From assembly GCF_003148775.1 (NCBI RefSeq), contig NZ_QGGW01000010.1:62001-126000 (forward strand): 64,000 bases of DNA, read 5' to 3'. The notes below the pieces were generated by a model that searched no databases, was not told where the DNA came from, and saw only the letters and a program-made list of their open reading frames with translations. Origin of the DNA: Roseicyclus mahoneyensis (GTDB lineage: Bacteria; Pseudomonadota; Alphaproteobacteria; Rhodobacterales; Rhodobacteraceae). Positions 1 through 64,000 of the stretch are shown piece after piece (the first letter of the stretch is position 1; every line of letters begins with the position of its first letter). The position numbers and the translations under genes are program-made.

Positions 1-679
1 TCAAAAGCGCGTTGCGCCGCGCCTCGCGCAGCGCCTGCAATGCCTGCGCCGCCAGCTTGGCCACCTGTTCCAGAACCCGCAGATCGCCGGCCGAAAACCG
101 CCCGGTCTTCTCGCAGGCCAGCACAAGCGCGCCGGGTGCCTCGCCCGGTACCGTCAGGGGCGCGACCAGTGCCGAGGCAAGATCGCGCAGCGCCTCGGGC
201 CAGACCTCCGCATCGCCTTCGCCTTTCGGGGCGGACAGATCGGCAAGCCTGCGCGCGCGCTCGATCACTGCGGCGGGCAAGGGCAGGACATCGCCCACGA
301 CACCCTTACGGGCAGAGGCGGAGACGATGATCTGCGCGCCTTGGGCCTGCACGAAAAAGCAGTCGCAGACCTCGAAATCACGCCGCAAGACGTCGAGCAG
401 CGCCTGCAGCGCCTCATCCGCGCCGGGCTTGCCGGTCAGGGCCTTGAGCGCCTCGGACAGGATGGAGCGTTCCTTGAGCGCCCAGACCTCGCGCTGGCGG
501 ATCGCTTCCATGTCGGCCAACGCGTCGCGCACGGCCTCGGTCTCGGCCATCAGGCGCTGGTTCATGGCGACAAGTTCGCGGCTCTTGGCCTCCAGCGACG
601 CCTCGGCCGCGAGACGGGCCTGCCGCTCGCGCTCGAGGTCGGACCGGGACACCGGCGTATCGCTGGTCGCGTCACTCAT
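1..679 (-). CDS. GAF-domain protein, probably the N-terminal part of a sensor histidine kinase (partial)
   Basis: The reading frame starts at an ATG at 679 and is still open at the left edge, so only about 226 N-terminal residues are visible. Residues 10-75 are a charged, heptad-like helix (SDLERERQARLAAEASLEAK and onward). Residues about 80-220 look like a GAF domain (EALQALLDVLRRDFEVCDCFF, later LVAPLTVPGEAPGALVLACE). No kinase core is visible. The FIST-domain gene lies just upstream on the same strand. FIST proteins of the NosP type are commonly co-encoded with histidine kinases, so a kinase is the likeliest identity, but this is inference from context. Confidence 0.6.
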   Translation of the reverse strand, partial: MSDATSDTPVSRSDLERERQARLAAEASLEAKSRELVAMNQRLMAETEAVRDALADMEAIRQREVWALKERSILSEALKALTGKPGADEALQALLDVLRRDFEVCDCFFVQAQGAQIIVSASARKGVVGDVLPLPAAVIERARRLADLSAPKGEGDAEVWPEALRDLASALVAPLTVPGEAPGALVLACEKTGRFSAGDLRVLEQVAKLAAQALQALREARRNALL

Positions 680-841
680 GCATCTGATCCATCCCGCACG
701 CCACCCGGCGCCCCGCTCATCGGGCGCGCCATCTTGCGTCGCGCGGCCTGCCCTGTCCAGCAGGGGGCGTGACGCGGGTTGCGATCACGCGCCGCAGGCG
801 GACGGCGTCCGGCCTGCCGCGCTGGATGGCCTGCGCGGCGG

Positions 842-2032
842 TCATGGGTCAGGCTGCGCGATCACGCTGCACGAAATCATCAGGTTGCCATGCTTGGCCT
901 CGTCACCGACCGGAACACCCTGTTCGCCGAAGGTGAAGACCCCAAGCCACGGCACATCGCCCAGTGCGGCCTCAATCCCGGCCGAAACCTCCTCCATACG
1001 GTCGCGCACGGCCAACATGCAGCCGCCGCAATAGACCACCAGCGCGCCCGCGACCGCGCCGCCCGCGCTTTCGCGCGCCTGTGCCGCCACCCGGCCCGCC
1101 CGCGCCACGAGACTGTCGGCCGATCCCTGCATCTGCCAGAGGTGATCGCCTTGGGCGACATCGGCGAACAGGTCGACCGACCCGTCAGGATGGGCGACCG
1201 CCGGATGGGCCAGCAGGTGGAACGGCACGCCCGCCAGATGGCGCGTCACCCGCCCCAGCGGCCAGAGGGTCGAGGCCGCGAGGATCGAACAAGGCTCTTG
1301 CCCGGCCATCGGCACCACCCCCCCCGACCAGTCATGCAGCACCTGCGCGGCGGGGCGGCCGTCGATCTCGATCAGGCGGCGGCCCTCCACGCGGGTGACA
1401 TGGCCCTGCGCGCCCGTGGGGGCATAGCCGCTTTGGTAGACCGAGGCGATGGGCTGGCTGGGAAACAGCACCGACACCACGACCCCATCGCCATGCACGC
1501 CGTCGGGGCCGAACTGCGCCCAACTGCCGCTGATGTCATTGTCGGCTGAACTGCCACCCACGATCAGGGTTTCCGCCCCCACCACCGCGCGCAGGCCCGC
1601 CAGAACCTGTTCCTCACGCCCGGGCGCGACGCTCAGCCAGACCATGTCCGGCATCTCGCCCGAGCGGCCTGCCTGCGCCAGCGCCGCCAGTGCCGCATGG
1701 CGGGCCGCCTCCTCGGCATTTTCCCCCAGATCGGCCGCGCCGGTGCCATAGCTGCCCTCGGCATCCCAGATCGCAAAAGCCCCAAGGCCCGCACCGGCGA
1801 TATCAACCCCGTCCCGTCCCATGACGCCAAGGCAAGACGACCCTCCGTGCAGCGCCCCCGCACCCAGCGACCCGAGCAGCGCGTCGCGCAGCTTTGCCGC
1901 GTGAAGGCCGACGCCGAAATGCACCGCGACGAAATCGGGGCGGCCGCGTCGGGGCAGGTCAAGGCGCGTCACTATTTCAGCCACGCCTTGCGCTACGTGG
2001 CTTTCGCGCGATTGTGCGGTGACAATGTCCAT
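842..2032 (-). CDS. FIST-domain signal-sensing protein (NosP-like)
   Basis: A 396-residue cytosolic protein covering the FIST_N and FIST_C domains. The characteristic YCGGC motif is at residues 334-338, and the C-terminal GVFTFGEQG / H-G-N-L pattern is present. FIST proteins bind small ligands; the NosP subgroup binds haem and senses nitric oxide, passing the signal to a partner kinase. The start ATG at 2032 has a good Shine-Dalgarno sequence (AAGGAG, 8 nt upstream). A 162-bp gap separates it from the GAF protein on the same strand, which fits a sensor/kinase pair. Haem or NO binding cannot be read from the sequence. Confidence 0.8.
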   Translation of the reverse strand: MDIVTAQSRESHVAQGVAEIVTRLDLPRRGRPDFVAVHFGVGLHAAKLRDALLGSLGAGALHGGSSCLGVMGRDGVDIAGAGLGAFAIWDAEGSYGTGAADLGENAEEAARHAALAALAQAGRSGEMPDMVWLSVAPGREEQVLAGLRAVVGAETLIVGGSSADNDISGSWAQFGPDGVHGDGVVVSVLFPSQPIASVYQSGYAPTGAQGHVTRVEGRRLIEIDGRPAAQVLHDWSGGVVPMAGQEPCSILAASTLWPLGRVTRHLAGVPFHLLAHPAVAHPDGSVDLFADVAQGDHLWQMQGSADSLVARAGRVAAQARESAGGAVAGALVVYCGGCMLAVRDRMEEVSAGIEAALGDVPWLGVFTFGEQGVPVGDEAKHGNLMISCSVIAQPDP

Positions 2033-2153
2033 TCGATGCTCCTTTGGAGCGGAAACTACCTCAAGACAGGCAGTACTTCTCGGCGCAAAAGGATAGGCAT
2101 TTGTATCGAAAGTATCATTTTTGACGCGCGAAGGTGTCTGACCCTATGCGCGA

Positions 2154-3578
2154 TCAGGGCGCAGCGGCCCGATGATGAGGCGTCCGGCCCTGATACCGGC
2201 CCACACCCTTATCCGCGCGCAACGCGCCATCGGCCATCACCGTCTTGCCGCGCAGGATCGTGCGCACCGGCCAGCCCGTGACCTGAAACCCTTCATAGGG
2301 AGTGTAATCGGCGCCGTGATGCAGATCGTCTTGCCGGATCGTTCGGGTCTCAGCCGGGTCCCAGAGCACCAGATCGGCATCCGACCCGACCGCGATGGTG
2401 CCTTTCTGCGGGTACAGCCCGTAGAGTTTCGCGTGGTTGGTCGAGGTCAACGCCACGAAACGGTTGAGGTCGATCCGCCCCTTGCTGACCCCTTCGGAGA
2501 ACAGGATCGGCAGGCTCGTTTCCACACCGGGAATGCCGTTGGGGACATAGCGAAAGCTTTTGACGCCTGCGGGGCGCTTCTTGCCCTGCTCATCCTCGAA
2601 CCGGTAGGGGCAATGATCCGAGGAATAGAGGTCGAAAACGCCTGTCATCAGCCCCTCCCAGCAGGCGGCCTGTTGGGCGGTGTCGCGCGGGGGCGGCGAG
2701 CAGACGTATTTCGCCCCGTCGAACCCGGTGCGGTCCATGTCGTCAGCCGTCAACACCAGATACTGCGGACAGGTCTCGCCATAGACCACGCTGCCGCGTG
2801 CGCGGCCTGCGCGGATTTCCTCCATCGCATCGCGGTTGGAGACATGGACCACAACGATGGGGGTTCCGATCACCTCGGCCAGCGCGATCGCGCGGTGCGT
2901 CGCCTCGCGCTCGGCGGGGATGGGTCGCGTGGTGGCGTGGTATTTCGGCGCCGTCTCGCCGCGCGCCTCGGCGCCGTCGCGCAGAAACTCGATCATGTCG
3001 TCGTTCTCGGCATGCACCATCGCCAACGCGCCCGAGGTTTTCGCGGCCTCCAGCGTGCGCAATATGTCCCTGTCGGACAGTTTCATCCCCTCATAGGTCA
3101 TGAACAGCTTGATCGAGGCATAGCCGTCGGCGACCAGCGCGGGCAGGTCTTGGCCCAGCGCCTGCGGGGTCGGGTCGGTCACGATCAGGTGGAAACTGAC
3201 ATCGCAGTAGCAGTTCCCCTCGGCCAGCCCGTGATACCATGTGACCGCCTCGCGCAAGCTCTGGCCCTTGGCCTGCAGGCAAAACGGCAGCACGGTGGTC
3301 AGCCCGCCGAAGATCGCGGCCCGCGTGCCGCTCTCGAAATCATCGGCGATGACCACGCCCGGCTCGCCCGGTTGCGAGATATGGACATGGCTGTCGATGC
3401 CGCCGGGCACCACGATCAGGCCGGTGGCGTCGATCACCTCGGGCGCGTCGTAAAGATCGGGGCCAAGATCCTCGCCGATCATCACGATCCGCCCACCCTT
3501 GATGCCGATGTCAGCGCGGGATGTGTCGCTGGCCGTCACGATGGTGCCGCCGCGGATGATGGTATCGAGCGGGGTCAT
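2154..3578 (-). CDS. Dihydropyrimidinase / hydantoinase-type amidohydrolase
   Basis: A 474-residue cyclic amidohydrolase of the dihydropyrimidinase/allantoinase group, which opens hydantoin or dihydropyrimidine rings. The binuclear metal site is complete: HVH at 64-66, the lysine that becomes carboxylated in SIKLFMTY (K157), H189 in VHAEND, H245 in VVHVSN and D321 in SSDHCPY. Its ATG overlaps the stop of the upstream aminotransferase gene (ATGA), so the two are translationally coupled. The substrate is not defined by sequence; a 5-substituted hydantoin or a related cyclic amide is plausible given the aminotransferase partner and the divergent amino-acid transporter. Confidence 0.88.
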   Translation of the reverse strand: MTPLDTIIRGGTIVTASDTSRADIGIKGGRIVMIGEDLGPDLYDAPEVIDATGLIVVPGGIDSHVHISQPGEPGVVIADDFESGTRAAIFGGLTTVLPFCLQAKGQSLREAVTWYHGLAEGNCYCDVSFHLIVTDPTPQALGQDLPALVADGYASIKLFMTYEGMKLSDRDILRTLEAAKTSGALAMVHAENDDMIEFLRDGAEARGETAPKYHATTRPIPAEREATHRAIALAEVIGTPIVVVHVSNRDAMEEIRAGRARGSVVYGETCPQYLVLTADDMDRTGFDGAKYVCSPPPRDTAQQAACWEGLMTGVFDLYSSDHCPYRFEDEQGKKRPAGVKSFRYVPNGIPGVETSLPILFSEGVSKGRIDLNRFVALTSTNHAKLYGLYPQKGTIAVGSDADLVLWDPAETRTIRQDDLHHGADYTPYEGFQVTGWPVRTILRGKTVMADGALRADKGVGRYQGRTPHHRAAAP

Positions 3579-4825
3579 GCCACCGCCTCCAGCCCCTTGG
3601 TGCGGATCTGTTCCAGCCGGTCGATCAGGCGGTCGATCTCATCCGCCGTGTTGTAATGCACCGCCGAGACGCGGATGACCCCATCGGGGTTTGGCAGGTC
3701 CAGATCCTGCACCAGCCCGCGCGAATAGAAATCGCCAAAGCGGATGCCGATGCCGGCAGGATCGACCGCGCGCACCACCGCCTCGGACGGCTGGCCTTCG
3801 ATCACGAAGGAAATCGTGGGCACCCGGCGGTCAGCCTCGGGTGATGGGTCGCCGATAATCGTCACGTCCTCGCGCGCGGTCAGATAGTCGAGAAGGCGTT
3901 GCGACAGCGCCGCCTCATGATCGGCGATCAGGGCAAAGGCCGCCTCGACCGCCGCGCGGCCCTTGGTGTTGACGCCATGGGCCTGCGCGAGGGCCTCGAG
4001 GTAGTCGATCACGCCGACACATGAATAGGCGGCCTCGTAATTGGCGTTTCCCGGCTCCAGCTTCTGGGGCACCTTTTCGGGGCTGAAAAAACTGTGGTTG
4101 ATGTTGCCCGCCGCAAGCAAATGGTCATACCGACCATAGAGGGCGGCAAAATGCACCCCATAGACCTTGTAGACGGAAAAGGCGTAGAAATCCGCCCCCA
4201 ACGCCTGCACGTCGATGGCCCGGTGCGGCGCATAGGCGACCCCGTCCACACAGATCAGCGCGCCGCCCGCATGGACCACGTCGGCGATGGCGCGCACATC
4301 GTTGATCGTGCCGTAGATGTTGGAGGCATGCGTCACGGCCACCAGCCGGGTGCGCTCCGTCATCAGCGCCTTGAGGTCATCGAGATCGGGCCGGTTCGCG
4401 CCCGGACGCATCTTCCATTCCCGGATCACGATGCCCTTGTCGGCCAGTTTCCGCCACGGGCCGATATTGGCCTCATGGTCGAAATTGGTGACGATCACCT
4501 CGTCGCCCGGTGCCCATCTCTGGACCAGCGCGCGCGCCAGCTGGTCGAAAAGCTGCGTCGTGGTCGCGCCCATCACCACCTCTTCGGGCCGCGCGGCGTT
4601 GAACAAGGTGGCCAGCGCCTGCCGCCCCTCATGGACCATCGCACCCGCACGGACCGAGGCGCCGTAACTGGCGCCAAGCTGCACATTCGCGGTGAAGAGA
4701 TAATCGTTCAGACGGTCCGCGACCTGCCGCGCGACCTGCGACCCGCCGGCATTGTCGAGATAGACCTGCCCCTTGCCCAGCGCCGGAAAATTCTCTTGCA
4801 CAAACGCCGTGTCAAATGTCGCCAT
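3575..4825 (-). CDS. Class V aminotransferase, cysteine-desulfurase-like
   Basis: A 416-residue PLP enzyme of fold type I. D194 (ICVDGVAYAPH) would pair with the pyridine nitrogen, and K220 in the FSVYKVYG motif is the Schiff-base lysine. The family includes SufS/IscS-like desulfurases and kynureninase-like enzymes. The N-terminal text LDNAGGSQV is typical of desulfurase-like paralogues. I chose the ATG at 4825 because it is preceded by GAAGGGAG at proper spacing; an ATG at 4897 would add 24 residues of unlikely composition. It is the first gene of a two-gene operon with the amidohydrolase and is divergent from aapJ. No sulfur-assembly genes are nearby, so a catabolic lyase/desulfurase role is more likely than Fe-S biogenesis. 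Confidence 0.8.
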   Translation of the reverse strand: MATFDTAFVQENFPALGKGQVYLDNAGGSQVARQVADRLNDYLFTANVQLGASYGASVRAGAMVHEGRQALATLFNAARPEEVVMGATTTQLFDQLARALVQRWAPGDEVIVTNFDHEANIGPWRKLADKGIVIREWKMRPGANRPDLDDLKALMTERTRLVAVTHASNIYGTINDVRAIADVVHAGGALICVDGVAYAPHRAIDVQALGADFYAFSVYKVYGVHFAALYGRYDHLLAAGNINHSFFSPEKVPQKLEPGNANYEAAYSCVGVIDYLEALAQAHGVNTKGRAAVEAAFALIADHEAALSQRLLDYLTAREDVTIIGDPSPEADRRVPTISFVIEGQPSEAVVRAVDPAGIGIRFGDFYSRGLVQDLDLPNPDGVIRVSAVHYNTADEIDRLIDRLEQIRTKGLEAVA

Positions 4826-5144
4826 TCGATCGCTCCCTTCATCTCCGGCGTCACGGGGGTGCACGCCCCGCCGCGCCTGTCCGCACATCGTCCCCAAGCC
4901 CTAGCGGACCCGATCTGTCGATCCCAGAGCAAACCGGGGGATTCTCCGTCCGCAAAGCCAGCGGCCTTCTCGAGTTGCTTAATTTTGGTGCAAAGGCGGA
5001 TTACATCGCGTAAGAAATGTTCCCAGCCGAACGGTAGTGACAAATCGCACCGGCTCGGCTTTGTTAAACGAGACGCGTGTCTAGGGTGGAGATCTGACCT
5101 GCGGCGCGGGTTCCATGAAAAAACAACCAATGGGGAAGACCAAT
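4826..5144. promoter_or_regulatory. Divergent intergenic region between the aminotransferase and aapJ
   Basis: This 319-bp gene-free stretch separates two divergent operons and must hold both promoters. The part around 4980-5060 is less GC-rich than its surroundings. I could not identify a convincing -35/-10 pair, operator palindrome or small gene in it. Confidence 0.5.
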
Positions 5145-6164
5145 ATGAGATTTATTGCTATCACCAGCTGCGCGCTGATGCTGGGTGCAGGTGCGCCCGC
5201 CTTCGCACAAGCCACGCTCGCGACCGTGCAGGAACGCGGCATGCTGAACTGCCAGGTCGGTCTGCCGACCCCGGGCTTTTACGCGCTGGCCGATGACGGC
5301 ACCTGGTCGGGCATCGACGTCGACATGTGCCGTGCCGTGTCGGCCGCAATCTTTGGCGATCCGGACATGGTGGAATACCAGTCCGTGACCTCGGCCGTGC
5401 GCTTCACCTCGCTGGCGAACTCCGAAAGCGACATGCTCTCGCGCACCACCACCTGGACCGCCGTGCGCGACACCCAGCTTGGCCTCGATTTCACCGCCGT
5501 GAACTTCTACGACGGTCAGGGTTTCCTCGTGCCCGCGGACAGCGGAATCACCTCGGCGCTGGAACTCGATGGCGCGACGATCTGCGTTCTGACCGGCACC
5601 ACCACCGAACTGAACCTTGCCGACTATTTCCGCGCAAACGGCATGTCCTTCACGCCGGTGACCAACGAGAACGTCAACGTTCTGGTGGAAACCTACCTCG
5701 GCGGCGGCTGCGATGCCTATACCAACGACAAATCCGGTCTGGCCGCACGTCGGTCTGCCTTCCCCGACCCGTCGGCGCATATCATCCTGCCCGAGACCGT
5801 GTCGAAAGAGCCGCTCGGCCCGGTCGTCCGTCAGGGCGATGACGCATGGGCGAACCTCGTGCGCTGGGTCATCTACGGCATGATGAACGCCGAGGAACTG
5901 GGCGTGACCTCCGAGAACGTCGCGGAAATGACCGCTTCTGCCGATCCCAACATCGCCCGCCTGCTGGGCACCGAGGGCAACATCGGCGAAGGTCTGGGCC
6001 TCAGCGCGGATTTCATGGTCAACGTGCTCACGGCCGTCGGCAACTACGGCGAAGTCTACGAGCGTCATATCGGCGTCAACACGCCCATCGGCATTCCGCG
6101 CGACGGCACGCTGAACGCGCTCTGGACCGAAGGCGGCATCATGTATGCCCCCCCGTTCCGCTGA
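5145..6164 (+). CDS. aapJ: General L-amino-acid ABC transporter, periplasmic binding protein
   Basis: A family 3 solute-binding protein of the AapJ type. A Sec signal peptide (MRFIAITSCALMLGAG then APAFAQA) precedes the mature start at about residue 23. Conserved binding-protein text follows (GFYALADDGTWSGIDVDMCRA, LSRTTTWTAVRD, FYDGQGFLV). Of three in-frame ATGs (5115, 5130, 5145) I chose 5145, because GGGGAAG lies 8 nt upstream and it gives a clean signal peptide. It is the first gene of aapJQMP and is followed by a strong hairpin that probably keeps its transcript in excess over the permease genes. Confidence 0.92.
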   Translation: MRFIAITSCALMLGAGAPAFAQATLATVQERGMLNCQVGLPTPGFYALADDGTWSGIDVDMCRAVSAAIFGDPDMVEYQSVTSAVRFTSLANSESDMLSRTTTWTAVRDTQLGLDFTAVNFYDGQGFLVPADSGITSALELDGATICVLTGTTTELNLADYFRANGMSFTPVTNENVNVLVETYLGGGCDAYTNDKSGLAARRSAFPDPSAHIILPETVSKEPLGPVVRQGDDAWANLVRWVIYGMMNAEELGVTSENVAEMTASADPNIARLLGTEGNIGEGLGLSADFMVNVLTAVGNYGEVYERHIGVNTPIGIPRDGTLNALWTEGGIMYAPPFR

Positions 6165-6189
6165 TCGTCGCCTGACCTTCTGACCCTAC

Positions 6190-6222
6190 GATACGTGCCC
6201 GCCCCTCGCGCGGGCACGTATC
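6190..6222 (+). terminator. Hairpin between aapJ and aapQ (attenuator or processing stem)
   Basis: A perfect 13-bp stem (GATACGTGCCCGC / GCGGGCACGTATC) with a 7-nt loop starts 26 nt after the aapJ stop. There is no T-run, so it is more likely an mRNA-stabilising or partial-termination stem than a full terminator. This is the usual device for making more binding protein than membrane subunits. Confidence 0.75.
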
Positions 6223-6259
6223 CCCCTTGACCGGCACCTAGAGCAGGCGGAGCACGGCC

Positions 6260-7465
6260 ATGGCCATAACCGACAGTCGTTCCTCGACATCCCCCCCCGA
6301 AAGATCAGGACTGGCAAAGGCGTTCTTCGACGCCCGCATCCGGTCGATCGTATTTCAGATCCTGACGCTGGCGGGCGTGATCGGATTTTTCTGGTGGCTC
6401 GTGGACAACACGATCACCAACCTCGCCGCGCGCAGCCTGTCTGCGGGCTTTGGCTTTCTCGACGTTTCGGCGGGCTTCGGCATCGGCTTCACGCTGATCT
6501 CCTACACCGAGGGCGACACCTACCTGCGCGTCTTTGCGGTCGGCATTCTCAACACGCTTCTGGTCGCGGTCGTCTCGATCGTCTTTGCGACGATCCTCGG
6601 ACTTCTGGTGGGCCTTGCCCGCCTGTCGACAAACTGGATCATCTCGGGCGTCGCGCGCGCCTATGTCGAGTTGCTGCGCAACACTCCCCTGCTGTTGCAG
6701 ATCATCGCGTGGTATTTTGGCGTGTTCAATCTGCTGCCCCGCCCGCGCGACAGCGTGGTGCTGGTGGAAGGGTTCATGCTGAACAACCGCGGGTTCTACA
6801 TGCCCGGACCGGTGCCGCAAGACGGGTGGGGCCTTGTCGTCGCCGCCTTCGTGCTGGCCCTGATCGGTGCCATCACGCTTTACAAATACGAAGAGGCGCG
6901 GCGCGACCGGACCGGGAAATCCTTTCCCGCCATATCCTCGGGGATCGCCATGGTGATCTTGGTGCCGATGGTGGTGTTTCTCGCCACGGGCAGCCCGATG
7001 GAGTGGACGATGCCCGTCCTTCAAGGCTTCAACCTTGTCGGCGGTATCTCGGTGCCCCCAAGTTTCTGCGCGCTGATCGTGGCGCTGTCGGCCTACACCT
7101 CGTGCTTCATCGCCGAAATCGTGCGCTCGGGCATCCAGTCCGTGGGCAAGGGCCAGCTTGAAGCCGCAGGCGCGCTGAACCTGCCCGCCAACTGGACGCT
7201 GCGCCGCGTGGTGCTGCCGCAGGCGATGCGCGTCATCATTCCGCCGCTGATCTCGCAATACCTCAACGTCACCAAGAACTCCTCGCTCGCCATCGCCATC
7301 GGTTTCCCCGATCTGGTCAGCGTCTGGATGAACACCTCGCTCAACCAGTCGGGCCGGGCGATCCCGATCGTGGCGATGACCATGGCGTTCTACTGCATCG
7401 TCAGCCTGTCGGTGTCGCTGGTGATGAACCGCTACAACCGCAGCGTCCAGTTGAAGGAGCGCTGA
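6260..7465 (+). CDS. aapQ: General L-amino-acid ABC transporter permease
   Basis: A 401-residue HisMQ-type inner-membrane permease. Its C-terminal half carries the EAA-loop signature (GQLEAAGALNLPANWTLRRVVLPQAMRVIIPPL), the coupling helix that contacts the ATPase. Like AapQ, it has a long insert between the first conserved helices (residues 170-250) compared with 220-residue histidine permeases. Four bases separate it from aapM. Confidence 0.92.
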   Translation: MAITDSRSSTSPPERSGLAKAFFDARIRSIVFQILTLAGVIGFFWWLVDNTITNLAARSLSAGFGFLDVSAGFGIGFTLISYTEGDTYLRVFAVGILNTLLVAVVSIVFATILGLLVGLARLSTNWIISGVARAYVELLRNTPLLLQIIAWYFGVFNLLPRPRDSVVLVEGFMLNNRGFYMPGPVPQDGWGLVVAAFVLALIGAITLYKYEEARRDRTGKSFPAISSGIAMVILVPMVVFLATGSPMEWTMPVLQGFNLVGGISVPPSFCALIVALSAYTSCFIAEIVRSGIQSVGKGQLEAAGALNLPANWTLRRVVLPQAMRVIIPPLISQYLNVTKNSSLAIAIGFPDLVSVWMNTSLNQSGRAIPIVAMTMAFYCIVSLSVSLVMNRYNRSVQLKER

Positions 7466-7468
7466 GCC

Positions 7469-8794
7469 ATGACCATCGTGTTCCAGCCCAAACCAAGCCG
7501 CCCCGCCCCCTCGAACGTGGTCGGGCCTGCCGCATGGCTGCGCCAGAACCTGTTCAAGGACATTCCCAACACCTTGATGACCATCCTTGGCCTCTACATC
7601 GCCGTGACGGTGGTGGGCTGGGTGCTGAACTGGGCGGTATTCAACGCGGTCTGGGATGCCGATAACCGCCGCGAATGTCTCGACATGGTGGGACGGTCCG
7701 GCGCGTGCTGGCCCGGTGTGGCCAAATGGCTGCCCAACATGATCTACGGGCTTTACCCAAAGGATCAGGTCTGGCGCATCAACCTCGGGTTTCTGGCGCT
7801 GATCGTGTGGATGATCCCCCTGTGGATGGGTGGCGTGAAATCCAAGGTCGCCATCGGCCTGAGTGCGGTGCTGCTCTACCCGTTTCTGGCCAGCTATTTC
7901 TTTCTCGGCGGCAGCAAAGGCGTGGTCTGGAGCGCGCTGATCGCACTTGGCCTGTCGGGCTTTGTCTGGGTCTGGGCGACGGCGATCTGCGAACGGGTCA
8001 CCGGGTTGAGCGTGGGCGAATGGATCGGCCGCCGTTTCGCGGGCGCAACCGAAGACGTGAAGCAAAAGCGCGTGCGCCAGATCGCTGCGCTGCTCCTGTT
8101 CCTTGTGTGCTACGGCGTCGTCTCGCAATGGTCCCTGCCCGGAGTGCGCACGCAGCTTTGGGGCGGATTGTTCCTGACCCTCGTGATCTCGGGCATCGGC
8201 ATCACCTTCTCGTTGCCCGCTGGCATCTTGCTGGCGCTGGGGCGACGCTCGAACATGCCGGTCATCTCGCTGTTGTCGACGCTGTTCATCGAACTGTTCC
8301 GCTCGGTGCCGCTGATCACGATCTTGTTCATGTTCAACACGATGCTGCCGCTGTTCTTGCCCGAGGGCACATCGGTCAACCAGCTTGTTCGGGCCATCGT
8401 GGCCGTGTGTCTGTTCGCCGCCGCCTATATGGCCGAGGTGATCCGGGGGGGCCTGCAGGCGATCCCGAAAGGGCAATACGAGGCCGCAGCGTCGCTGGGC
8501 CTTGGCTATTGGCAGACCACCACGCAGGTGATCATGCCGCAGGCGCTCAAGATCATGATCCCGACCATCGTCGGCAATTTCATCGGCCTGTTCAAGGACA
8601 CGACTCTGGTCTCGATAATCGGCCTGTTCGACCTGATGAACATGGCCCGTGCCGTGGGCGAAGACAGCGACTGGCTGGGCCTGTTCATCGAGCCCTTCTT
8701 CGTCGTCTCGCTGATCTACTTCGTCTTCTGTTTTGCGATGTCGTCCTATTCCATTGGGCTTGAACGAAAACTGTCTGCGGGGCGTGACCGATGA
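7469..8794 (+). CDS. aapM: General L-amino-acid ABC transporter permease
   Basis: A 441-residue partner permease of AapQ with multiple hydrophobic segments. The EAA loop is [33 protein letters not shown] near residue 335. The cysteines and charged residues between 65 and 85 fit the large periplasmic insert of AapM. Its last codons overlap the ATG of the ATPase gene by four bases. Confidence 0.92.
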
Positions 8795-9540
8795 GCCGGA
8801 TCGAGGGTGCGAAAAAGGTGATCGAGATCACCAAGCTGAACAAATGGTTCGGTCCGTTCCACGTGCTCAAGGACGTCAGCCTGACAGTGCGCGACCGCGA
8901 AATCTACGTGGTCTGCGGCCCCTCAGGATCGGGGAAATCGACCCTGATCCGCTGCATCAACCAGCTTGAACACCATCAGGAGGGCGACATCGTCGTCGAT
9001 GGCGTGGAGGTGGAAAAGAAGGGCAAGAACCAAGCCCTGATCCGCCGTAACATCGGCATGGTGTTCCAGAGCTTCAACCTGTTTCCACACCTCACGGTGC
9101 TGGAAAACTGCACGCTCACCCCGACACTGGGCCTGCAAACCCCCCGCAAGGAGGCGGAGGAGACCGCGATGCGCCACCTCGAACGGGTGGGCATCGCCGA
9201 TCAGGCCAGGAAATACCCGCTGCAACTGTCCGGCGGCCAGCAGCAGCGCGTGGCCATCGCGCGGTCGCTGTGCACAAAGCCCAAGATCATGCTCTTCGAC
9301 GAGCCAACCTCGGCGCTTGACCCCGAGATGATCAAGGAAGTGCTCGACGTCATGGTCGAACTGGCCGAGGACGGGATGACGATGATCTGCGTCACCCACG
9401 AGATGGGCTTTGCCCGTCAGGTCGCCGACAAGGTCGTGTTCATGGACGGCGGCGAGATCGTGGAATCCGACACTCCCGAGGCCTTTTTCGCCAACCCGCG
9501 CTATGACCGGACGCAGGCCTTCTTGTCGCATATCCTCTAG
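8791..9540 (+). CDS. aapP: General L-amino-acid ABC transporter ATP-binding subunit
   Basis: A 249-residue cytoplasmic ATPase of the GlnQ/HisP group. Walker A is GPSGSGKST (43-51), the Q-loop region is [15 protein letters not shown], the signature is [13 protein letters not shown] and Walker B is [12 protein letters not shown]. It completes aapJQMP. Its stop overlaps by 4 bp the end of the convergent gene on the other strand, so no separate terminator fits between them. Confidence 0.95.
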
Positions 9541-10973
9541 GGATAGGGCAGCGCGGTCACGTCGATCACGCCGTCGACAGGCATGGCGAAATCGGGCTGC
9601 CCCCCCGCAAGCCCCATCACGCGCTGCGGATTGTAGAGCGTGAGCCACGGCGGATCGTCCTGCAGCACGCCGTAAGCCTCGGCATAGATCGCGGCGCGGG
9701 TGGCGCTGTCGGTTTCCCGCCGCCCTTGGTCAAGAAGCGCCTCGGCTTGCGCGTTGTGATAGCCCTGCCACCACGACCCCGCCACGCGGGCGTCGATCTT
9801 CTCAAAGAGCACGCGGAATGTGCTCATCGGGCTGGAATCAAACACGCACATATCGCCGATCTCCTTGCGGCGGACCATATGGGCGTAGCCTTCACGGTCG
9901 GTATGGCGCGTGACATCAAGGGCTATCCCCAAGCGCGCCAGTTGCTCGGCCAGCGCCGCCGTCAGCCGCTCGGCCTCGTCGGGCAGGCGGGTGGGGCAAT
10001 CGACGCTCAGGCGCAGACCCTGCGCATAGCCCGCCTCGGCGATCATCGCACGCGCCCGGTCGGGGTCGAACGGGTCGCGCGAAGCATCGCCCGCCCCGAA
10101 ATGCACCGGGCTGACGAAGCCGCGCAAAGGCTGCGCCATGCCGTCCAGCACCGTATCGATCAGCGCTGCACGGTCGACCCCGAGGCTGAGCGCTTGACGC
10201 AACCGCGCATCGGCCAGCGGCCCGCGCGCGGCATTGAGCAGGTAGATGATCGCCACCGGCGACAGGTAATCGTGCCGGGTATGACCCGCTGCCGTCAGCG
10301 CCGTGGCGGTGGCGGGATCAAGCAGCGTCGCCACCTCCACCTCGCCTTGCAGCAGCAGCGCCAGACGCTCGGCCGGGTCTGGCACCGCGCACCATGTCAC
10401 CTGCGCCGGGCCGCCGGCGGCGAAATGCCCTGCAACACGCGCGGCGGTGATGCGGTCAGGGGCGCGCGAGGTCAGGCGATAAGGACCTGAGCCCACGGGG
10501 GCCACATCCTCGCCCCGGTCCAGTGCCGCAGTGCTGTCGGGCGACAGGATGAACCCCTGCTCAAGAATGTCGAGCAGATCGGCCAGCGGCTCGGGCAACT
10601 CGACCACCACGGTCAGCGGGTCGGGGGCCGACAGCTTGGCGCCGCCCAGATACTGCCGCCAGACCGCAGGCGCGCCCAACGCATAGCCCTTGTCGGGCCG
10701 CGCCATCCGCGCCAGGGATGCCACCACAGCCATCGCATCACAGGGCGTGCCATCGTGGAACACCTGCCCGGGGCGCAGGTGAAAGGTCCAGCTGCGGGCA
10801 TCAGCGCCGACCGTCCAGCCTGTCGCCAGATGCGGCACGAAGCCTTGCCTCACGCGCTTGACCAGCGTGTCGAACAGCGCGTGCTGGATCGTCAGCTCAT
10901 CTGCGGCATCGGTGCAGTCATGCGGTTCGGCGAGAGCCGCCCGGCGCTGCGCGATCGTCACATGCTGTGCCAT
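9537..10973 (-). CDS. Family 5 (peptide/nickel-type) solute-binding protein without a signal peptide
   Basis: A 478-residue protein with the SBP_bac_5 fold: [16 protein letters not shown] near residue 65, then [31 protein letters not shown] and [14 protein letters not shown]. The start at 10973 has an AGGGGGC Shine-Dalgarno sequence. The N-terminus ([19 protein letters not shown]) has no hydrophobic signal sequence, lipobox or twin arginine, and upstream in-frame starts do not add one. No cognate permease or ATPase genes are adjacent. It follows the LysR gene on the same strand. It may be a cytosolic ligand-binding protein or a derivative that has lost export. Confidence 0.75.
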
Positions 10974-11057
10974 TATGCCCCCTTGGTCGTTGCAAATCCG
11001 GTTGGCCAAAAGCCTAGCCCGCCCCGCACCCCTGCGCCACATCGGAAAAGCGTGGCA

Positions 11058-12243
11058 TCACCCCGCCCCGGCCTTGCGCCCCTCGGTGCGGATCAGATCC
11101 AGCATCTGGCGTTGTGCTGCCGTCGGCTCCCAGTCGCTGCGCGTGCTCAGGCCGATGGGCCGCCCCGGCAGATCGACCCGGACATCGAGACGCGCCACGA
11201 GATCCTTTCGGATCTCGGCCTCGGCCTGCGCGCCCGAGATACAGCCCAGAAGCCGCCCCTCGTCCAGCATCTCGCGCATCAGCAAGATCGACCCGCTTTC
11301 CAGAATACTGACCCGGCGGGGCAACGCCCGCTGCCGCAAAGATACCGTCGAACTGCGCCCGCGCGGGCGTTCCGGGGCGCGGCACCACCCACGGCTCGCG
11401 CGCCAGATCGGCGACCGCTATAGCCGTGCGCCCTGCCATCGGATGCGCGCGCCCCGCGATAAAGGCGAGACGGTCGTCGAACAGCCGTTCCTGCACCACA
11501 TCGCCGATCGGCGCAGGGTCGCGCAGCGCGCCCACGATCACGTCGATGTCGCCCCGCCTCAACGCCGCCAGCAACTCGCCATAGACGCCGTCGATCACGC
11601 TGACGGGCTGGCGCGGGCGCGCCTCGCGGAAGCGGGCCAGCGCACGCGGCAAGATCGCAGACCGCGACAAGGGCAGCGCGCCGATGACGATGCGCCCTGC
11701 CTCGGCCCCGTCCATCTCGGCCAGATCGGCCTCGGCCTGACCCAGTTCCGCCAGCGCCAGCCGTGCCGCCTGCGCCAGCGCGCGACAGGCCCGCGTCGGG
11801 ATCAACCCGTAGGCGGTGCGCTCGAACAGCGGGCGGCCGGCCTCATGCTCGACCTGCGCCACGGCGCGGTGAACGCTGGGCTGCCCAACGCCAAGACTGC
11901 GCGCGGCAAGGGTGAAATTCTCGGCCTCGCGCACCGCGACAAGCGCTGTGATCTGCGCGCGCGTCACGGTCAGCGGCAGGCGCGGCGACACCTCGGTAAG
12001 TGCGGGGTCAAGAAACCCCAGCGCGCGCCGGACCCTGTGGGCCAGCGTCACGCCACGGTCCGTCGCAAAGGCGCCATGGCGCGAGCGCTGGAACAGCGCG
12101 CCGCCCGCCCGCGCCTCGAGGTTGGCCATGGCCTGCGTCACCGCCGGTTGCGTCACGCCGCAGGCCTCGGCCGCCAGTGTCAGCGACCTCAGGTCGACGA
12201 CCGCCAGAAACAGCCGCAGGTGGCGCAGGCTGGCAAGGCTCAT
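11058..12243 (-). pseudogene. LysR-type regulator interrupted by a single-base frameshift
   Basis: The N-terminal wHTH is intact (LTLAAEACGVTQPAVTQAMANLE). A second HTH-like segment follows (ENFTLAARSLGVGQPSVHRAVAQVE), as in GbpR/PcaQ-type LysR proteins. The co-inducer domain reads normally to FDGIFAAAGVAPP at about 11315. It then continues only in another frame (VSILESGSILLMREMLDEGR ... STRSDWEPTAAQRQMLDLI, stop at 11058). The geometry requires one extra base within 11312-11321, a run of C/G bases. The unshifted frame instead runs to 11014 with low-complexity text. This is either a real mutation or a sequencing error. The start overlaps the end of the dehydrogenase gene upstream. The regulator probably controls the divergent gal genes. 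Confidence 0.85.
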
Positions 12244-13112
12244 AGGCGGGTCAGGATGGCATCCAGCCGGGCGGTCAGGTCATCGCCGCCCGGATCGGCC
12301 TTGAGGGCGGCGATCTTGTCCTGCCATTCGGCGGTGGCGGCGGACATCAGCCCGGGCAGGCCCAGATCTTCCACCGTGATGGCGACCTCGCGCAGCTCCG
12401 AGGCGCGGCGCGCGCCATGGACCATCATCCGCTCGAGGTTGTAGGCCCCGCGCTTGCGCCAGGCGATATCGGGGTCGGACGCCTCGAGCGAAGCCAGCAC
12501 CTGCTCTTCGACCCCCGCGCGGCGGGCGGACAGGAAGCATTCGGCGACCAGCGCCTCCAGTCCCTTGATCATGACGGACCGGATCATCTTGATGGAGGAG
12601 GCATGCCCGACCTCCGGGCCGGTGACGGTGGGTTTCATGTCGAGGCTGCGCAAGACCTCCGCTGCCGCCTCGGCATGCGGGCCTGCGATGTTCAGCGGCA
12701 CATGGTGGCGTTTGGGGTAGACCGGCGCCATCACGGCGACATCGACGTAGCGCCCGCCTGCCGCCTCGATCACCTCGGCGGCGCGGCGCTTGGTGGCAGG
12801 CGCACAGGAATTGCAGTCGAACCAGAAAACCCCCTTGGGCAGATGCGGCGCGGCGGCTTTGGCCGCAAACAGCGCCTGATCAGCGGTCACGACGGAAAAG
12901 ACCATCGCGGTTCCCGCCACCGCCTCGGCGGGGCTGGCGCAGCCGCGCACGCCTGTCTGGGCATAGCGTGCGCGCATCATGTCTGCGGCACCGCTCTGTT
13001 CCGACTTTATGTCAAAGGCGGCGACGCGCGCAGGGTCGACCAGCGCCCAACCCGACAGGAACGCCCCTGCCGCCTCACCAAATCCGATGAAGGAAATATG
13101 GTCATTCGTCAT
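12240..13112 (-). CDS. NAD(P)-dependent dehydrogenase with DUF1932-type C-terminal domain
   Basis: A 290-residue protein of the 6-phosphogluconate/3-hydroxyisobutyrate dehydrogenase superfamily. It has an N-terminal Rossmann fold (ISFIGFGEAAGAFLSGW), the substrate-site serine-rich loop (FDCNSCAPATKRR) and the catalytic-lysine helix region (GHASSIKMIRSVMIKGLEAL, K at about 172). The C-terminal helical part matches the DUF1932 group. Substrate unknown. It is divergent from galBCD and co-oriented with the LysR gene, so it may act on a hydroxy-acid intermediate or by-product of the same pathway; that is inference. Confidence 0.75.
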   Translation of the reverse strand: MTNDHISFIGFGEAAGAFLSGWALVDPARVAAFDIKSEQSGAADMMRARYAQTGVRGCASPAEAVAGTAMVFSVVTADQALFAAKAAAPHLPKGVFWFDCNSCAPATKRRAAEVIEAAGGRYVDVAVMAPVYPKRHHVPLNIAGPHAEAAAEVLRSLDMKPTVTGPEVGHASSIKMIRSVMIKGLEALVAECFLSARRAGVEEQVLASLEASDPDIAWRKRGAYNLERMMVHGARRASELREVAITVEDLGLPGLMSAATAEWQDKIAALKADPGGDDLTARLDAILTRL

Positions 13113-13173
13113 GATCTCTTCCGTCCCGTGTCACGATCCGTTTGCGCATCAAGGCTTGCACGGGCGAAAAGAC

Positions 13174-13197
13174 TTTTCCATCCACAATGCTGGAAAA
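13174..13197. promoter_or_regulatory. Inverted repeat, candidate LysR operator between the DUF1932 gene and galB
   Basis: TTTTCCA-N10-TGGAAAA, a perfect 7-bp inverted repeat with the spacing of a LysR recognition site, sits in the 171-bp divergent region. It is 61 bp upstream of the DUF1932 gene start and 87 bp upstream of galB. The LysR gene is transcribed away from it in the adjoining operon. Confidence 0.6.
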
Positions 13198-13283
13198 TTA
13201 TGGATCGGGTAGAAAATTTGAGTTGTGCGCGCAGCATGGCAGATTATCCGGAATGGATCACCCCGCAGAAGGCAACCCGACCC

Positions 13284-14015
13284 ATGAGCACCCCGAAAAC
13301 CGCATTGATCCTGTCGGCCCATGCTGCCGATTTCGTCTGGCGCTGCGGCGGCGCCATCGCGCTGCATGCCGAAATGGGCTACGAGGTGACAGTGGCCTGC
13401 ATGTCCTTTGGCGAGCGCGGCGAAAGCGCGAAGCTCTGGAAAGAGGGCAAAAGTCTGGACGAGGTCAAGGCGATCCGCCGGGCCGAGGCCGAGGCCGCAG
13501 CCGAGGTGCTGGGGGTCCATCGCCTTGAGTGTTTCGATCTGGGCGATTACCCCTTGGCGTTGGAGCGTGACGACAAGATGAGGCTGGTGGATCTGATCCG
13601 CAAGGTGCAGCCTGCCTGGATGATGAGCCACAGCCAGTACGACCCCTACAACACCGACCACATGTACATGACCCAAGTGGCGCTGGAGGCCCGGATGGTG
13701 GCCCAAGCCTGGGGTCACAATCCGGGGCAAAAGGTGCTGGGCGCGCCGCAGCTTTACCTCTTCGAGCCGCATCAGACCGAGCAGATGGGCTGGAAGCCCG
13801 ACACCTTCCTCGACATCACGCCCGTCTGGGAGAAAAAGCGCGCCGCGATGGAGCATATGAACGGGCAGGCGCATCTGTGGGAATTCTACACCCGCGTGGC
13901 CCAGCAGCGCGCCAATCACTTCAAGCGCAATTCTGGCGGTCAATCGGGTGGACGCGACTGCAAATATGCCGAAGGGTTCCAGTCGATCTTTCCGCGCACC
14001 GTGGATGAGCTTTGA
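13284..14015 (+). CDS. galB: 4-oxalomesaconate hydratase, PIG-L family (GalB-like)
   Basis: A 243-residue protein starting ALILSAHAADFVWRCGGAIALHAEMGYEV. This is the PIG-L fold with the metal motif altered from AHPDD to AHAAD, as in GalB hydratases. YDPYNTDH (near 115-122) supplies further metal ligands. GalB adds water to 4-oxalomesaconate to give 4-carboxy-4-hydroxy-2-oxoadipate in gallate and protocatechuate 4,5-cleavage catabolism. The ATG at 13284 is preceded by GAAGGC; an in-frame ATG at 13236 is possible but has no better ribosome site. The aldolase and tautomerase genes follow immediately, which strengthens the call. Confidence 0.85.
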   Translation: MSTPKTALILSAHAADFVWRCGGAIALHAEMGYEVTVACMSFGERGESAKLWKEGKSLDEVKAIRRAEAEAAAEVLGVHRLECFDLGDYPLALERDDKMRLVDLIRKVQPAWMMSHSQYDPYNTDHMYMTQVALEARMVAQAWGHNPGQKVLGAPQLYLFEPHQTEQMGWKPDTFLDITPVWEKKRAAMEHMNGQAHLWEFYTRVAQQRANHFKRNSGGQSGGRDCKYAEGFQSIFPRTVDEL

Positions 14016-14027
14016 GGGGGTAAGGCC

Positions 14028-14699
14028 ATGAATGTCGTTGTGCAAAACGTGCCGCGCGCAGATCGCGCGATCATCGAAAAGCTTGGCAAGGCGGGCGTTG
14101 CCACCGTGCATGAGGCGCAGGGACGGCGCGGCTACCTCGCCTCGTACATGCGGCCGATCTATGCGGGCGCGCAGGTGGCGGGGTCGGCGGTAACCATCAG
14201 CGCGCCGCCCGGCGACAACTGGATGCTGCATGTCGCCATCGAACAGCTGCAAGACGGTGACATCCTTGTCCTTGCCCCGACGTCGCCCTGCGACAATGGC
14301 TATTTCGGCGATCTTCTGGCGACCGCCGCGATGGCGCGGGGCTGCAAGGGGCTGGTGATCGAAGCGGGCGTGCGCGACGTGCGCGACCTGACCGCGATGG
14401 GCTTTCCGGTCTGGTCCAAGGCCGTCAGCGCCGAAGGGACGGTCAAGGAAACGCTGGGGTCGGTCAACGTGCCCATCGTCTGCGCAGGTCAGATCGTGAA
14501 CGCGGGCGACATCATTCTGGCCGATGACGATGGCGTCTGCGTCGTGCGCCGCGAAGAGGCCGAGACGGTGCTGGCCGCCGCCGAGGCGCGGTTGGCCGCC
14601 GAGGAAGCAAAGCGCGAAAAACTGGCCTCTGGCGCGCTTGGCCTCGATCTGTACGGGATGCGCGAACGGCTGGCCGCCAAGGGCCTCAAGTATGTCTGA
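14028..14699 (+). CDS. galC: 4-carboxy-4-hydroxy-2-oxoadipate aldolase, RraA-like family
   Basis: A 223-residue class II aldolase of the RraA-like fold (LigK/GalC/ProA group). It cleaves 4-carboxy-4-hydroxy-2-oxoadipate to pyruvate and oxaloacetate. Seen are the N-terminal helix with [14 protein letters not shown], the central [45 protein letters not shown] with the catalytic Arg-Asp pair (GVRDV), and the C-terminal [16 protein letters not shown]. An AGGGGG ribosome site precedes the ATG, 12 bp after galB. Its stop overlaps the start of galD. Confidence 0.88.
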
Positions 14700-15753
14700 C
14701 GGCATCCCCTGCCTGTGGATGCGGGGGGGCACGTCGAAAGGGGCCTATTTCCTCGCCCGCGACCTGCCTGCGGGGCGGGCGGCCATCGATGCGCTGATGC
14801 TCAGGATCATGGGCAGCCCGGATGCGCGCCAGATCGACGGGATCGGCGGGGGCGATCCGCTCACGTCCAAGGTGGCGATCCTGTCGCCCGCGACGCGGGA
14901 CGATGCGGATGTGGATTACCTGTTCCTGCAGGTCTTTGTCGATCAGGCGCTGGTCAGCGACGCGCAGGGCTGCGGCAATATCCTCGCCGGTGTGGGACCA
15001 GCCGCCATCGAACGCGGGTTGGTAGCGGCGCAGGACGGCGAGACGGCCGTGCGCATCCACATGGTCAACACCGGCGAGATCGCCACCGCGACGATCCAGA
15101 CGCCGGGGGGGCGCGTGGATTACACCGGCGAGACCCGCATCGACGGGGTGCCGGGCGGGCATGCGGCCGTGCCGCTGGTCTTCGGCGATGTGGCGGGCTC
15201 GATGTGCGGCAGCCTTTTGCCCACGGGTCGTGCGGTTGACGTGATCGACGGCGTCGCCTGCACGCTGATCGACAACGGGATGCCTTGTGTCGTCATGGAC
15301 GCTGCCGCATTCGGCCTCACGGGCGATGAGGCCCCCGAGGCGCTGGAGAGTGACGCAGCCCTCAAGGCGAGGATCGAGGCGATCCGCCTCAAGGCCGGGC
15401 CGATGATGGCCTTGGGCGATGTGGCGACGAAATCGGTGCCCAAGATGACGCTGGTCGCAGCCCCCCGCGCGGGGGGCGCCATCGCCACGCGCAGTTTCAT
15501 CCCCTTCCGCGTCCATTCCACCATCGGCGTCTTTGCCGCCGTGAGCGTGGCCACCGCATGCGCCCTTCCGGGCAGTCCTGCAGCGCCCTTGGCCGTCATG
15601 CCCGACGATGGCCTGTTCCGCGTCGAACACCCCACGGGCGCGGCCGAGGTGCTGCTCGAGATGGGGGCAGACTGGACGGTCCTGCGCGCCGGCGTCGTGC
15701 GCACCGCGCGCAAGCTGATGGATGGCCGCGTCTTTCCCGGCCCTAGCCGGTAA
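14692..15753 (+). CDS. galD: 4-oxalomesaconate tautomerase, PrpF family (GalD-like)
   Basis: A 353-residue PrpF/DapF-fold isomerase opening with [16 protein letters not shown], the family N-terminus. The proposed catalytic groups are present: the lysine in LTSKVAIL and the cysteine in QGCGNIL. GalD converts the keto/enol forms of 4-oxalomesaconate before GalB acts. The ATG at 14692 lies inside the end of the aldolase gene (ATGTCTGA overlap). The last 11 bp overlap the convergent TauE gene. Together galB-galC-galD form the complete lower pathway to pyruvate and oxaloacetate. No ring-cleaving dioxygenase is present in the window. Confidence 0.85.
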
Positions 15754-16495
15754 GCCCCTGCCAGATCAGGCGCAGCGAGATCAGCACAAGGATCACGTCA
15801 AGCGCCAGCTTGAAGCCGCGATCGCTGATCCGGTTCAACACCAGTCGCCCCGCAAGCGTGCCAGCAACCCCCGCCGCGACCAGCGCAAGGATCACTCCGG
15901 CCCAGGGCCCAAAGGCAAACCCGAGTAGGCCAAAGACCACGACCTTGAGCGAATGCTGCACGGTCATCAGGGCGGCATGGGTCGCCACATGGTCATGGCG
16001 CGGCAGACCCAGGGATTTGGTGTAATTCGCCGTGAACAGGCCCGTCGCCCCGAAAAACATGGTCAGAAAGCTCGACACCACCCCGGTCAGCCATGGCCAG
16101 CCCGACAGCCATTTCGGCGGCTTGGCAAAGACCGAATAGATGACAAAGACACCGATCCCGATCTGCACCACATTGGGCGGCAGCTCGACGACCACGGCGC
16201 CCCCGATGGCCGTGCCGATCAGGGACCCGATCAGGAAGCCGGGGATCACGGCGGCCCAGCTGATGTTGCGCCAGAGCATGATCGCGCGCCCGCCGTTGGA
16301 CCCCAGCTGCACCACACCATGCACCGGGATCAGGGCGGCAGGCGGCACAAGGGTTGCCATGACCGCCAGAAGCAGCCCGCCGCCGCCGATGCCCATGGCG
16401 ACCGTGATAAGCGAGGCGATGAAGCTGAAGACCATCAGCACCCAGAAAGCCACGGTCGAAAGGCCCTCGGGCAAGGTGAAGAGAAGTTCCATCAT
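15743..16495 (-). CDS. TauE/SafE family membrane permease
   Basis: A 250-residue polytopic membrane protein of the TSUP (DUF81) family, which exports sulfite, sulfonates or small organic anions. Two repeated hydrophobic halves are visible, with VAMGIGGGGLLLAVMATLVPP early and FFGATGLFTANYTKSLGL / THAALMTVQHSLKV in the second half. The ATG-ATG at 16495 follows GGAGG at good distance. Its neighbours are convergent galD and a divergent RraA remnant only 35 bp away, leaving almost no room for a promoter. Substrate unknown; an aromatic or dicarboxylic acid is possible from context. Confidence 0.85.
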   Translation of the reverse strand: MMELLFTLPEGLSTVAFWVLMVFSFIASLITVAMGIGGGGLLLAVMATLVPPAALIPVHGVVQLGSNGGRAIMLWRNISWAAVIPGFLIGSLIGTAIGGAVVVELPPNVVQIGIGVFVIYSVFAKPPKWLSGWPWLTGVVSSFLTMFFGATGLFTANYTKSLGLPRHDHVATHAALMTVQHSLKVVVFGLLGFAFGPWAGVILALVAAGVAGTLAGRLVLNRISDRGFKLALDVILVLISLRLIWQGLTG

Positions 16496-16530
16496 TATGG
16501 GGCCTCCGCGCCCCGCACAGGAGAGTCGGC

Positions 16531-16857
16531 ATGACACCGACCTGCGCTCTGTATGATCATGTCCTCGATCAGACGGGCGTCCTGCCCCCTGCCTTGCAAC
16601 ATTTCGCCGGCAGGGGCGCGTTTTCCGGCCACGCCGCCACGGTCAAGACGCATGAAATGAACACCCGCGTGCGCAAGCTGGCCCATAGCCCCGGCAAGGG
16701 GCGGGTGATGGTGGCGGACGGCGGCGGGTCGCTGCGCCGGGCGCTTATGGGGCTGGTGCTGGAGATCGAGGGCGTGCGCGTTGCCCCCGGCGACATGATC
16801 GTCGCCGATGCCGGTGGTGGGCTTGTGATCCCGCAGGGCCTGCCCCTGCCCGGCTGA
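16531..16857 (+). CDS. RraA-like protein with a large internal deletion
   Basis: A 108-residue product. Residues 1-74 match the RraA N-terminal half (LPPALQHFAGRGAFSGHAATVKT, GKGRVMVADGGGSLRRALMG). Residues 75-108 match the RraA C-terminal strand (GVRVAPGDMIVADAGGGLVIP). The roughly 55 residues between, which carry the catalytic Arg-Asp motif in family members of 160-230 residues, are missing in frame at about position 16752. A good ribosome site (AGGAGAG) remains. It is probably a catalytically dead remnant, but the frame is open and translatable. Confidence 0.75.
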   Translation: MTPTCALYDHVLDQTGVLPPALQHFAGRGAFSGHAATVKTHEMNTRVRKLAHSPGKGRVMVADGGGSLRRALMGLVLEIEGVRVAPGDMIVADAGGGLVIPQGLPLPG

Positions 16858-16865
16858 CATGCGCC

Positions 16866-17837
16866 CTACCCCCGCGCCTCGGGGTTGATCATGTGGATGG
16901 GCTGGCCGGCCGCATGGGCGTTGATCTGGGCGTAGATCTCGGCGAATTGCAGGTCCAGCTCATCCTCGGTGACAAAGCCGATATGGGGCGTGGCGATCAC
17001 GTTGGGGTGCAGGACCAGCGGGTCGACCGGCGCGGTCATCGGCTCGCGGTCGAAGACGTCGAGCGCAAGGCGGCCGGGGCGGCCTGCCGCCAGCGCCGCC
17101 TCAAGCGCGCCCTGTTCGACAAGGCCCGAGCGCGAGGTGTTGATGAAGCTGGCGGTCGGTTTCATCGCCAAAAGGTCGCCCTTGGTGAGAATGCCCTTGG
17201 TCTCGGGCTTGAGCCGGACATGGACCGAAACGAAATCGCTGTCCGCGAAAAACGCCGCGCGGCTGGCGGCCACGGTCTCGCCCGCAGCCAGGGCCTTGGC
17301 GCGGCCTGCCTCGGACGCCCACCAGACCACAGTCATGCCAAAGGCGCGGGCATAGCTTGCGACCTGTTTGGCGATGCGGCCATAGCCGTAAAGGCCGAGC
17401 GTCCGGCCGCGCAAGGACTGCCCCGGCGCAAGCTGCCATTCCCCCGCCCGAAGCGCCGCCATCTGTTGCGGGATCTGGCGGGCAGAGGCGAGAATGAGCG
17501 CAAAGGTCAGTTCGGCCGCGGCGACCGACGGCCCGTCGGCATGCATGTTCGAACACAAGAGCACGCCATTGGCGGTGCAGGCGGGCACATCGACATGGGG
17601 ATAGACGCTGCGCTGGCTGATGAGCCGCAGGTTCGGCAGGCGGTCCAGCAGCGGCGCGGTAATGGCCGTGCGCTCGCGGAACAGCACCAGCGCCTCAGCG
17701 GGCTGGAGCCTTTCGGCAAGCACGGCCACATCGTCGCTGTGGTCGGTCCAGACCGTCACCTCATGCCCGTCAAGCAGTCTAAAGCTCGGCAGGGTCCGCA
17801 GCGTGTCGAACCAGTCGTCGAGGATATGGACCTTCAT
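16866..17837 (-). CDS. D-2-hydroxyacid dehydrogenase family protein
   Basis: A 323-residue NAD-dependent dehydrogenase of the phosphoglycerate/glycerate dehydrogenase family. It has a split catalytic domain, the Rossmann loop GLYGYGRIAKQVASYARAFG near residue 145, the substrate arginine in FINTSRSGLV, and the catalytic Glu and His in FDREPM and NVIATPHIGF. The start at 17837 (MKVHILDDWFDTL) has AAGGAAC upstream; a farther ATG at 17885 has none. It is the last gene of the tctC-led operon, 87 bp after the ThDP enzyme. Its likely role is reduction of a 2-oxo acid or hydroxyacid oxidation in that pathway. Confidence 0.85.
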   Translation of the reverse strand: MKVHILDDWFDTLRTLPSFRLLDGHEVTVWTDHSDDVAVLAERLQPAEALVLFRERTAITAPLLDRLPNLRLISQRSVYPHVDVPACTANGVLLCSNMHADGPSVAAAELTFALILASARQIPQQMAALRAGEWQLAPGQSLRGRTLGLYGYGRIAKQVASYARAFGMTVVWWASEAGRAKALAAGETVAASRAAFFADSDFVSVHVRLKPETKGILTKGDLLAMKPTASFINTSRSGLVEQGALEAALAAGRPGRLALDVFDREPMTAPVDPLVLHPNVIATPHIGFVTEDELDLQFAEIYAQINAHAAGQPIHMINPEARG

Positions 17838-17924
17838 GCCGGGGCGTTCCTTGAAGTGCTGCGGGGCGAGGCCCGCGTCTGGCATACTGTGGTATACCGT
17901 GACGAAGTCAAGCGGTCTGAGGGG

Positions 17925-19592
17925 TTACTCCGCCGCCAGTTCGGGATGCGCGCGGCGGATGACAGGCGAAAACACCCGGTCCGAGATCGGCACGTCCCAG
18001 ACCGCCGCGCCGCCCGTCGCCGCGAAATCGGCGATGAGCGCGGGCAGCGCCGCCAGATCGGTGATCGTCTCCCCCCCGATGCCGAAACCGCGCGCGATGG
18101 CGGCAAGGTCGGTTGGGCCAAAGACGGCGCCTGCATCCGACAGCCCCTCGGCGCGCAGCTTGTGGATCTCGGACCCATAGGCTCGGTCGTTCAGGACAAT
18201 GATCAAGATGTTGAGGCCATGGCGGCGGATCGTCTCCAGCTCCTGCACATGCATCAGGAAAGAGCCATCGCCATCGAACAGCACCACGGTATCACCGGGC
18301 TTTGCAGCGGCCACACCCATGGCGAAGGAGGTGCCATTTCCAATCGCCCCGAACTCCCGGATCGTGAGGAAAGTGTCATGGCGGCGCGACGGCATATGGG
18401 CGAAGTAATAGGAGCAATGGCCCGAGGAATTCACCATCTGCCAATGACTTGGCAGGTGCTCTTCAAGTGCCGCCACAACATCGCGCGGGTCGTGCAGGCC
18501 GGATTCCTGCGGAAAAACGCTGCCATCGGCGGGGGTGGTGGCGATGCGCTCGGCCAGCTCGGCTGTGCAAAGGGTGGCGGGGCGTTGTGGGACGGCCTTG
18601 GTCAATGCCTCGACGCCCAGACGCGCATCGGCGCGCAGATGGGCATGGGAGGCGAGGCGGCCTTGCGAGATGGCCTGCGGGTCGGTGTCGATCTGCAGCA
18701 CACGCGCCTTGGGCCAGAGTTTCCCGGCATCGGCATTGTGCGAGGCCAGCGAGGAGCCGACGGCGATGACCAGATCGGTCTCGGCAAAGACCGCGCGCGC
18801 CACGTCGGAGGAAAAGCCCCCCGCGACGCCAAGGCAATGGGGATGGCCCACGAAAAGTCCGCGCGCGGGCAGCGTGGTGGCAAGGGCCGCATCCAGTTTC
18901 GCGGCAAGGGCCAGGCAAGCCTCGGCCGCGCCCGCCTCTGCCGCACCAAGCCCCGCCATCACGACGATGCGCGCTGCACCCGCCACCAGATCGGCGGCGC
19001 GTGCCACGTCATCGGGGTTGGGCGGCATGGGCGAGATGCGGGGCAGGATGTCGGTCGAGGGTGCGGGCAGGTCCGCAGGTCCGGTCCACGCGCCATGCTG
19101 CAGGTCGAAGGGCACGCCCAGCACCACGGGCTTGCGCGTCATCCGCGCCTCGAGGAAGGCGTCGCGGATCGCGGTCGGCATCCGGTCGGGCCAGTGCAGC
19201 GCGCGATAACTCGCCCCCGTCGCGGTGACAAAGGGCGCCTGATCGATGGCCTGATTGTACCAGCCCTTGGACATCGGCGCCTCGCCCGCCAGCACGACCA
19301 GCGGGATGTTGGCGCGCACCGCGGCGGGCAGCGCCGTCATCAGCTGCGTCAGGCCGGGGCCGCAGGTGACGGTGGCCAGCCCCACCTCGCCCGTCTTGCG
19401 GGCATAGGCCATGGCGGCGGCGACGGCGCAGTGTTCGTGGCGAACGTAGATCATGCGCGTTCCCAAGTCGCCCAGCCGGGTCGCGACATTCATGTTCGCA
19501 TCGCCCAGAAGCGCGAAACAGGTCCCCGTCCCTTCCTGCGCGATGGCGCGGGCGAGCATGTCAAAGACCATCGGGCCGCTGCCATAGGACAT
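17925..19592 (-). CDS. ThDP-dependent enzyme of the acetolactate synthase / 2-oxoacid decarboxylase family
   Basis: A 555-residue protein with all three domains. The N-terminal PYR domain contains the catalytic glutamate region (YVRHEHCAVAAAMAYAR), the middle domain is FAD/NAD-like (IVVMAGLGAAEAGAAE), and the C-terminal PP domain carries the thiamine motif FDGDGSFLMHVQELETIRRHGLNILIIVLND. The GDGSF to LND spacing is that of ThDP enzymes. The subfamily resembles those annotated as thiamine pyrophosphate-binding proteins near 2-oxoacid metabolism rather than true IlvB. The ribosome site (GGAGGG) lies in the end of the PrpF gene. In the operon it would decarboxylate or carboligate a 2-oxo acid. 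Confidence 0.8.
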   Translation of the reverse strand: MSYGSGPMVFDMLARAIAQEGTGTCFALLGDANMNVATRLGDLGTRMIYVRHEHCAVAAAMAYARKTGEVGLATVTCGPGLTQLMTALPAAVRANIPLVVLAGEAPMSKGWYNQAIDQAPFVTATGASYRALHWPDRMPTAIRDAFLEARMTRKPVVLGVPFDLQHGAWTGPADLPAPSTDILPRISPMPPNPDDVARAADLVAGAARIVVMAGLGAAEAGAAEACLALAAKLDAALATTLPARGLFVGHPHCLGVAGGFSSDVARAVFAETDLVIAVGSSLASHNADAGKLWPKARVLQIDTDPQAISQGRLASHAHLRADARLGVEALTKAVPQRPATLCTAELAERIATTPADGSVFPQESGLHDPRDVVAALEEHLPSHWQMVNSSGHCSYYFAHMPSRRHDTFLTIREFGAIGNGTSFAMGVAAAKPGDTVVLFDGDGSFLMHVQELETIRRHGLNILIIVLNDRAYGSEIHKLRAEGLSDAGAVFGPTDLAAIARGFGIGGETITDLAALPALIADFAATGGAAVWDVPISDRVFSPVIRRAHPELAAE

Positions 19593-19595
19593 CGT

Positions 19596-20687
19596 TCAGC
19601 CCTCCATCAGATGCGAGGGCACGAAGATCTCGCCCCGCGCGATCATGCGCGCGGTGCGCACGACGCCCGCCGAATGGAACTCGAACGCGTTCCCGTCGCG
19701 GGTGAAGGTGACAAGCACCTCCATCACGCCCATCGGATGTTCGATATGGATCATCTCGGGCGAACCCGTGACCGGGGCGGCGATGCCCTCGGCCACGGTG
19801 CCCGGCGCGATGGCACAGGCGGCAAGGCATTGCGAGCCGGTGACGGCCAGCGACGGATGCGTATCCCACGGCATAAAGTAGCGGGTGGTGAAATGCGCAC
19901 CGGGGATGCGGGCGGGCGCGATCAGACCCAGTTTCGGCGTGACGGATTTTGTCACATCGCCCAGCCCCATCAATTCGCCGGCTTTCATGCGGATGGGTTC
20001 CATCTTGGCGAACAGCGCCTTGTTCTCGTTCAGCTCGGCCGCCGTCTCGTAGCCCGTGATGCCGAAGTCGGATGCGCGCGCGATCATCATCGGCATGGCG
20101 ACATCGACGCAGGACACCTCCACCCCGTCGATCACGTCGATCCGGTTGCCGGTGGGGAACATCTTGCCGGTGCGCGATCCGACCACGTCGAGGAAGTTGA
20201 GCGCCACGGGCGCCGCCGTGCCCGGCACGCCCGCAATCTCGGTATCGCCCGCATAGGACACCCGGCCACCGGGCGTCTGCACCTGCGCCTCGACCAGTGC
20301 GCCGGTGTTGACGGCGCGGATGCGCACGGGCGTGACCTCGCCCGTCACGGGGACCAGCCCCATCTCGATGGCCGCGGGGCCGACGGCCACCAGCATGTTG
20401 CCGCAGGTCGGCCCGAAATCGACCATCCGCTCGGTGACGGAGACCTGAGCGAAGAAATAGTCTATATCGGCCAAGGGGTCATCAGACCGCGACAACATCG
20501 CCACCTTGGTCGTGACCGCATTGCCGCCGCCGACCCCGTCGATGTTCAGCGGATGGCCCGCGCCCACGGCGGCGATCAGCACCTCGGCCAGACGGTCGCG
20601 GTCGGCGGGCAGGTCGGCGCGGTTGAAATAGGGCCCGCGCGAGGTGCCGCCGCGCATGAAGTGAAAGGGGATCGCGGTCTGTGTCAT
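19596..20687 (-). CDS. PrpF-family isomerase (second paralogue in the window)
   Basis: A 363-residue PrpF-fold protein with FHFMRGGTSRGPYF at the start, lysine in VTTKVAML and cysteine in GPTCGNML. The family includes aconitate delta-isomerase, 2-methylaconitate isomerase and 4-oxalomesaconate tautomerase. The ATG overlaps the stop of the dehydrogenase gene (ATGA). Located between a beta-decarboxylating dehydrogenase and a ThDP enzyme, downstream of a tricarboxylate transporter, it is probably a double-bond isomerase of an unsaturated tricarboxylate. It is clearly diverged from the galD homologue at 14692. Confidence 0.85.
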   Translation of the reverse strand: MTQTAIPFHFMRGGTSRGPYFNRADLPADRDRLAEVLIAAVGAGHPLNIDGVGGGNAVTTKVAMLSRSDDPLADIDYFFAQVSVTERMVDFGPTCGNMLVAVGPAAIEMGLVPVTGEVTPVRIRAVNTGALVEAQVQTPGGRVSYAGDTEIAGVPGTAAPVALNFLDVVGSRTGKMFPTGNRIDVIDGVEVSCVDVAMPMMIARASDFGITGYETAAELNENKALFAKMEPIRMKAGELMGLGDVTKSVTPKLGLIAPARIPGAHFTTRYFMPWDTHPSLAVTGSQCLAACAIAPGTVAEGIAAPVTGSPEMIHIEHPMGVMEVLVTFTRDGNAFEFHSAGVVRTARMIARGEIFVPSHLMEG

Positions 20688-21745
20688 CTGTCTGCCTGTG
20701 CGATATGGTCAAGGATGGTGCGGGTCATGGCCCGCGTGCCCGCGGTGCCGCCCAGATCGGGCGTGCGAGTGTGAGGATTTGCCAGCGCCGCGTCGAGTGC
20801 TGCCATGATGGTATCGGCGGGGCCGGGATGGCCAAGATGGGCAAGCAGCATCGCCACAGACCCGATCAGCGAGCCGGGATTGGCGCGGTCCTGCCCCGCG
20901 ATATCGGGGGCCGAACCGTGCTGCGCCTGGGCCACCGCATGGGTGGCGCCATGGTTGAGCGAGGCGGCAAGGCCAAGCCCGCCGGCCAGTTCGGCCGCCA
21001 GATCGGACAGGATGTCGCCATACATGTTGGTCGCCACGATCACATCGAAACGGGTCGGGTCGCGCACCAGCAGGGCGGCGGCGCTGTCGACAAGGATTTC
21101 CTCGACGGCCACGCCCGGATGATCGGCGGCCACCGCGCGCACGGCCTCTAGGAACAACCCGTCCGACAGGCGCAGCACATTGGCCTTGTGGATCACGGCG
21201 ACGCGTTTGCGCGGGCGGCGTTCGGCCAGCGCAAAGGCGGATTGCGCGATGGCCGTGCTGTTTTCGCGCGTGATCTTGCGCATGGCGATGGCCAGATCGG
21301 GCGTCGGCATCACCTCGCCGGGCCCCATGTGCATGTTGCGGTCGGCGTAGAAGCCTTCGAGGTTCTCGCGCACCACCACCATGTCGACGGCATGACCCGT
21401 GGGTGTCGGCACGCCGGGGCGCGACCGCGCGGGGCGGATGTTGGCGTAAAGCTGCAAACTCTTGCGCAACACGCCCGAGGGGTTCAGCCCGCCCTCGGCC
21501 ACGGGCGGATAAGCGTTGTGCGAAACGGGGCCAAGGATGATGCCCTGCGCTGCCCGTGCCGCAGCCATCACCGCCTCGGGGATGGTGGTGCCGTGCCGGG
21601 CAAGTGCCGCAAATCCGATCTCGTGGCGGTCAAGCGCCAGTGTCACGCCATGCGCCGCGCAGGCCGCCACGGCCACCTCTTCGGTGGCCGCGACGATCTC
21701 GGGTCCGATCCCGTCCCCGGCGAGGGAAAGGAAGCGCAGGCTCAT
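20684..21745 (-). CDS. Isocitrate/isopropylmalate dehydrogenase family protein
   Basis: A 353-residue beta-decarboxylating dehydrogenase. The N-terminus [15 protein letters not shown], the substrate/catalytic segment [15 protein letters not shown] and the metal-binding [29 protein letters not shown] are all present. Family members oxidise a (2R,3S)-2-hydroxyacid at C2 and decarboxylate at C3; subgroups act on isocitrate, isopropylmalate, tartrate or homoisocitrate. The substrate-specificity region cannot be resolved by eye. It overlaps tctAB upstream and the PrpF gene downstream by 4 bp each, so it is tightly coupled to both. Confidence 0.88.
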
Positions 21746-23757
21746 CTGAGCGGCCAGGGCATGTCGATGACATCTTGCAGCAGGCCGGGCGGGAATTCAC
21801 GGCCCAGAACCCAGGCGAGGAAGACGATAAAGCTCACCCCCGCCGCCGTGTAGAGGACGGCAGAAAGCCAGGACAGGCCTGCGCGCACCCGGAAGAAAGC
21901 CACCATGAAGAGCGACAGCGCGATGATCAGCCCGAACAGGCCCGTCAGCACCAGAAGGCCAAGGAACCACGACAGGGTCCACCACAACCCGTGCGGGGCC
22001 GCGCCATCGGTGCCACCCGCCTCGAGGTCGATGAAGAGGTCGTCGGTCTCGGCGCGGCGCATCATCTTGCCCAGCATCGCAAGGCAGGCGATCAGGGTCA
22101 CGATGCCCACGGTCAGCGGGAACACCTTGTCGCCGAAGCGGTCGATCGTGGCGGCATCCGCGACAGAGATCGCCACATAGGCCGTGATCGCCAGCAAGAA
22201 GACGAAGGGCGCCCGTTTGCCGCCGGTATAGGTGTCGATGTTCTCCCGGATGTTCTTGGATTGTCTCAGACCGATGATGATCGACAGCACCGTGAGGATC
22301 AGGATTGTCACCGTGATCGGCGTCACGATATAGTCGATCCCCGCCTCGAAACTGCGGCGGAACCGGGCGGATGCGATCTGGGTCGCCATGTTGGTGAACT
22401 GCTCGGCCTGATGGGACAGAACAAAGCCGATCAGGAAGGCAGGGCGCGAGAAATCGAACCGGCGCAGCAAGATGCCGATGATGCCGATGCCCACCAGCGC
22501 GACCAGATCGCCCAGCGACTGCCGCGACTGGAAGGCGGCAAACGCGATCATCATGAACAAGAAGGGCGCCATCAGCGTGAAGCGGATGGTGGTGAGTTTC
22601 GCGATCTGCCCCGACAAGAGCACGCAAAGCCCCGCGCCGAGCACGTTGGCCAGCGCCAGCGACCAGACGATGGTGTAGGTGATGTCTAGGTCTTGCCGGA
22701 TCATCGCGGGCCCGGGCGACATGCCCAAAAGCGCCAGACCGCCAAGGAACACCGCCATCGACCCCGAACCGGGGATGCCGAAGATCAGCGTCGGCACGAG
22801 GCCCCCGCCCTCCTTGGCATTGTTGGAGCTTTCGGGCGCGATCACGCCGCGGATGTCGCCCTGACCGAACTGGTCGCGGTTCTTGGCCGATTGCACGGCA
22901 TAGCCATAGGCGATCCAGTCCACCACCGACCCGCCAAGGCCGGGGATGATGCCGACGGTCACGCCGATGGCCGCGCATTTCGTCGACAGCCACTTGTTGC
23001 GCCACCAATCGCGCAGACCATCGGTCCAACCGCGACCGAGCCCGCCGGAACTGGAGATCGAGCTGTCCTGCCGGAGGAGCGAAATAACCTCGGGGATGGC
23101 GTAGATGCCAAGGCCCACGATCACCAGTTGGAAGCCTTCGACAAGATAGGGAATGTCATAGGTCGACATGCGCAGCGACCCGCCCGCGGGCGCCGATCCG
23201 ATGGTGCCCGCCAGCAGGCCGATGCCGCAGGCGATGACGCCCTTCATCGGCACACGGCCGGCCAGAATGGCAACCATCGACATGCCGAGGATGGTGATCA
23301 TCATCATCTCGGGCAGCCCGAAGGCAAGGATCAGCGGGCGCGCGACAAAGATGATGCAGGTCAGGACGGCAGCACCCAGTAGTCCGCCGTAAAGCGACGA
23401 GATGAAGGCTGCGGCCAGTGCGCGGCCCGCCTCGCCCTTGCGGGCCAGCGGAAAGCCGTCAAGCACGGTCGCCTGGCTGGCCGACGAACCGGGAATGCCC
23501 AGAAGAACCGAAGAAAACGTGTCCGAGGTCGGGATCACCGCGATCAGGCCGACCATCAGGGCCAGTCCCGACACCGGTTCCATGCCGAACATGAAGGGCA
23601 GCACCAGCGACAGGCCCGCGATGCCGCCAAGGCCCGGCAGCACGCCGATGGACAAGCCCAGCAAAACGCCCGCCATCAGGTACATCAGTTGGGTGGGCTG
23701 GAATACGAGCGTCAGGGCCTCGCCGAGAGCCGGCAAGGCAATGGTCAGGATGTCCAT
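21742..23757 (-). CDS. tctA: Tripartite tricarboxylate transporter, fused TctA-TctB membrane protein
   Basis: A 671-residue membrane protein. Residues 1 to about 500 are TctA, the large translocating subunit, with the conserved GVLPGLGG and LLGIPGSSASQATVLDG loops and their second-half repeat (GIIPGLGGSVVDWIAYG, LIFGIPGSGSMAVFLGG). The last ~150 residues (from about RAPFVFLLAITAYVAISVAD) have the four-helix look of TctB, which is normally a separate small subunit. No separate tctB gene is seen nearby. It lies downstream of tctC and feeds into the catabolic genes by 4-bp overlap. Confidence 0.88.
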   Translation of the reverse strand: MDILTIALPALGEALTLVFQPTQLMYLMAGVLLGLSIGVLPGLGGIAGLSLVLPFMFGMEPVSGLALMVGLIAVIPTSDTFSSVLLGIPGSSASQATVLDGFPLARKGEAGRALAAAFISSLYGGLLGAAVLTCIIFVARPLILAFGLPEMMMITILGMSMVAILAGRVPMKGVIACGIGLLAGTIGSAPAGGSLRMSTYDIPYLVEGFQLVIVGLGIYAIPEVISLLRQDSSISSSGGLGRGWTDGLRDWWRNKWLSTKCAAIGVTVGIIPGLGGSVVDWIAYGYAVQSAKNRDQFGQGDIRGVIAPESSNNAKEGGGLVPTLIFGIPGSGSMAVFLGGLALLGMSPGPAMIRQDLDITYTIVWSLALANVLGAGLCVLLSGQIAKLTTIRFTLMAPFLFMMIAFAAFQSRQSLGDLVALVGIGIIGILLRRFDFSRPAFLIGFVLSHQAEQFTNMATQIASARFRRSFEAGIDYIVTPITVTILILTVLSIIIGLRQSKNIRENIDTYTGGKRAPFVFLLAITAYVAISVADAATIDRFGDKVFPLTVGIVTLIACLAMLGKMMRRAETDDLFIDLEAGGTDGAAPHGLWWTLSWFLGLLVLTGLFGLIIALSLFMVAFFRVRAGLSWLSAVLYTAAGVSFIVFLAWVLGREFPPGLLQDVIDMPWPLR

Positions 23758-23789
23758 GGGCGTCTCCCCCGGGGGCCGTCAGGAAAGCG

Positions 23790-23814
23790 CCCCCTGCACG
23801 CAGCGCGCAGGGGG
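23790..23814 (-). terminator. Hairpin between tctC and tctAB
   Basis: An 8-bp GC stem (CCCCCTGC / GCAGGGGG) with a 9-nt loop lies in the 75-bp gap after the tctC stop, on the transcribed minus strand. It has no long T-run. It probably stabilises the tctC message or partly terminates, as at the other binding-protein genes in this window. Confidence 0.6.
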
Positions 23815-23832
23815 CCGTGGATGTGCCGCGGG

Positions 23833-24933
23833 TTATTCCAGCGTCACGCCGTAATCTTCGCGCAGCCAATCGAGGACGTACTGGCGCGCCTCATCGGACA
23901 CCGTGATCGCCGCTTCGTGCGCCACAAGCGCCGCCGGGCCGATCATCTGGGGATAGACACCCAGTTCGGCCGCCGAGATTTCGGCGAAATCGGGACGCGC
24001 AAGGATTCCGGCCATCGCCGCCTCATACATCGCAACCACCTCGGGGGATGCGGTGCCGGGCAGGTAGACCAGCTTTTGCGCCGCGAAACCCGACACGAAG
24101 AAGGCACTCCATGCTTCCCAGGCCACGCCTTCGGTCTCGCAGCCTTCGGTCGCGTCGCAGATTTCGGCAAAGGTCGGGATGTCGGGGAAGGTCGGATCAC
24201 GCACGACATTGCCGTCGTTGTCCAAAATGCCCCAGGTCATGACCGGAACGGCCAGACCCTGATCCACCAGCGGCTGGACGTTGCGGATGTAGGCCGACGA
24301 TGTCTGATAGTCGATATTGGCCTCGCCCCGCTCGAACATCAGGCGACCGTCACCGCGGCCCTCGATGCCGAACACCGGCTCGACCTGAAGGCCCAGCATG
24401 CGGAAGGCCAGAAGCGGCACCAGATCGAGCGTCGTGGCGCCCTGGCTGCCGAAGATGAAGAATTCGTCTTGCAGGTCATCCATGTCGCCGTCGAAGCGCG
24501 CACCCAGATCGGCGGGCAGGTAGACGACGCCGCCGGTTCCCGAGGCCAGAACCGGGGTCCAGTCGCGGTATTCGTAGCGCACGCGCGGGTCGCGCAGTAG
24601 ATAGGGGAACTGGGTCGAGCCCGAGGTGCCGAACACCAGCGTGCCGTTGTCGGTGGTCTGCTCGGCAAACCAGTTGGCCCCCGCGGTCGAGCCCGCACCC
24701 GGGCGGTAGCGCACGACGACGGTGGGGTTGCCTTCGAGCGCCTGGCTCATAAGCGGTGCGAAGAAGTTGGCCCAGGTCGCCGAGCCGCCCGATTCCGAAA
24801 AGGGGATCACGAAGTCGACGGTGGCACCCGACAGGTCAGCGCGCGCCATCTGCGGCGCGCCTGCGGTCATCGCAAGCACGGATACGGCAACAAGGCCCAG
24901 CGCCTTGCGGCGCGTGGTCGAAAGATTGATCAT
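23833..24933 (-). CDS. tctC: Tripartite tricarboxylate transporter, periplasmic binding protein
   Basis: A 366-residue TctC/Bug-family receptor. The signal sequence has TRRKALGLVAVSVLAMTAGAPQMARA, with an R-R pair and hydrophobic core. Mature text includes VDFVIPFSESGGSATWANFFAPLM, the family ligand-site start. It is the promoter-proximal gene of the operon and has a strong ribosome site (GGGAGGAC). It is divergent from tctDE, which in known Tct systems activates tctC expression in response to citrate-like substrates. The exact tricarboxylate is not evident. Confidence 0.85.
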   Translation of the reverse strand: MINLSTTRRKALGLVAVSVLAMTAGAPQMARADLSGATVDFVIPFSESGGSATWANFFAPLMSQALEGNPTVVVRYRPGAGSTAGANWFAEQTTDNGTLVFGTSGSTQFPYLLRDPRVRYEYRDWTPVLASGTGGVVYLPADLGARFDGDMDDLQDEFFIFGSQGATTLDLVPLLAFRMLGLQVEPVFGIEGRGDGRLMFERGEANIDYQTSSAYIRNVQPLVDQGLAVPVMTWGILDNDGNVVRDPTFPDIPTFAEICDATEGCETEGVAWEAWSAFFVSGFAAQKLVYLPGTASPEVVAMYEAAMAGILARPDFAEISAAELGVYPQMIGPAALVAHEAAITVSDEARQYVLDWLREDYGVTLE

Positions 24934-25073
24934 GTCGTCCTCCCAAAGTGACCGCAGGCTCCCCCCCGCGGTCGGTTGTGCAAGATGTCATCGCACCTTG
25001 ATGCGGGGGTGATGACCTGCGAACCTTGCGCGAAGCTGTCGTGGGTCGGGAAAACTTCAGGAAGGGTGGCCCG
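24934..25073. promoter_or_regulatory. Divergent tctC / tctD control region
   Basis: This 140-bp region separates the tct transport-catabolic operon from its probable two-component regulators and is the expected binding target of TctD. I see no clean direct repeat that I would call the TctD site. Confidence 0.55.
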
Positions 25074-25754
25074 GTGCGGATCGTTCTGGTCGAGGACAAT
25101 GAGGCGTTGGCCAAGGGCATCTCCTATCGCCTGCAAGATCTCGGGCACGGGGTCGATCACCTTGCGCGTGGCGACGAGGCCGAACCGTTCTTGCGCCAAG
25201 AGGCCTGGGACCTGCTGATCCTCGACATCAACCTGCCCGGCATGGACGGCCTGACCCTCCTGCGCGGCTTGCGCGGGCGCGACGACGAGCGGCCGGTGCT
25301 GATCCTGACCGCGCAATCGGAGACGGAGCAGCGCGTGAAGGGTCTGGACGCGGGCGCCGATGACTACCTCGTGAAACCCTTCGAGATGGACGAGCTGGTG
25401 GCGCGGGTGCGCGCGATTTCACGGCGCAGTCCCCGCCCGATCCGGCGCATCCTGAGCCTTGGCGCGGTGCAGCTTGATTGTGACGCGCGGCAGGTCACCA
25501 TCGGGGCCGACCCCGTCGCCCTGCCCCGACGCGAAGTCAGCTTGCTGGAAAAGCTGCTGAGCGCCCAAGGGCGTTCGGTGTCCAAGCAAGACATCCTCGA
25601 CCATCTCTACGGCACCGGCTCGGACGTCGAGGAAGCGGCCGTCGAGGTTCATATCTCGCGCCTGCGCAAGCGGCTGAAACCCCATGGACTGTCGATCCGC
25701 GTGCAGCGCGGCATCGGCTACAGCCTGACAGATGGCGAAAGGGGGGCGGCATGA
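25074..25754 (+). CDS. tctD: Response regulator, OmpR family (TctD-like)
   Basis: A 226-residue OmpR/PhoB regulator. The receiver domain has acidic pocket E-D (VEDNEA), phospho-acceptor Asp in LLILDINLPGMDG and Lys in YLVKPFEMDELVARVR. The C-terminal winged helix contains LPRREVSLLEKLL and HISRLRKRL. I chose the GTG at 25074 because AGGAAGG precedes it and the protein then begins exactly at the receiver strand (VRIVLVEDNE); a TTG at 25026 would add 16 unlikely residues. It overlaps tctE by 4 bp and is divergent from tctC. Confidence 0.9.
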   Translation: MRIVLVEDNEALAKGISYRLQDLGHGVDHLARGDEAEPFLRQEAWDLLILDINLPGMDGLTLLRGLRGRDDERPVLILTAQSETEQRVKGLDAGADDYLVKPFEMDELVARVRAISRRSPRPIRRILSLGAVQLDCDARQVTIGADPVALPRREVSLLEKLLSAQGRSVSKQDILDHLYGTGSDVEEAAVEVHISRLRKRLKPHGLSIRVQRGIGYSLTDGERGAA

Positions 25755-27187
25755 GGGCCTCGACCTCGCTCAGGCTGCGGCTGACGGTCATCATCTTGCT
25801 TCCGTTGCTCGTGATCGCGCTGGCGGTGGGGTTCTGGCAGGTGCGCGACGCCCGCGTGCAGGCGGCGGGTATCTTCGACCGTAGCCTTCTGACCGTGGCG
25901 CTGGCGGTCAAGGGCGACGTGGCGCGCTCGAACGGCAACGCGGTGTCGCTGGAAACCCGTGACCTGCTGGCCGATACCTCGGGCGGTCCGGTGTTCTACC
26001 ATGTCCATGCGCCCAACGGCTATTACGTCACGGGGTTTGCCACGCCGCCGGTGCGGCTCAACCCGGACCCGGACGCGGGCGACAGCCCCTACTCCTACTA
26101 CAATTCCACCTATTACGGCGAAGAGGTCCGCGCGCTGCGCCTGCGCGACGTGACCACGGTGGACGGCATCACCGGCACCTTCACCATCACGGTCTGGCAA
26201 CAGGTCGAGGTGCGCGACGCGCTGATGCGCGATCTGGCCGGGCGGGCCTTTGTGGTCATGGCAGTGCTGATCGGAACCGTGGCCTTCGTGGTCTGGTTCG
26301 GCGTGCTGCGCGGTCTGCGCCCCTTGCTGGATCTGGAAGATGCGATCTCGCAGCGCTCCTCGGACGACCTTTCCCCGATCCGCCGCCCGGTTCCGCCCGA
26401 GATCCGCGGCCTCGTCAAGCGGCTGAACCTTTTGTTCGGGCAGGTCGAGGCGTCGATGGCGCGGCAGGCAAGCTTTATCTCGAATGCGGCGCATCAGTTG
26501 CGCAACCCGATCGCGGGCGTTCTGGCGATGGCCGAGGCCGTGCGCTCGGCCCCGACGGATCGCGCCGCGCGCGACCGGGCGGGCGAATTGCTGGTCTCGG
26601 CCCGCGACCTCAAGGATCTGGCCAACAAGCTTTTGACGCTGGAGCGCGCAAGCCATGCAGGCGAGCGCCGCGAGCCGCTGGAACTGGGCGAGGCGCTGGA
26701 GGATGTGGTCGACCGCTACCGCGCCGCCGCCCGTGCGCGCGGCGTAGCACTGACCATCGCGCTGCCCGATGACGAGATCTGCGTCTCGGCCGATCCGGTG
26801 ATGCTGCGCGAGGCCTTGGGCAACCTGATCGACAATGCACTGAAACACGGTGGGCCGGACCTCGGGCGGATCGCCGTATCACTGGCCGCCGAGACCGACC
26901 GTGCCCTGATCCGCGTCACCGATGACGGCCGCGGCGTGGCCGCCAAGGATGTCGAGACGGTGCTGGCGCGCTTCGGTCAGGCAGGGCCGTCCGAGGGCAG
27001 CGGTCTGGGCCTGTCCATCGCCGAGACGGTGGCGCTGTCGCATGGCGGCGGTGTCGCGCTGGACCGGTCCGAGGGCGGTGGACTGTCGGTCTCGGTCAGC
27101 CTGCCCTTGCCGACGGGGACCGCGCCCCCCCTGCCCCGCGCGCCACGTCCGATGCCCCTGCCATCGCGGGCGGCCCCTGCCGAATAG
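25751..27187 (+). CDS. tctE: Sensor histidine kinase (TctE-like)
   Basis: A 478-residue membrane kinase. TM1 lies at about residues 12-32, a 150-residue periplasmic sensor of the TctE N-terminal type follows, and TM2 is at about 168-190. The phospho-acceptor is in NAAHQLRNPIAGVLAM. The ATP-binding boxes are LGNLIDNALKHGG, DDGRGV and GSGLGLSIAETVALSHGG. The proline-rich C-terminal tail is unusual but short. It is paired with the response regulator by a 4-bp overlap and probably senses the tricarboxylate imported by TctABC. Confidence 0.9.
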   Translation: MRASTSLRLRLTVIILLPLLVIALAVGFWQVRDARVQAAGIFDRSLLTVALAVKGDVARSNGNAVSLETRDLLADTSGGPVFYHVHAPNGYYVTGFATPPVRLNPDPDAGDSPYSYYNSTYYGEEVRALRLRDVTTVDGITGTFTITVWQQVEVRDALMRDLAGRAFVVMAVLIGTVAFVVWFGVLRGLRPLLDLEDAISQRSSDDLSPIRRPVPPEIRGLVKRLNLLFGQVEASMARQASFISNAAHQLRNPIAGVLAMAEAVRSAPTDRAARDRAGELLVSARDLKDLANKLLTLERASHAGERREPLELGEALEDVVDRYRAAARARGVALTIALPDDEICVSADPVMLREALGNLIDNALKHGGPDLGRIAVSLAAETDRALIRVTDDGRGVAAKDVETVLARFGQAGPSEGSGLGLSIAETVALSHGGGVALDRSEGGGLSVSVSLPLPTGTAPPLPRAPRPMPLPSRAAPAE

Positions 27188-27193
27188 CGCGCC

Positions 27194-28261
27194 TCAGGCG
27201 TCGGGATCGCCGCGCGGCTTTGCGGTCACGCCAAAGATCCGGGCCGCGATGGGCGCGCCGGTGATGACGAACAAGATGCGGGTGAGGTGGTGGACGACGA
27301 TGAAGCCCAGATCCGCACCCGCGACGATGGCCAGAACCGTCATTTCCGCCTGTCCGCCGGGGGCGAAGGACAAGAAGCCTTCGACCGGGCCCGCCAGCCC
27401 CGCCAGCACCACGATCTCTGTGAAAATCGCGGCCAGCGCGGCAAGGATCAGAACGAACAAGAGCCCCGCCGCCACGTCTCGGCGCAGTTCGTGCCATGTG
27501 ACGCCGACATACCCCACGCCGATGCCGATCCCGATCAGGAATTGCGCCAGCAAGATGGCCTCGGCAGGCGGGCGCACATGTATCAGGTCCGACAGGCTGA
27601 GGATGGCGGTCACGATCATCGGCCCAAGGATCGAAGCCCCGAAGAGCCCGATCCGCTCGCCCCCCTTCCAGCCGACCAGCGCCGCCGCCACCATCAGCGC
27701 CAGTTCCGCCAGCGGCAGTTCCGCCGCCGGCTGGCCGATGGGTATGTCGAGCGTCTGGCCGAAGCCATAGACCAGTATTGCGGGGGCAATCGTCACGATG
27801 ATCAGCACACGCGTGGCATGGATCAGTGACAGGGCGCGCACATCCGCCCCCGCCTCCTGCCCGAAGATCACCATGTCCTGCAGACCGCCGGGCATCGCCG
27901 CATACCACGAGGTCGGCCAGTCGAAGCCATAAACCTTGCGGAAAAACGGCACGCCTATGGCTGCGATGACCACGACGTAGATCGGAACCAAGGCCACCGA
28001 GATTGCCATCTGTGGCAATTGCCCGATCAGCGCGGGCGTGATCGATGCACCCACTGCCACGCCCAGAATGGTGCGCGCGCCGACCGAGACCTGCCCCATC
28101 CCCTTGAGCCGGACGCCCGCCAGTGCGGCGATCAGGCAGGCGGTCATCGGCCCGAAGAGAAACGGCAGCGGCAGGCCCAGCACCCAAAACACCGCCAGCC
28201 CCCCGAAGGCCAGCGCCAGTGTCCGGGCACGGTCGGTGGCGGCGGGGGAAAGCTTGGCCAT
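27194..28261 (-). CDS. AbrB-family (DUF-type) polytopic membrane protein
   Basis: A 355-residue membrane protein of the AbrB/ammonia-monooxygenase-like family, made of two repeats of about six helices. Motifs seen are LPFLFGPMTACLIAALAGVRLKG in the first half and PGGQAEMTVLAIVAGADLGFIVVHHLTRI in the second. Family members lie near transport and catabolic genes and may be transporters; the biochemical role is unknown. The ATG at 28261 follows AAGGAG; an upstream ATG at 28285 adds only basic residues. It is convergent with tctE and divergent from the GntR gene, so it is probably under GntR control. Confidence 0.75.
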   Translation of the reverse strand: MAKLSPAATDRARTLALAFGGLAVFWVLGLPLPFLFGPMTACLIAALAGVRLKGMGQVSVGARTILGVAVGASITPALIGQLPQMAISVALVPIYVVVIAAIGVPFFRKVYGFDWPTSWYAAMPGGLQDMVIFGQEAGADVRALSLIHATRVLIIVTIAPAILVYGFGQTLDIPIGQPAAELPLAELALMVAAALVGWKGGERIGLFGASILGPMIVTAILSLSDLIHVRPPAEAILLAQFLIGIGIGVGYVGVTWHELRRDVAAGLLFVLILAALAAIFTEIVVLAGLAGPVEGFLSFAPGGQAEMTVLAIVAGADLGFIVVHHLTRILFVITGAPIAARIFGVTAKPRGDPDA

Positions 28262-28325
28262 GGGACGTCTCCTTCTTGCATCCATCTGTATCCAACTGTA
28301 TGCGATTTACAAGAGAGGGAGCGCG

Positions 28326-29009
28326 ATGGCCGCCGAAATGACACAGAGGCCCGACACCGGACAGGGCCGCGACGCCTATGACCGGCTGATCGCCGAGATA
28401 CGGCAGGGCCAGTTGCGCCCCGGCGACCGGCTGACCGAGACGGAGCTGGCCGAGCGACTGGGCATCTCGCGCACGCCGGTGCGCGAGGCGATCCGGCTTC
28501 TGGAAAGCGACGGGCTGGTCGATCACCAGCCCCGCGCGGGCGCCCGCATCCGCCGCCTTGATCTGGCCGAGGTGACCGAGTTGTACGAAATGCGCGCGGT
28601 TCTGGAAGGCACGGCGGCGCGCTTTGCCGCCCGTGCGGCCTATGACAGCGAACTGGCGGAGCTTGACGCCATCAACGCCGAGATGGCGGCGGCAGCGCGC
28701 GACCCCGAACGGCTATATCACGCCAACCGGCAGTTTCACGGTGTGCTCCTGAATGCCGCGCGCAACCGCTTTCTCTGGCGCTCGGTCGAGGCGGTGCAAA
28801 AGACGCTGCTGATCCTCGGGCGGTCCACCATGGAAGAAGCAGACCGCGCGCAGGCGGCGGTGGATGAGCATGACATGATCTTGCGCGCGCTTCACGCCCA
28901 TGACGGCGACGCCGCCGAGGCCGCGATGCGGCGCCATATCGAGGCCGCGCATCGCGCGCGGCTCAAGCAACTGCGTGACCAGGCGACCGAAGGGGGGGAC
29001 CAGCGATGA
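28326..29009 (+). CDS. GntR-family regulator, FCD (FadR) subfamily
   Basis: A 227-residue regulator. The N-terminal wHTH is QLRPGDRLTETELAERLGISRTPVREAIRLLESDGLV. The C-terminal FCD effector domain follows, with metal-type residues in YEMRAVLEGTAARFAA, HANRQFHGVLLNAA and RRHIEAAHRAR. It has a strong ribosome site (GAGGGAG) and overlaps tcuA by 4 bp. It probably represses tcuAB and perhaps the divergent AbrB gene in the absence of a carboxylate effector. Confidence 0.9.
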   Translation: MAAEMTQRPDTGQGRDAYDRLIAEIRQGQLRPGDRLTETELAERLGISRTPVREAIRLLESDGLVDHQPRAGARIRRLDLAEVTELYEMRAVLEGTAARFAARAAYDSELAELDAINAEMAAAARDPERLYHANRQFHGVLLNAARNRFLWRSVEAVQKTLLILGRSTMEEADRAQAAVDEHDMILRALHAHDGDAAEAAMRRHIEAAHRARLKQLRDQATEGGDQR

Positions 29010-30400
29010 CCGATATCGACCGCGTGACTTGGGATGTGGTGGTGGTGGGCGGCGGCAATGCCGGGCTTTGTGCCGCGATCGAGGCGGCGGAAACCGGCGC
29101 CAAGGTCTTGATGCTGGAGGCCGCGCCCAAGACCTATCGCGGCGGCAATTCGCGCCACACCCGCAATTTTCGCTGCATGCATGCCGGGCCCCTGTCGGTG
29201 CTGACCGGCACCTATCAGGAGGACGAATATTTCGACGACCTGATCCGTGTGACCAAGGGCAAGACCGACGAGGATCTGGCCCGCATGACCATCCGCGACA
29301 GCGAGGCTTGCCTGCCGTGGATGGAGCGGCATGGCGTGGCGTTTCAGCCCTCGCTGTCCGGCACGCTGTCGCTCTCGCGGACCAACGCGTTTTTTCTGGG
29401 CGGCGGCAAGGCGCTGGTGAACGCCTATTACAACACCGCCGAGGATCTGGGCGTGCGCGTTCTCTATGAGGCCGAAGTGCGCCACATCACCGTGACCGAG
29501 GGCCGGTTCGAAGGGCTCGACGCGCGCATCGGTGGCAAGGATCTCCGCATCGAGGGGCGCACGCTGGTGCTGGCCTCGGGCGGGTTTCAGGCCGATCTGG
29601 ACTGGCTGGCCGATGCCTGGGGGCCTGCTGCGCGCAACTTCTTGATCCGGGGCACACCCTACAACCGCGGCGTGGTGCTGCGCGACATGCTCGATCAAGG
29701 GGCCGACAGCGTGGGCGACCCCACCCAATGCCACGCGGTCGCCATCGACGGACGCTCGCCCAAATTCGACGGCGGCATCGTCACGCGGCTGGATTGCGTG
29801 CCGTTTTCCGTGGTGGTTAACCGCGACGGCGATCGGTTCTACGACGAGGGCGAGGATGTTTGGCCCAAGCGCTACGCGATCTGGGGGCGGCTGGTCGCGG
29901 CCCAACCCGATCAGGTGGCCTATTCGATCATCGACGCCAAATCCCGCACGCTCTTCATGCCATCGGTCTTTCCGCCCGAACAGGCCGACACGATCGAGGG
30001 GCTCGCGCAGCGGCTGGGCCTGCCCGGCAACAAGCTGCGCGAGACCATCGACGCCTTCAACGCCGCCTGCCGCGAAGGACCGTTTCACCCCACGGAACTG
30101 GACGGTCTGGCCACCCAAGGCATCAGCCCGCCCAAGACCAACTGGGCACGGCCCATCCTTGAGCCGCCGTTTTTCGGTTATTCGCTGCGCCCCGGCGTGA
30201 CCTTCACCTACCTTGGCCTCAGGGTGGACCGCACCGCGCGGGTCTCGGCCCATGGCGCGCGGCTCCACAACATCTGGGCCGCGGGCGAGATCATGGCGGG
30301 CTCCATCCTGGGCGAGGGCTATCTCGCCGGCTTTGGCATGACCATCGGAACCGTTTTCGGACGCATCGCAGGCCAGGAGGCCGCCGCCCATGTCGCTTGA
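29006..30400 (+). CDS. tcuA: FAD-dependent tricarballylate dehydrogenase
   Basis: A 464-residue flavoprotein of the fumarate reductase/succinate dehydrogenase flavoprotein family. The FAD-binding start is VVVVGGGNAGLCAAIEAAETGAKV, LVLASGGFQADLDWL follows, and the C-terminal FAD segment is IWAAGEIMAGSILGEGYLAGFGMTIGTVFGR. TcuA oxidises tricarballylate to cis-aconitate and needs TcuB to reoxidise the flavin. The gene order regulator-tcuA-tcuB matches the known tcu operon, except that the TcuC permease is absent; TctABC nearby could take its place. Confidence 0.87.
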   Translation: MTDIDRVTWDVVVVGGGNAGLCAAIEAAETGAKVLMLEAAPKTYRGGNSRHTRNFRCMHAGPLSVLTGTYQEDEYFDDLIRVTKGKTDEDLARMTIRDSEACLPWMERHGVAFQPSLSGTLSLSRTNAFFLGGGKALVNAYYNTAEDLGVRVLYEAEVRHITVTEGRFEGLDARIGGKDLRIEGRTLVLASGGFQADLDWLADAWGPAARNFLIRGTPYNRGVVLRDMLDQGADSVGDPTQCHAVAIDGRSPKFDGGIVTRLDCVPFSVVVNRDGDRFYDEGEDVWPKRYAIWGRLVAAQPDQVAYSIIDAKSRTLFMPSVFPPEQADTIEGLAQRLGLPGNKLRETIDAFNAACREGPFHPTELDGLATQGISPPKTNWARPILEPPFFGYSLRPGVTFTYLGLRVDRTARVSAHGARLHNIWAAGEIMAGSILGEGYLAGFGMTIGTVFGRIAGQEAAAHVA

Positions 30401-31478
30401 CATCACCCCCACCCTCACCGCCACCGAAGAAGCCCGCCGTCAGGTCGAGATCTGCAACGCCTGCCGCTATTGCGAGGGCTATTGCGCGGTGTTTCCCGCC
30501 GCCTTCGCGGAACGCAGTTTCTCGGATGGCGACATCACGCAACTGGCAAGCCTGTGTCATAACTGCCGCGGCTGCTACTACGCCTGCCAATACACCGACC
30601 CCCATGAGTTCGCGCTGAACCTGCCCGCGGCATTGGCCGAGGTTCGGGTCGAAAGCTGGGACCGCTTCAGCTGGCCGGGCGGGCTGTCGCGTGCGTTCCA
30701 GACCCGCGGCGTGGCGCTGGCGGGCGCTTTGGTCGTGGGCATCGCGCTGATGTTTCTGGCGATCCGCGCCATCGGGTCTGCGGGGGGCGATGGCTTCTAC
30801 GCCTATCTCTCGCACACGGCGATGGTGGCGATCTTCGCGCCCGCCTTTCTGTTTCCGCTGGCGGCTCTGGCTGTGGGGGTGCGGCGCTACTGGGCCGAGG
30901 TGGGCGGCACGCCGCTGCGGCTTTCGGATGTGACGGCGGCGCTGGTCGATGCGGGACGGATGCGCAACCTCTCGGGCGGTGCGGCAGAGGGCTGCAATTA
31001 CGAGAAGGGCGACCGCTATACCGTCGCGCGCAAGCACGCCCACCACGCGGTGGTCTGGGGGTTCTTGCTGTGCTTCGCCTCCACCTCCTCGGGGACGGTG
31101 CTGCATTATGTCTTCGACATGCAGGCGCCCTACGGGTTGTTCAGCCTGCCCAAGCTCTTGGGCATCCCCGGTGGCATCCTCCTGACGCTGGGTGCCGCTG
31201 GCCTGATCGCGCTGAAGCTCAAGGCCGACCCGGCGCTTGGCGCGAAATCGGCTTGGGGCGGCGAGATAGCCTTTGTCGGCCTGTTGGGGCTGACAGGGCT
31301 GACCGGGCTGGTGCTCTATGCCGGCACCGGCACCGCGCTTGTCGGCCCGCTTCTGGCGCTGCATCTGGGCACCGTTCTCGCCTTCTTCCTCACCCTGCCC
31401 TATTCCAAGATGGCCCATGCCGCCTACCGGCTGGCCGCCTTGGCGCGTGATGCGCAGATCAAGGCCGCGCGGGGGTAA
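30390..31478 (+). CDS. tcuB: Tricarballylate utilisation protein B, Fe-S/membrane electron carrier
   Basis: A 362-residue protein with two N-terminal [4Fe-4S] motifs, CNACRYCEGYC (about 24-34) and CHNCRGCYYAC (about 56-66). A membrane part of about six helices follows, with histidines in KHAHHAVVWGFLLCFAS likely to bind haem. TcuB passes electrons from the TcuA flavin to the quinone pool. The start overlaps the tcuA stop by 11 bp. A perfect GC hairpin covers the stop codon. Confidence 0.88.
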   Translation: MSLDITPTLTATEEARRQVEICNACRYCEGYCAVFPAAFAERSFSDGDITQLASLCHNCRGCYYACQYTDPHEFALNLPAALAEVRVESWDRFSWPGGLSRAFQTRGVALAGALVVGIALMFLAIRAIGSAGGDGFYAYLSHTAMVAIFAPAFLFPLAALAVGVRRYWAEVGGTPLRLSDVTAALVDAGRMRNLSGGAAEGCNYEKGDRYTVARKHAHHAVVWGFLLCFASTSSGTVLHYVFDMQAPYGLFSLPKLLGIPGGILLTLGAAGLIALKLKADPALGAKSAWGGEIAFVGLLGLTGLTGLVLYAGTGTALVGPLLALHLGTVLAFFLTLPYSKMAHAAYRLAALARDAQIKAARG

Positions 31479-31488
31479 CCCGCGCGGC
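31464..31488. terminator. Hairpin between convergent tcuB and the antiporter gene
   Basis: A perfect 10-bp stem (GCCGCGCGGG / CCCGCGCGGC) with a 5-nt loop spans the tcuB stop codon and ends 6 bp from the end of the convergent antiporter gene. It has no T-run on either side, so it is either a 3'-end stabiliser or a weak bidirectional terminator. Confidence 0.5.
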
Positions 31489-31494
31489 GACAGG

Positions 31495-33219
31495 TCACGA
31501 CGCGTCCTTTTCCTCGGACCCGAGCAAGGGGATCTCGGTGCGCTCGGCCTCGGGCGCACCGCAGAGCAGGTCGACGGCGCGGTCGGCGGCATCCTGAAAC
31601 GGCTCCAGCACAAGATCGGCGCCCGAGGCGAACAGCTCCTCGGTGTCGCGCGCATGGTGCGAGGCGACCGCGATCCGCCCCCGGAACCCGGACATCCGGG
31701 TCAGTTGGATCAGCGTGGTGCGCGTATCCTCGTGGCTGAGGCCCGTGGGATGGATCGGCACGGTCGACACGATCCATTCGGCCTGTCGCAGCGGCAGTTC
31801 GGCCACAAATTCCGGATCGGTCGCATCGCCGAATTCCGTGGCAAGCCCCAGTTCGCGCCAGCGCCGCGCGGCCTGAGGGTTGAAATCGACCCCCAGAACC
31901 TTGACCCCCCGTTTTTGCAAACGGATGCCTATGGCGGTGCCGAAGCGGCCGAGGCCGAAGATGATGACCTTGTGCCCATCGTCACGGTGCGCGCCCGCCT
32001 CGGAGGGCTCGCGCGGGGTGCCGTTGCGCTCGAAGACCCAGAGAAACCGCTCGAACACGGCATAAATCTGATGCGAATAGGTGATCATGTAGGTGGAGGC
32101 CGCGATCGTCACGAGACCCACCATGGTGACAAGGCCCAGCGCATCCTCCTGCACATGACCTAGCGACACGCCCATGGCCACGAAGATCAGGGAAAACTCG
32201 CTGATCTGCGCCACGGTCAGGCCGGCCAGAAAGCCGGTCCGCTTGCGATAGCCCAGCGCCCCCATGATCACCAGCACGATCAACGGGTTGCCGATCAGCA
32301 CAAAGAGCGAAAAGATGACCGCGCCGGTGACATGCGCCCCCAGAAGCGACAGGTCGAGCGCAGACCCCAGCGCGATGAAGAAGAACAACAGCAGGAAATC
32401 GCGCAAGGGCGCCAGCCGCGCCGCGATGGTTTCGCGGTAGGGGGTGGAGGCCAGCGCCACGCCCGCCAGCAGGCCGCCCACCTCCTTGCCCAAGCCCACG
32501 ATATCGCCGATGGCCGCGAACATCGCCGCCATGGCGATGGCGAAGATCACAAGCAGTTCGGGCGCGCGCGCCAGCCGTTCGGTCAGCGGATTGGCGACAT
32601 AGCGCACGAACAACACGACCATGGCCACCATCGCCACGCCCGAGGCCAGCACCAAGGGCACCGACCCGCCGCCATGCCCGCCCTCGCCCGCGCCGATCCC
32701 GATGGCCGACAGCACGATCATCGCCAGCACTACGACCAGATCCTGCACGATCAAGAAGCCAAGCGCGATCTGGCCGTGCAGGCTGTCGATCTCGCGTTTG
32801 TCGGACAAGAGCTTGACGATGATGATGGTCGAGGAAAAGGTCAGCGCCACGGCGACATAGAGGCTCGTGACAGCCCCAAGGCCCAGCGCCAGCCCGATCA
32901 GGTAACCAAAGACAGACGTGAAAGCGACCTGCCCCAAGCCGGTCAGCAAGGACACCGCCCCAAGCGAGCGGATCAGTTTGACGTCCAGCTTGATGCCGAC
33001 AAGGAACAGCAAGACGGCGATGCCAAGTTCGGACAAGAGGTCGATCTGTTCATCCGAGCGCACCACATCGAGCGCCGAGGGCCCCGCGATCAGGCCCACC
33101 GCGATGAAGCTCACGATCAGGGGCTGGCGCAAGATGATGCCCAGAAACCCGATCACGGCGGCCATCACCAGAAGGGTTGATATCTCCGCAAACGGGGATT
33201 GGGCGATCATTTCCATCAC
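31495..33219 (-). CDS. Kef-type monovalent cation/proton antiporter (CPA2) with TrkA-N domain
   Basis: A 574-residue protein. The first ~385 residues form about 12 membrane helices with the CPA2 core, including VALTFSSTIIIVKLLSDKREID and GFLIVQDLVVVLAM. The C-terminus is a TrkA-N/RCK nucleotide-binding domain (KVIIFGLGRFGTAIGIRLQKRGVKVLGVDF). It resembles KefB/YbaL exporters that respond to nucleotides or glutathione adducts, but no KefF/KefG-type partner is adjacent. The gene stands alone, convergent with tcuB, and appears unrelated to its catabolic neighbours. Confidence 0.85.
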   Translation of the reverse strand: MMEMIAQSPFAEISTLLVMAAVIGFLGIILRQPLIVSFIAVGLIAGPSALDVVRSDEQIDLLSELGIAVLLFLVGIKLDVKLIRSLGAVSLLTGLGQVAFTSVFGYLIGLALGLGAVTSLYVAVALTFSSTIIIVKLLSDKREIDSLHGQIALGFLIVQDLVVVLAMIVLSAIGIGAGEGGHGGGSVPLVLASGVAMVAMVVLFVRYVANPLTERLARAPELLVIFAIAMAAMFAAIGDIVGLGKEVGGLLAGVALASTPYRETIAARLAPLRDFLLLFFFIALGSALDLSLLGAHVTGAVIFSLFVLIGNPLIVLVIMGALGYRKRTGFLAGLTVAQISEFSLIFVAMGVSLGHVQEDALGLVTMVGLVTIAASTYMITYSHQIYAVFERFLWVFERNGTPREPSEAGAHRDDGHKVIIFGLGRFGTAIGIRLQKRGVKVLGVDFNPQAARRWRELGLATEFGDATDPEFVAELPLRQAEWIVSTVPIHPTGLSHEDTRTTLIQLTRMSGFRGRIAVASHHARDTEELFASGADLVLEPFQDAADRAVDLLCGAPEAERTEIPLLGSEEKDAS

Positions 33220-33429
33220 GTTCAGGGGTTCCTTATGTTTCTTGTCCGGTCGTGGCCCTCATCCCTGCAAAGAGGGGGGTCGGGATTGCACGTCAGGGTT
33301 TTGATAGCGCAGGTTAATAGTGGTGTCAGAGCATTTCTGACCATTGCCTTGCCGGTGACCAACCCAATCGGCCACGCGGTCCGTGGATTGCGGCCCGAAA
33401 CGGTCCCCGCCAGCCGGTAGTGGGGGCGT

Positions 33430-34485
33430 TCAGATCCCGAACGGCAATGCAATACCAAGGCGCGCCGCCCCTTGGGCGAGATCTTGCACCACATCGGCGG
33501 GAAGCTGCAGCCCCTCGACCCGCGCGGTTGCGTCGTGGCGCGCCTCCATCTCGCCGGGATAGAAGATCTCGGCCACGCCTGTCGCGCGGGGTGCGTCCTT
33601 CATCGTGGCGATCAGGCGTTCCATGTCGGCCCCGAACTCGGCCAGCGGGCGCAGGCGGGCGATGTCGACGGCCATGACGAAATGCCCTGCGCCCGATGCA
33701 CCCTCGGGCATGTAGGGGCCGACCACATCGGGGGCAAAGGCGCTGCCCGACAGCACACCCGACAGAACCTCCATCGCGAAGGTGATGGCATAGCCCTTGT
33801 GGCCCGCCATGGGCAGGATCGTGCCTGCGATGCCCACCGCGGGGTCGATCGTCACGCGGCCGTCCGCGTCGATCGCCCATCCCTCGGGGATCGCCTCGCC
33901 GCGGGTGCGCGCGACGTAAAGCTTGCCGCGCGCCACGGCGGTATTGGCCATGTCGACCATCATCGGCGCGTGCCGGCCCGCGGGTGCGGCCCATGAAAAC
34001 GGGTTGTTGCCGATCCGCTTTTCCCGCCCGCCCCAAGGCGCCATGGCGGCCGAGGCATTGGTCGAGATGAAACCGATGCAGCCCGCCTCGGCCGCCATCT
34101 TGGTGAAATACATCGCCGTGCCGAAATGGCCCGAGCGGCGGACGGATACGGCCGCGATGCCATGCAGCTTGGCCGCGCGGATCGCCTGTTCCATCGCGGC
34201 CTTTGCCACCACCTGCCCGATCCCGTCCTGACCGTCGATGAGGCCCAGCGCGGGCGGCGCGGGGTCGGCCGGCAGGGCCACATCGGCGCGCGTCGCGCCG
34301 GTTTCCAGTCGGGCGCCATACCAAAACAGCCGCATCACCCCATGCGAGGGATGCCCCCAGAGGTCGGATTGCACCAGCGTATCGGCCAACAGCCGGGCGG
34401 CGTCATCCGCCACGCCCAGCGCGCGGTAGCAGTCGGTGGCGAAATCCGTCAGCGCCTCGGGCGCGACTTTTGTACGTGTTTCCAT
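33430..34485 (-). CDS. Ldh family (malate/L-sulfolactate/ureidoglycolate-type) NAD(P) oxidoreductase
   Basis: A 351-residue member of the Ldh_2 family, whose fold is unrelated to Rossmann dehydrogenases. Conserved segments are SDLWGHPSHGVMRL, VSVRRSGHFGTAMYFTKMAAEAGCIGFISTNASAAMAPWGG and PMAGHKGYAITFAMEVLSGVL. Family substrates include malate, L-sulfolactate, ureidoglycolate and delta-pyrroline-2-carboxylate. It is the last gene of a run cynABD-cynS-cupin-ldh on one strand, 12 bp after the cupin gene. That suggests a nitrogen-linked substrate, perhaps ureidoglycolate-like, by inference only. Confidence 0.85.
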   Translation of the reverse strand: METRTKVAPEALTDFATDCYRALGVADDAARLLADTLVQSDLWGHPSHGVMRLFWYGARLETGATRADVALPADPAPPALGLIDGQDGIGQVVAKAAMEQAIRAAKLHGIAAVSVRRSGHFGTAMYFTKMAAEAGCIGFISTNASAAMAPWGGREKRIGNNPFSWAAPAGRHAPMMVDMANTAVARGKLYVARTRGEAIPEGWAIDADGRVTIDPAVGIAGTILPMAGHKGYAITFAMEVLSGVLSGSAFAPDVVGPYMPEGASGAGHFVMAVDIARLRPLAEFGADMERLIATMKDAPRATGVAEIFYPGEMEARHDATARVEGLQLPADVVQDLAQGAARLGIALPFGI

Positions 34486-34497
34486 GGTCCTGCCCTC

Positions 34498-34896
34498 TCA
34501 GCCTTGCGCCGGTGCGATGCGCGACACCGCGCCCGTCTCGACCAGCGTGCGCGTCGCCTTGGCCGAGGCATAGGTCCAGAAGATGCGCAGGCCCATGTCG
34601 GGCGACGGGTTGGAAAACCGGTGCTGGAGCCCCGAAGCGATCCAGCAGACATCACCTGCCTGCGCCGCGTGCACCGCGCCCTCGATCTCGATCAGCGCCG
34701 CGCCCGCGACGATCAGGACGCTTTCCTCGCAATCGTGGAAATGGAGCGGGATGCCCGCGCCCGGTGGGATGTCGGTGAAGCCGTTGAGGATATCCCGCGC
34801 GCCGCTGTCGGGCGTGATCATCTGCACGGTGGACGCGCCGCCGCCCCGCGCGATGCGGGGCCTGTCGGCTTCGCGCCGCAGCGCATGGCCGGTCAT
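34498..34896 (-). CDS. Small cupin-domain protein
   Basis: A 132-residue single-domain cupin. The first motif is PLHFHDCEESVLIVAG, with two His and a Glu as metal ligands. The second is GDVCWIASGLQHRFSN, with the usual proline replaced by alanine. The ATG at 34896 has only a weak ribosome site. A strong one (GGAGGGG) instead precedes an out-of-frame ATG at 34934 whose 13-codon frame stops exactly over this start. It lies between cynS and the Ldh-family gene. Function unknown: an isomerase, lyase or sensor are all possible. Confidence 0.75.
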   Translation of the reverse strand: MTGHALRREADRPRIARGGGASTVQMITPDSGARDILNGFTDIPPGAGIPLHFHDCEESVLIVAGAALIEIEGAVHAAQAGDVCWIASGLQHRFSNPSPDMGLRIFWTYASAKATRTLVETGAVSRIAPAQG

Positions 34897-35064
34897 CGCG
34901 CGCGCGCCTTTGTGTTTGCGGAAATGTCGGTCATGGCCGCCCCTCCTGTCCCTCTTCTTGGGGGAAAGGGTTACGGACGGCGACAGGCACATGCAATGTC
35001 TTGCGGTCGCGCGCGGCCGCGCCGCCACGGGACGGACCCGGGCGGCACAGTCACGTTGCGCGCC

Positions 35065-35535
35065 TTACCAGCTGTTGTAGCCGAGGAACTTTCCCGACAT
35101 TTCCAGCTTCACGCGGTCGCCCTTGGGGTTTTCGACCTTGGTGATCTGCATGTCGAAATCGATGGCCGACATGATGCCCACGCCGAATTTCTCTTCGATG
35201 ATCGCCTTGATGGTGGGTCCATAGACGCCCACGATCTCGTACAGGCGATAGAGGCAGGGGTCGGTCGGAACCGCCTGTTCCCAGACCTTGGTCGGCGGCT
35301 CGGTCATGACGGATACCGCCTCTTGCGGCAGGCCCATCTGGGCCACCAGCAGTTCCGCCTTGTCCTTGGGAAAGGCGTTCATGCCCATGCAGGCCGAATG
35401 GGTCCAGACGGGCGACATGCCGATGCTCTCGGCGATGCCTTCCCAGGTCAGGCCGGCCTGTTTTTTGGCCGACAAGATCATCACCGTCACATCCTCCTTG
35501 GACATCATGACGGGGCGCTCGAAGGTGTCTTTCAT
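35065..35535 (-). CDS. cynS: Cyanase (cyanate hydratase)
   Basis: A 156-residue protein with an N-terminal helix bundle and the cyanase catalytic domain PTDPCLYRLYEIVGVYGPTIKAIIEEKFGVGIMSAIDF. The three catalytic residues are R97, E100 and S123. Cyanase converts cyanate and bicarbonate to ammonia and CO2. The length matches the family and the start has GAGGAGAG upstream. It follows the ABC transporter genes on the same strand, giving a cyanate uptake and hydrolysis operon. Confidence 0.95.
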   Translation of the reverse strand: MKDTFERPVMMSKEDVTVMILSAKKQAGLTWEGIAESIGMSPVWTHSACMGMNAFPKDKAELLVAQMGLPQEAVSVMTEPPTKVWEQAVPTDPCLYRLYEIVGVYGPTIKAIIEEKFGVGIMSAIDFDMQITKVENPKGDRVKLEMSGKFLGYNSW

Positions 35536-35568
35536 CGCGGTCTCTCCTCTTGCGAATGGGGGGCGGCG

Positions 35569-36471
35569 TCAGTCGTTGACGGCGCGCAGTCGGGCGCTTG
35601 GCTCGGGGTCCTCGGCCGGTTTGGTCCTGTCGATCACCACGGTCTCGGGCGATTGCGTTGCGCCGCCCGAAGGCCGGCCCGACAGCGCCTTGGACCGGTG
35701 GCCAAGGAACTGCACCAGATGGTTGCGGATCGCGTAGTAGTTCGGGTGTTCCACGATCTCGGTGCGGCTGCGCGGGCGCGGGATGGTGATCTGAACGCTT
35801 TCGGCCACGCGGGCATAGGGGCCGTTGGTCATCAGCAAGATGCGGTCGGCCAGCAAGATCGCCTCGTCGATGTCATGGGTGATCATGAAGACGGTCTGTT
35901 CGGTCTGGCTCCAGACCTTCAGCAATTCTTCCTGAATGGTGCCGCGCGTGAGCGCGTCGAGCGCGCCGAAGGGTTCATCCAGCAGCAACAGCTTGGGCTG
36001 GTTGGCAAAGGCCCGCGCGATGGACACGCGCTGGCGCATGCCACCCGAAAGCTGGCTGGGCTTGCGCAGCACCGTGTCGCCCTCAAGCCCCACCATGGCG
36101 AGGTATTTGCGCGAATGGTCCTCGACCTGCGCCTTGGACCAATCCCGCTGTCGCGCGGCCACACCGAAGGACACGTTCTTCAGCGCTGAAAGCCACGGCA
36201 GGAGCGAATAGTTCTGGAACACCACGCCCCGGTCGAGCGAGGGGCCCGACACCTCGGCCCCGTCCATCGTGACGACGCCCGAGGTGGGGGAACCAAGGCC
36301 CGCAAGGATGTTCATGATCGTCGACTTGCCGCAGCCCGAATGGCCGAGGATGCAGACGAACTCCCCCCGGTCGATGCCGAAACTGGCGTTCTCGAACACC
36401 GTCGCCGTGCCGCCGCTTGCATCGGGAAAGGTCTGGGTCAGGCGTTCCACGCTGAGAAAGGGTTTTGTCAT
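35569..36471 (-). CDS. cynD: Cyanate/nitrate-type ABC transporter ATP-binding protein
   Basis: A 300-residue ATPase of the NrtD/SsuB/CynD group. Walker A is GHSGCGKST (about 44-52), the signature is [13 protein letters not shown] and Walker B is [11 protein letters not shown]. The C-terminus is ~35 residues longer than usual ([24 protein letters not shown] and onward). It sits between the permease and cyanase genes. Cyanate, rather than nitrate, is the likelier substrate because cynS is co-transcribed and no nitrate reductase is near. Confidence 0.88.
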
Positions 36472-36483
36472 CGGACTGGTTCC

Positions 36484-37317
36484 TTATTCCGCGTAGGCCA
36501 CAAGGCGCTGGAGCGCGCCAAAGGCTGCATCCAGGGCCATGCCGACAATGCCGATCATGAGGATCGAGAAGATCACCGAGGTGAGATCGAGGTTGTTCCA
36601 CTCGTTCCAGACGTAATAGCCGATGCCAGTGCCCCCCACGAGCATCTCGGCGGCGACGATCACGAGCCACGCGATGCCGATGGAAATCCGCATCCCCGTG
36701 ACGATGGTGGGGGCGGCGGCGGGCAAGATCACCTGAAACGCGGTGCGGAACGGCCCAAGCTCATGCGTGCGGGCGACATTCACCCAATCCTTGCGCACGC
36801 CGGCCACGCCGAAGGCGGTGTTGAGCAGCATGGGCCAGATCGAACAGATGAAGATGACGAAGATGGCCGAGGCCTCGCTGTCGCGGATGATGAAGAGCGC
36901 AAGCGGCATCCACGCCAAGGGCGAGATCGGGCGCAGCACCTGGATGAAGGGGTTGAGCGCGCGGTAGGCGACAGGCGACATGCCGATCAGGAAGCCCAGC
37001 GGAATGGCAACGAGCGCGGCAAGGAAATAGCCCGTCAACACGCGGTAGATCGAATAGCCGATCTGGATGCCGATGCCCTTGTCGTTGGGGCCTGCGTCAT
37101 AGAACGGGTTCGACAACTCCTCCCAGGCCTTGGCGAAGATGTCGGACGGCGGCGGGATGGCGGCGCGGGGTGCGCCGCCGCCCATCAAACGCTCGTATTC
37201 CGTCATCTCGGTCGCAAGTTGCTGCTCAGGGATCGCGGCCTCCCAGAACAGGAGGCCCACGACGAGCAGCAAGATGGACAGAAGCGCGCCGCGCTGGTTG
37301 ATGCTGAGAGACGCCAT
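36484..37317 (-). CDS. cynB: Cyanate/nitrate-type ABC transporter permease
   Basis: A 277-residue BPD-type membrane permease of the NrtB/SsuC/CynB group, with six to seven helices. The EAA loop region is KDWVNVARTHELGPFRTAFQVILPAAAPTIVTGMRISIGIAW. It begins 3 bp after the binding-protein gene and ends 12 bp before the ATPase gene. The N-terminal 20 residues before TM1 are short and basic-poor, which is normal. Confidence 0.87.
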   Translation of the reverse strand: MASLSINQRGALLSILLLVVGLLFWEAAIPEQQLATEMTEYERLMGGGAPRAAIPPPSDIFAKAWEELSNPFYDAGPNDKGIGIQIGYSIYRVLTGYFLAALVAIPLGFLIGMSPVAYRALNPFIQVLRPISPLAWMPLALFIIRDSEASAIFVIFICSIWPMLLNTAFGVAGVRKDWVNVARTHELGPFRTAFQVILPAAAPTIVTGMRISIGIAWLVIVAAEMLVGGTGIGYYVWNEWNNLDLTSVIFSILMIGIVGMALDAAFGALQRLVAYAE

Positions 37318-37320
37318 GGC

Positions 37321-38703
37321 TCAGGCCCGCCGAATGGCGAAGCTGTCGATGTAGCCCGTGGGATCTGCCGGGTCGAAGGTCTTGCCCATGATCGTATGGG
37401 TCCGGTAGCTCTCAGAGGGCGCCTCGTAGCCCAGTTCCTCCATGATCCGGCGCGCATCAGACGCCAGATAGACCTGTTCGGCCACCGCGCGGTAATCGAT
37501 GTCGTTCTCGATATAGCCCCAGCGGCGCATCTGGGTCAGGATCCAGACGCCCATGGAATGCCACGGGAAGGGGTCGAAATCGATCCGGTCGGGCACGCGC
37601 TGCACATTGCCCAGACCATCCGCATAGGTGCCGGTCAGCACCTGCTGGATCACCTCGACAGGCTGGTTGAGGTAGTTTTCCGGCGCGATGGCGGCCGAGA
37701 TTTCGGCGCGATTCTCGGCGGCCGAGGCGTATTGCGTGGCGTCGATGATCGCTTTCAAGAGCGCGCCATAGGTGTTGGGCAGTTCGGTTGCGAAGGACAA
37801 AGGGGCGGCAAAAGCGCAGCAGGGATGCCCTTCCCAGATATCCTTGGTCAGCAGGTGGATGTAGCCGATGCCTTCCCAGACAGCGCGCTGGTTGAACGGG
37901 TCGGGCGAGAGGAACCCGTCGAGGTTTCCGGCGCGCAGGTTGGCCACCATCTCGGGCGGGGGAACCACACGGATCTGGATGTCGGTGTCGGGGTCAAGGC
38001 CATGTTCGGCGACGTAGTAGCGCAGCAAGAAATTGTGCATCGAATACTCAAAAGGCACACCGAAGGTCATGCCGCGCCATTGCGCCGGGTCGCGCTTGTC
38101 GAGGTGGTCGTTGTGCAAGACGATGGCCTGCCCGTTGATGTTCTCGACGGCGGGCATGATGAAGGGCATCGCGGTTGATCCGACGCCAAGGCTCATGGCA
38201 AGCGGCATGGGCGTCAGCATGTGGCTGGCGTCATATTCGCCCGACAGCGACTTGTCGCGCGCGATAGCCCAGCCCGCGGTCTTGATGACCTGAGCGTTCA
38301 ACCCGTAGCGGGCGTAGAACCCCATCGGCTCGGCCATGATGATCGGCGTGGCGCAGGTGATCGGCACAAAGCCGATGTTGAGGTCGGTCTTTTCGGGCGG
38401 TCCAAGCTGGTCAAGCAATGCCGCCTTGGCCGCATCGAGCGGAAAGATCGAGGCGAGGATCGAGGCGAAGGTGCCGCCACCAAGCATCCCCATGAAGGAC
38501 CGGCGCTGGATGTCGTTGTGGCCGAACACGGAGCGCACGACCGCGCTTTCGATGGCGCGTTCCAGGATCTGTTCGGACGACATGGGCGCGGCGGTCGGGG
38601 CGGCGGCATGGGCATGGCTGGCGCAGCCGTCGCAGCCGCACTCGGCCCCGTGGCGCAGATCGGTCTTGTCGGAGAAGGGATTTCCAAGGCTCTTGACGGA
38701 CAT
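37321..38703 (-). CDS. cynA: Cyanate/nitrate-type ABC transporter binding protein with Cys-rich N-terminal extension
   Basis: A 460-residue NrtA/CynA-type receptor. From the ATG at 38703 (AAGGAG upstream) the first ~65 residues are a hydrophilic segment with a C-G-C-D-G-C-A-S-H-A-H cluster. A twin-arginine signal follows (QRRSFMGMLGGGTFASILASIF). The mature ligand-binding part has LNIGFVPITCATPIIMAEPMGFYARYGLNAQVIK and PDPFNQRAVWEGIGY. Folded Tat export is therefore likely. It is the first gene of the cyn operon, divergent from the PAS/AAA+ regulator. Confidence 0.87.
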   Translation of the reverse strand: MSVKSLGNPFSDKTDLRHGAECGCDGCASHAHAAAPTAAPMSSEQILERAIESAVVRSVFGHNDIQRRSFMGMLGGGTFASILASIFPLDAAKAALLDQLGPPEKTDLNIGFVPITCATPIIMAEPMGFYARYGLNAQVIKTAGWAIARDKSLSGEYDASHMLTPMPLAMSLGVGSTAMPFIMPAVENINGQAIVLHNDHLDKRDPAQWRGMTFGVPFEYSMHNFLLRYYVAEHGLDPDTDIQIRVVPPPEMVANLRAGNLDGFLSPDPFNQRAVWEGIGYIHLLTKDIWEGHPCCAFAAPLSFATELPNTYGALLKAIIDATQYASAAENRAEISAAIAPENYLNQPVEVIQQVLTGTYADGLGNVQRVPDRIDFDPFPWHSMGVWILTQMRRWGYIENDIDYRAVAEQVYLASDARRIMEELGYEAPSESYRTHTIMGKTFDPADPTGYIDSFAIRRA

Positions 38704-38796
38704 CAGGCGGCTCCTTGATTGGCAGTTGGGCTTATGGTGGCGGGGCAAAGCCTGAAACAAAAGCACCCGCCCAAAATTTCAGCAAAGCAAGAATAT

Positions 38797-38811
38797 ATAT
38801 GAAAATCATAT
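38797..38811. promoter_or_regulatory. Inverted repeat in the cynA/regulator intergenic region
   Basis: ATATGA-AAA-TCATAT, a perfect 6-bp inverted repeat, lies in AT-rich DNA 94 bp upstream of cynA. It could be an operator or part of the cynA promoter; which protein binds is unknown. Confidence 0.4.
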
Positions 38812-38842
38812 TTTTGGCGCGCAGTTCCTTGCAGGTGCTATT

Positions 38843-38871
38843 ATGAATTTTCGTAATTTACGAAATTTCAT
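38843..38871. promoter_or_regulatory. Near-perfect 29-bp palindrome, candidate regulator binding site
   Basis: The arms ATGAATTTTCGTAA and TTTACGAAATTTCAT differ from perfect symmetry at only one or two positions. The core TTTCGTAA-TTTACGAAA is nearly symmetrical. The site is 36 bp upstream of the regulator start, in strikingly AT-rich DNA for this genome. It is a strong candidate operator for the divergent cyn operon and its regulator. Confidence 0.6.
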
Positions 38872-38906
38872 AAGCCTGTGCCGCATTGCGGCGTTAAGCT
38901 TGGGTC

Positions 38907-40784
38907 ATGCTCGATAGCGATCTCTCCTTCGATTCGATGGTGGCCATGGTGCCCGAGGCCGCGCTGGTGCTGGACACCGGCACGGACAGCATCGCGGCGC
39001 TGAACGCCCCGGCGCGGGACCTGTTGGGGGGATCGATCTCTGCCGGTTTGCGTTTCTCGACGCTGCTCGGGCCCGACCTCGCCCGCTTCATCGTTTTCAT
39101 CGAGGAGCTAGACCATCGCGGCGCGGCCTGGACGCGCGAGATCGCCCTGCGCACCGAAACCGGAAGCGTGCATTGCGAGATGCGCGCCCGTCGGATCGGT
39201 TCGGACGCGCGCCATGTGTTCTTGCTGCTGGTCGATCTGGTCGAGTTGGACCGCCGCACCCAGCAGGTGGAAACCGAACGCCTGCATCGCGGCGGCCTGA
39301 TCGAATGGAAGCGCGCGCATCAGTTCTTTTCCGAACTGGAACACCAAAACCAGCTGATCCTGAACGCGGCGGGCGAAGGCATCTACGGCGTCAACGCCGA
39401 GGGCAAGACCACGTTCCTCAACCGCGCGGCGCAGGAAATGCTGGGCTGGACCGCCGAGGACCTCTTGGGCCGCCCGATCCACGACATCATCCACCACCAC
39501 CATCTGAACGGCGATCTTTACCATTCGCATGATTGCCCGATCTACCGATCCTTCCGGTTCGAGCAGGTCAACCGCATCGAGGACGAGGTGTTCTGGCGCA
39601 AGGATGGCCGCCCGATCCGGGTCGAATACGTCTCGACCCCGATCTACGACCAACAGGTTCTGGCGGGCGCGGTCGTGATCTTCCGCGACATCACCGAGCG
39701 CAAGGAAAACGAGAAGAAGCTGCGCGATGCGGTGGAAGAAATCGCCAATCTGCGCGACCGGCTGGAACAGGAAAACGCCTATCTGCAGGAGGCCATCACC
39801 ACCGAGCGCGCGCATCACGAGATCATCGGCGCCTCGCCTGCCGTCCGCCAGCTGCTGACCCGGATCGAACTGGTGGCGGGCACCGATGCCACCGTGCTGA
39901 TCTCGGGCGAGGCGGGCACCGGCAAGGCGCTGGTGGCCAATGCCATCCACAAGGCCAGCCCCCGCCGCCGCCGCCCGCTGATACATCTGCGCTGCGGCGC
40001 GATCGCTCAGGGCGCGATGGAGGCGGAGCTCTTCGGCCAGATCCGCGGCGCCTACCAGGGCGCGCTGCGCGACAAGCCCGGCAAGCTGGAACTGGCGCAT
40101 GGCGGCACGCTGTTTCTGGACGATGTCGAGGAATTGCCGCCCGAGGTGCAGGGCCAGCTCTTGCGCGCGCTGCAAGACCGCGAGGTGACGCGGCTGGGCG
40201 ACACCCGCAGCCGCAGCCTTGACGTGCGGGTGATCGCGGCCTCCACCCGCGCGCTCGACAAGGAGGTGGCGGCCGGGCGCCTGCGCGAAGATCTCTATCT
40301 TTGGCTCAACGTCTTTCCCGTCCTGTGCCACCCCTTGCGCGAGAAGAAGGAGGATATTCCCGCGCTTGCCACCCATCTCTTGGGGCTGGCGAGCAAGCGG
40401 ATGAACCGCCGCCCGCCGGTCATCACCCAGCATGTGATGCAACGGCTGCAAGACTACGCCTGGCCCGGCAATGTGCGCGAATTGCGCAACGTGATCGAGC
40501 GGGCCACCATCGTGTCGCAAGGCGGCAAGCTGATCGTGGACCTGTCCGAACCCGATGGCCACGCGCGACAAGCGCCCCGGACGATCCGCACCGAGGCCGA
40601 TCTGGAAGCGGACCTGCGCCGGACGCTGGTCGATTGCCTGCGGGAAACCGGCGGCAAGGTCTCGGGCAAGGATGGCGCGGCGGCCTTGATGGGCATCCCG
40701 GCCACGACCTTTTACTCGCGCATCAAGAAATTCGCCATTCTGCCGCAGGACTGGGCGGGGGATGGCACACGCGGCAGCGACTAG
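38907..40784 (+). CDS. PAS-AAA+-Fis transcriptional regulator with degenerate sigma-54 motifs
   Basis: A 625-residue NtrC-family protein. It has a PAS-like region (1-110), a PAS domain (145-265, ILNAAGEGIYGVNAEGKTTF to VVIFRDITERKENE), a coiled coil (270-300), an AAA+ domain (305-545) and a Fis HTH at the C-terminus (GAAALMGIPATTFYSRIKKF). Walker A is GEAGTGK (334-340). The sigma-54-contacting GAFTGA motif reads GAYQGA (381-386), Walker B LFLDE reads LFLDD, and the arginine-finger segment YYRL reads YLWL. Such proteins may act on sigma-70 promoters. It is divergent from cynABDS, its likely target. Confidence 0.88.
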   Translation: MLDSDLSFDSMVAMVPEAALVLDTGTDSIAALNAPARDLLGGSISAGLRFSTLLGPDLARFIVFIEELDHRGAAWTREIALRTETGSVHCEMRARRIGSDARHVFLLLVDLVELDRRTQQVETERLHRGGLIEWKRAHQFFSELEHQNQLILNAAGEGIYGVNAEGKTTFLNRAAQEMLGWTAEDLLGRPIHDIIHHHHLNGDLYHSHDCPIYRSFRFEQVNRIEDEVFWRKDGRPIRVEYVSTPIYDQQVLAGAVVIFRDITERKENEKKLRDAVEEIANLRDRLEQENAYLQEAITTERAHHEIIGASPAVRQLLTRIELVAGTDATVLISGEAGTGKALVANAIHKASPRRRRPLIHLRCGAIAQGAMEAELFGQIRGAYQGALRDKPGKLELAHGGTLFLDDVEELPPEVQGQLLRALQDREVTRLGDTRSRSLDVRVIAASTRALDKEVAAGRLREDLYLWLNVFPVLCHPLREKKEDIPALATHLLGLASKRMNRRPPVITQHVMQRLQDYAWPGNVRELRNVIERATIVSQGGKLIVDLSEPDGHARQAPRTIRTEADLEADLRRTLVDCLRETGGKVSGKDGAAALMGIPATTFYSRIKKFAILPQDWAGDGTRGSD

Positions 40785-40883
40785 GATCGGGCCGGGCGCC
40801 GGGCGCATGCTTGCGCCTTGCCAATGCCGCCGCAACGGGGTCATGAGAGGCCCAAGACACCCCCGGCAAGAAGGCGGCACCGC

Positions 40884-41957
40884 ATGGGCGCGGACCAGAT
40901 CCCCGACAGCGATGTCATCATCCTCGGCGGCGGGCTGTCAGGGCTGCGCCTTGCCAGCCTGCTCCACCATGCCGGGCTGTCTTTCCAGCTGTTCGAGGCG
41001 CGGCCGCTTTGGGGCGGACGCATCGCGGTGCTTGCGGCCAAGGGCGGGCGCGTCGATCTGGGGCCGTCGTGGTTCTGGCCCGGCCAGAGGCGCATCGAAC
41101 GGCTGGTGGAGGATCTGGGGCTGAAGAGCTTTGACCAACATGCCGAGGGCGATATTTTGTTCGAGACCGCGGCGGGCGTCGTGCAGCGCGGGGCGGGCTT
41201 TGGCTCGATGGAGGGATCGCTTCGGGTCGAGGGCGGGACACGCAGCCTGATCGAAGGGCTTGTGGCGCGCCTTCCCGCCGAGCGTCTGCACCTGTCGCAC
41301 AAGGCGGTGGCGGTCGGGGACGGCACCGTGCAGCTGTCGGACGGAACCCACCACAGCGCCCGGCATGTCGTCCTCGCCCTGCCGCCCCGGCTGGCGGCCA
41401 CGCTGATGCAAGACGCCAGCTGGCCCGATGCGACGCGCCAAAGCCTCGCGGCGATCCCGACATGGATGGCGGGACATGCCAAGTTCGTGGCGGTCTATGC
41501 CCGCCCGTTCTGGCGCGACGCCGGCCTGTCGGGCGATGCGATCAGCAGGTTCGGGCCCTTGGCCGAAATCCATGACGCCAGCGGCGCAGACGGCCGCCCA
41601 GCCGCACTTTTCGGCTTTCTCGGCGTGCCGGCAAAAGCGCGCGCGGCGCGGACCGAAGAGATCACGGCGCAGGCGCTGGTCCAGCTTGCCCGGCTCTTCG
41701 GACCGGACGCCGCGCGCCCGGTCCAGACCGCGCTACAAGATTGGGCCCGCGAGCCCCTGACCGCGACGGCAGCCGATCAGACGCCGCCTTTGGGTCACCC
41801 GGCTTATGGGTTGCCACGGGGCCTGTCTGACATCTTGGGCCATCGCCTGCATTTGTGCGCGACCGAGACCGCCCCGGACAATGGCGGTCTGATGGAAGGC
41901 GCACTGGCCGCGGCCGAACATGTGGCGCGGCAGATCTTGGGTGCCAAAGCGGCCTAG
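40884..41957 (+). CDS. Flavin-containing amine oxidoreductase
   Basis: A 357-residue FAD protein of the monoamine oxidase/protoporphyrinogen oxidase superfamily. Its start is DVIILGGGLSGLRLASLLHHAGLSFQLFEARPLWGGRI, the dinucleotide fold plus the GG motif. The C-terminal FAD contact is HLCATETAPDNGGLMEGALAAAEHVA. The ATG at 40884 follows GAAGGCGG. It stands alone between the regulator and the haem genes. The substrate could be an amine or a porphyrin-like compound; sequence does not decide. Confidence 0.82.
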   Translation: MGADQIPDSDVIILGGGLSGLRLASLLHHAGLSFQLFEARPLWGGRIAVLAAKGGRVDLGPSWFWPGQRRIERLVEDLGLKSFDQHAEGDILFETAAGVVQRGAGFGSMEGSLRVEGGTRSLIEGLVARLPAERLHLSHKAVAVGDGTVQLSDGTHHSARHVVLALPPRLAATLMQDASWPDATRQSLAAIPTWMAGHAKFVAVYARPFWRDAGLSGDAISRFGPLAEIHDASGADGRPAALFGFLGVPAKARAARTEEITAQALVQLARLFGPDAARPVQTALQDWAREPLTATAADQTPPLGHPAYGLPRGLSDILGHRLHLCATETAPDNGGLMEGALAAAEHVARQILGAKAA

Positions 41958-42030
41958 GCCATGGCAAGGGCGGACAGGCGAGCCCCTTGTTGCCCGTCAT
42001 GCCTGCGGTGCCTTGCACCCTCCGACAATC

Positions 42031-42047
42031 TTGACTAATTTACTCGG
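42031..42047. promoter_or_regulatory. Iron-Rhodo-box-like palindrome upstream of hmuT
   Basis: TTGACTAATTTACTCGG lies 88 bp before the hmuT start. The symmetric pattern is close to the two other boxes found at 47434 and 50403 and to the iron-responsive motif described for Rhodobacterales. Iron-dependent repression of hmuTUV is the likely meaning. Confidence 0.7.
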
Positions 42048-42134
42048 AGATCGGGGCGCGAGCCCCCAGCCAGTGATGTCGGACGACCGACACAGCCAGC
42101 CCGCGATGTCATTCCCTTTCTGGATGGACCCGAG

Positions 42135-43028
42135 ATGGCGGCTGGACCCTTTGGCACACTGCGCACGCAACGGCGTGCCCCCTTGAAACCCGCGCTCCTG
42201 ATGCTGGCCGTGATCGCGGGGCAAATGCGGTCGCCCGCCCAAGCGGACCCGGCCGAGCGGGTGCTGGCGCTGGGCGGCGCGGTCACGGAAATCGTCTATG
42301 CGCTGGGGCAAGGCGACAGGCTGGTGGCCCGCGACACGACATCAACCTACCCGCCCGAGGCCGCAGCGCTGCCTGATGTCGGCTATGTCCGCGCGCTCTC
42401 GCCCGAGGGGGTGTTGTCGGTCGCCCCCGACCTGATCCTCGCCATCGAGGGCAGCGGGCCGCCCGAGACGATGGAGGTTCTGCGCGCCGCCGACATAGCG
42501 TTGGCCACGGTGCCGGAAGGGTATGACGCGACCGCGATCGTGGCCAAGATCACGGTCGTGGCCCAAGCGCTCGAGGTGCCCGAGGCCGGCGCGCGGCTGG
42601 TGGCCGAGGTCGAGGCGGCCCTGGCGGGCGCCATAGCGGCGGGCCGGACACAGACGCCGCCGCGGGTGCTGTTCATCCTGTCCCTGCAGGGCGGGCGGAT
42701 CATGGCAGCGGGTGCCGACACCGCCGCGCAAGGCATCATCGAACTGGCAGGCGGAGTGAACGCCCTGTCGGGGTTCAACGGATACCAGCAGGTCAGCGAC
42801 GAGGCGGTGTTGCTGGCCGATCCGGACGTGATCTTGATGATGGACCGTTCGGGCGAGCATGCGGCGGAGGCCACAGACATCCTTACCCATCCCGTTTTGG
42901 GCCAGACGCGTGCTGCACAAACAGGCGCGATCCTGCACCAGCCGGGTCTCCTGCTGCTGGGCTTTGGCCCCCGCACGCCGCAGGCCGTCGAGGCGCTGAG
43001 CGCCGCGTTCCGGCAGGCGCAGGGCTGA
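42135..43028 (+). CDS. hmuT: Haem ABC transporter periplasmic binding protein
   Basis: A 297-residue class III binding protein. A signal segment with basic n-region lies at residues 1-38 (APLKPALLMLAVIAGQM). The family pattern follows: RVLALGGAVTEIVYALGQGDRLVARDTTSTYPPEA, DVGYVRALSPEGVLSVAPDLILA and LSLQGGRIMAAGADT. The conserved tyrosine in VGYVR is a likely haem ligand. The first of hmuTUV, it receives haem from the TonB-dependent receptor downstream. The true start could be slightly internal, because the ribosome site at 42135 is weak. Confidence 0.9.
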   Translation: MAAGPFGTLRTQRRAPLKPALLMLAVIAGQMRSPAQADPAERVLALGGAVTEIVYALGQGDRLVARDTTSTYPPEAAALPDVGYVRALSPEGVLSVAPDLILAIEGSGPPETMEVLRAADIALATVPEGYDATAIVAKITVVAQALEVPEAGARLVAEVEAALAGAIAAGRTQTPPRVLFILSLQGGRIMAAGADTAAQGIIELAGGVNALSGFNGYQQVSDEAVLLADPDVILMMDRSGEHAAEATDILTHPVLGQTRAAQTGAILHQPGLLLLGFGPRTPQAVEALSAAFRQAQG

Positions 43029-43034
43029 TCCGGG

Positions 43035-44111
43035 ATGGCAACAGCCGACAACAGCCCGACCCGCGACTTTGTCGCGGGTGACCGTCAGGGGCGCGCGCGC
43101 CGCGTGATGCTGGGCCTAGTGGCCCTGTTGCTGGTGACCTCGACCCTCTCGCTGGGGATCGGCGCCTCGGGGGTCAGCCTCTGGTCTGTGTTGGGGCAGA
43201 TCGCACGAGCGGAGGCCGTCGCCCCGCGAGAGGCGTTGATCTTGTTCGACATCCGCGCGCCGCGTCTGGCGCTGGGGCTGCTGGTTGGGGCGGCGCTGGC
43301 GGTGTCGGGGGCGGTGATGCAGGGGCTGTTTCGCAACCCGCTGGCCGATCCGGGGCTGGTGGGCGTGGGCGCGGGCGCGGGGCTGGGCGCGATCACGGCC
43401 ATCGTGCTTGGCGGGCTGCTTCCACTGGCGCTGCAAGACGTGGTGGGATTTTATCTTGTGCCGCTGGCGGCTTTTCTGGGCGGCTGGCTCACGACTTTGT
43501 TTCTTTATCGCATTTCGACCAGCCGGGGGCGCACCTCGGTCGCGGTGATGCTTTTGGGCGGCATCGCGCTGGGGGCACTGGCGGGCGCGGTGTCGGGCGT
43601 GCTGATCTACATGGCCGATGACGCGCAACTGCGCGACCTGACCTTTTGGGGCTTGGGCTCGCTTGCGGGCGCAACATGGGACAAAGTGCTGGTCGCGGGC
43701 CCGCTGATCGCGCTGGTTCTGGTGGTCACGCCCTTTCTGGCGCAGTCGCTCAACGCGCTTGCGCTGGGGGAAGGGCCTGCCGCGCATCTGGGCATCCCGG
43801 TGCAGCGGATGAAGACCATATCCATCCTGACGGTGGCGGGCGCGACCGGGGCCGCTGTCGCCGTCTCGGGTGGGATCGGCTTTGTCGGGATCGTCGTGCC
43901 ACATCTGTTGCGCATCCTGACCGGGCCCGATCACCGATATCTGCTGCCCAATGCCGCCTTGCTGGGCGCCGCGCTGCTGGTCGGCGCCGACATGATCGCA
44001 CGCAGCGTCATCGCGCCGGCCGAATTGCCGATCGGCATTGTCACGGCCACCTTGGGCGGCCCGTTCTTCTTGTGGATCTTGCTGCGCAACCGCAGCTTGC
44101 TGGACCTGTGA
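43035..44111 (+). CDS. hmuU: Haem ABC transporter permease (FecCD family)
   Basis: A 358-residue membrane permease with about ten helices and a BtuC/FecCD-type pattern. Seen are FDIRAPRLALGLLVGAALAVSGAVMQGLFRNPLADPGLVGVGAGAGLGA, FWGLGSLAGATWDKV and GFVGIVVPHLLRILTGPDHRYLLP, the coupling region to the ATPase. It begins 6 bp after hmuT and ends 4 bp before hmuV. Confidence 0.93.
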   Translation: MATADNSPTRDFVAGDRQGRARRVMLGLVALLLVTSTLSLGIGASGVSLWSVLGQIARAEAVAPREALILFDIRAPRLALGLLVGAALAVSGAVMQGLFRNPLADPGLVGVGAGAGLGAITAIVLGGLLPLALQDVVGFYLVPLAAFLGGWLTTLFLYRISTSRGRTSVAVMLLGGIALGALAGAVSGVLIYMADDAQLRDLTFWGLGSLAGATWDKVLVAGPLIALVLVVTPFLAQSLNALALGEGPAAHLGIPVQRMKTISILTVAGATGAAVAVSGGIGFVGIVVPHLLRILTGPDHRYLLPNAALLGAALLVGADMIARSVIAPAELPIGIVTATLGGPFFLWILLRNRSLLDL

Positions 44112-44115
44112 GCCA

Positions 44116-44901
44116 ATGCTGAGCGCGACCGACATCCATGCCGACCTTGCGGGAACGCCCATCTTGCGCGGTGTGTCGCTGACCGCGCGGCCGGGACAGA
44201 TCACCATGATCGTGGGGCCGAACGGATCGGGCAAGACGACGCTGTTGCGCGCGCTGACCCAAGATCTGCCGTACCGGGGCCGGGTCTTGCTCGACGGGGC
44301 GGATATCGCCGCCCTGCCCGGCTGGGAGCTGGCCACACGCCGTGCCGTGCTGCCGCAGGCCAGCCGCATCGCCTTTCCCTTTACTGTGCTGGAAATCGTG
44401 CGGCTGGGCCTGATCGCCGCTGCCACACCCGCGCCGGGCCATCGCGCCAGCGAGGCTTTGGCGCGGGTCGGACTGGCCGGGTTCGAAGGCCGGTTCTATC
44501 AGGACCTGTCGGGCGGCGAGCAGCAACGCGCGCAACTGGCCCGCGTTCTGGCGCAGGTCTGGGACCCGGTTGGGCCCGATGGCGCGCGCTGGCTGTTTCT
44601 CGACGAGCCTGTCGCGAGCCTTGATATCGGTCACCAGCTCGAGGTGATGGAGATCATGGCGGATTACGCCCGGGCCGGGGGCGGTGTGGTCGCGGTGATG
44701 CATGACCTGAACCTGACGGCGATCCATGCCGATCAGGTGCTCTTGATGCAAGACGGGCGCTGTCTGGCCGCAGGTCCGCCTGCCGCCGTGTTCACTGATG
44801 CCATCTTGAGCGCGGCCTATGGCTGCACCGTCAGGGTCAACGCCACACCGCCCGCGCCTGCGACCTTCGTGCTGCCCCACATGGCCCGCCGCGCGGGCTG
44901 A
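44116..44901 (+). CDS. hmuV: Haem ABC transporter ATP-binding protein
   Basis: A 261-residue ATPase. Walker A is GPNGSGKTT (about 34-42), the signature is LSGGEQQRAQLARVLAQ and Walker B is LFLDEPVASLD. The family-specific insert VLAQVWDPVGPDGARWLFLDEP between signature and Walker B is typical of HmuV. The ATG at 44116 follows the hmuU stop by 4 bp. The cysteine and the alanine-rich tail near the C-terminus are unremarkable. Confidence 0.92.
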   Translation: MLSATDIHADLAGTPILRGVSLTARPGQITMIVGPNGSGKTTLLRALTQDLPYRGRVLLDGADIAALPGWELATRRAVLPQASRIAFPFTVLEIVRLGLIAAATPAPGHRASEALARVGLAGFEGRFYQDLSGGEQQRAQLARVLAQVWDPVGPDGARWLFLDEPVASLDIGHQLEVMEIMADYARAGGGVVAVMHDLNLTAIHADQVLLMQDGRCLAAGPPAAVFTDAILSAAYGCTVRVNATPPAPATFVLPHMARRAG

Positions 44902-44936
44902 GTTACATCTACCACCAACACCAGAAGGAGAGACCG

Positions 44937-45263
44937 ATGTATCTGGCCATGAACCGCTTCACCGTCCGCCCCGAGAATGCCCCTGCATTCGAGGCGCTGT
45001 GGCTGGGCCGCGACAGCCACCTGAGGGAGATGGAGGGCTTTGTCGAATTTCATATGCTCAAGAGCAAGGAACGCGACGACGGCACGATCCTCTACGCCTC
45101 ACACACCGTGTGGGAAAGCGAGGCGGCGTTTTCCGCATGGACAAGGTCTGAACAGTTCCGCGCGGCCCATGCCAATGCGGGCGGCACCCGCAAGCTGCAC
45201 GAGGGGAGCCCCAGTTTCGAGGGGTTCACCGCGATCCAGCGAATTTCGAGCACCGCCGCCTGA
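44937..45263 (+). CDS. hmuQ: IsdG/HmuQ-type haem-degrading monooxygenase
   Basis: A 108-residue ABM-fold protein with the catalytic triad expected for IsdG-like enzymes: Asn6 (MNRFTV), Trp68 (SAWTRS) and His78 (RAAHAN). These enzymes open the haem ring and release iron. It follows hmuV by 35 bp with a good ribosome site (AAGGAGAG) and is followed by an intrinsic terminator, so it is the last gene of hmuTUVQ. A generic antibiotic-biosynthesis monooxygenase is the alternative, but position and triad favour haem. Confidence 0.85.
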   Translation: MYLAMNRFTVRPENAPAFEALWLGRDSHLREMEGFVEFHMLKSKERDDGTILYASHTVWESEAAFSAWTRSEQFRAAHANAGGTRKLHEGSPSFEGFTAIQRISSTAA

Positions 45264-45293
45264 GACTCCGAGGCCCTGTCAGCCGTCGCCAAG

Positions 45294-45331
45294 ACCGCCG
45301 CGCGCCCATGGCCCGCGGCGGTTTTCGTTTT
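45294..45331 (+). terminator. Rho-independent terminator after hmuQ
   Basis: A perfect 9-bp stem (ACCGCCGCG / CGCGGCGGT) with an 11-nt loop is followed by a T-rich tract (TTTCGTTTTT) on the plus strand. It ends the hmuTUVQ transcript and separates it from the convergent receptor gene. Confidence 0.85.
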
Positions 45332-45347
45332 TGCGCGCTCTCGCCCG

Positions 45348-47348
45348 TCAGAAGGTGAAGCTCGCCGTGATCTGCAGACTGCGCCCCGTTTGCGGCAAGC
45401 CGTTGGGATAGATCGTGTAGCTTTCGTCAAAGACGTTATCGAGGCCGATGCGGATCGTGCTGCCCGCCAGCGCGCCCCGGTCCGGCGCGAAGGTCGCGAA
45501 CAGGTCGAGCAGTTCGTAGCTTGGCCCCGGCGTGCCGCCCGCGGGCAGACGGTCTTGCTCGGCGGCCAGCGTGGCGCGCGCGCCCAGTTCCCAATCTTGC
45601 GTCGGGCGGAACCCTGCCGTGAGCGTCAGCCGGTCTTGCGGCAAGGAACCAAGCGCGAACCCGTCGCTGCCCTGCCCGCGCGCGATGCCCAGCCCCGCGC
45701 CGACGAACCAGTCGATTGCGTCGTAATCGACCTCGGCCTCGAAGCCCCAGAGCCGCGCATCGACATTGACGAAGGTCGTGGTGCCGCCCGCGATGCTGAC
45801 GGTCTGGTCGATGTAGTCGGTCACATCGGCGTAATAGGCGCTGGCCGCAAAGCTCAGCCGGTCGCCGTCGCGCCACTGGCCCGCCCGATCCAGCCGCGTG
45901 CCGATCTCGATCTGGGTCGACGCTTCGGGGCGCAGGTCGGGGCTGGGCACGAAAAAGTTGTTGGGCGGAAAGCCGAAGGGATTGCCCGGGAAATGCAGGC
46001 CGCTGTTGTAAAGCTCGGTGAGGGACGGCGCGCGAAAGGCGCGCGACAGGTTGGCATAGACCTGCCAGTCCTCGGTCGGCCGGTAGCTCAGGCCAAGCCG
46101 GGGCGACAGGAATTCATTCGTCACACTGGCCAGCGCGGGATCATCGGGGTCGCGCGCGTAGCGGTCGTAGCGCAGGCCCGCGATCAGGTCGAATTGCGGG
46201 CCAAGCGCAAAGGTGCCTTCGACGAACCCGGCGATGGTCGTCGCCTCGGCATCGGGAAAGGCCGGGCGCGGCGCGCCGTTGCGCAGGCCCTGCTGGGTGT
46301 CGCGCAAGATCTCGATCCCGTAGACCAGATCGACGGGCACGCCCAGCGACAGGCTGGAGCGGTTGGTGATCTCAAGCCCGGTGGTGTCGTAAGTCGTGTC
46401 ATCCAGACGCGGGGTATCGACACGGCTTTCGGTGATCCCCAGCCGTTCGGCATAGAACAGGACCGACAGGTCGATCAGGTCGGACCCTGCGGGCGCGTAA
46501 TCCCATGTCAGGCGAAAGCTGTCGACCTGCGCCGCGCGATCGACGACCGGGTTTCCGGTGCCCGCAAGACCGTTGGCGTTGGAGGGCACAAGACCGTCAT
46601 CGAGAAAGCGCGAGAAGCTCAGCTCGATCCGGCTGTCTTGCGACGGCTCGAAGCCCAGCTTGAGCATGCCGTTGAAGCTGTCGAGTTGGGAAAACGGCAC
46701 CGGCGCGCCGCCGCCCGTTTCGACATCGGCGCCCATCTGGCGCGTGCCCAGAAACAGGAGCGCGTCGAAAGCCCCGTAATCGGCGAACAGCGTGGTATTG
46801 GCGGTCGCCCGGTCGCCATTGCTGCTGTAGCCAAGGTTGACCCGCCCGCCCATGGTCTGGCCGGGCTGGATCAGATCGGCCACATCCACCGTCTCGACCG
46901 AGATCACGCCGCCCAGCGCGCCCGATCCGAACAGGGTCGAGCCGCCGCCGCGCACCACCTCGACCCGTCCGATCAGCGCGGGATCGACGAAAAAGCGCCC
47001 ACGATGGCCCTGGCTGTAGTTGAATCGCCCCCCATCGAAGCGCAGGACGATCTGCTGGTCCCGAAAGCCGCGGATATTGGGCTCTTGCGCCATGCCGCGT
47101 GGGCCACCGTCGATCGTCAGGCCGGGGATGTCGCCGATCAGCGCCTCGAAATCAGCGGCCTGCCGGTCAGCCAGTGCTGAGCTGTCCACGACGGTCGCCG
47201 AAACCGGCGCGTCGAGCAACGCGCGATCATCGCGGAAGGCCGAGCCGAGCAAGATCGGATCGAGGGTGAAGCCAAGTTCCTGCGCCTGCGCGCCGTGGCC
47301 CGCGACCGCCACCAGTGCCGTAGTCAAAAGATGAGTGATGCGACGCAT
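45348..47348 (-). CDS. hmuR: TonB-dependent haem/haemoprotein receptor
   Basis: A 666-residue outer-membrane receptor. A signal peptide (MRRITHLLTTALVAVAG to QAQ) and a plug domain come first (PGLTIDGGPRGMAQEPNIRGFRDQQIVLRFDGGRFN, VEVVRGGGSTLFGSGALGGVI), then a beta-barrel ending in F. The haem-receptor FRAP motif (SRAFRAPSLTELY) and a variant of NPDL (SPDLRPEAS) are present. The ATG at 47348 follows GGAGGG; a farther upstream frame start would run through the iron box. It is separated from tonB by a 135-bp gap with its own Iron-Rhodo-box. Confidence 0.9.
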   Translation of the reverse strand: MRRITHLLTTALVAVAGHGAQAQELGFTLDPILLGSAFRDDRALLDAPVSATVVDSSALADRQAADFEALIGDIPGLTIDGGPRGMAQEPNIRGFRDQQIVLRFDGGRFNYSQGHRGRFFVDPALIGRVEVVRGGGSTLFGSGALGGVISVETVDVADLIQPGQTMGGRVNLGYSSNGDRATANTTLFADYGAFDALLFLGTRQMGADVETGGGAPVPFSQLDSFNGMLKLGFEPSQDSRIELSFSRFLDDGLVPSNANGLAGTGNPVVDRAAQVDSFRLTWDYAPAGSDLIDLSVLFYAERLGITESRVDTPRLDDTTYDTTGLEITNRSSLSLGVPVDLVYGIEILRDTQQGLRNGAPRPAFPDAEATTIAGFVEGTFALGPQFDLIAGLRYDRYARDPDDPALASVTNEFLSPRLGLSYRPTEDWQVYANLSRAFRAPSLTELYNSGLHFPGNPFGFPPNNFFVPSPDLRPEASTQIEIGTRLDRAGQWRDGDRLSFAASAYYADVTDYIDQTVSIAGGTTTFVNVDARLWGFEAEVDYDAIDWFVGAGLGIARGQGSDGFALGSLPQDRLTLTAGFRPTQDWELGARATLAAEQDRLPAGGTPGPSYELLDLFATFAPDRGALAGSTIRIGLDNVFDESYTIYPNGLPQTGRSLQITASFTF

Positions 47349-47433
47349 GCCGCCCTCCGTGTGCTGTCTGCGTGAAATGATGCAGGCCTGCCGTCGGCGG
47401 TGGGTCGCGCGTGTCCGGGATGGGTTAAAAAAT

Positions 47434-47450
47434 CCGACAAAATTTGTCAA
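47434..47450. promoter_or_regulatory. Iron-Rhodo-box-like palindrome upstream of the haem receptor
   Basis: CCGACAAAATTTGTCAA, or TTGACAAATTTTGTCGG on the coding strand, lies 86 bp before the receptor start and 34 bp after the tonB stop. It implies an iron-regulated promoter for the receptor independent of the tonB operon. Confidence 0.75.
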
Positions 47451-47483
47451 GATTGAGTTGCGGTCTCAGGAAGCCTCGAAGCG

Positions 47484-48440
47484 TCAGCGACCGCGCACGG
47501 TGACATTGTAGCTCCGCTGCGCCCCTTCCGGCGGGGCCGGAAAGGGGGCGCCGCGCTGGACATGAGCGATGGCGAGGCGGTCGAACTCGGGCTGGCCCGA
47601 GGATTGCGCGACCGACACGGCGGCCAGACCGCCATCGGGGGCGATGGTGAAGGCGATGATCGCGGCCCCGTCAAAGCGCGCATCGGGCCGGTTGAGGCGG
47701 GCGAGATGGCGGTTGACGTGTTGCGGGTATTCGGCGGCGGCCCGCCCGTCGCTGGCCGCCTGCCCGCCTGCCCCGGCTTGCGTGCGGGGGGCGTTGCCTT
47801 GGGGCGCGCCCCCGGTGTCACCCGCGCGCCGCGTCTCGGCCGCCTCGCCCTGCGGGGCCGGCGACGTCTGTCGCGGCGGGGTGGACGTGGGCGGCTGTGG
47901 CGCGGGCCGGTCCGCGCGCGGTTGTGGGCGCGGCGTATCCACTGTCGGGGTCTGCGTGACAGGGGCATCGCGGGCGAGGACGGTCTCGGTCGGCGCTGCG
48001 GCGGTGGCTTGCGTAGAGAGCGTCGGGGCGGCTGGAATGATCGGCACAATGGCCTGCACTGCAGGCGTGGATGGGGGTGTCGCTGTGGGCGTCGATGAGC
48101 GCGTCGGCGCAGTGACCGCCGTCTCAGCAGGCTGGGGTGTGGGAAGGACAACCGCAGCAGCCGAAGCTGCGGCTGCCACAGCCTGAAGGGTCTCGCGACT
48201 GGGGGTCGGCGCAACCTCGGCCGTCACCGGGACGACCGGATCGGTACGCACAGGGTCGGTGGTGCCCGTGACCCTGTCCGCCACGGCATCCTCGAACCCG
48301 TTGCCGATCATCGCCAGTTGCGGCGGCCCACCGGCCAGCGTCGGGGGCGGCGCGGGGGCCAGCGCGATCAACCCGCCCGCATGCAGCCCCACCGAGACTA
48401 CCAGAGCAACACCGGCGCCCGCCCTGCCCGACCGGGTCAC
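47484..48440 (-). CDS. tonB: TonB energy-transducing protein
   Basis: A 318-residue protein with one N-terminal membrane helix (AGVALVVSVGLHAGGLIAL), a long Pro/Thr/Ala-rich periplasmic linker (about 50-225) and a TonB C-terminal domain (EYPQHVNRHLARLNRPDARFDGAAIIAFTIAPDGGLAAVSVAQSSG). The GTG start at 48440 overlaps the stop of the preceding exbD gene (GTGA). It transmits proton-motive force from ExbBD to the haem receptor. Confidence 0.9.
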   Translation of the reverse strand: MTRSGRAGAGVALVVSVGLHAGGLIALAPAPPPTLAGGPPQLAMIGNGFEDAVADRVTGTTDPVRTDPVVPVTAEVAPTPSRETLQAVAAAASAAAVVLPTPQPAETAVTAPTRSSTPTATPPSTPAVQAIVPIIPAAPTLSTQATAAAPTETVLARDAPVTQTPTVDTPRPQPRADRPAPQPPTSTPPRQTSPAPQGEAAETRRAGDTGGAPQGNAPRTQAGAGGQAASDGRAAAEYPQHVNRHLARLNRPDARFDGAAIIAFTIAPDGGLAAVSVAQSSGQPEFDRLAIAHVQRGAPFPAPPEGAQRSYNVTVRGR

Positions 48441-48832
48441 TGCAGGCCCCTTTCGGTGACGATCCAGATCTCCGCCGCGCCTGCACGACGCAGATCGGTG
48501 GCGATGTCCAGCAGCTGCGCGGCGGGCAGGTCGCGGTCGGGCACCAGCCGCAGCCCCGTGTCCTCGCGCGTCTCGGTCAGCCGGGCCGCCAGATAGCCGC
48601 CCGAGGTGATCTCGGCCCCGCGATAGATCATGGTGCCATCGGCAAGAATGACGGCGGCATCGGGTGGCGCGCGCCCGTCCAGCCGGTCAGCCTGCACCAA
48701 CGCCACACCACGGTCGAGCGGGGGGGCGACGGCTGCAGCGACAAGGAAAAACACCAGCATCAGGAACACGATATTGATGAGCGCGATCATCGGGTCGGGT
48801 CTGCGGCGCGGGGGGATCGGGGCAAGCGCCAT
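48437..48832 (-). CDS. ExbD/TolR-family protein (second copy)
   Basis: A 131-residue ExbD-type protein with a basic N-terminus (IPPRRRPDP), one membrane helix (MIALINIVFLMLVFFLVAAAV) and a periplasmic domain. The conserved helix aspartate of ExbD/TolR is replaced by asparagine here (MIALIN rather than LID). The first copy (48837) keeps it as LTPLIDIIFLLLLFF. The pair may form a heteromeric stator with one proton-active and one inactive subunit. Confidence 0.87.
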   Translation of the reverse strand: MALAPIPPRRRPDPMIALINIVFLMLVFFLVAAAVAPPLDRGVALVQADRLDGRAPPDAAVILADGTMIYRGAEITSGGYLAARLTETREDTGLRLVPDRDLPAAQLLDIATDLRRAGAAEIWIVTERGLQ

Positions 48833-48836
48833 CGGT

Positions 48837-49223
48837 CTAGTCCAGGACGCTTACGGTAAGACCGGGCAGGCCGCGCAGGCGGGCCAGCAGATCGACCAGC
48901 CGTTGCGATGTGACCTCGGGCGCAAGCGTGACCAGCAGCGTTTGCGCGCCCTCCGCCTCGGGCGGGGCCAGCGCCTCGATGGCGGAGGGCAAATCATCGA
49001 GCTGCACGGCCACCCCGTTCAGCATGACGTCTTGGGGGCTCAGCTGCACAAAGAACGGCGCCGCGCCCTCGGCAGCGCCGACACCAGCCTGCGACAGCGG
49101 CAGTTCGGCAAAGCGGGTGAAGGTCGAGCTGAGCATGAAGAACAGCAAGAGCAAGAAGATGATGTCGATCAGCGGCGTCAGGGCGATCGGGCGGCGACGC
49201 CAGGGGGTTGGCCTAAGGGACAT
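48837..49223 (-). CDS. exbD: ExbD/TolR-family protein (first copy)
   Basis: A 128-residue protein starting MSLRPTPWRRRPIALTPLID, with the proton-path aspartate in the membrane helix (LIDIIFLLLLFFMLS). The periplasmic domain follows (PFFVQLSPQDVMLNGVAVQL). I chose the ATG at 49223, which overlaps the exbB end by 11 bp; a start at 49340 would add 39 Arg-rich residues that overlap exbB. It works with ExbB to energise TonB. Confidence 0.9.
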   Translation of the reverse strand: MSLRPTPWRRRPIALTPLIDIIFLLLLFFMLSSTFTRFAELPLSQAGVGAAEGAAPFFVQLSPQDVMLNGVAVQLDDLPSAIEALAPPEAEGAQTLLVTLAPEVTSQRLVDLLARLRGLPGLTVSVLD

Positions 49224-49893
49224 GAGCGTACACGGTCTGCAGCGGATAGGTCGGCGAAACCGGCCCGGGTTGCGCGGCCCGCATCGGGTGGCACAGGGTT
49301 TCCAGCGCAAGGTCGATGCGAGCGCGTTCCTGCGCCGCACGGCTTTCGAAATAGCCCAGCGCCAGCGTGGTCGGCATGGCTACGGCCAGCCCCGCCGCCG
49401 TGGTCAGCAGCGCGACCCAGATGCCACCCGCAAGGATCGAGGGGTCGACCACATCGCCTGCCGCCTGCAAGGCGCGAAAGGCGTCGATCATGCCCAGCAC
49501 CGTGCCGAACAAACCCAGCAACGGCGCCACCTGCGCGATGCTGTCGAGCAGGCGAAAGCCGCGTGCGACCTCGGCCAGCCGCGCCTCGGCCATGGCGATC
49601 AGGCGCGGTTTGGCGTCCGCATCGCCCTGCAAGGCGGCGGTCAGGACCGGTGCCAGATGGTTGGGGCTTTGCGCCAGCGCCGTGGCCGCACCCCGCCTGT
49701 CGCCCGCATCGAGTGCCGCCATCGCGCGCAGGATCTGGGTGTGGCGGCCGACGCCCAGCGCGCGGAATTGCCAGAGCTTCCACAAGACGCAGGCAAGAAC
49801 GACGATGGACAGGGCCAGCAAGATCAAGAGGACCGGGCCCCCAAGATCGGCGAGCGCGCTCAGCCGGTCGGGCAAATCGCCAAGGCCCGTCAT
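49213..49893 (-). CDS. exbB: ExbB/MotA/TolQ-family proton channel protein
   Basis: A 226-residue membrane protein with three helices. TM1 is at about 19-40. The conserved cytoplasmic-to-TM2 segment is LLDSIAQVAPLLGLFGTVLGMIDAFRALQ, and TM3 is ILAGGIWVALLTTAAGLAVAMPTTLALGYF. It starts 4 bp before the end of the upstream small exported-protein gene and is followed by two exbD genes and tonB. Confidence 0.92.
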   Translation of the reverse strand: MTGLGDLPDRLSALADLGGPVLLILLALSIVVLACVLWKLWQFRALGVGRHTQILRAMAALDAGDRRGAATALAQSPNHLAPVLTAALQGDADAKPRLIAMAEARLAEVARGFRLLDSIAQVAPLLGLFGTVLGMIDAFRALQAAGDVVDPSILAGGIWVALLTTAAGLAVAMPTTLALGYFESRAAQERARIDLALETLCHPMRAAQPGPVSPTYPLQTVYAHVP

Positions 49894-50294
49894 CCGATCA
49901 CCTCCACGCTTGTGCGTGTCGACAGCTCAAGCCCCGCCGCGCAAGCCTCGCCTGGGCTGCATGTCGCCACACCATTGATCAAGACGCGGCCCAGCCCCTC
50001 GCAGGCAAGGCCCGGAATGTCGAACTGGCGCACGCGTGGCACGCCGTCGGGCAAGGCGCCGAAGTCGAACAGGGTCAGACGCTCGACCCGGCCTTCGGTG
50101 TCGATCAGCACCGTTTCGACAGACAGCGCGTCAAGATCGGTGCCGAGGGTGTTGTGGGTGAGGAAGGTCAGCCGGCACGCGCCATCCAGCGGATCGATCC
50201 GGTTCAATTCCAGCACGAGGCGCATGGGCCCATCTTGCGCGCGCGCAAGATGGGCAGGCAGCAGCAGACAGCACAGAAAAAGGACAAGACGCAT
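49890..50294 (-). CDS. Small exported protein of the tonB-exb operon, function unknown
   Basis: A 134-residue protein with a clear Sec signal (MRLVLFLCCLLLPAHLARA, cleavage before QDG). The mature part contains three cysteines (ACRLTF, LACEG, ATCSPGEACAA region) that could form disulfides. I do not recognise a family. It is the first gene of the operon, overlaps exbB by 4 bp and lies next to an Iron-Rhodo-box, so it is probably an iron-regulated periplasmic accessory of the TonB system. A 28-bp perfect palindrome lies inside its signal-peptide coding region. Confidence 0.7.
   Translation of the reverse strand: MRLVLFLCCLLLPAHLARAQDGPMRLVLELNRIDPLDGACRLTFLTHNTLGTDLDALSVETVLIDTEGRVERLTLFDFGALPDGVPRVRQFDIPGLACEGLGRVLINGVATCSPGEACAAGLELSTRTSVEVIG
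50228..50255. repeat. Perfect 28-bp palindrome in the 5' coding region of the small exported protein
   Basis: Half-arm GCCCATCTTGCGCG followed directly by its exact reverse complement. On the minus-strand mRNA it would form a very stable hairpin within codons about 14-23, overlapping the signal-peptide cleavage region. Confidence 0.8.
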
Positions 50295-50402
50295 GAGGTC
50301 ACCGGCGGGATAGAGGGGGAGGGATTTGCTGGCGCCTTGCGGGCTTGCGCTGCGGGCCGCCGGGGCCTTGGCCCGACGGCTCGCTTGATCCCGCTACAAA
50401 AG

Positions 50403-50419
50403 CCGACTAAATTTGTCAA
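50403..50419. promoter_or_regulatory. Iron-Rhodo-box-like palindrome between the exb operon and hmuS
   Basis: CCGACTAAATTTGTCAA lies 109 bp upstream of the minus-strand exb operon and 68 bp upstream of hmuS on the plus strand. It could control both directions. The half sites GACAAATTT/GTC match the boxes at 42031 and 47434. Confidence 0.75.
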
Positions 50420-50486
50420 CAACAGCGAGGCCTCTGCAAGCGCGCAGCCCCAGCCCCAAACCGGTTTCCCCGAAATGGAGCACAGC

Positions 50487-51542
50487 ATGCCACTGGCCGA
50501 CCCCTGCACCCGACCCAGCCCCGCCGATCTGCGCAAGGCCATGGCAGACGCGACCTTGCGACCGCGTGATCTGGCGCTGAGCCTTGGCGTGACCGAGGCC
50601 GATCTGCTGGCCGCGCAGGTCGGCCATGGCGCGACCCGGATCGCCGCCCATCCCGACCGGATGATGCCGACGGTCTGCCGCCTTGGCGAGGTGATGGCGC
50701 TGACCCGCAACGGGGCGGCCGTGCATGAGCGGACCGGAACCTATGGCGCGTTCCATCCCGGCGATCACGCGGCGATGATCCTCGGGCCCGAGATCGACCT
50801 GCGGATCTTTCCCGCCCATTGGGTGCATGGCTTTGCCACCCGAAACGACACAGGCACCGGCCCTTCGCGCAGCTTGCAGGTGTTCGATGCAAGCGGCACG
50901 GCGGTTCACAAGATCTATCCGCGCGCAGGCACCGATCTTGCGGCGTGGGACAGGGCGGTGGCCGATCTTGCGACCGGCGACACGGCGGATCGTCTGGTCC
51001 TTTCCCCACCCGCTCCGGTCGAAGCTGCCAAGCCCCGCCCCGACAAGGCGGCAGAACTGCGCGAGGCTTGGGCCGCAATGACCGATACGCACCAGTTCTT
51101 GCGTCTCGTCGCACGGCTCAAGATGAACCGCCTTGGCGCCTACCGGATTGCGGGCGCGCCTTTTGCCGTTCCGTTGGACCCATCCGCCCTCAATACCGCG
51201 CTGATCGCCTGCGCGGAGGCGGCCATGCCGGTGATGATCTTCGTCGGAAACTCGGGCTGTATCCAGATCCATTCCGGCCCGATCGTCACGCTCAGGGAAA
51301 TGGGGCCATGGCAAAACGTGCTGGACCCCCGGTTCAACCTGCACCTGCGGCTCGATCAGGTCCACGAGGTCTGGCTGGTCGAAAAGCCCACGCGGCGCGG
51401 CCCTGCGCATAGCCTCGAGGCATTCACGGCCGAGGGCGCGCTGATCTTGCAGCTTTTCGGCTATCGCAAGGAGGGGCAGGAACACACCGAGGCCTTCGCG
51501 CAGATGGCAGCCGGTTTGCCCCGGCTGGCGGGCGCGACCTGA
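50487..51542 (+). CDS. hmuS: Haemin-degrading factor / haem-trafficking protein
   Basis: A 351-residue cytoplasmic protein of the HemS/HmuS/PhuS family, made of two structural repeats. Repeat one has CRLGEVMALTRNGAAVHERTGTYGAF and ILGPEIDLRIFPAHWVHGFA. Repeat two has MPVMIFVGNSGCIQIHSGPIVTLREMGPWQNVLDPRFNLHLRLDQVHEVWLVEKPT, with the haem-ligand His probably in the latter. The ATG at 50487 has TGGAG at good spacing; an ATG at 50475 is also possible. It is divergent from the exb operon across an iron box. Confidence 0.9.
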   Translation: MPLADPCTRPSPADLRKAMADATLRPRDLALSLGVTEADLLAAQVGHGATRIAAHPDRMMPTVCRLGEVMALTRNGAAVHERTGTYGAFHPGDHAAMILGPEIDLRIFPAHWVHGFATRNDTGTGPSRSLQVFDASGTAVHKIYPRAGTDLAAWDRAVADLATGDTADRLVLSPPAPVEAAKPRPDKAAELREAWAAMTDTHQFLRLVARLKMNRLGAYRIAGAPFAVPLDPSALNTALIACAEAAMPVMIFVGNSGCIQIHSGPIVTLREMGPWQNVLDPRFNLHLRLDQVHEVWLVEKPTRRGPAHSLEAFTAEGALILQLFGYRKEGQEHTEAFAQMAAGLPRLAGAT

Positions 51543-51653
51543 AGGGGGCAAGCCCGGGCGCAACCCCGGACATCTTGAAGCAGGCCCGGTGCCATCTGCC
51601 GCGTTGAAATCGCGCCTTGGCGCGTCATCTCCGCCGCGAGGGCAACAGGCAGG

Positions 51654-52877
51654 ATGACGATGACCGACTGGACCGCGACCCGAGCCGAGGGCGAACGCCG
51701 GATGGCAGAGTTCACGCCGCGCATGGGGCGGCGCTATGCCAATGGGCGCAACACCGACCACGGGCCGGGGGCCCACTCGGCCGTGTCTGTGATGTCGCCC
51801 TACATCCGGCGCAGGCTGGTGCTGGAGCCCGAGGTGGTGGCGGCGGCGCTGGCCGCGCATGGCCCGGAACAGGCCGAGAAATTCGTGCAGGAGGTTATCT
51901 GGCGCGGCTATTACAAGGGCTGGCTGGAACGCCGTCCGCAGGTCTGGGACAGCTATGTTCAGGGTTTGCAAGCCGATCTGGCGGCGCTGGAACGTGACCG
52001 CCGCCTGCGCCGCGACGTGGGGCGCGCGATGGAGGGGCAGACCGGGCTGGACTGCTTCGACGCCTGGGCCGGCGAACTGGTCGAGACGGGCTATCTGCAC
52101 AATCACGCGCGAATGTGGTTCGCCTCGATCTGGATCTTCACGCTGGGCCTGCCGTGGCGGCTGGGGGCGGATTTTTTCTATCGCCATCTGCTCGACGGTG
52201 ACGCGGCCTCCAACACGCTGGGCTGGCGTTGGGTCGCGGGGCTGCACACGCGCGGAAAGCCCTACCCCGCGCGCGCCGACAATATCGCGACATTCACGGG
52301 CGGACGGTTTGCGCCCCGCCCCTCGGATCTGGCCGAGGTGACCGAAGGGCTTGAGGCGACGGAACCCGAGGGCCTGCCGCCGGTCCTGCCGCTGCGCGCC
52401 GTCACCGCGCCCGACCCTGCACGGCCGAGCGTGCTGCTCATCACAGACGAGGATTGCCGGGTCGAGGATTTCGACAGCAGCGCCCTTGACCTGCACGGGG
52501 CGGCGACGCTGGCGGCCAGCCATCTGCGATCCCCCTTGCCCGTGTCGGATCTGGTGACCCGGTTCGAGGCGGGCGCGCTGGCCGATGCTGCCGCACGGCA
52601 GGGCGGGCCGGTCGCGGTCTTGCGCGCCGATCATCCGGGGGTTTTGGCGGATTGGGCCACGAAATCGGGCGCGACCCAGATCGTGACACCCTATGTCACG
52701 CGCGGCCCGCTGTTCGACTGGCTGGACGAGGCGCAGCCCCATCTCGCCGCAAAGGGCATCGCCATGGCCGAATGGCGGCGCGACTGGGACAGCGCGATCT
52801 GGCCGCATGCCACGGCGGGGTTCTTCAAGGTCAAGCAGGCCATCCCCCGCATCCTGCACGAGACGGGGCTGAGTTGA
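51654..52877 (+). CDS. Photolyase/cryptochrome-like FAD-binding protein with inverted domain order
   Basis: A 407-residue protein. The helical FAD-binding domain of photolyases is at the N-terminus: MSPYIRRR (47-54), FVQEVIWRGYYKGW (77-90), LHNHARMWFASIW (148-160) and NTLGWRWVAGLHTRGKPYPARADNI (187-211). In ordinary photolyases this domain is C-terminal. Here a smaller alpha/beta-like segment (about 255-407, PSVLLITDEDCRVEDFD to IPRILHETGLS) comes after it. It may repair DNA, sense blue light or do neither. It is the first gene of a four-gene overlapping set ending in an AerR-like regulator. Confidence 0.75.
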   Translation: MTMTDWTATRAEGERRMAEFTPRMGRRYANGRNTDHGPGAHSAVSVMSPYIRRRLVLEPEVVAAALAAHGPEQAEKFVQEVIWRGYYKGWLERRPQVWDSYVQGLQADLAALERDRRLRRDVGRAMEGQTGLDCFDAWAGELVETGYLHNHARMWFASIWIFTLGLPWRLGADFFYRHLLDGDAASNTLGWRWVAGLHTRGKPYPARADNIATFTGGRFAPRPSDLAEVTEGLEATEPEGLPPVLPLRAVTAPDPARPSVLLITDEDCRVEDFDSSALDLHGAATLAASHLRSPLPVSDLVTRFEAGALADAAARQGGPVAVLRADHPGVLADWATKSGATQIVTPYVTRGPLFDWLDEAQPHLAAKGIAMAEWRRDWDSAIWPHATAGFFKVKQAIPRILHETGLS

Positions 52878-53716
52878 TGCTGCGTCGAGCGATCCGAGAT
52901 CCGCGAATCGCGCGGCTGCTGGCGTTGATCGCCGCCGCGCTGCGGCCGCCTCCGGGCGCGGGGCGGATCGCGCTGGCGCTGGGGTTTGGCGTGGTCTGCC
53001 ACACGGTCTTTGCGCTGGGGGTTCTGGCGATGATCGTGGCGATGTTCTTTGGCCTGAGCGAAAGCCTTGGCGCCGTGCCATGGCCGTGGGCGGCGCTGGC
53101 AAATGCGGCGCTGATCGTGCAATTCCCGCTGGCCCATTCGCTGCTGCTGACCGGCGCGGGCGGGCGGGTTCTGGCGCGGCTCATCCCCGGCCCCCATGGC
53201 GCGACGCTGGCCACCACGACCTATGCCATCATTGCATCCCTGCAACTGCTGGCCCTTTTTGCGCTCTGGACGCCGTCGGGCATCGTGTGGTGGCGGGCCG
53301 AGGGTGCAGCGCTTTGGGCCATGACGGCGCTTTACGGCGCAAGCTGGCTGATCTTGCTAAAGGCCAGCTTCGACGCCGGGGCCGAGGTGCAATCGGGCGC
53401 GCTGGGGTGGATGTCGCTGATGGCGCGCATCCGGCCGGTGTTTCCCGACATGCCGACCGAGGGGCTGTTTCGCGTGATCCGCCAGCCGATCTATGTGGCC
53501 TTTGCCCTGACGCTCTGGACGGTGCCGGTCTGGACACCCGACCAGCTGGTCCTTGCAGTCAGCTACACCGCCTATTGCCTCATGGCACCGCGCCTCAAGG
53601 AACGTCGCTTTGGCACGCGGTATGGCGCGCGGTTCGACAGATACCGCGATGCCGTGCCCTATGCCCTGCCGCGCCTGACCCGGCCCAAACGGAGCAAAGA
53701 CCGCCATGCGCAATGA
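52877..53716 (+). CDS. NnrU/isoprenylcysteine methyltransferase-like membrane protein
   Basis: A 279-residue protein with five to seven hydrophobic helices. The C-terminal segment LFRVIRQPIYVAFALTLWTVPVWTPDQLVLAVSYTAYCLMAPRLKERRFGTRYGARFDRYR resembles the SAM-binding end of ICMT/NnrU-like membrane methyltransferases (R-x-P-x-Y and E-R-x-x-G motifs). The ATG overlaps the stop of the photolyase gene (TGATG). Substrate unknown; a membrane isoprenoid or quinone-type acceptor is possible. Confidence 0.7.
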   Translation: MLRRAIRDPRIARLLALIAAALRPPPGAGRIALALGFGVVCHTVFALGVLAMIVAMFFGLSESLGAVPWPWAALANAALIVQFPLAHSLLLTGAGGRVLARLIPGPHGATLATTTYAIIASLQLLALFALWTPSGIVWWRAEGAALWAMTALYGASWLILLKASFDAGAEVQSGALGWMSLMARIRPVFPDMPTEGLFRVIRQPIYVAFALTLWTVPVWTPDQLVLAVSYTAYCLMAPRLKERRFGTRYGARFDRYRDAVPYALPRLTRPKRSKDRHAQ

Positions 53717-54413
53717 CCTGACCATCTACGACAAGGTCGCCGATGACTGGTGGTCGGACGAGGTGCGCTGGGTCCGCACGCTCAAGAACCTTGTGCCCGG
53801 ACGGCTGGCCTGGTTCGACCGGCACATCGACTGGCAGGGCCGCGATGTGCTGGATCTTGGCTGCGCCGGCGGTTTCATGGCCGAGGCGCTGGCGGCACGC
53901 GGTGCGCAGGTGACCGGCATCGACCCGGCCGAAGGCGCAATCGCGGCCGCCCGCGCACATGCTCACGCCGCGGGACTGCGGATCGGATACGATGTCGGGG
54001 TGGGCGAGGCCCTGCCTTATGGCGATGCGGGCTTTGACGCGGTGGTCTGTGTCGACGTGCTGGAACATGTCGCCGATCTCCAACAGGTGCTGGCCGAGGT
54101 TGCGCGCGTCCTGCGACCGGGCGGGCTGTTCTTGTTCGACACGATCAACCGCAACCCGTTGGCGCGTCTGGCTACGATCACGATCGCCGAGGACCTGCTG
54201 CGGCTGCTCCCACGCGGCACGCATGATCCGGCGCTGTTCATCCGACCGGGCGAATTGCGCCACGCGATGCAGGGCGCGGGGCTGGTGCCCGGCCCGATCA
54301 CCGGCCTTGGACCGCGCGGGATCAACCGGCGGTTCGACCTGACCTTTGGCCCGCTGCCACTGACCGCGATCTTGTTCATGGGCGTCGCGCGCAAGCCTGC
54401 GGCCCGACCATGA
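53706..54413 (+). CDS. Class I SAM-dependent methyltransferase, UbiG-like
   Basis: A 235-residue methyltransferase. Motif I is VLDLGCAGGFMAEALAARGAQVTGIDPAEGAI, motif II is FDAVVCVDVLEHVADL and motif III is RVLRPGGLFLFDTINR. It resembles UbiG (3-demethylubiquinol O-methyltransferase), including the start YDKVADDWWSDEVRW. It overlaps the upstream membrane protein gene by 11 bp and the downstream AerR-like gene by 4 bp. It may be a second UbiG-type enzyme dedicated to this operon rather than the housekeeping one. Confidence 0.8.
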   Translation: MRNDLTIYDKVADDWWSDEVRWVRTLKNLVPGRLAWFDRHIDWQGRDVLDLGCAGGFMAEALAARGAQVTGIDPAEGAIAAARAHAHAAGLRIGYDVGVGEALPYGDAGFDAVVCVDVLEHVADLQQVLAEVARVLRPGGLFLFDTINRNPLARLATITIAEDLLRLLPRGTHDPALFIRPGELRHAMQGAGLVPGPITGLGPRGINRRFDLTFGPLPLTAILFMGVARKPAARP

Positions 54414-55321
54414 GCAGCCTCGGCCGGAGATCACGGCAACAGGACGCACTTGAAGCGACCGCATACGAAAGTATGCTGACGCACGGGAAGGTAGAGGCAA
54501 TGGACACAGCGCAGGGTTCGTTCGACGCGGAAGTGTTCACGCGCACCGCGTCGCTTTTTGCTGCGAAACGCGATGTCTTCGCCCCCGGTGCGGTCGAAGC
54601 GCTTGCCCAAGATATCGTGCGCCGGCTTGCGACGGTCCTTCCGCCCGAGGCCGTTTTCGAAACGCCCGATATCGACGCCGCCCACATCGCCGCCTTTTGC
54701 GAGGCGCTGATCCAGCCCGAGGCGGAGGTCGCGCTGCGCTTCATCCAAGATCGCAGGGCCGAGGGCATAACGCGCCAAGGCGTCTATCTTGGCTACATCA
54801 CGGCCGCCGCGCGCCACCTTGGCGACGGCTGGAACACGGACCGCCTGACCTTTGCGCAGGTGACGTATGGCACCGGTCATCTCTATGCCCTGATGCGGGC
54901 CTTGCGGGCCGAGCGCCCGACCACCCCCCCGGCCATGGACGGCAAGCGCTCGGCGCTGTTTGCCACGGTGCCGGGCGAGGATCATGGCATCGGGATCACC
55001 ATCGCCGCCGACATGTTCCGCGACATGGGCTGGGAGATCGACCTGCGCACCGGCACGGACCACGAAGCCCTGATCGCGCATGTGGACCAGACCCGGCCGC
55101 AGATCATCGGCCTGTCGCTGAGCGGGGAGCGGCGGCTCGATGCCCTCGTGTTGCTGGTGGTGGCGATGCGGATCATCGTGCCGCATGCCGTGATCGGCGT
55201 TGCGCCTGGGCCAAGTGTCGATGCGGACTGGCTGCATGCGCTGGTCGATATCGACCTTGTGTTCCGCGATACGCGCACGGCCTTTCAGGACCTTGATCGC
55301 CTGATCCGCCTGCGCGGCTGA
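54410..55321 (+). CDS. AerR/PpaA-like cobalamin-binding regulator
   Basis: A 303-residue protein. The N-terminal half is helical (about 85-165). The C-terminal half is a B12-binding Rossmann domain with the lower-ligand motif EDHGIG (H192 in the D-x-H-x-x-G pattern), then IIGLSLSGERRLDALVLLVVAMRI. AerR/PpaA proteins bind cobalamin in the light and modulate CrtJ/PpsR repression of photosystem genes. No bacteriochlorophyll genes lie in this window. Two starts are possible: 54410 (ATGA overlap, weak ribosome site) and 54500 (good GAGG site). Confidence 0.75.
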   Translation: MSSLGRRSRQQDALEATAYESMLTHGKVEAMDTAQGSFDAEVFTRTASLFAAKRDVFAPGAVEALAQDIVRRLATVLPPEAVFETPDIDAAHIAAFCEALIQPEAEVALRFIQDRRAEGITRQGVYLGYITAAARHLGDGWNTDRLTFAQVTYGTGHLYALMRALRAERPTTPPAMDGKRSALFATVPGEDHGIGITIAADMFRDMGWEIDLRTGTDHEALIAHVDQTRPQIIGLSLSGERRLDALVLLVVAMRIIVPHAVIGVAPGPSVDADWLHALVDIDLVFRDTRTAFQDLDRLIRLRG

Positions 55322-55482
55322 AACAGGCGGCTGCGGGCACCGGCCGGGCGGCAGGACGGGTCCGACCCGCCTGTCCCGCTCGGGTGGCGCGGCGCGGCCG
55401 TATTTCCGCAAAGTCTCGACACCACTGCCTCCGTCGCAGGGCCTTTGCCGCCCGATCTTGATCCGTGCGCCTGTCACGGGAA

Positions 55483-55504
55483 ATTGCGCAAACGTTTGCT
55501 CAAT
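55483..55504. promoter_or_regulatory. LacI-type operator upstream of the LacI regulator gene
   Basis: A 22-bp near-perfect palindrome centred on GCAAACGTTTGC, with ATTG..CAAT ends and one symmetry mismatch (CGC versus GCT flank). It sits 66 bp before the LacI gene start. The AAACGTTT core is characteristic of LacI-family sites. Confidence 0.75.
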
Positions 55505-55569
55505 AGAAGAACTCGCGGTAGCCTGACAACGCACGACCAAGAGAATCGGCTGGGACGGCGGAGGCCCGG

Positions 55570-56604
55570 ATGAGCTCGACGACGATCAAGGACATTGCCC
55601 GGGCGCTCGACCTGTCGGTGTCGACCGTCTCGCGCGCCTTGTCTGGGCAGGGTCGCATTCCCGATGTCACCCGCGCCCGTGTGCAAGATGCCGCGCGCAA
55701 GCTGGGCTACACACCCAACCGTGCCGCGCAGGTTCTGGTCGGCAAGCGCAACAGCGGCTTTGCCGGGCTGGTGCTGACCGATCCGGGCTATGGGCGCGAA
55801 GACAGCTATCTGGGCGACTACATCTCGGGTCTGGGCCACGGGCTGGCCGAGGCGGGCGTTGACCTGTTTCTGGCCGCCATCCCGGAAGGCCAGTCCGAAC
55901 TGTCGGTGATCCGCAACATCGTGGCGACGCGCCGGGCCGACGGGCTGATCCTTGGCCGGACCTCCGAGGTGGACCCGCGGGTCGACTATCTGCTGGCGGA
56001 GGGGTTTCCCTTTGTCACCCATGGGCGCGTAGCCACCGAGGTCGCGCGCCATGACTGGATCGACACCGATGGCTTCACCGCCTTCGGGCAGGCCTTCGAT
56101 CTGCTTTACGGTCTGGGCCACCGCCGCTTTGCCCTTTTGACCATCGAGGAGCCGATGACCTTTCGCCTGCACCGGACCGAGGGGTTGGTGCAAGCGATGG
56201 AGCGGCGCGGCGACCCGCACGTGAGCCTGCGCATCGTGACATCGCCCCGCTATGACGCGGCGCGGCGGGCGCAGGTGATCCGGGACCTGCTGCAATCGGA
56301 TGACCGGCCCACGGCCGTTCTTGCGATGTTCGACGGTCTGGCGCTGGCGGTGCTGCGCGAGGCCGAGGGGCTGTCGCTGTCGGTGCCGGGCGATCTGAGC
56401 GTGATCGGCTTCGACAACATCGCCTCGGCCGCCATGGCGCGGCCGGGTCTCACGACCTTCGACAGCGACACCCATGCCGCTGCGCGGGAATCGGCACAGA
56501 TGCTTGTGGCCCGGATCAGGGACCCTCAGGCGCCGCCGATGAAACGGCTGGTACGGCCAAGGCTGGTCTTGCGGGCCAGCCATGGCGCGGCACCGGCACG
56601 ATAA
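55570..56604 (+). CDS. LacI-family transcriptional regulator of the sugar operon
   Basis: A 344-residue repressor. The N-terminal HTH is TIKDIARALDLSVSTVSRALSGQGRIPDVTRARVQDAARKLGYTPNRAAQVLV, with the hinge helix at its end. A periplasmic-binding-like effector domain follows (GHRRFALLTIEEP, LSVIGFDNIASAAMARPGLTTF). It begins the operon 23 bp before the binding-protein gene and is probably autoregulated through the palindrome at 55483. It resembles AglR-type regulators, but the inducer is unknown. Confidence 0.9.
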   Translation: MSSTTIKDIARALDLSVSTVSRALSGQGRIPDVTRARVQDAARKLGYTPNRAAQVLVGKRNSGFAGLVLTDPGYGREDSYLGDYISGLGHGLAEAGVDLFLAAIPEGQSELSVIRNIVATRRADGLILGRTSEVDPRVDYLLAEGFPFVTHGRVATEVARHDWIDTDGFTAFGQAFDLLYGLGHRRFALLTIEEPMTFRLHRTEGLVQAMERRGDPHVSLRIVTSPRYDAARRAQVIRDLLQSDDRPTAVLAMFDGLALAVLREAEGLSLSVPGDLSVIGFDNIASAAMARPGLTTFDSDTHAAARESAQMLVARIRDPQAPPMKRLVRPRLVLRASHGAAPAR

Positions 56605-56627
56605 TCAACGAAAGGGAGGATGAAATC

Positions 56628-57893
56628 ATGAATAAGCTTGAGACACTGAAGGCAGGCGCGGCCCTTGCCACGATGACGCTTTTGGCGGGGCCGGCTGCGG
56701 CCGAGGCCCTGTTTTGGTCGACCCAAGCCAAACCGGTCGAGGAAACCCAAGCCATGCGCGAACAGGTGCTGGCCGGTTTCGAGGGCGGCGTCGACTATCA
56801 GGGCATGGACGAGGGCCCATGGCTCACGCGGATTCAGGCCGAGATGCAGGCCGGTAGCGGCACCATCGCGGTGCTGGGCGGGTTGCACGGCGACCTGAGC
56901 GGACTGGGCGAGGGGTTGATGGACCTGTCCGCCATCGACACCTCCGTGATCGGGGATGCCATGCTGGAGCTGGGCCGTCTGGGCACCGACCAGCAGCTTT
57001 ACGTTCCGTGGATGCAGGCCACCTATCTGATGGCCGCCAACCGCGAGGCACTGCAATACCTGCCCGAGGGTGCCGATCTGAACGCGCTGACCTATGACCA
57101 GCTGATCGCATGGGCAGCCGCCGTCCACGAAGCGACCGGAGAACGCCGTTTCGGCTTTCCGGCCGGTCCGCAAGGGTTGCGCCACCGCTTTTTCCAGGGC
57201 TTTTTGCTGCCCGCCTATACCGGGTCGACCGTGACCGAATTCCGGTCCGAGGCTGCGGTGGAGGCCTGGGGCGTCTTTGCGGAACTCTGGAGCCACACCA
57301 CCCCGGCCTCGACCAACTACAGCTTCATGCAAGAGCCGCTTTTGACCGGCGATGTCTGGATCGCCTTTGACCATGTCGCGCGGCTGGCCGATGCCTTCAA
57401 CCAGCGGCCCGATGATTTCGTGGCCTTCCCGGCTCCTGCAGGCCCCGAGGGCCGGGCCTACATGCCGGTGCTTGCGGGTCTTGCGGTGATGAACACCGCC
57501 CCGGATGCGGAGCAGTCGATGGCGCTGGTCAACTACATGCTGCAACCCGAGACACAGATCGCCACCCTGCGCGCCACCAACTTCTTTCCGGTGATGCCGG
57601 TCGACATGCCCGATGACATGCCGGCCTCGGTTCAGGCTTTCGCGCCTGCGATTGCAACCATGACCGGGGCGAGCGATGCGCTTCCGGCGCTTTTGCCGAT
57701 GGGACTTGGCGAATTGGGGGGCCAGTTCAGCCAGATCTACACCGACACCTTCGAGCAGATCATTCTGGCCGGTCGCCCGGTCGAGGCCACGCTCGATGCC
57801 CAGGCCGAGGTGCTGCGCGCGCTGATGGTTCAGGCCAATGCGCCGTGCTGGGCGCCGGACGAGCCGTCCGACGGCCCCTGCCCGGTGAACTGA
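56628..57893 (+). CDS. Sugar ABC transporter binding protein (family 1)
   Basis: A 421-residue extracellular solute-binding protein with signal peptide (MNKLETLKAGAALATMTLLAGPAAAEA). The mature part has LFWSTQAKPVEETQAMREQVLAGFEGGVDYQGMDEGPW and the family 1 hinge text LTGDVWIAFDHVARLADAFNQRPDDFVAFPAPAGPEG. It has a strong ribosome site (AAGGGAGG). The GH63-like hydrolase at the end of the operon suggests a glycosylated small molecule as ligand. Confidence 0.85.
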   Translation: MNKLETLKAGAALATMTLLAGPAAAEALFWSTQAKPVEETQAMREQVLAGFEGGVDYQGMDEGPWLTRIQAEMQAGSGTIAVLGGLHGDLSGLGEGLMDLSAIDTSVIGDAMLELGRLGTDQQLYVPWMQATYLMAANREALQYLPEGADLNALTYDQLIAWAAAVHEATGERRFGFPAGPQGLRHRFFQGFLLPAYTGSTVTEFRSEAAVEAWGVFAELWSHTTPASTNYSFMQEPLLTGDVWIAFDHVARLADAFNQRPDDFVAFPAPAGPEGRAYMPVLAGLAVMNTAPDAEQSMALVNYMLQPETQIATLRATNFFPVMPVDMPDDMPASVQAFAPAIATMTGASDALPALLPMGLGELGGQFSQIYTDTFEQIILAGRPVEATLDAQAEVLRALMVQANAPCWAPDEPSDGPCPVN

Positions 57894-57916
57894 ACCCATC
57901 CGACATGTGACCTGCG

Positions 57917-57941
57917 CCCTTCCCCCCAACCGGGGGAAGGG
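57917..57941 (+). terminator. Hairpin between the sugar binding-protein gene and its permease genes
   Basis: A perfect 10-bp stem (CCCTTCCCCC / GGGGGAAGGG) with loop CAACC lies 24 nt after the binding-protein stop. It has no T-run. It probably retains or stabilises the upstream message so that binding protein exceeds permease. Confidence 0.65.
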
Positions 57942-58018
57942 TCTGAACAAGGTGGCGGACGCGCGTCGTCCCGCGAAGCCCGACCCACACCTGCCTGCGC
58001 CCGCACAAGGAAAGCGCC

Positions 58019-58861
58019 ATGCCCCGCGCCTTGCCCTACCTTCTCTTGCTGCCCGCGACGCTGTTTCTGGTGGTGTTTTTCCTTTACCCGTTCGTGAACG
58101 TAGCCTGGGACAGCGTCACCCGCGGCGGCGAGATGACGCTGGCCAATTACCAGCGTATGGCGAGCCACTGGAAATTCCCGACCGCGTTCTGGAATACGCT
58201 GTTGCTGGCGGGCATCGTGGTGCCGATCCAGTTGGCCATGGCGCTGACCATGGCTTCGATCGTGACCAAGCTGCAAAAGGGGCGGTCGACGCTGCTTTAC
58301 ATCTTCGCCATTCCGCTGGGCATCTCGGACCTTGCGGCGGGGCTGATCTGGCTGGCGATCTTCGAGCAATCGGGGTTTCTCAACTCCATGCTCTACGGGC
58401 TGGGCGTGATCGAGCGGCCGATCCTGTTTCTGAGCTACCAAAACACATGGGTGATCTTGCTGGCCATCGTGCTGGCCGAGGTCTGGCGCGCGACCGCGAT
58501 CATGATGGTGATCCTTGTCGCGGGCATGGGCCTGATCCCCAAGGAATACGGCGAGGCGGCCGAGGTCTTTGGCGCGTCGCGCTGGCAACGCTTCACCCGC
58601 GTGACACTACCGATGCTGAAGCCAAGCCTGCAGACGGCGCTGATCTTGCGCGTGATCCTTGCCTTCGAGGTCTTTGCCGTGGTCGTGGCGCTTGGCGGCA
58701 CGCAATTCCCCGTGCTGATGAGCGAGACTTATCAGTGGCAGTTCACCATGCAGGACCGGGGCGTGGCCGCGGCCTATGCGATGGTCATCCTCGGCATTTC
58801 CGTGGCCTTCACGCTGGTCATCTTGCGCCTGCTGCATGTGCCCAAGGAGGCCCGGATATGA
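58019..58861 (+). CDS. Sugar ABC transporter permease (MalF type)
   Basis: A 280-residue inner-membrane permease with six helices. The coupling motif is EYGEAAEVFGASRWQRFTRVTLPMLKPSLQTALILR. The start (MPRALPYLLLLPATLFLVVFFLYPF) follows AAGGAAA. Its stop overlaps the ATG of the second permease gene. Confidence 0.9.
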   Translation: MPRALPYLLLLPATLFLVVFFLYPFVNVAWDSVTRGGEMTLANYQRMASHWKFPTAFWNTLLLAGIVVPIQLAMALTMASIVTKLQKGRSTLLYIFAIPLGISDLAAGLIWLAIFEQSGFLNSMLYGLGVIERPILFLSYQNTWVILLAIVLAEVWRATAIMMVILVAGMGLIPKEYGEAAEVFGASRWQRFTRVTLPMLKPSLQTALILRVILAFEVFAVVVALGGTQFPVLMSETYQWQFTMQDRGVAAAYAMVILGISVAFTLVILRLLHVPKEARI

Positions 58862-59706
58862 CCGAGGCTGGGACCCAAGACGCGCCACCTGCCCCCGACC
58901 GCGTGCGCCGGTCGGGCCGATGGGTCTTTGTCACCGGCGTCGGCCTGCTGGTCGCATGGGTTCTGGTGCCGATCTGGCTTTTGCTCGCCAATGCGCTGTC
59001 GGCGCCCGCCGAGGTCACGGCCTTTCCGCGATCCATCATTCCGTCCTTCGACACCGCATCGCTGGAGTTCTTCTTCGGCTTCCGGGGCGTGCTGGATGCG
59101 CTGTGGAATTCCATTCAGGTCGCAAGCGTCACGATGATCGTGGCCATAGGCCTTGGCGCACCGGCGGGCTATGCGCTGTCGCGCTTCGATTTTCCGGGGA
59201 AAGAGGCGTTCCGCTTTCTCGTCATCATGACCCGCGCCTTTCCCTTGCCGCTTCTGGCGCTGCCGCTGGCGGTTATGTTCATCCGCACGGGCCTTGACGA
59301 CACGATCCTTGGCCTTGCGCTGGTGCATGCGACGCTGGCGCTGCCCTTTGCCGTCCTCATCACCTTTTCGCTCTTTTCCGGCATTCCTGTTGAGTTAGAG
59401 GAAGCCGCATGGACGCTGGGCTGCACGCGATTGCAGGCCGTGATCAAGGTCGTCTTGCCGCTGGCCGCCCCCGGCATCGCGGCATCCGCCGTCTTCGCCT
59501 TCGTCATCTCGTGGAACGAGGTCTTTGCGGCGGCCGTTCTGACGATCGAGAACCGGACGCTGACGGCCTTCTTGCTGCAATCGCTCGACGTGTCGCCCCT
59601 GCACCTGAAATTCGCGGGCGGGGCGGCGCTGGTGATCCCGGCGCTGCTCTTCATCTTCGCGGTGCGCAAGTATCTCTTTGCCATGTGGGGGATCGCAAAC
59701 CGATGA
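58858..59706 (+). CDS. Sugar ABC transporter permease (MalG type)
   Basis: A 282-residue permease with the MalG-type coupling loop (PVELEEAAWTLGCTRLQAVIKVVLPLAAPGIAASAVFAFVISWNEVF). The ATG at 58858 overlaps the preceding stop by 4 bp and gives the usual first helix (GRWVFVTGVGLLVAWVLVPIWLLLA). Confidence 0.9.
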   Translation: MTEAGTQDAPPAPDRVRRSGRWVFVTGVGLLVAWVLVPIWLLLANALSAPAEVTAFPRSIIPSFDTASLEFFFGFRGVLDALWNSIQVASVTMIVAIGLGAPAGYALSRFDFPGKEAFRFLVIMTRAFPLPLLALPLAVMFIRTGLDDTILGLALVHATLALPFAVLITFSLFSGIPVELEEAAWTLGCTRLQAVIKVVLPLAAPGIAASAVFAFVISWNEVFAAAVLTIENRTLTAFLLQSLDVSPLHLKFAGGAALVIPALLFIFAVRKYLFAMWGIANR

Positions 59707-59739
59707 CCCGCCCCCGCAAAAAACGACAGGAGGTCTGAC

Positions 59740-60774
59740 ATGGCCGAAATCCGCATCAAGGGCGTCGCTAAGGACTTTGGGACCTTCACCGCGCTGCATG
59801 ACGTCGACCTGACCATCGCGGACCGCGAATTCATGGTGCTTCTGGGCGCGTCTGGCTGCGGAAAGACCACGCTTTTGCGCATCATCGCGGGGCTTGAGAC
59901 CGCCACAAAGGGCGAAGTCTGGATCGGCGACCGGCGGGTGGACCAGTTGCCGCCGCGCGAACGGGGCATCGCCATGGTGTTCCAGAACTACGCCGTTTTT
60001 CCGCATCTGACGGTGTTCGAAAACATCGCCTTTGGCCTGCGCATGAAGAGGATGCCGCAAGCCGAGGTCACGCGCCGCGTCACGCGCACGGCGGAGCTGA
60101 TGCATATCGAGCAATTGCTCAAACGCTATTCCGGCCAGTTGTCGGGCGGGCAGCGCCAGCGTGTTGCCGTGGCGCGCGCGCTGGCGATGGAGCCCGAGGT
60201 GATCTTGATGGACGAGCCGCTGTCCAACCTCGACGCGCTGCTCAGGCTGGAGATGCGGGCCGAGTTGAAAGGCGTGCTGGCGGGCTCGAACACCACGACG
60301 ATCTACGTCACCCACGACCAGGTCGAAGCGATGAGCCTGGCCGACCGCATCTCGGTGATGAACGGCGGCAAGATCGTGCAGGCGGCAGGCCCCGTGGAGG
60401 TCTATCGCAACCCCGCCGCACGCTTTGTCGGCAGTTTCATCGGCAACCCGCCGATGAACTTCCTGTCAGCCAGCCCGGCCGGGGCGGGTCAATGGCAGGT
60501 TGGCGGGCAGGTCTTTGCCGGGCCCGAAGCGCCCGCTGCCGAATTCGCCATCCGCCCCGAGGATCTGCACCCAAGCGACACCGGCCTGCCCGCAGAGGTG
60601 CGCGTGGTCGAGCCGCTGGGGCCGCATACACTGGTCACCGCCACCGTGGCGGGCCAGCCGTTTCGCGCCGTGATCGACAGCACGCTGGTGCCCCGCCCCG
60701 GCGATGTGCTTCACCTTGCCCCGATGGCAGACCGTATCCGTTGGTTCAACCCCGAGACCCAGAAAGCCCTGTGA
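59740..60774 (+). CDS. Sugar ABC transporter ATP-binding protein (UgpC/MsiK type)
   Basis: A 344-residue ATPase. Walker A is GASGCGKTT, the signature is LSGGQRQRVAVARALAMEP and Walker B is VILMDEPLSNLD. The C-terminal regulatory OB-fold typical of MalK/UgpC follows (FVGSFIGNPPMNFLSA, EFAIRPEDL, RPGDVLHL). It has a strong ribosome site (AGGAGG). Its stop overlaps the start of the hydrolase gene (TGATG). Confidence 0.92.
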   Translation: MAEIRIKGVAKDFGTFTALHDVDLTIADREFMVLLGASGCGKTTLLRIIAGLETATKGEVWIGDRRVDQLPPRERGIAMVFQNYAVFPHLTVFENIAFGLRMKRMPQAEVTRRVTRTAELMHIEQLLKRYSGQLSGGQRQRVAVARALAMEPEVILMDEPLSNLDALLRLEMRAELKGVLAGSNTTTIYVTHDQVEAMSLADRISVMNGGKIVQAAGPVEVYRNPAARFVGSFIGNPPMNFLSASPAGAGQWQVGGQVFAGPEAPAAEFAIRPEDLHPSDTGLPAEVRVVEPLGPHTLVTATVAGQPFRAVIDSTLVPRPGDVLHLAPMADRIRWFNPETQKAL

Positions 60775-62033
60775 TGACCACCCTTTCCGAGCACGCCATT
60801 GCCATCCTGCGCGAGAATGACCGCGGCAGCTACACGGTGCCTACCAAGGGCCTTTACCCGTTCCAGTGGAACTGGGATTCGTGCCTGACCGCCCTTGGCC
60901 AGCGCCATTTCGACGAGGCCCGCGCCTGGACCGAGATCGAGACGCTGTTCGCCCATCAATGGCTCTGCGGGATGGTGCCCCATATCGTGTTCCACCAGAT
61001 GGATGACGGCTATTTCCCCGGCCCGACCGTCTGGGCCACGGGGCGCCCGGTGCCCACCAGCGGCATCACCCAGCCGCCCGTCGCGGGCTTTGCGCTGAAG
61101 CGCCTGTTCGACCGCGCCACCGACCGCCCGGCGGCCGAAGCGCAGGCGCGTGCGCTTTTGCCCAAGGTGGCGGCATGGCACCGCTGGTTCTTTGCCACCC
61201 GCGACCCGGGGGGCGAGGGGCTGGTGGCGATCTTGCACCCATGGGAATCGGGGCGCGACAATTCGGTGGATTGGGACGCGCCCTTTGCCCGCGTGCCGAC
61301 CGACGGGATCGCGCCCTACACCCGCCGCGACACGCAGCACGCCAACCCCGAGCATCGCCCGACCAAGGCGCAATATGACCGCTACCTCTGGCTGGTGGAG
61401 CATTTCCGGGCGCTCGACTGGGATACCGCCAGGATGCACGACGCCTCACCCTTTCAGGTGATCGATCCGGGTTTCAATGCGATTCTGATCCGGTCCTGTG
61501 CGGAACTGGCCGATCTGGCGGATGCCTTGGGCGAGACGGCGCTTGCCGCCGAGAACCGGGCGCTTGCCGCCAAGGGGCTGGCCGCGATGGAAAGCCTGTG
61601 GTCCCCCGAGCACGGCCAATACCTGTGCCGCGACCGGGCGGCCGGTGCGCTGATCGACAGCCCGTCGGTGGGCGGATTGCTCGCGGCCTTCTGCGCCATC
61701 CCCCCTGCCCGCGCCGAGGCCATCACCGCAAAGATCGAAGCGCATGGCACGCGGTTCCGGGTCGCCAGCCACCCGCCACAGTCAGCCGAGTTCGACGCCA
61801 AGCGCTACTGGCGGGGGCCCGTCTGGCTGGTGGTGAACTACATGATCGCCGACGGCCTTGCGCATGCCGGGCAAGAAGCTGCCGCCGCCCGTATCACGGC
61901 CTCAAGCCTTGATCTGATCCGCGAAAGCGGCTTTGCCGAATATTACGACCCGATCACCGGCGAGCCGCTGGGGGGCGGGCGGTTCACATGGACAGCGGCG
62001 ATGGTGCTGGAATTCCTCGCCATGGAGGGCTGA
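60774..62033 (+). CDS. GH63-like glycoside hydrolase (mannosyl-/glucosylglycerate hydrolase type)
   Basis: A 419-residue (alpha/alpha)6-barrel protein. The GH63/MGH pattern is LYPFQWNWDSCLTALG (28-43), LHPWESGRDNSVDWD with the likely general acid Asp, and YDPITGEPLGGGRFTWTAAM with the likely general base Glu near the C-terminus. No signal peptide is present, so it is cytoplasmic and would act on imported substrate. Known relatives hydrolyse mannosylglycerate or glucosylglycerate. It is coupled to the ATPase gene upstream and followed by a PIG-L deacetylase gene after 1 bp. Confidence 0.82.
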   Translation: MTTLSEHAIAILRENDRGSYTVPTKGLYPFQWNWDSCLTALGQRHFDEARAWTEIETLFAHQWLCGMVPHIVFHQMDDGYFPGPTVWATGRPVPTSGITQPPVAGFALKRLFDRATDRPAAEAQARALLPKVAAWHRWFFATRDPGGEGLVAILHPWESGRDNSVDWDAPFARVPTDGIAPYTRRDTQHANPEHRPTKAQYDRYLWLVEHFRALDWDTARMHDASPFQVIDPGFNAILIRSCAELADLADALGETALAAENRALAAKGLAAMESLWSPEHGQYLCRDRAAGALIDSPSVGGLLAAFCAIPPARAEAITAKIEAHGTRFRVASHPPQSAEFDAKRYWRGPVWLVVNYMIADGLAHAGQEAAAARITASSLDLIRESGFAEYYDPITGEPLGGGRFTWTAAMVLEFLAMEG

Positions 62034-62034
62034 T

Positions 62035-62748
62035 TTGCGCGTTCTTGCCATCGGGGCCCATCCCGACGATCTGGAGATCTACGCCTTTGGCACGCTGTCG
62101 GCCTGGGCTGGAATGGGGGCGCGGCTGACGCTGGCGATTGCGACGGATGGCGCGAAGGGCGGCGCTTTGCCTGCGGAAGAGTTGAAGCGCCTGCGCGCGC
62201 AAGAGACGACGGCCGCGCTGGCCCCTTTGGGCGCGCCACTGCTCATGGGCTTTCCCGATGGCGCATTGCGCGCCGATGCCGCGCTGGAGGATGCCTTGCG
62301 CGATCTGATCGGGCAGGCCGCGCCCGACCTGCTGGTGACCCATGCGCCCAATGACTACCACGCCGACCACCGCGCCCTGTCCGCGGCTGCGCTGCAGGCG
62401 TCAGGATTTTCTGTGCCGGTCCTGTTCATGGACACGATGAACGGCACCGGCTTCGTGCCGACACACTGGGTCGATGTCACCGCGCATTGGCCCGCGAAAA
62501 CAGCCGCCATCCTTGCGCACACCAGCCAAGACCCCGACCGCTTCGCCGCGATGGCGACCCGTCAGGCCGCCTTTCGCGCCGGCGAATGCAACGCGCCCCC
62601 CGAAGCGCGGGCCGAGGCGTTCCGCTTCGAGCCGCGCTTTCCCTTTGCCGATATCCGCGCTCTGCTGCCTCCTGCCCCATCGCTGCGCCCTGTCGGCGCG
62701 CGCGATCGTGCGGCACCGGACCGAGCCGGCCGTCCGGATCGGTCCTGA
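62035..62748 (+). CDS. PIG-L family (LmbE-like) deacetylase
   Basis: A 237-residue zinc-dependent protein starting from TTG at 62035 (LRVLAIGAHPDDLEIYAFGTL), 1 bp after the hydrolase stop. The AHPDD metal motif and the second ligand region HAPNDYHADH are intact, so it should be a functional amide hydrolase, unlike the altered galB paralogue. The TTG start places the protein exactly at the first strand, and no ATG fits. It may remove an N-acyl group from the sugar handled by the operon. Confidence 0.8.
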   Translation: MRVLAIGAHPDDLEIYAFGTLSAWAGMGARLTLAIATDGAKGGALPAEELKRLRAQETTAALAPLGAPLLMGFPDGALRADAALEDALRDLIGQAAPDLLVTHAPNDYHADHRALSAAALQASGFSVPVLFMDTMNGTGFVPTHWVDVTAHWPAKTAAILAHTSQDPDRFAAMATRQAAFRAGECNAPPEARAEAFRFEPRFPFADIRALLPPAPSLRPVGARDRAAPDRAGRPDRS

Positions 62749-62770
62749 CCGGCAGGCGCAACCTGTGGCG

Positions 62771-63427
62771 TCAGCGGATGTGCAGGGCGAGAAAGCCCCG
62801 GGTGCGGGCATGCGCCGTGTTCGCCGCGGCCGGCACATGGGACGGGCGGGCGTCATTGGCGAAAGCATGGCCCGCGTCGTAAAGATGCACCTCCATTCCC
62901 GGCAGGGCGGCCTTGGCGGCCTCGCGCATCTCGGGCGGAACATGGTCGTCGAGCGAGCCGAAATGCGCCATAAAGGGCGCCTTCAGCGGTCGGTCAAGGT
63001 ATTGCGTCAGCCGCGTGCCGTAGAAGGCCACGGCGCAACCCACATCCAGCACCTGTGCGGCACGCAGCGCCAGCCCGCCGCCCCAGCAAAAGCCGATGAC
63101 GCCGACCTTGCCACCGTTTTTCGCCAGCGCTTGAACCGCGGCATCAGCATCCAACATGGTCTGGTCGAGGTCGGAGGCCAACATCATGTCGCGCCCGCGC
63201 GAGCCCTGATCGAAGGGGATGACTGCGCCCTTTTCATGCCGGTCGAACAGCGCGGGGATCGCGACCTCGTAGCCCAGCGCCGCATAGTGCCGAGCGACGC
63301 CCTTGAGCTGGTCGGTGACGCCGAAGATTTCCTGCAAGATCATCAGGCCGCCCTTGCGTGCACCTATGGCCGGTTCGATCCAGCCGTCGAGCCTGTGGCC
63401 ATCGGCCGCTGTCAGTTCGGTCATCAT
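62771..63427 (-). CDS. Dienelactone hydrolase family protein
   Basis: A 218-residue alpha/beta hydrolase with a cysteine nucleophile. The triad is C114 (IGFCWGG), D160/D161 (GSLDDHVP) and H187 (DAGHAF), with the E33 of LQEIFG that orients the cysteine in dienelactone hydrolase. It may hydrolyse dienelactone or another lactone/ester. It is convergent with the PIG-L gene and stands alone. No chlorocatechol-pathway genes are close. Confidence 0.88.
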   Translation of the reverse strand: MMTELTAADGHRLDGWIEPAIGARKGGLMILQEIFGVTDQLKGVARHYAALGYEVAIPALFDRHEKGAVIPFDQGSRGRDMMLASDLDQTMLDADAAVQALAKNGGKVGVIGFCWGGGLALRAAQVLDVGCAVAFYGTRLTQYLDRPLKAPFMAHFGSLDDHVPPEMREAAKAALPGMEVHLYDAGHAFANDARPSHVPAAANTAHARTRGFLALHIR

Positions 63428-63495
63428 CCGCGCGACTCTCCTTGATGTGCAGTCCGTGACGGCGCCCCCCGTTACAGGGGTGCGCCGCGTTTTCG

Positions 63496-63811
63496 TCAGT
63501 TGCCCTTAGGCATCCCGACGCCCTTATGGTAGCGGGTCGCACCGGGATGGTAGGGCATCACGTTGGCGGGCGCCATATTGTCGAAATCAGCCCCGTTGAA
63601 CGCCCCGAAGGACGTGCCCAGCGCCTCTTTGCCGGTGTGACACACGCGGATCATGTCTTGGACCACCTGCTCCTCGACCCCGGCATCGGCCATCGGCATC
63701 CACGGCACGGCCACAAGATTGGCGCCCCATGTCTGCAACCCGTTGACGTTGGCGTTTTGCGCCATCGCGCGGATCGTGCCCGAGGGCAGCACCTCGGTGA
63801 AGGCGGCCTGC
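63496..63811 (-). pseudogene. 3' remnant of a TAXI-family TRAP transporter binding-protein gene
   Basis: About 105 C-terminal residues match the end of TAXI solute-binding proteins, notably MPYHPGATRYHKGVGMPKGN, the family's characteristic C-terminal P-x-H-P-G-A-x-x-Y motif. GALWTWGANLVAVPWMPM-like text precedes it (here NGLQTWGANLVAVPWMPM). Signal peptide and most of the ligand domain are absent. Immediately upstream, in the same open frame, the text changes to IS3 transposase, so the gene is truncated at about 63811. Confidence 0.65.
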
Positions 63812-64000
63812 CAATTCTGGTTTGGCCGGTCAGCGTGGCAATCCCGGTCGAGAATGGTGTCGGCAATGACTGACCGTTCGCTGTCGTCCTTCGGCTTTCC
63901 ACGGCGTCTGGGCCGCGCCCGCAAGGCATTGATCCGCATCAGACGTTCGATCCGATGAAGGTCGCAGGCCAGGTTATCACATCTCTTGGTCAGTTCGACC
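63812..64000 (-). mobile_element. IS3-family transposase (OrfB) fragment
   Basis: The frame open to the right edge reads HRIERLMRINALRARPRRRG, then KPKDDSERSVIADTILDRD and HADRPNQNW. This is the conserved OrfB stretch just before the catalytic DDE domain of IS3-group elements, which normally continues as K-W-x-x-D-F-T-Y. It stops at the NQNW/QAAF junction and continues into the TAXI remnant. The rest of the element, if present, is beyond the window. No terminal inverted repeat is visible at the junction. Confidence 0.75.

What the first reader, a model, noticed from the sequence alone, without database searches (positions are those of the whole stretch)
16866..24933. Undescribed tricarboxylate operon: TctC-TctAB-dehydrogenase-PrpF-ThDP enzyme-2-hydroxyacid dehydrogenase
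Six genes on one strand, the middle ones overlapping by 4 bp, under divergent TctDE control. The order suggests import of a tricarboxylate, double-bond isomerisation (PrpF), oxidative beta-decarboxylation (ICDH-like), ThDP-dependent 2-oxoacid decarboxylation and a hydroxyacid dehydrogenase step. I know of no named pathway with this combination.
Basis: partly seen in the sequence, partly recalled or inferred. Interest (0 to 1): 0.75.

Follow-up and report, generated by a model that had tools for sequence, protein, structure and literature searches.

The report
Modular tricarboxylate-use gene island
A bacterium close to marine Roseicyclus carries a conserved but uncharacterised set of genes that probably imports an unusual three-acid compound and feeds it into central metabolism; its steps look like exchangeable modules rather than one fixed pathway.

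Summary
The six genes and the divergent TctDE-like pair are real, at the stated coordinates, with two 4-bp overlaps and one 3-bp gap. Among 147 genomes (own included), this PrpF is in 32 of 32 with the TctA homologue and 1 of 115 without. TcuA follows (28/32), then 2-hydroxyacid dehydrogenase (21), ThDP enzyme (18), Iso_dh (13). Only 9 of 32 have all three accessory enzymes, and ThDP and Iso_dh are uncoupled (p=0.29), so a single linear chain is not supported. The PrpF is a clade apart from the GalD copy 4 kb away. Best reading: an importer-isomerase-TcuAB core for a tricarballylate/aconitate-like acid, with optional enzymes for hydroxy/oxo homologues. Substrate and all catalytic steps are inferred. 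The genome shows no LigB-type ring-cleavage dioxygenase and no Amidohydro_2 (LigI-type) protein, so what feeds its OMA module is unknown. My searches of an open-licence library found no description of the combination. New variant of a known kind; moderate interest.

The parts
23833..24933 (-). TctC-like periplasmic receptor, 366 aa
   Evidence: Pfam TctC 20.6 bits, below cut-off 27; predicted fold matches TctC/Bug receptors; in 48 of 49 TctAB loci
21742..23757 (-). TctA permease with C-terminal extension (possible fused TctB), 671 aa
   Evidence: PF01970 382 bits; TctB not detected
20684..21745 (-). Iso_dh family dehydrogenase, 353 aa
   Evidence: PF00180 295 bits; below the cut-off of all 16 NCBIfam models listed; segment around N-P-S-G-V-L-R conserved in near relatives
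19596..20687 (-). PrpF-family isomerase/tautomerase, core clade, 363 aa
   Evidence: PF04303; NF033377 463.8 vs 440; closest PDB chain YbhH 6otv; own clade 100/100; Lys61 and Cys95 kept in 47 of 47 core rows
17925..19592 (-). ThDP-dependent enzyme, 555 aa
   Evidence: three ThDP domains; none of the 25 NCBIfam models shown (of 54) reached; model pLDDT 91; the 50 PDB rows shown are 21-28% identical
16866..17885 (-). D-2-hydroxyacid dehydrogenase, 339 aa (Met17 at 17837 may be the true start)
   Evidence: PF02826/PF00389
25022..25037 (-). AGSTTN6AGSTT direct repeat, 11-bp period: candidate TctD box
   Evidence: only match in 64 kb; in 16 of 24 promoter stretches (window and 23 loci with TctE); mononucleotide shuffles mean 0.004
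25026..25754 (+). TctD-like response regulator (the listed TTG start lies inside the candidate box; true start probably about 25074)
   Evidence: TctD model 189 bits, cut-off 337
25751..27187 (+). TctE-like sensor kinase
   Evidence: 2CSK_N, HisKA, HATPase_c
27194..28285 (-). AbrB-type membrane protein
   Evidence: PF05145; in 26 of 49 TctAB loci
28038..29009 (+). GntR/FCD regulator (ORF; true start further in)
29006..30400 (+). TcuA, FAD-dependent tricarballylate dehydrogenase
   Evidence: NF006130 679.8 vs 369, TIGR02485 601.2 vs 372.55
30390..31478 (+). TcuB, 4Fe-4S electron-transfer partner
   Evidence: TIGR02484 347.1 vs 246.6; NF011607 364.2 is below its cut-off 524
15743..16537 (-). TauE/SafE-family permease
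   Evidence: PF01925; in 32 of 49 TctAB loci
16531..16857 (+). RraA-like ORF of 108 aa, shorter than the 161 aa of L030
14692..15753 (+). GalD, 4-oxalomesaconate tautomerase
   Evidence: NF033377 503.3 vs 440; gal clade
14028..14699 (+). GalC/LigK, 4-carboxy-4-hydroxy-2-oxoadipate aldolase
   Evidence: NF006731 382.7 vs 179, TIGR02798 373.4 vs 304.5
13284..14015 (+). PIG-L family protein, GalB-like (OMA hydratase by family and position only)
   Evidence: PF02585; the two NCBIfam hits are bacillithiol deacetylases, far below cut-off
12240..13112 (-). DUF1932 / NAD_binding_2 dehydrogenase
   Evidence: 12 of 49 TctAB loci
11014..12243 (-). LysR-type regulator, two HTH_1 stretches

Best explanation
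The locus is a modular uptake-and-catabolism island for tricarballylate/aconitate-type tricarboxylates. Core (its conservation is shown, its function inferred): the TctC-TctA importer, switched on by TctDE, brings in the acid; the core-clade PrpF moves a double bond (trans- to cis-aconitate, or the same move on a close homologue); TcuA-TcuB dehydrogenate the saturated acid (tricarballylate to cis-aconitate, electrons to quinone), and housekeeping aconitase finishes the job. Optional modules widen the substrate range: D-2-hydroxyacid dehydrogenase interconverts a 2-hydroxy and a 2-oxo acid, Iso_dh oxidatively decarboxylates an isocitrate-like acid, and the ThDP enzyme decarboxylates a 2-oxo polycarboxylate to an aldehyde. 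The neighbouring GalB/C/D-like module would take C7 2-oxo-ene tricarboxylates to pyruvate and oxaloacetate. Shown: gene content, order, clades, co-occurrence, promoter repeat. Inferred: every catalytic step and the substrate.
For: PrpF with TctAB in 32/32 vs 1/115 genomes, 20/20 vs 0/114 outside the own genus; TcuA 28/32 vs 7/115. TcuA within 20 kb of TctAB in 17 of 28. On a Roseivivax plasmid nearly the whole island, without TctDE; on a Pacificitalea plasmid TauE, ThDP, PrpF, TctA, TctC, GntR, TcuAB, Iso_dh and DUF1932 in one row; on two Paracoccus plasmids TctA, PrpF, TcuAB, GntR, AbrB, Iso_dh. TcuA and TcuB reach curated cut-offs. L131 and L132 keep TctC-TctAB-Iso_dh-PrpF and TcuAB without the ThDP gene. 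Core PrpF is a clade apart from GalD and keeps Lys61 and Cys95, presumably the counterparts of K73 and C107, which Shewanella PrpF needs in vivo; that enzyme interconverts trans- and cis-aconitate (PMC5690661, passages; I made no alignment with it). TarA/TbrA aconitate isomerases belong to the PrpF superfamily (PMC11495376, passages). The only 11-bp-period repeat of its kind in the window lies in the tctC-tctD gap.
Against: By sequence the core PrpF is nearer to YbhH (350 bits), the (4E)-oxalomesaconate Delta-isomerase (298) and 3-methylitaconate isomerase (209) than to PrpF proper (139), and it passes the NCBIfam OMA-tautomerase cut-off: its substrate may be OMA-like rather than aconitate. 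4 of 32 TctAB genomes lack TcuA, and in 11 of 28 it is more than 20 kb away or on another contig. No second copy of the candidate TctD box lies before tcuA or the gal genes, so they are not shown to be one regulon. 8 of 24 promoter stretches lack the repeat. The p-values ignore phylogeny. No ligand, growth or expression data exist.
Confidence: 0.55

Rival explanations
1. The imported acid is a C7, OMA-type or 2-oxo/2-hydroxy-butane-tricarboxylate compound. The core PrpF tautomerises it, a TcuAB-like dehydrogenase makes the double bond, and the flanking GalB/C/D-like module cleaves it to pyruvate and oxaloacetate.
For: Core PrpF is closest to YbhH and the OMA Delta-isomerase and passes the OMA-tautomerase cut-off. 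GalC is within 20 kb of TctAB in 11 of 19 genomes having both. The own genome shows no LigB-family dioxygenase and no Amidohydro_2 protein that could feed OMA from gallate, protocatechuate or pyrone-dicarboxylate; 3 of 19 GalC+TctAB genomes have LigB against 9 of 14 GalC genomes without TctAB (p=0.009).
Against: GalC is absent from 13 of 32 TctAB genomes. A second, dedicated GalD is present, so the core PrpF is not needed for OMA. Some relatives carry an Amidohydro_2-type gene beside the gal genes (e.g. L036), an ordinary feeder. No natural source of the C7 acid is known to me.
Confidence: 0.22
2. One reading: PrpF isomerisation, ICDH-like beta-decarboxylation, ThDP 2-oxoacid decarboxylation, hydroxyacid dehydrogenase, in that order.
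For: Iso_dh, PrpF, ThDP and 2-hydroxyacid dehydrogenase stand in a row here and in L031, L037, L039, L047, L049, L065, L068 (a small called ORF intervenes in L039). Iso_dh and 2-hydroxyacid dehydrogenase are weakly coupled, p=0.011.
Against: Only 9 of 32 TctAB genomes have ThDP, Iso_dh and 2HDH together; ThDP and Iso_dh are not coupled, p=0.29; L131/L132 lack ThDP; L030, 86% identical in ThDP, lacks Iso_dh in the operon.
Confidence: 0.1
3. The ThDP/Iso_dh enzymes serve a different chemistry (small hydroxy or oxo acids, e.g. tetronate-, purine- or amide-derived) and share the locus only because the importer is broad.
For: ThDP homologues elsewhere lie by genes that look like guanine deaminase and PuuD (L077, L098) and F420 genes (7 loci; labels by eye). 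A GGT-family hydrolase is linked in 22 of 49 TctAB loci, the near homologues. Iso_dh homologues lie by 3-oxo-tetronate kinase (L155, L156).
Against: Apart from GGT these contexts belong to more distant homologues (ThDP about 62-65%, Iso_dh 52-53% identical); in the loci nearest to the window the partners are TctC, TctA, PrpF and TcuAB.
Confidence: 0.13

Closest known systems
Salmonella-type tricarballylate utilisation (TcuABC)
   Same: TcuA and TcuB reach their curated cut-offs; dehydrogenation of a tricarboxylate with electrons to quinone (recalled)
   Different: A TctC-TctA importer is linked instead of the TcuC carrier (TcuC recalled, not searched for); GntR rather than LysR-type TcuR beside it (TcuR recalled); linked PrpF, ThDP, Iso_dh, 2HDH
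E. coli ybhHI
   Same: OMA-tautomerase-like PrpF protein beside a putative tricarboxylate transporter (PMC9068703, passages); YbhH is the closest solved structure
   Different: Different transporter family and a LysR (YbhD) instead of TctDE; no TcuAB there (recalled)
tar operon for trans-aconitate (TarA PrpF-superfamily isomerase, TarB importer), Bacillus velezensis
   Same: Importer plus PrpF-superfamily isomerase (PMC11495376, passages)
   Different: The passages name only TarA, TarB and regulator TarR; no dehydrogenase or ThDP enzyme is mentioned in them
Gallate / protocatechuate 4,5-cleavage lower pathway (GalB, GalC, GalD; LigU, LigK)
   Same: GalC- and GalD-type genes a few kb away reach cut-offs; core PrpF is a relative of GalD, 44% identical
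   Different: No LigB-family dioxygenase and no Amidohydro_2 protein found in this genome

Membership tests
Tripartite tricarboxylate transporter (TctCBA) | TctA large permease | tested here: met
   PF01970 382 bits
Tripartite tricarboxylate transporter (TctCBA) | TctC receptor | tested here: met
   By fold: TctC/Bug receptors, E 3.2e-10. By Pfam score not met: 20.6 vs 27; no NCBIfam hit
Tripartite tricarboxylate transporter (TctCBA) | TctB small permease | tested here: inconclusive
   No separate gene between TctC and Iso_dh; extra C-terminal ~220 residues of the TctA ORF not recognised by Pfam
TctDE two-component system | TctD equivalog score | tested here: not met
   189 bits vs cut-off 337, though TctD is the best NCBIfam hit
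Tricarballylate utilisation (Tcu) | TcuA and TcuB | tested here: met
   NF006130, TIGR02485, TIGR02484 over cut-off; the TcuB subfamily model NF011607 is not reached
Tricarballylate utilisation (Tcu) | TcuC carrier | not tested
   no search made
Tricarballylate utilisation (Tcu) | tricarballylate as substrate | not testable with these tools
   needs assay
2-methylaconitate isomerase PrpF (propionate) | TIGR02334 cut-off | tested here: not met
   161.3 vs 440.55 bits
4-oxalomesaconate tautomerase | NF033377 cut-off | tested here: met
   463.8 vs 440, but a clade apart from the GalD copies
Isocitrate/isopropylmalate/homoisocitrate/tartrate dehydrogenase | NCBIfam cut-offs | tested here: not met
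   none of 16 models reached; best subfamily 284 vs 410, best equivalog 275 vs 510
Acetohydroxyacid synthase and other named ThDP enzymes | NCBIfam cut-offs | tested here: not met
   none of the 25 models shown (of 54) reached; best 206 vs 538 bits
Gallate/PCA 4,5-cleavage pathway | LigB-type ring-cleaving dioxygenase in the genome | tested here: not met
   PF02900: 0 matches in a genome rated 99.99% complete
Pyrone-dicarboxylate route to OMA | Amidohydro_2 (LigI) protein in the genome | tested here: not met
   PF04909: 0 matches

The most novel reading that the evidence does not exclude
The island is a non-aromatic entry into the oxalomesaconate/CHA pathway. A saturated C7 hydroxy-tricarboxylate from dissolved organic matter is imported by TctC-TctA, oxidised to its 2-oxo acid by the 2-hydroxyacid dehydrogenase, dehydrogenated by the TcuAB-type complex to oxalomesaconate, and split by the GalB/C/D-like module to pyruvate and oxaloacetate; the ThDP branch decarboxylates the same 2-oxo acid towards tricarballylate. 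The 'gallate' lower pathway would then work without any aromatic ring.
Probability: 0.15. Interest if true: 0.7.

Novelty: new variant of a known kind. Interest (0 to 1): 0.45.

Why it matters
A conserved, sometimes plasmid-borne set of genes in Rhodobacterales and relatives has no assigned substrate in the papers I could search. It joins a known tricarballylate dehydrogenase to a separate PrpF clade and an unassigned ThDP enzyme, so its substrate is directly testable and could show how these bacteria use polycarboxylates. It also warns that the automatic name '4-oxalomesaconate tautomerase' covers two PrpF clades, and that GalB/C/D-like genes need not mean aromatic degradation: this genome shows no ring-cleavage dioxygenase to feed them.

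Tried and rejected
Citrate/isocitrate pathway by name: rejected, no cut-off reached for the Iso_dh protein (16 models) or among the 25 ThDP models shown. ThDP enzyme as acetohydroxyacid synthase: not reached (206 vs 538 bits); the 50 structure matches shown are 21-28% identical, so fold does not name the reaction. Sulfonate catabolism because of TauE: thought of, no search made. Replacement of the 2-hydroxyacid dehydrogenase near the ThDP gene by other oxidising enzymes: counts too small to use (of the 80 loci, Ldh_2-like in 4, FMN-oxidase-like in 1, aldehyde dehydrogenase-like in 6). Reading the Iso_dh specificity segment (N-P-S-G-V): conserved in near relatives, varied in distant ones; comparison with ICDH Ser113/Asn115 is recalled and names no substrate. 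Papers: searches found no description of this combination; only open-licence PMC papers were searched and only listings and passages were seen (passages of PMC11495376, PMC5373536, PMC10370305, PMC9068703, PMC5690661; PMC5373536 and PMC10370305 did not help).

Dropped or limited: loci were retrieved with the ThDP protein, so ThDP is present by construction; 80 of 154 confirmed stretches were kept by the tool; flanks were 9 kb or less and many contigs short, so neighbour counts are lower bounds. The PrpF count of 42 includes L052, whose only copy is GalD-type; the core count is 41 of 49. Gene calls come from my own codon-bias script. E-value limits for presence were my choice. In one search at least L031, L041, L053, L065 and L068 look like misses because the script's tctC start is off; they stay counted as misses. 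Structure predictions used 40 and 21 chosen homologues out of larger sets.


Full report
What is there. In order of transcription they are a TctC-like receptor (366 aa), a TctA permease with a C-terminal extension (671 aa), an Iso_dh dehydrogenase (353 aa), a PrpF protein (363 aa), a ThDP enzyme (555 aa) and a D-2-hydroxyacid dehydrogenase (339 aa). Two junctions overlap by 4 bp and one gap is 3 bp, so one transcript is likely. Divergent is a response regulator and kinase of the TctDE kind; TctD is the best NCBIfam hit but below its cut-off. The receptor scores below Pfam's TctC cut-off; its predicted structure (pLDDT 78) matches terephthalate, malate and BugD receptors of the TctC family.

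The island is larger than the finding. Beyond TctE follow AbrB (minus strand) and, on the plus strand, GntR, TcuA and TcuB (27194-31478); TcuA and TcuB exceed curated cut-offs (one TcuB subfamily model, NF011607, is not reached). Beyond the 2-hydroxyacid dehydrogenase lie a short RraA-like ORF and TauE, then GalB-like (PIG-L), GalC and GalD genes on the plus strand, with DUF1932 and LysR behind them. GalC and GalD exceed their cut-offs; the PIG-L gene is GalB-like only by family and position.

Conservation. A scan of GTDB genomes with the ThDP protein gave 80 loci (the best 80 of 154). Of 49 with this TctA, 48 have the TctC, 41 the core PrpF, 32 TauE, 27 the 2-hydroxyacid dehydrogenase, 26 AbrB, 23 TctE, 22 a gamma-glutamyltransferase-like gene, 16 TcuA, 12 DUF1932 and 9 Iso_dh; 7 of these 9 have Iso_dh between TctAB and PrpF. 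Since this set was fetched with the ThDP protein, I repeated the test without that bias in 147 genomes, own included. TctAB occurs in 32. PrpF is in 32 of these 32 and in 1 of the other 115 (own genus excluded: 20/20 vs 0/114). TcuA: 28/32 vs 7/115. 2-hydroxyacid dehydrogenase: 21/32 vs 2/115. ThDP: 18/32 vs 4/115. Iso_dh: 13/32 vs 5/115. CHA aldolase: 19/32 vs 14/115. LigB dioxygenase shows no association (8/32 vs 42/115). These tests ignore shared ancestry.

The accessory enzymes are not one pathway. Among the 32, 9 have ThDP, Iso_dh and 2-hydroxyacid dehydrogenase together and 4 have none of the three. ThDP with Iso_dh: 9 both, 9 ThDP only, 4 Iso_dh only, 10 neither, p=0.29. ThDP with 2-hydroxyacid dehydrogenase: p=1. 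Iso_dh with 2-hydroxyacid dehydrogenase is weakly coupled, p=0.011. Two genomes keep TctC-TctAB-Iso_dh-PrpF and TcuAB with no ThDP gene in the stretch (L131, L132). Elsewhere Iso_dh stands directly after TcuB (Pacificitalea and Roseivivax plasmids; L114, L120, L115). This argues for a core (importer, PrpF, usually TcuAB) with exchangeable modules.

The two PrpF proteins of the window belong to different clades: in a tree of 57 rows the 47 core copies and the 10 GalD-type copies are the two sides of one 100/100 branch, and the two window copies share 44% identity. Lys61 and Cys95 are kept in all 57 rows. They are presumably the counterparts of K73 and C107, which Shewanella PrpF needs in vivo (PMC5690661, passages); I made no alignment with that protein. 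It interconverts trans- and cis-aconitate. The closest solved structure of the core copy is YbhH, then the (4E)-oxalomesaconate Delta-isomerase; PrpF proper is further off. YbhH is encoded beside a putative tricarboxylate transporter in E. coli (PMC9068703, passages). NCBI's model calls the core copy an OMA tautomerase (463.8 vs 440 bits); the tree shows that this label joins two clades.

The OMA module has no visible aromatic feeder here. The genome (rated 99.99% complete) has no match to the LigB dioxygenase family or to Amidohydro_2. That gallate and protocatechuate 4,5-dioxygenases belong to the LigB family, and the pyrone-dicarboxylate hydrolase LigI to Amidohydro_2, is recalled. In the 147 genomes CHA aldolase lies within 20 kb of TctAB in 11 of the 19 that have both; 3 of those 19 have LigB, against 9 of 14 CHA-aldolase genomes without TctAB (p=0.009). 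Some relatives do carry an Amidohydro_2-type gene in the locus (cluster in 5 of 80 loci, 4 of 49 with TctAB), so an ordinary feeder exists there. In the window's own lineage the module probably receives OMA or a homologue from another source; the acid imported by the neighbouring operon is the obvious candidate, but this is inference.

Regulation. The tctC-tctD gap holds AGSTTN6AGSTT, a direct repeat of 11-bp period as expected for an OmpR-type regulator (expectation recalled). It is the only match in the window and is found in 16 of 24 promoter stretches (window and 23 loci with TctE), against a mean of 0.004 in mononucleotide shuffles. It overlaps the listed TTG start of tctD, whose true start is therefore probably about 25074. 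No copy lies before tcuA or the gal genes, which have GntR and LysR neighbours.

ThDP enzyme. Over P0005 and 40 homologues (45-86% identical to it) the segments RHEH and TCGPG are invariant and S-E-x-H-K invariant or nearly so. The model is confident (pLDDT 91), but the 50 solved matches shown (acetolactate/acetohydroxyacid synthases, 2-hydroxyacyl-CoA lyases, an HKA synthase) are 21-28% identical. The reaction is unassigned; decarboxylation of a 2-oxo polycarboxylate is my inference from its neighbours.

Verdict. Observation confirmed; linear pathway not supported; a conserved modular tricarboxylate island with an unknown substrate is the best reading. I found no paper that describes it, within an open-licence library only.

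Noticed in passing
window 16531-16857 (+): RraA-like ORF of 108 aa next to TauE; L030 has 161 aa (L030:11656-12141). Only about the first 75 residues match the RraA profiles.
   Followed up: partly
window 11014-12243 (-): LysR-type regulator of 409 aa in which Pfam counts two HTH_1 stretches.
   Followed up: no
L072, L075, L082, L083, L086, L087, L094: In seven loci titled mostly as betaproteobacterial MAGs the ThDP homologue lies near genes that look like CofC, CofD or CofE (F420 synthesis); several also show a luciferase-like monooxygenase and a dienelactone-hydrolase-like gene. Labels are mine from sequence starts, not from a family search.
   Followed up: partly
L077, L098: In Nisaea the ThDP homologue lies between TcuAB and genes that look like guanine deaminase and PuuD (labels by eye).
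   Followed up: no
L032:771-2561 and 21 other TctAB loci: A gamma-glutamyltransferase-family gene (below the NCBIfam cut-off) is linked to the operon in 22 of 49 loci; a 58% identical copy also lies in L144 near a distant ThDP homologue.
   Followed up: partly
window 33430-34485 (-): Ldh_2 dehydrogenase; on Roseivivax and Paracoccus plasmids (L151, L152, L157) an Ldh-family gene lies one or two genes from Iso_dh.
   Followed up: partly
L153 (Roseomonas mucosa plasmid): Iso_dh homologue in a row with amidohydrolase, Ldh, succinate-semialdehyde dehydrogenase and SerA, beside TctC/TctA genes: another possible variant.
   Followed up: no
L102:8085-8888: HpcH/HpaI-type aldolase directly before a ThDP homologue, after an FAD-binding monooxygenase-type gene.
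   Followed up: no
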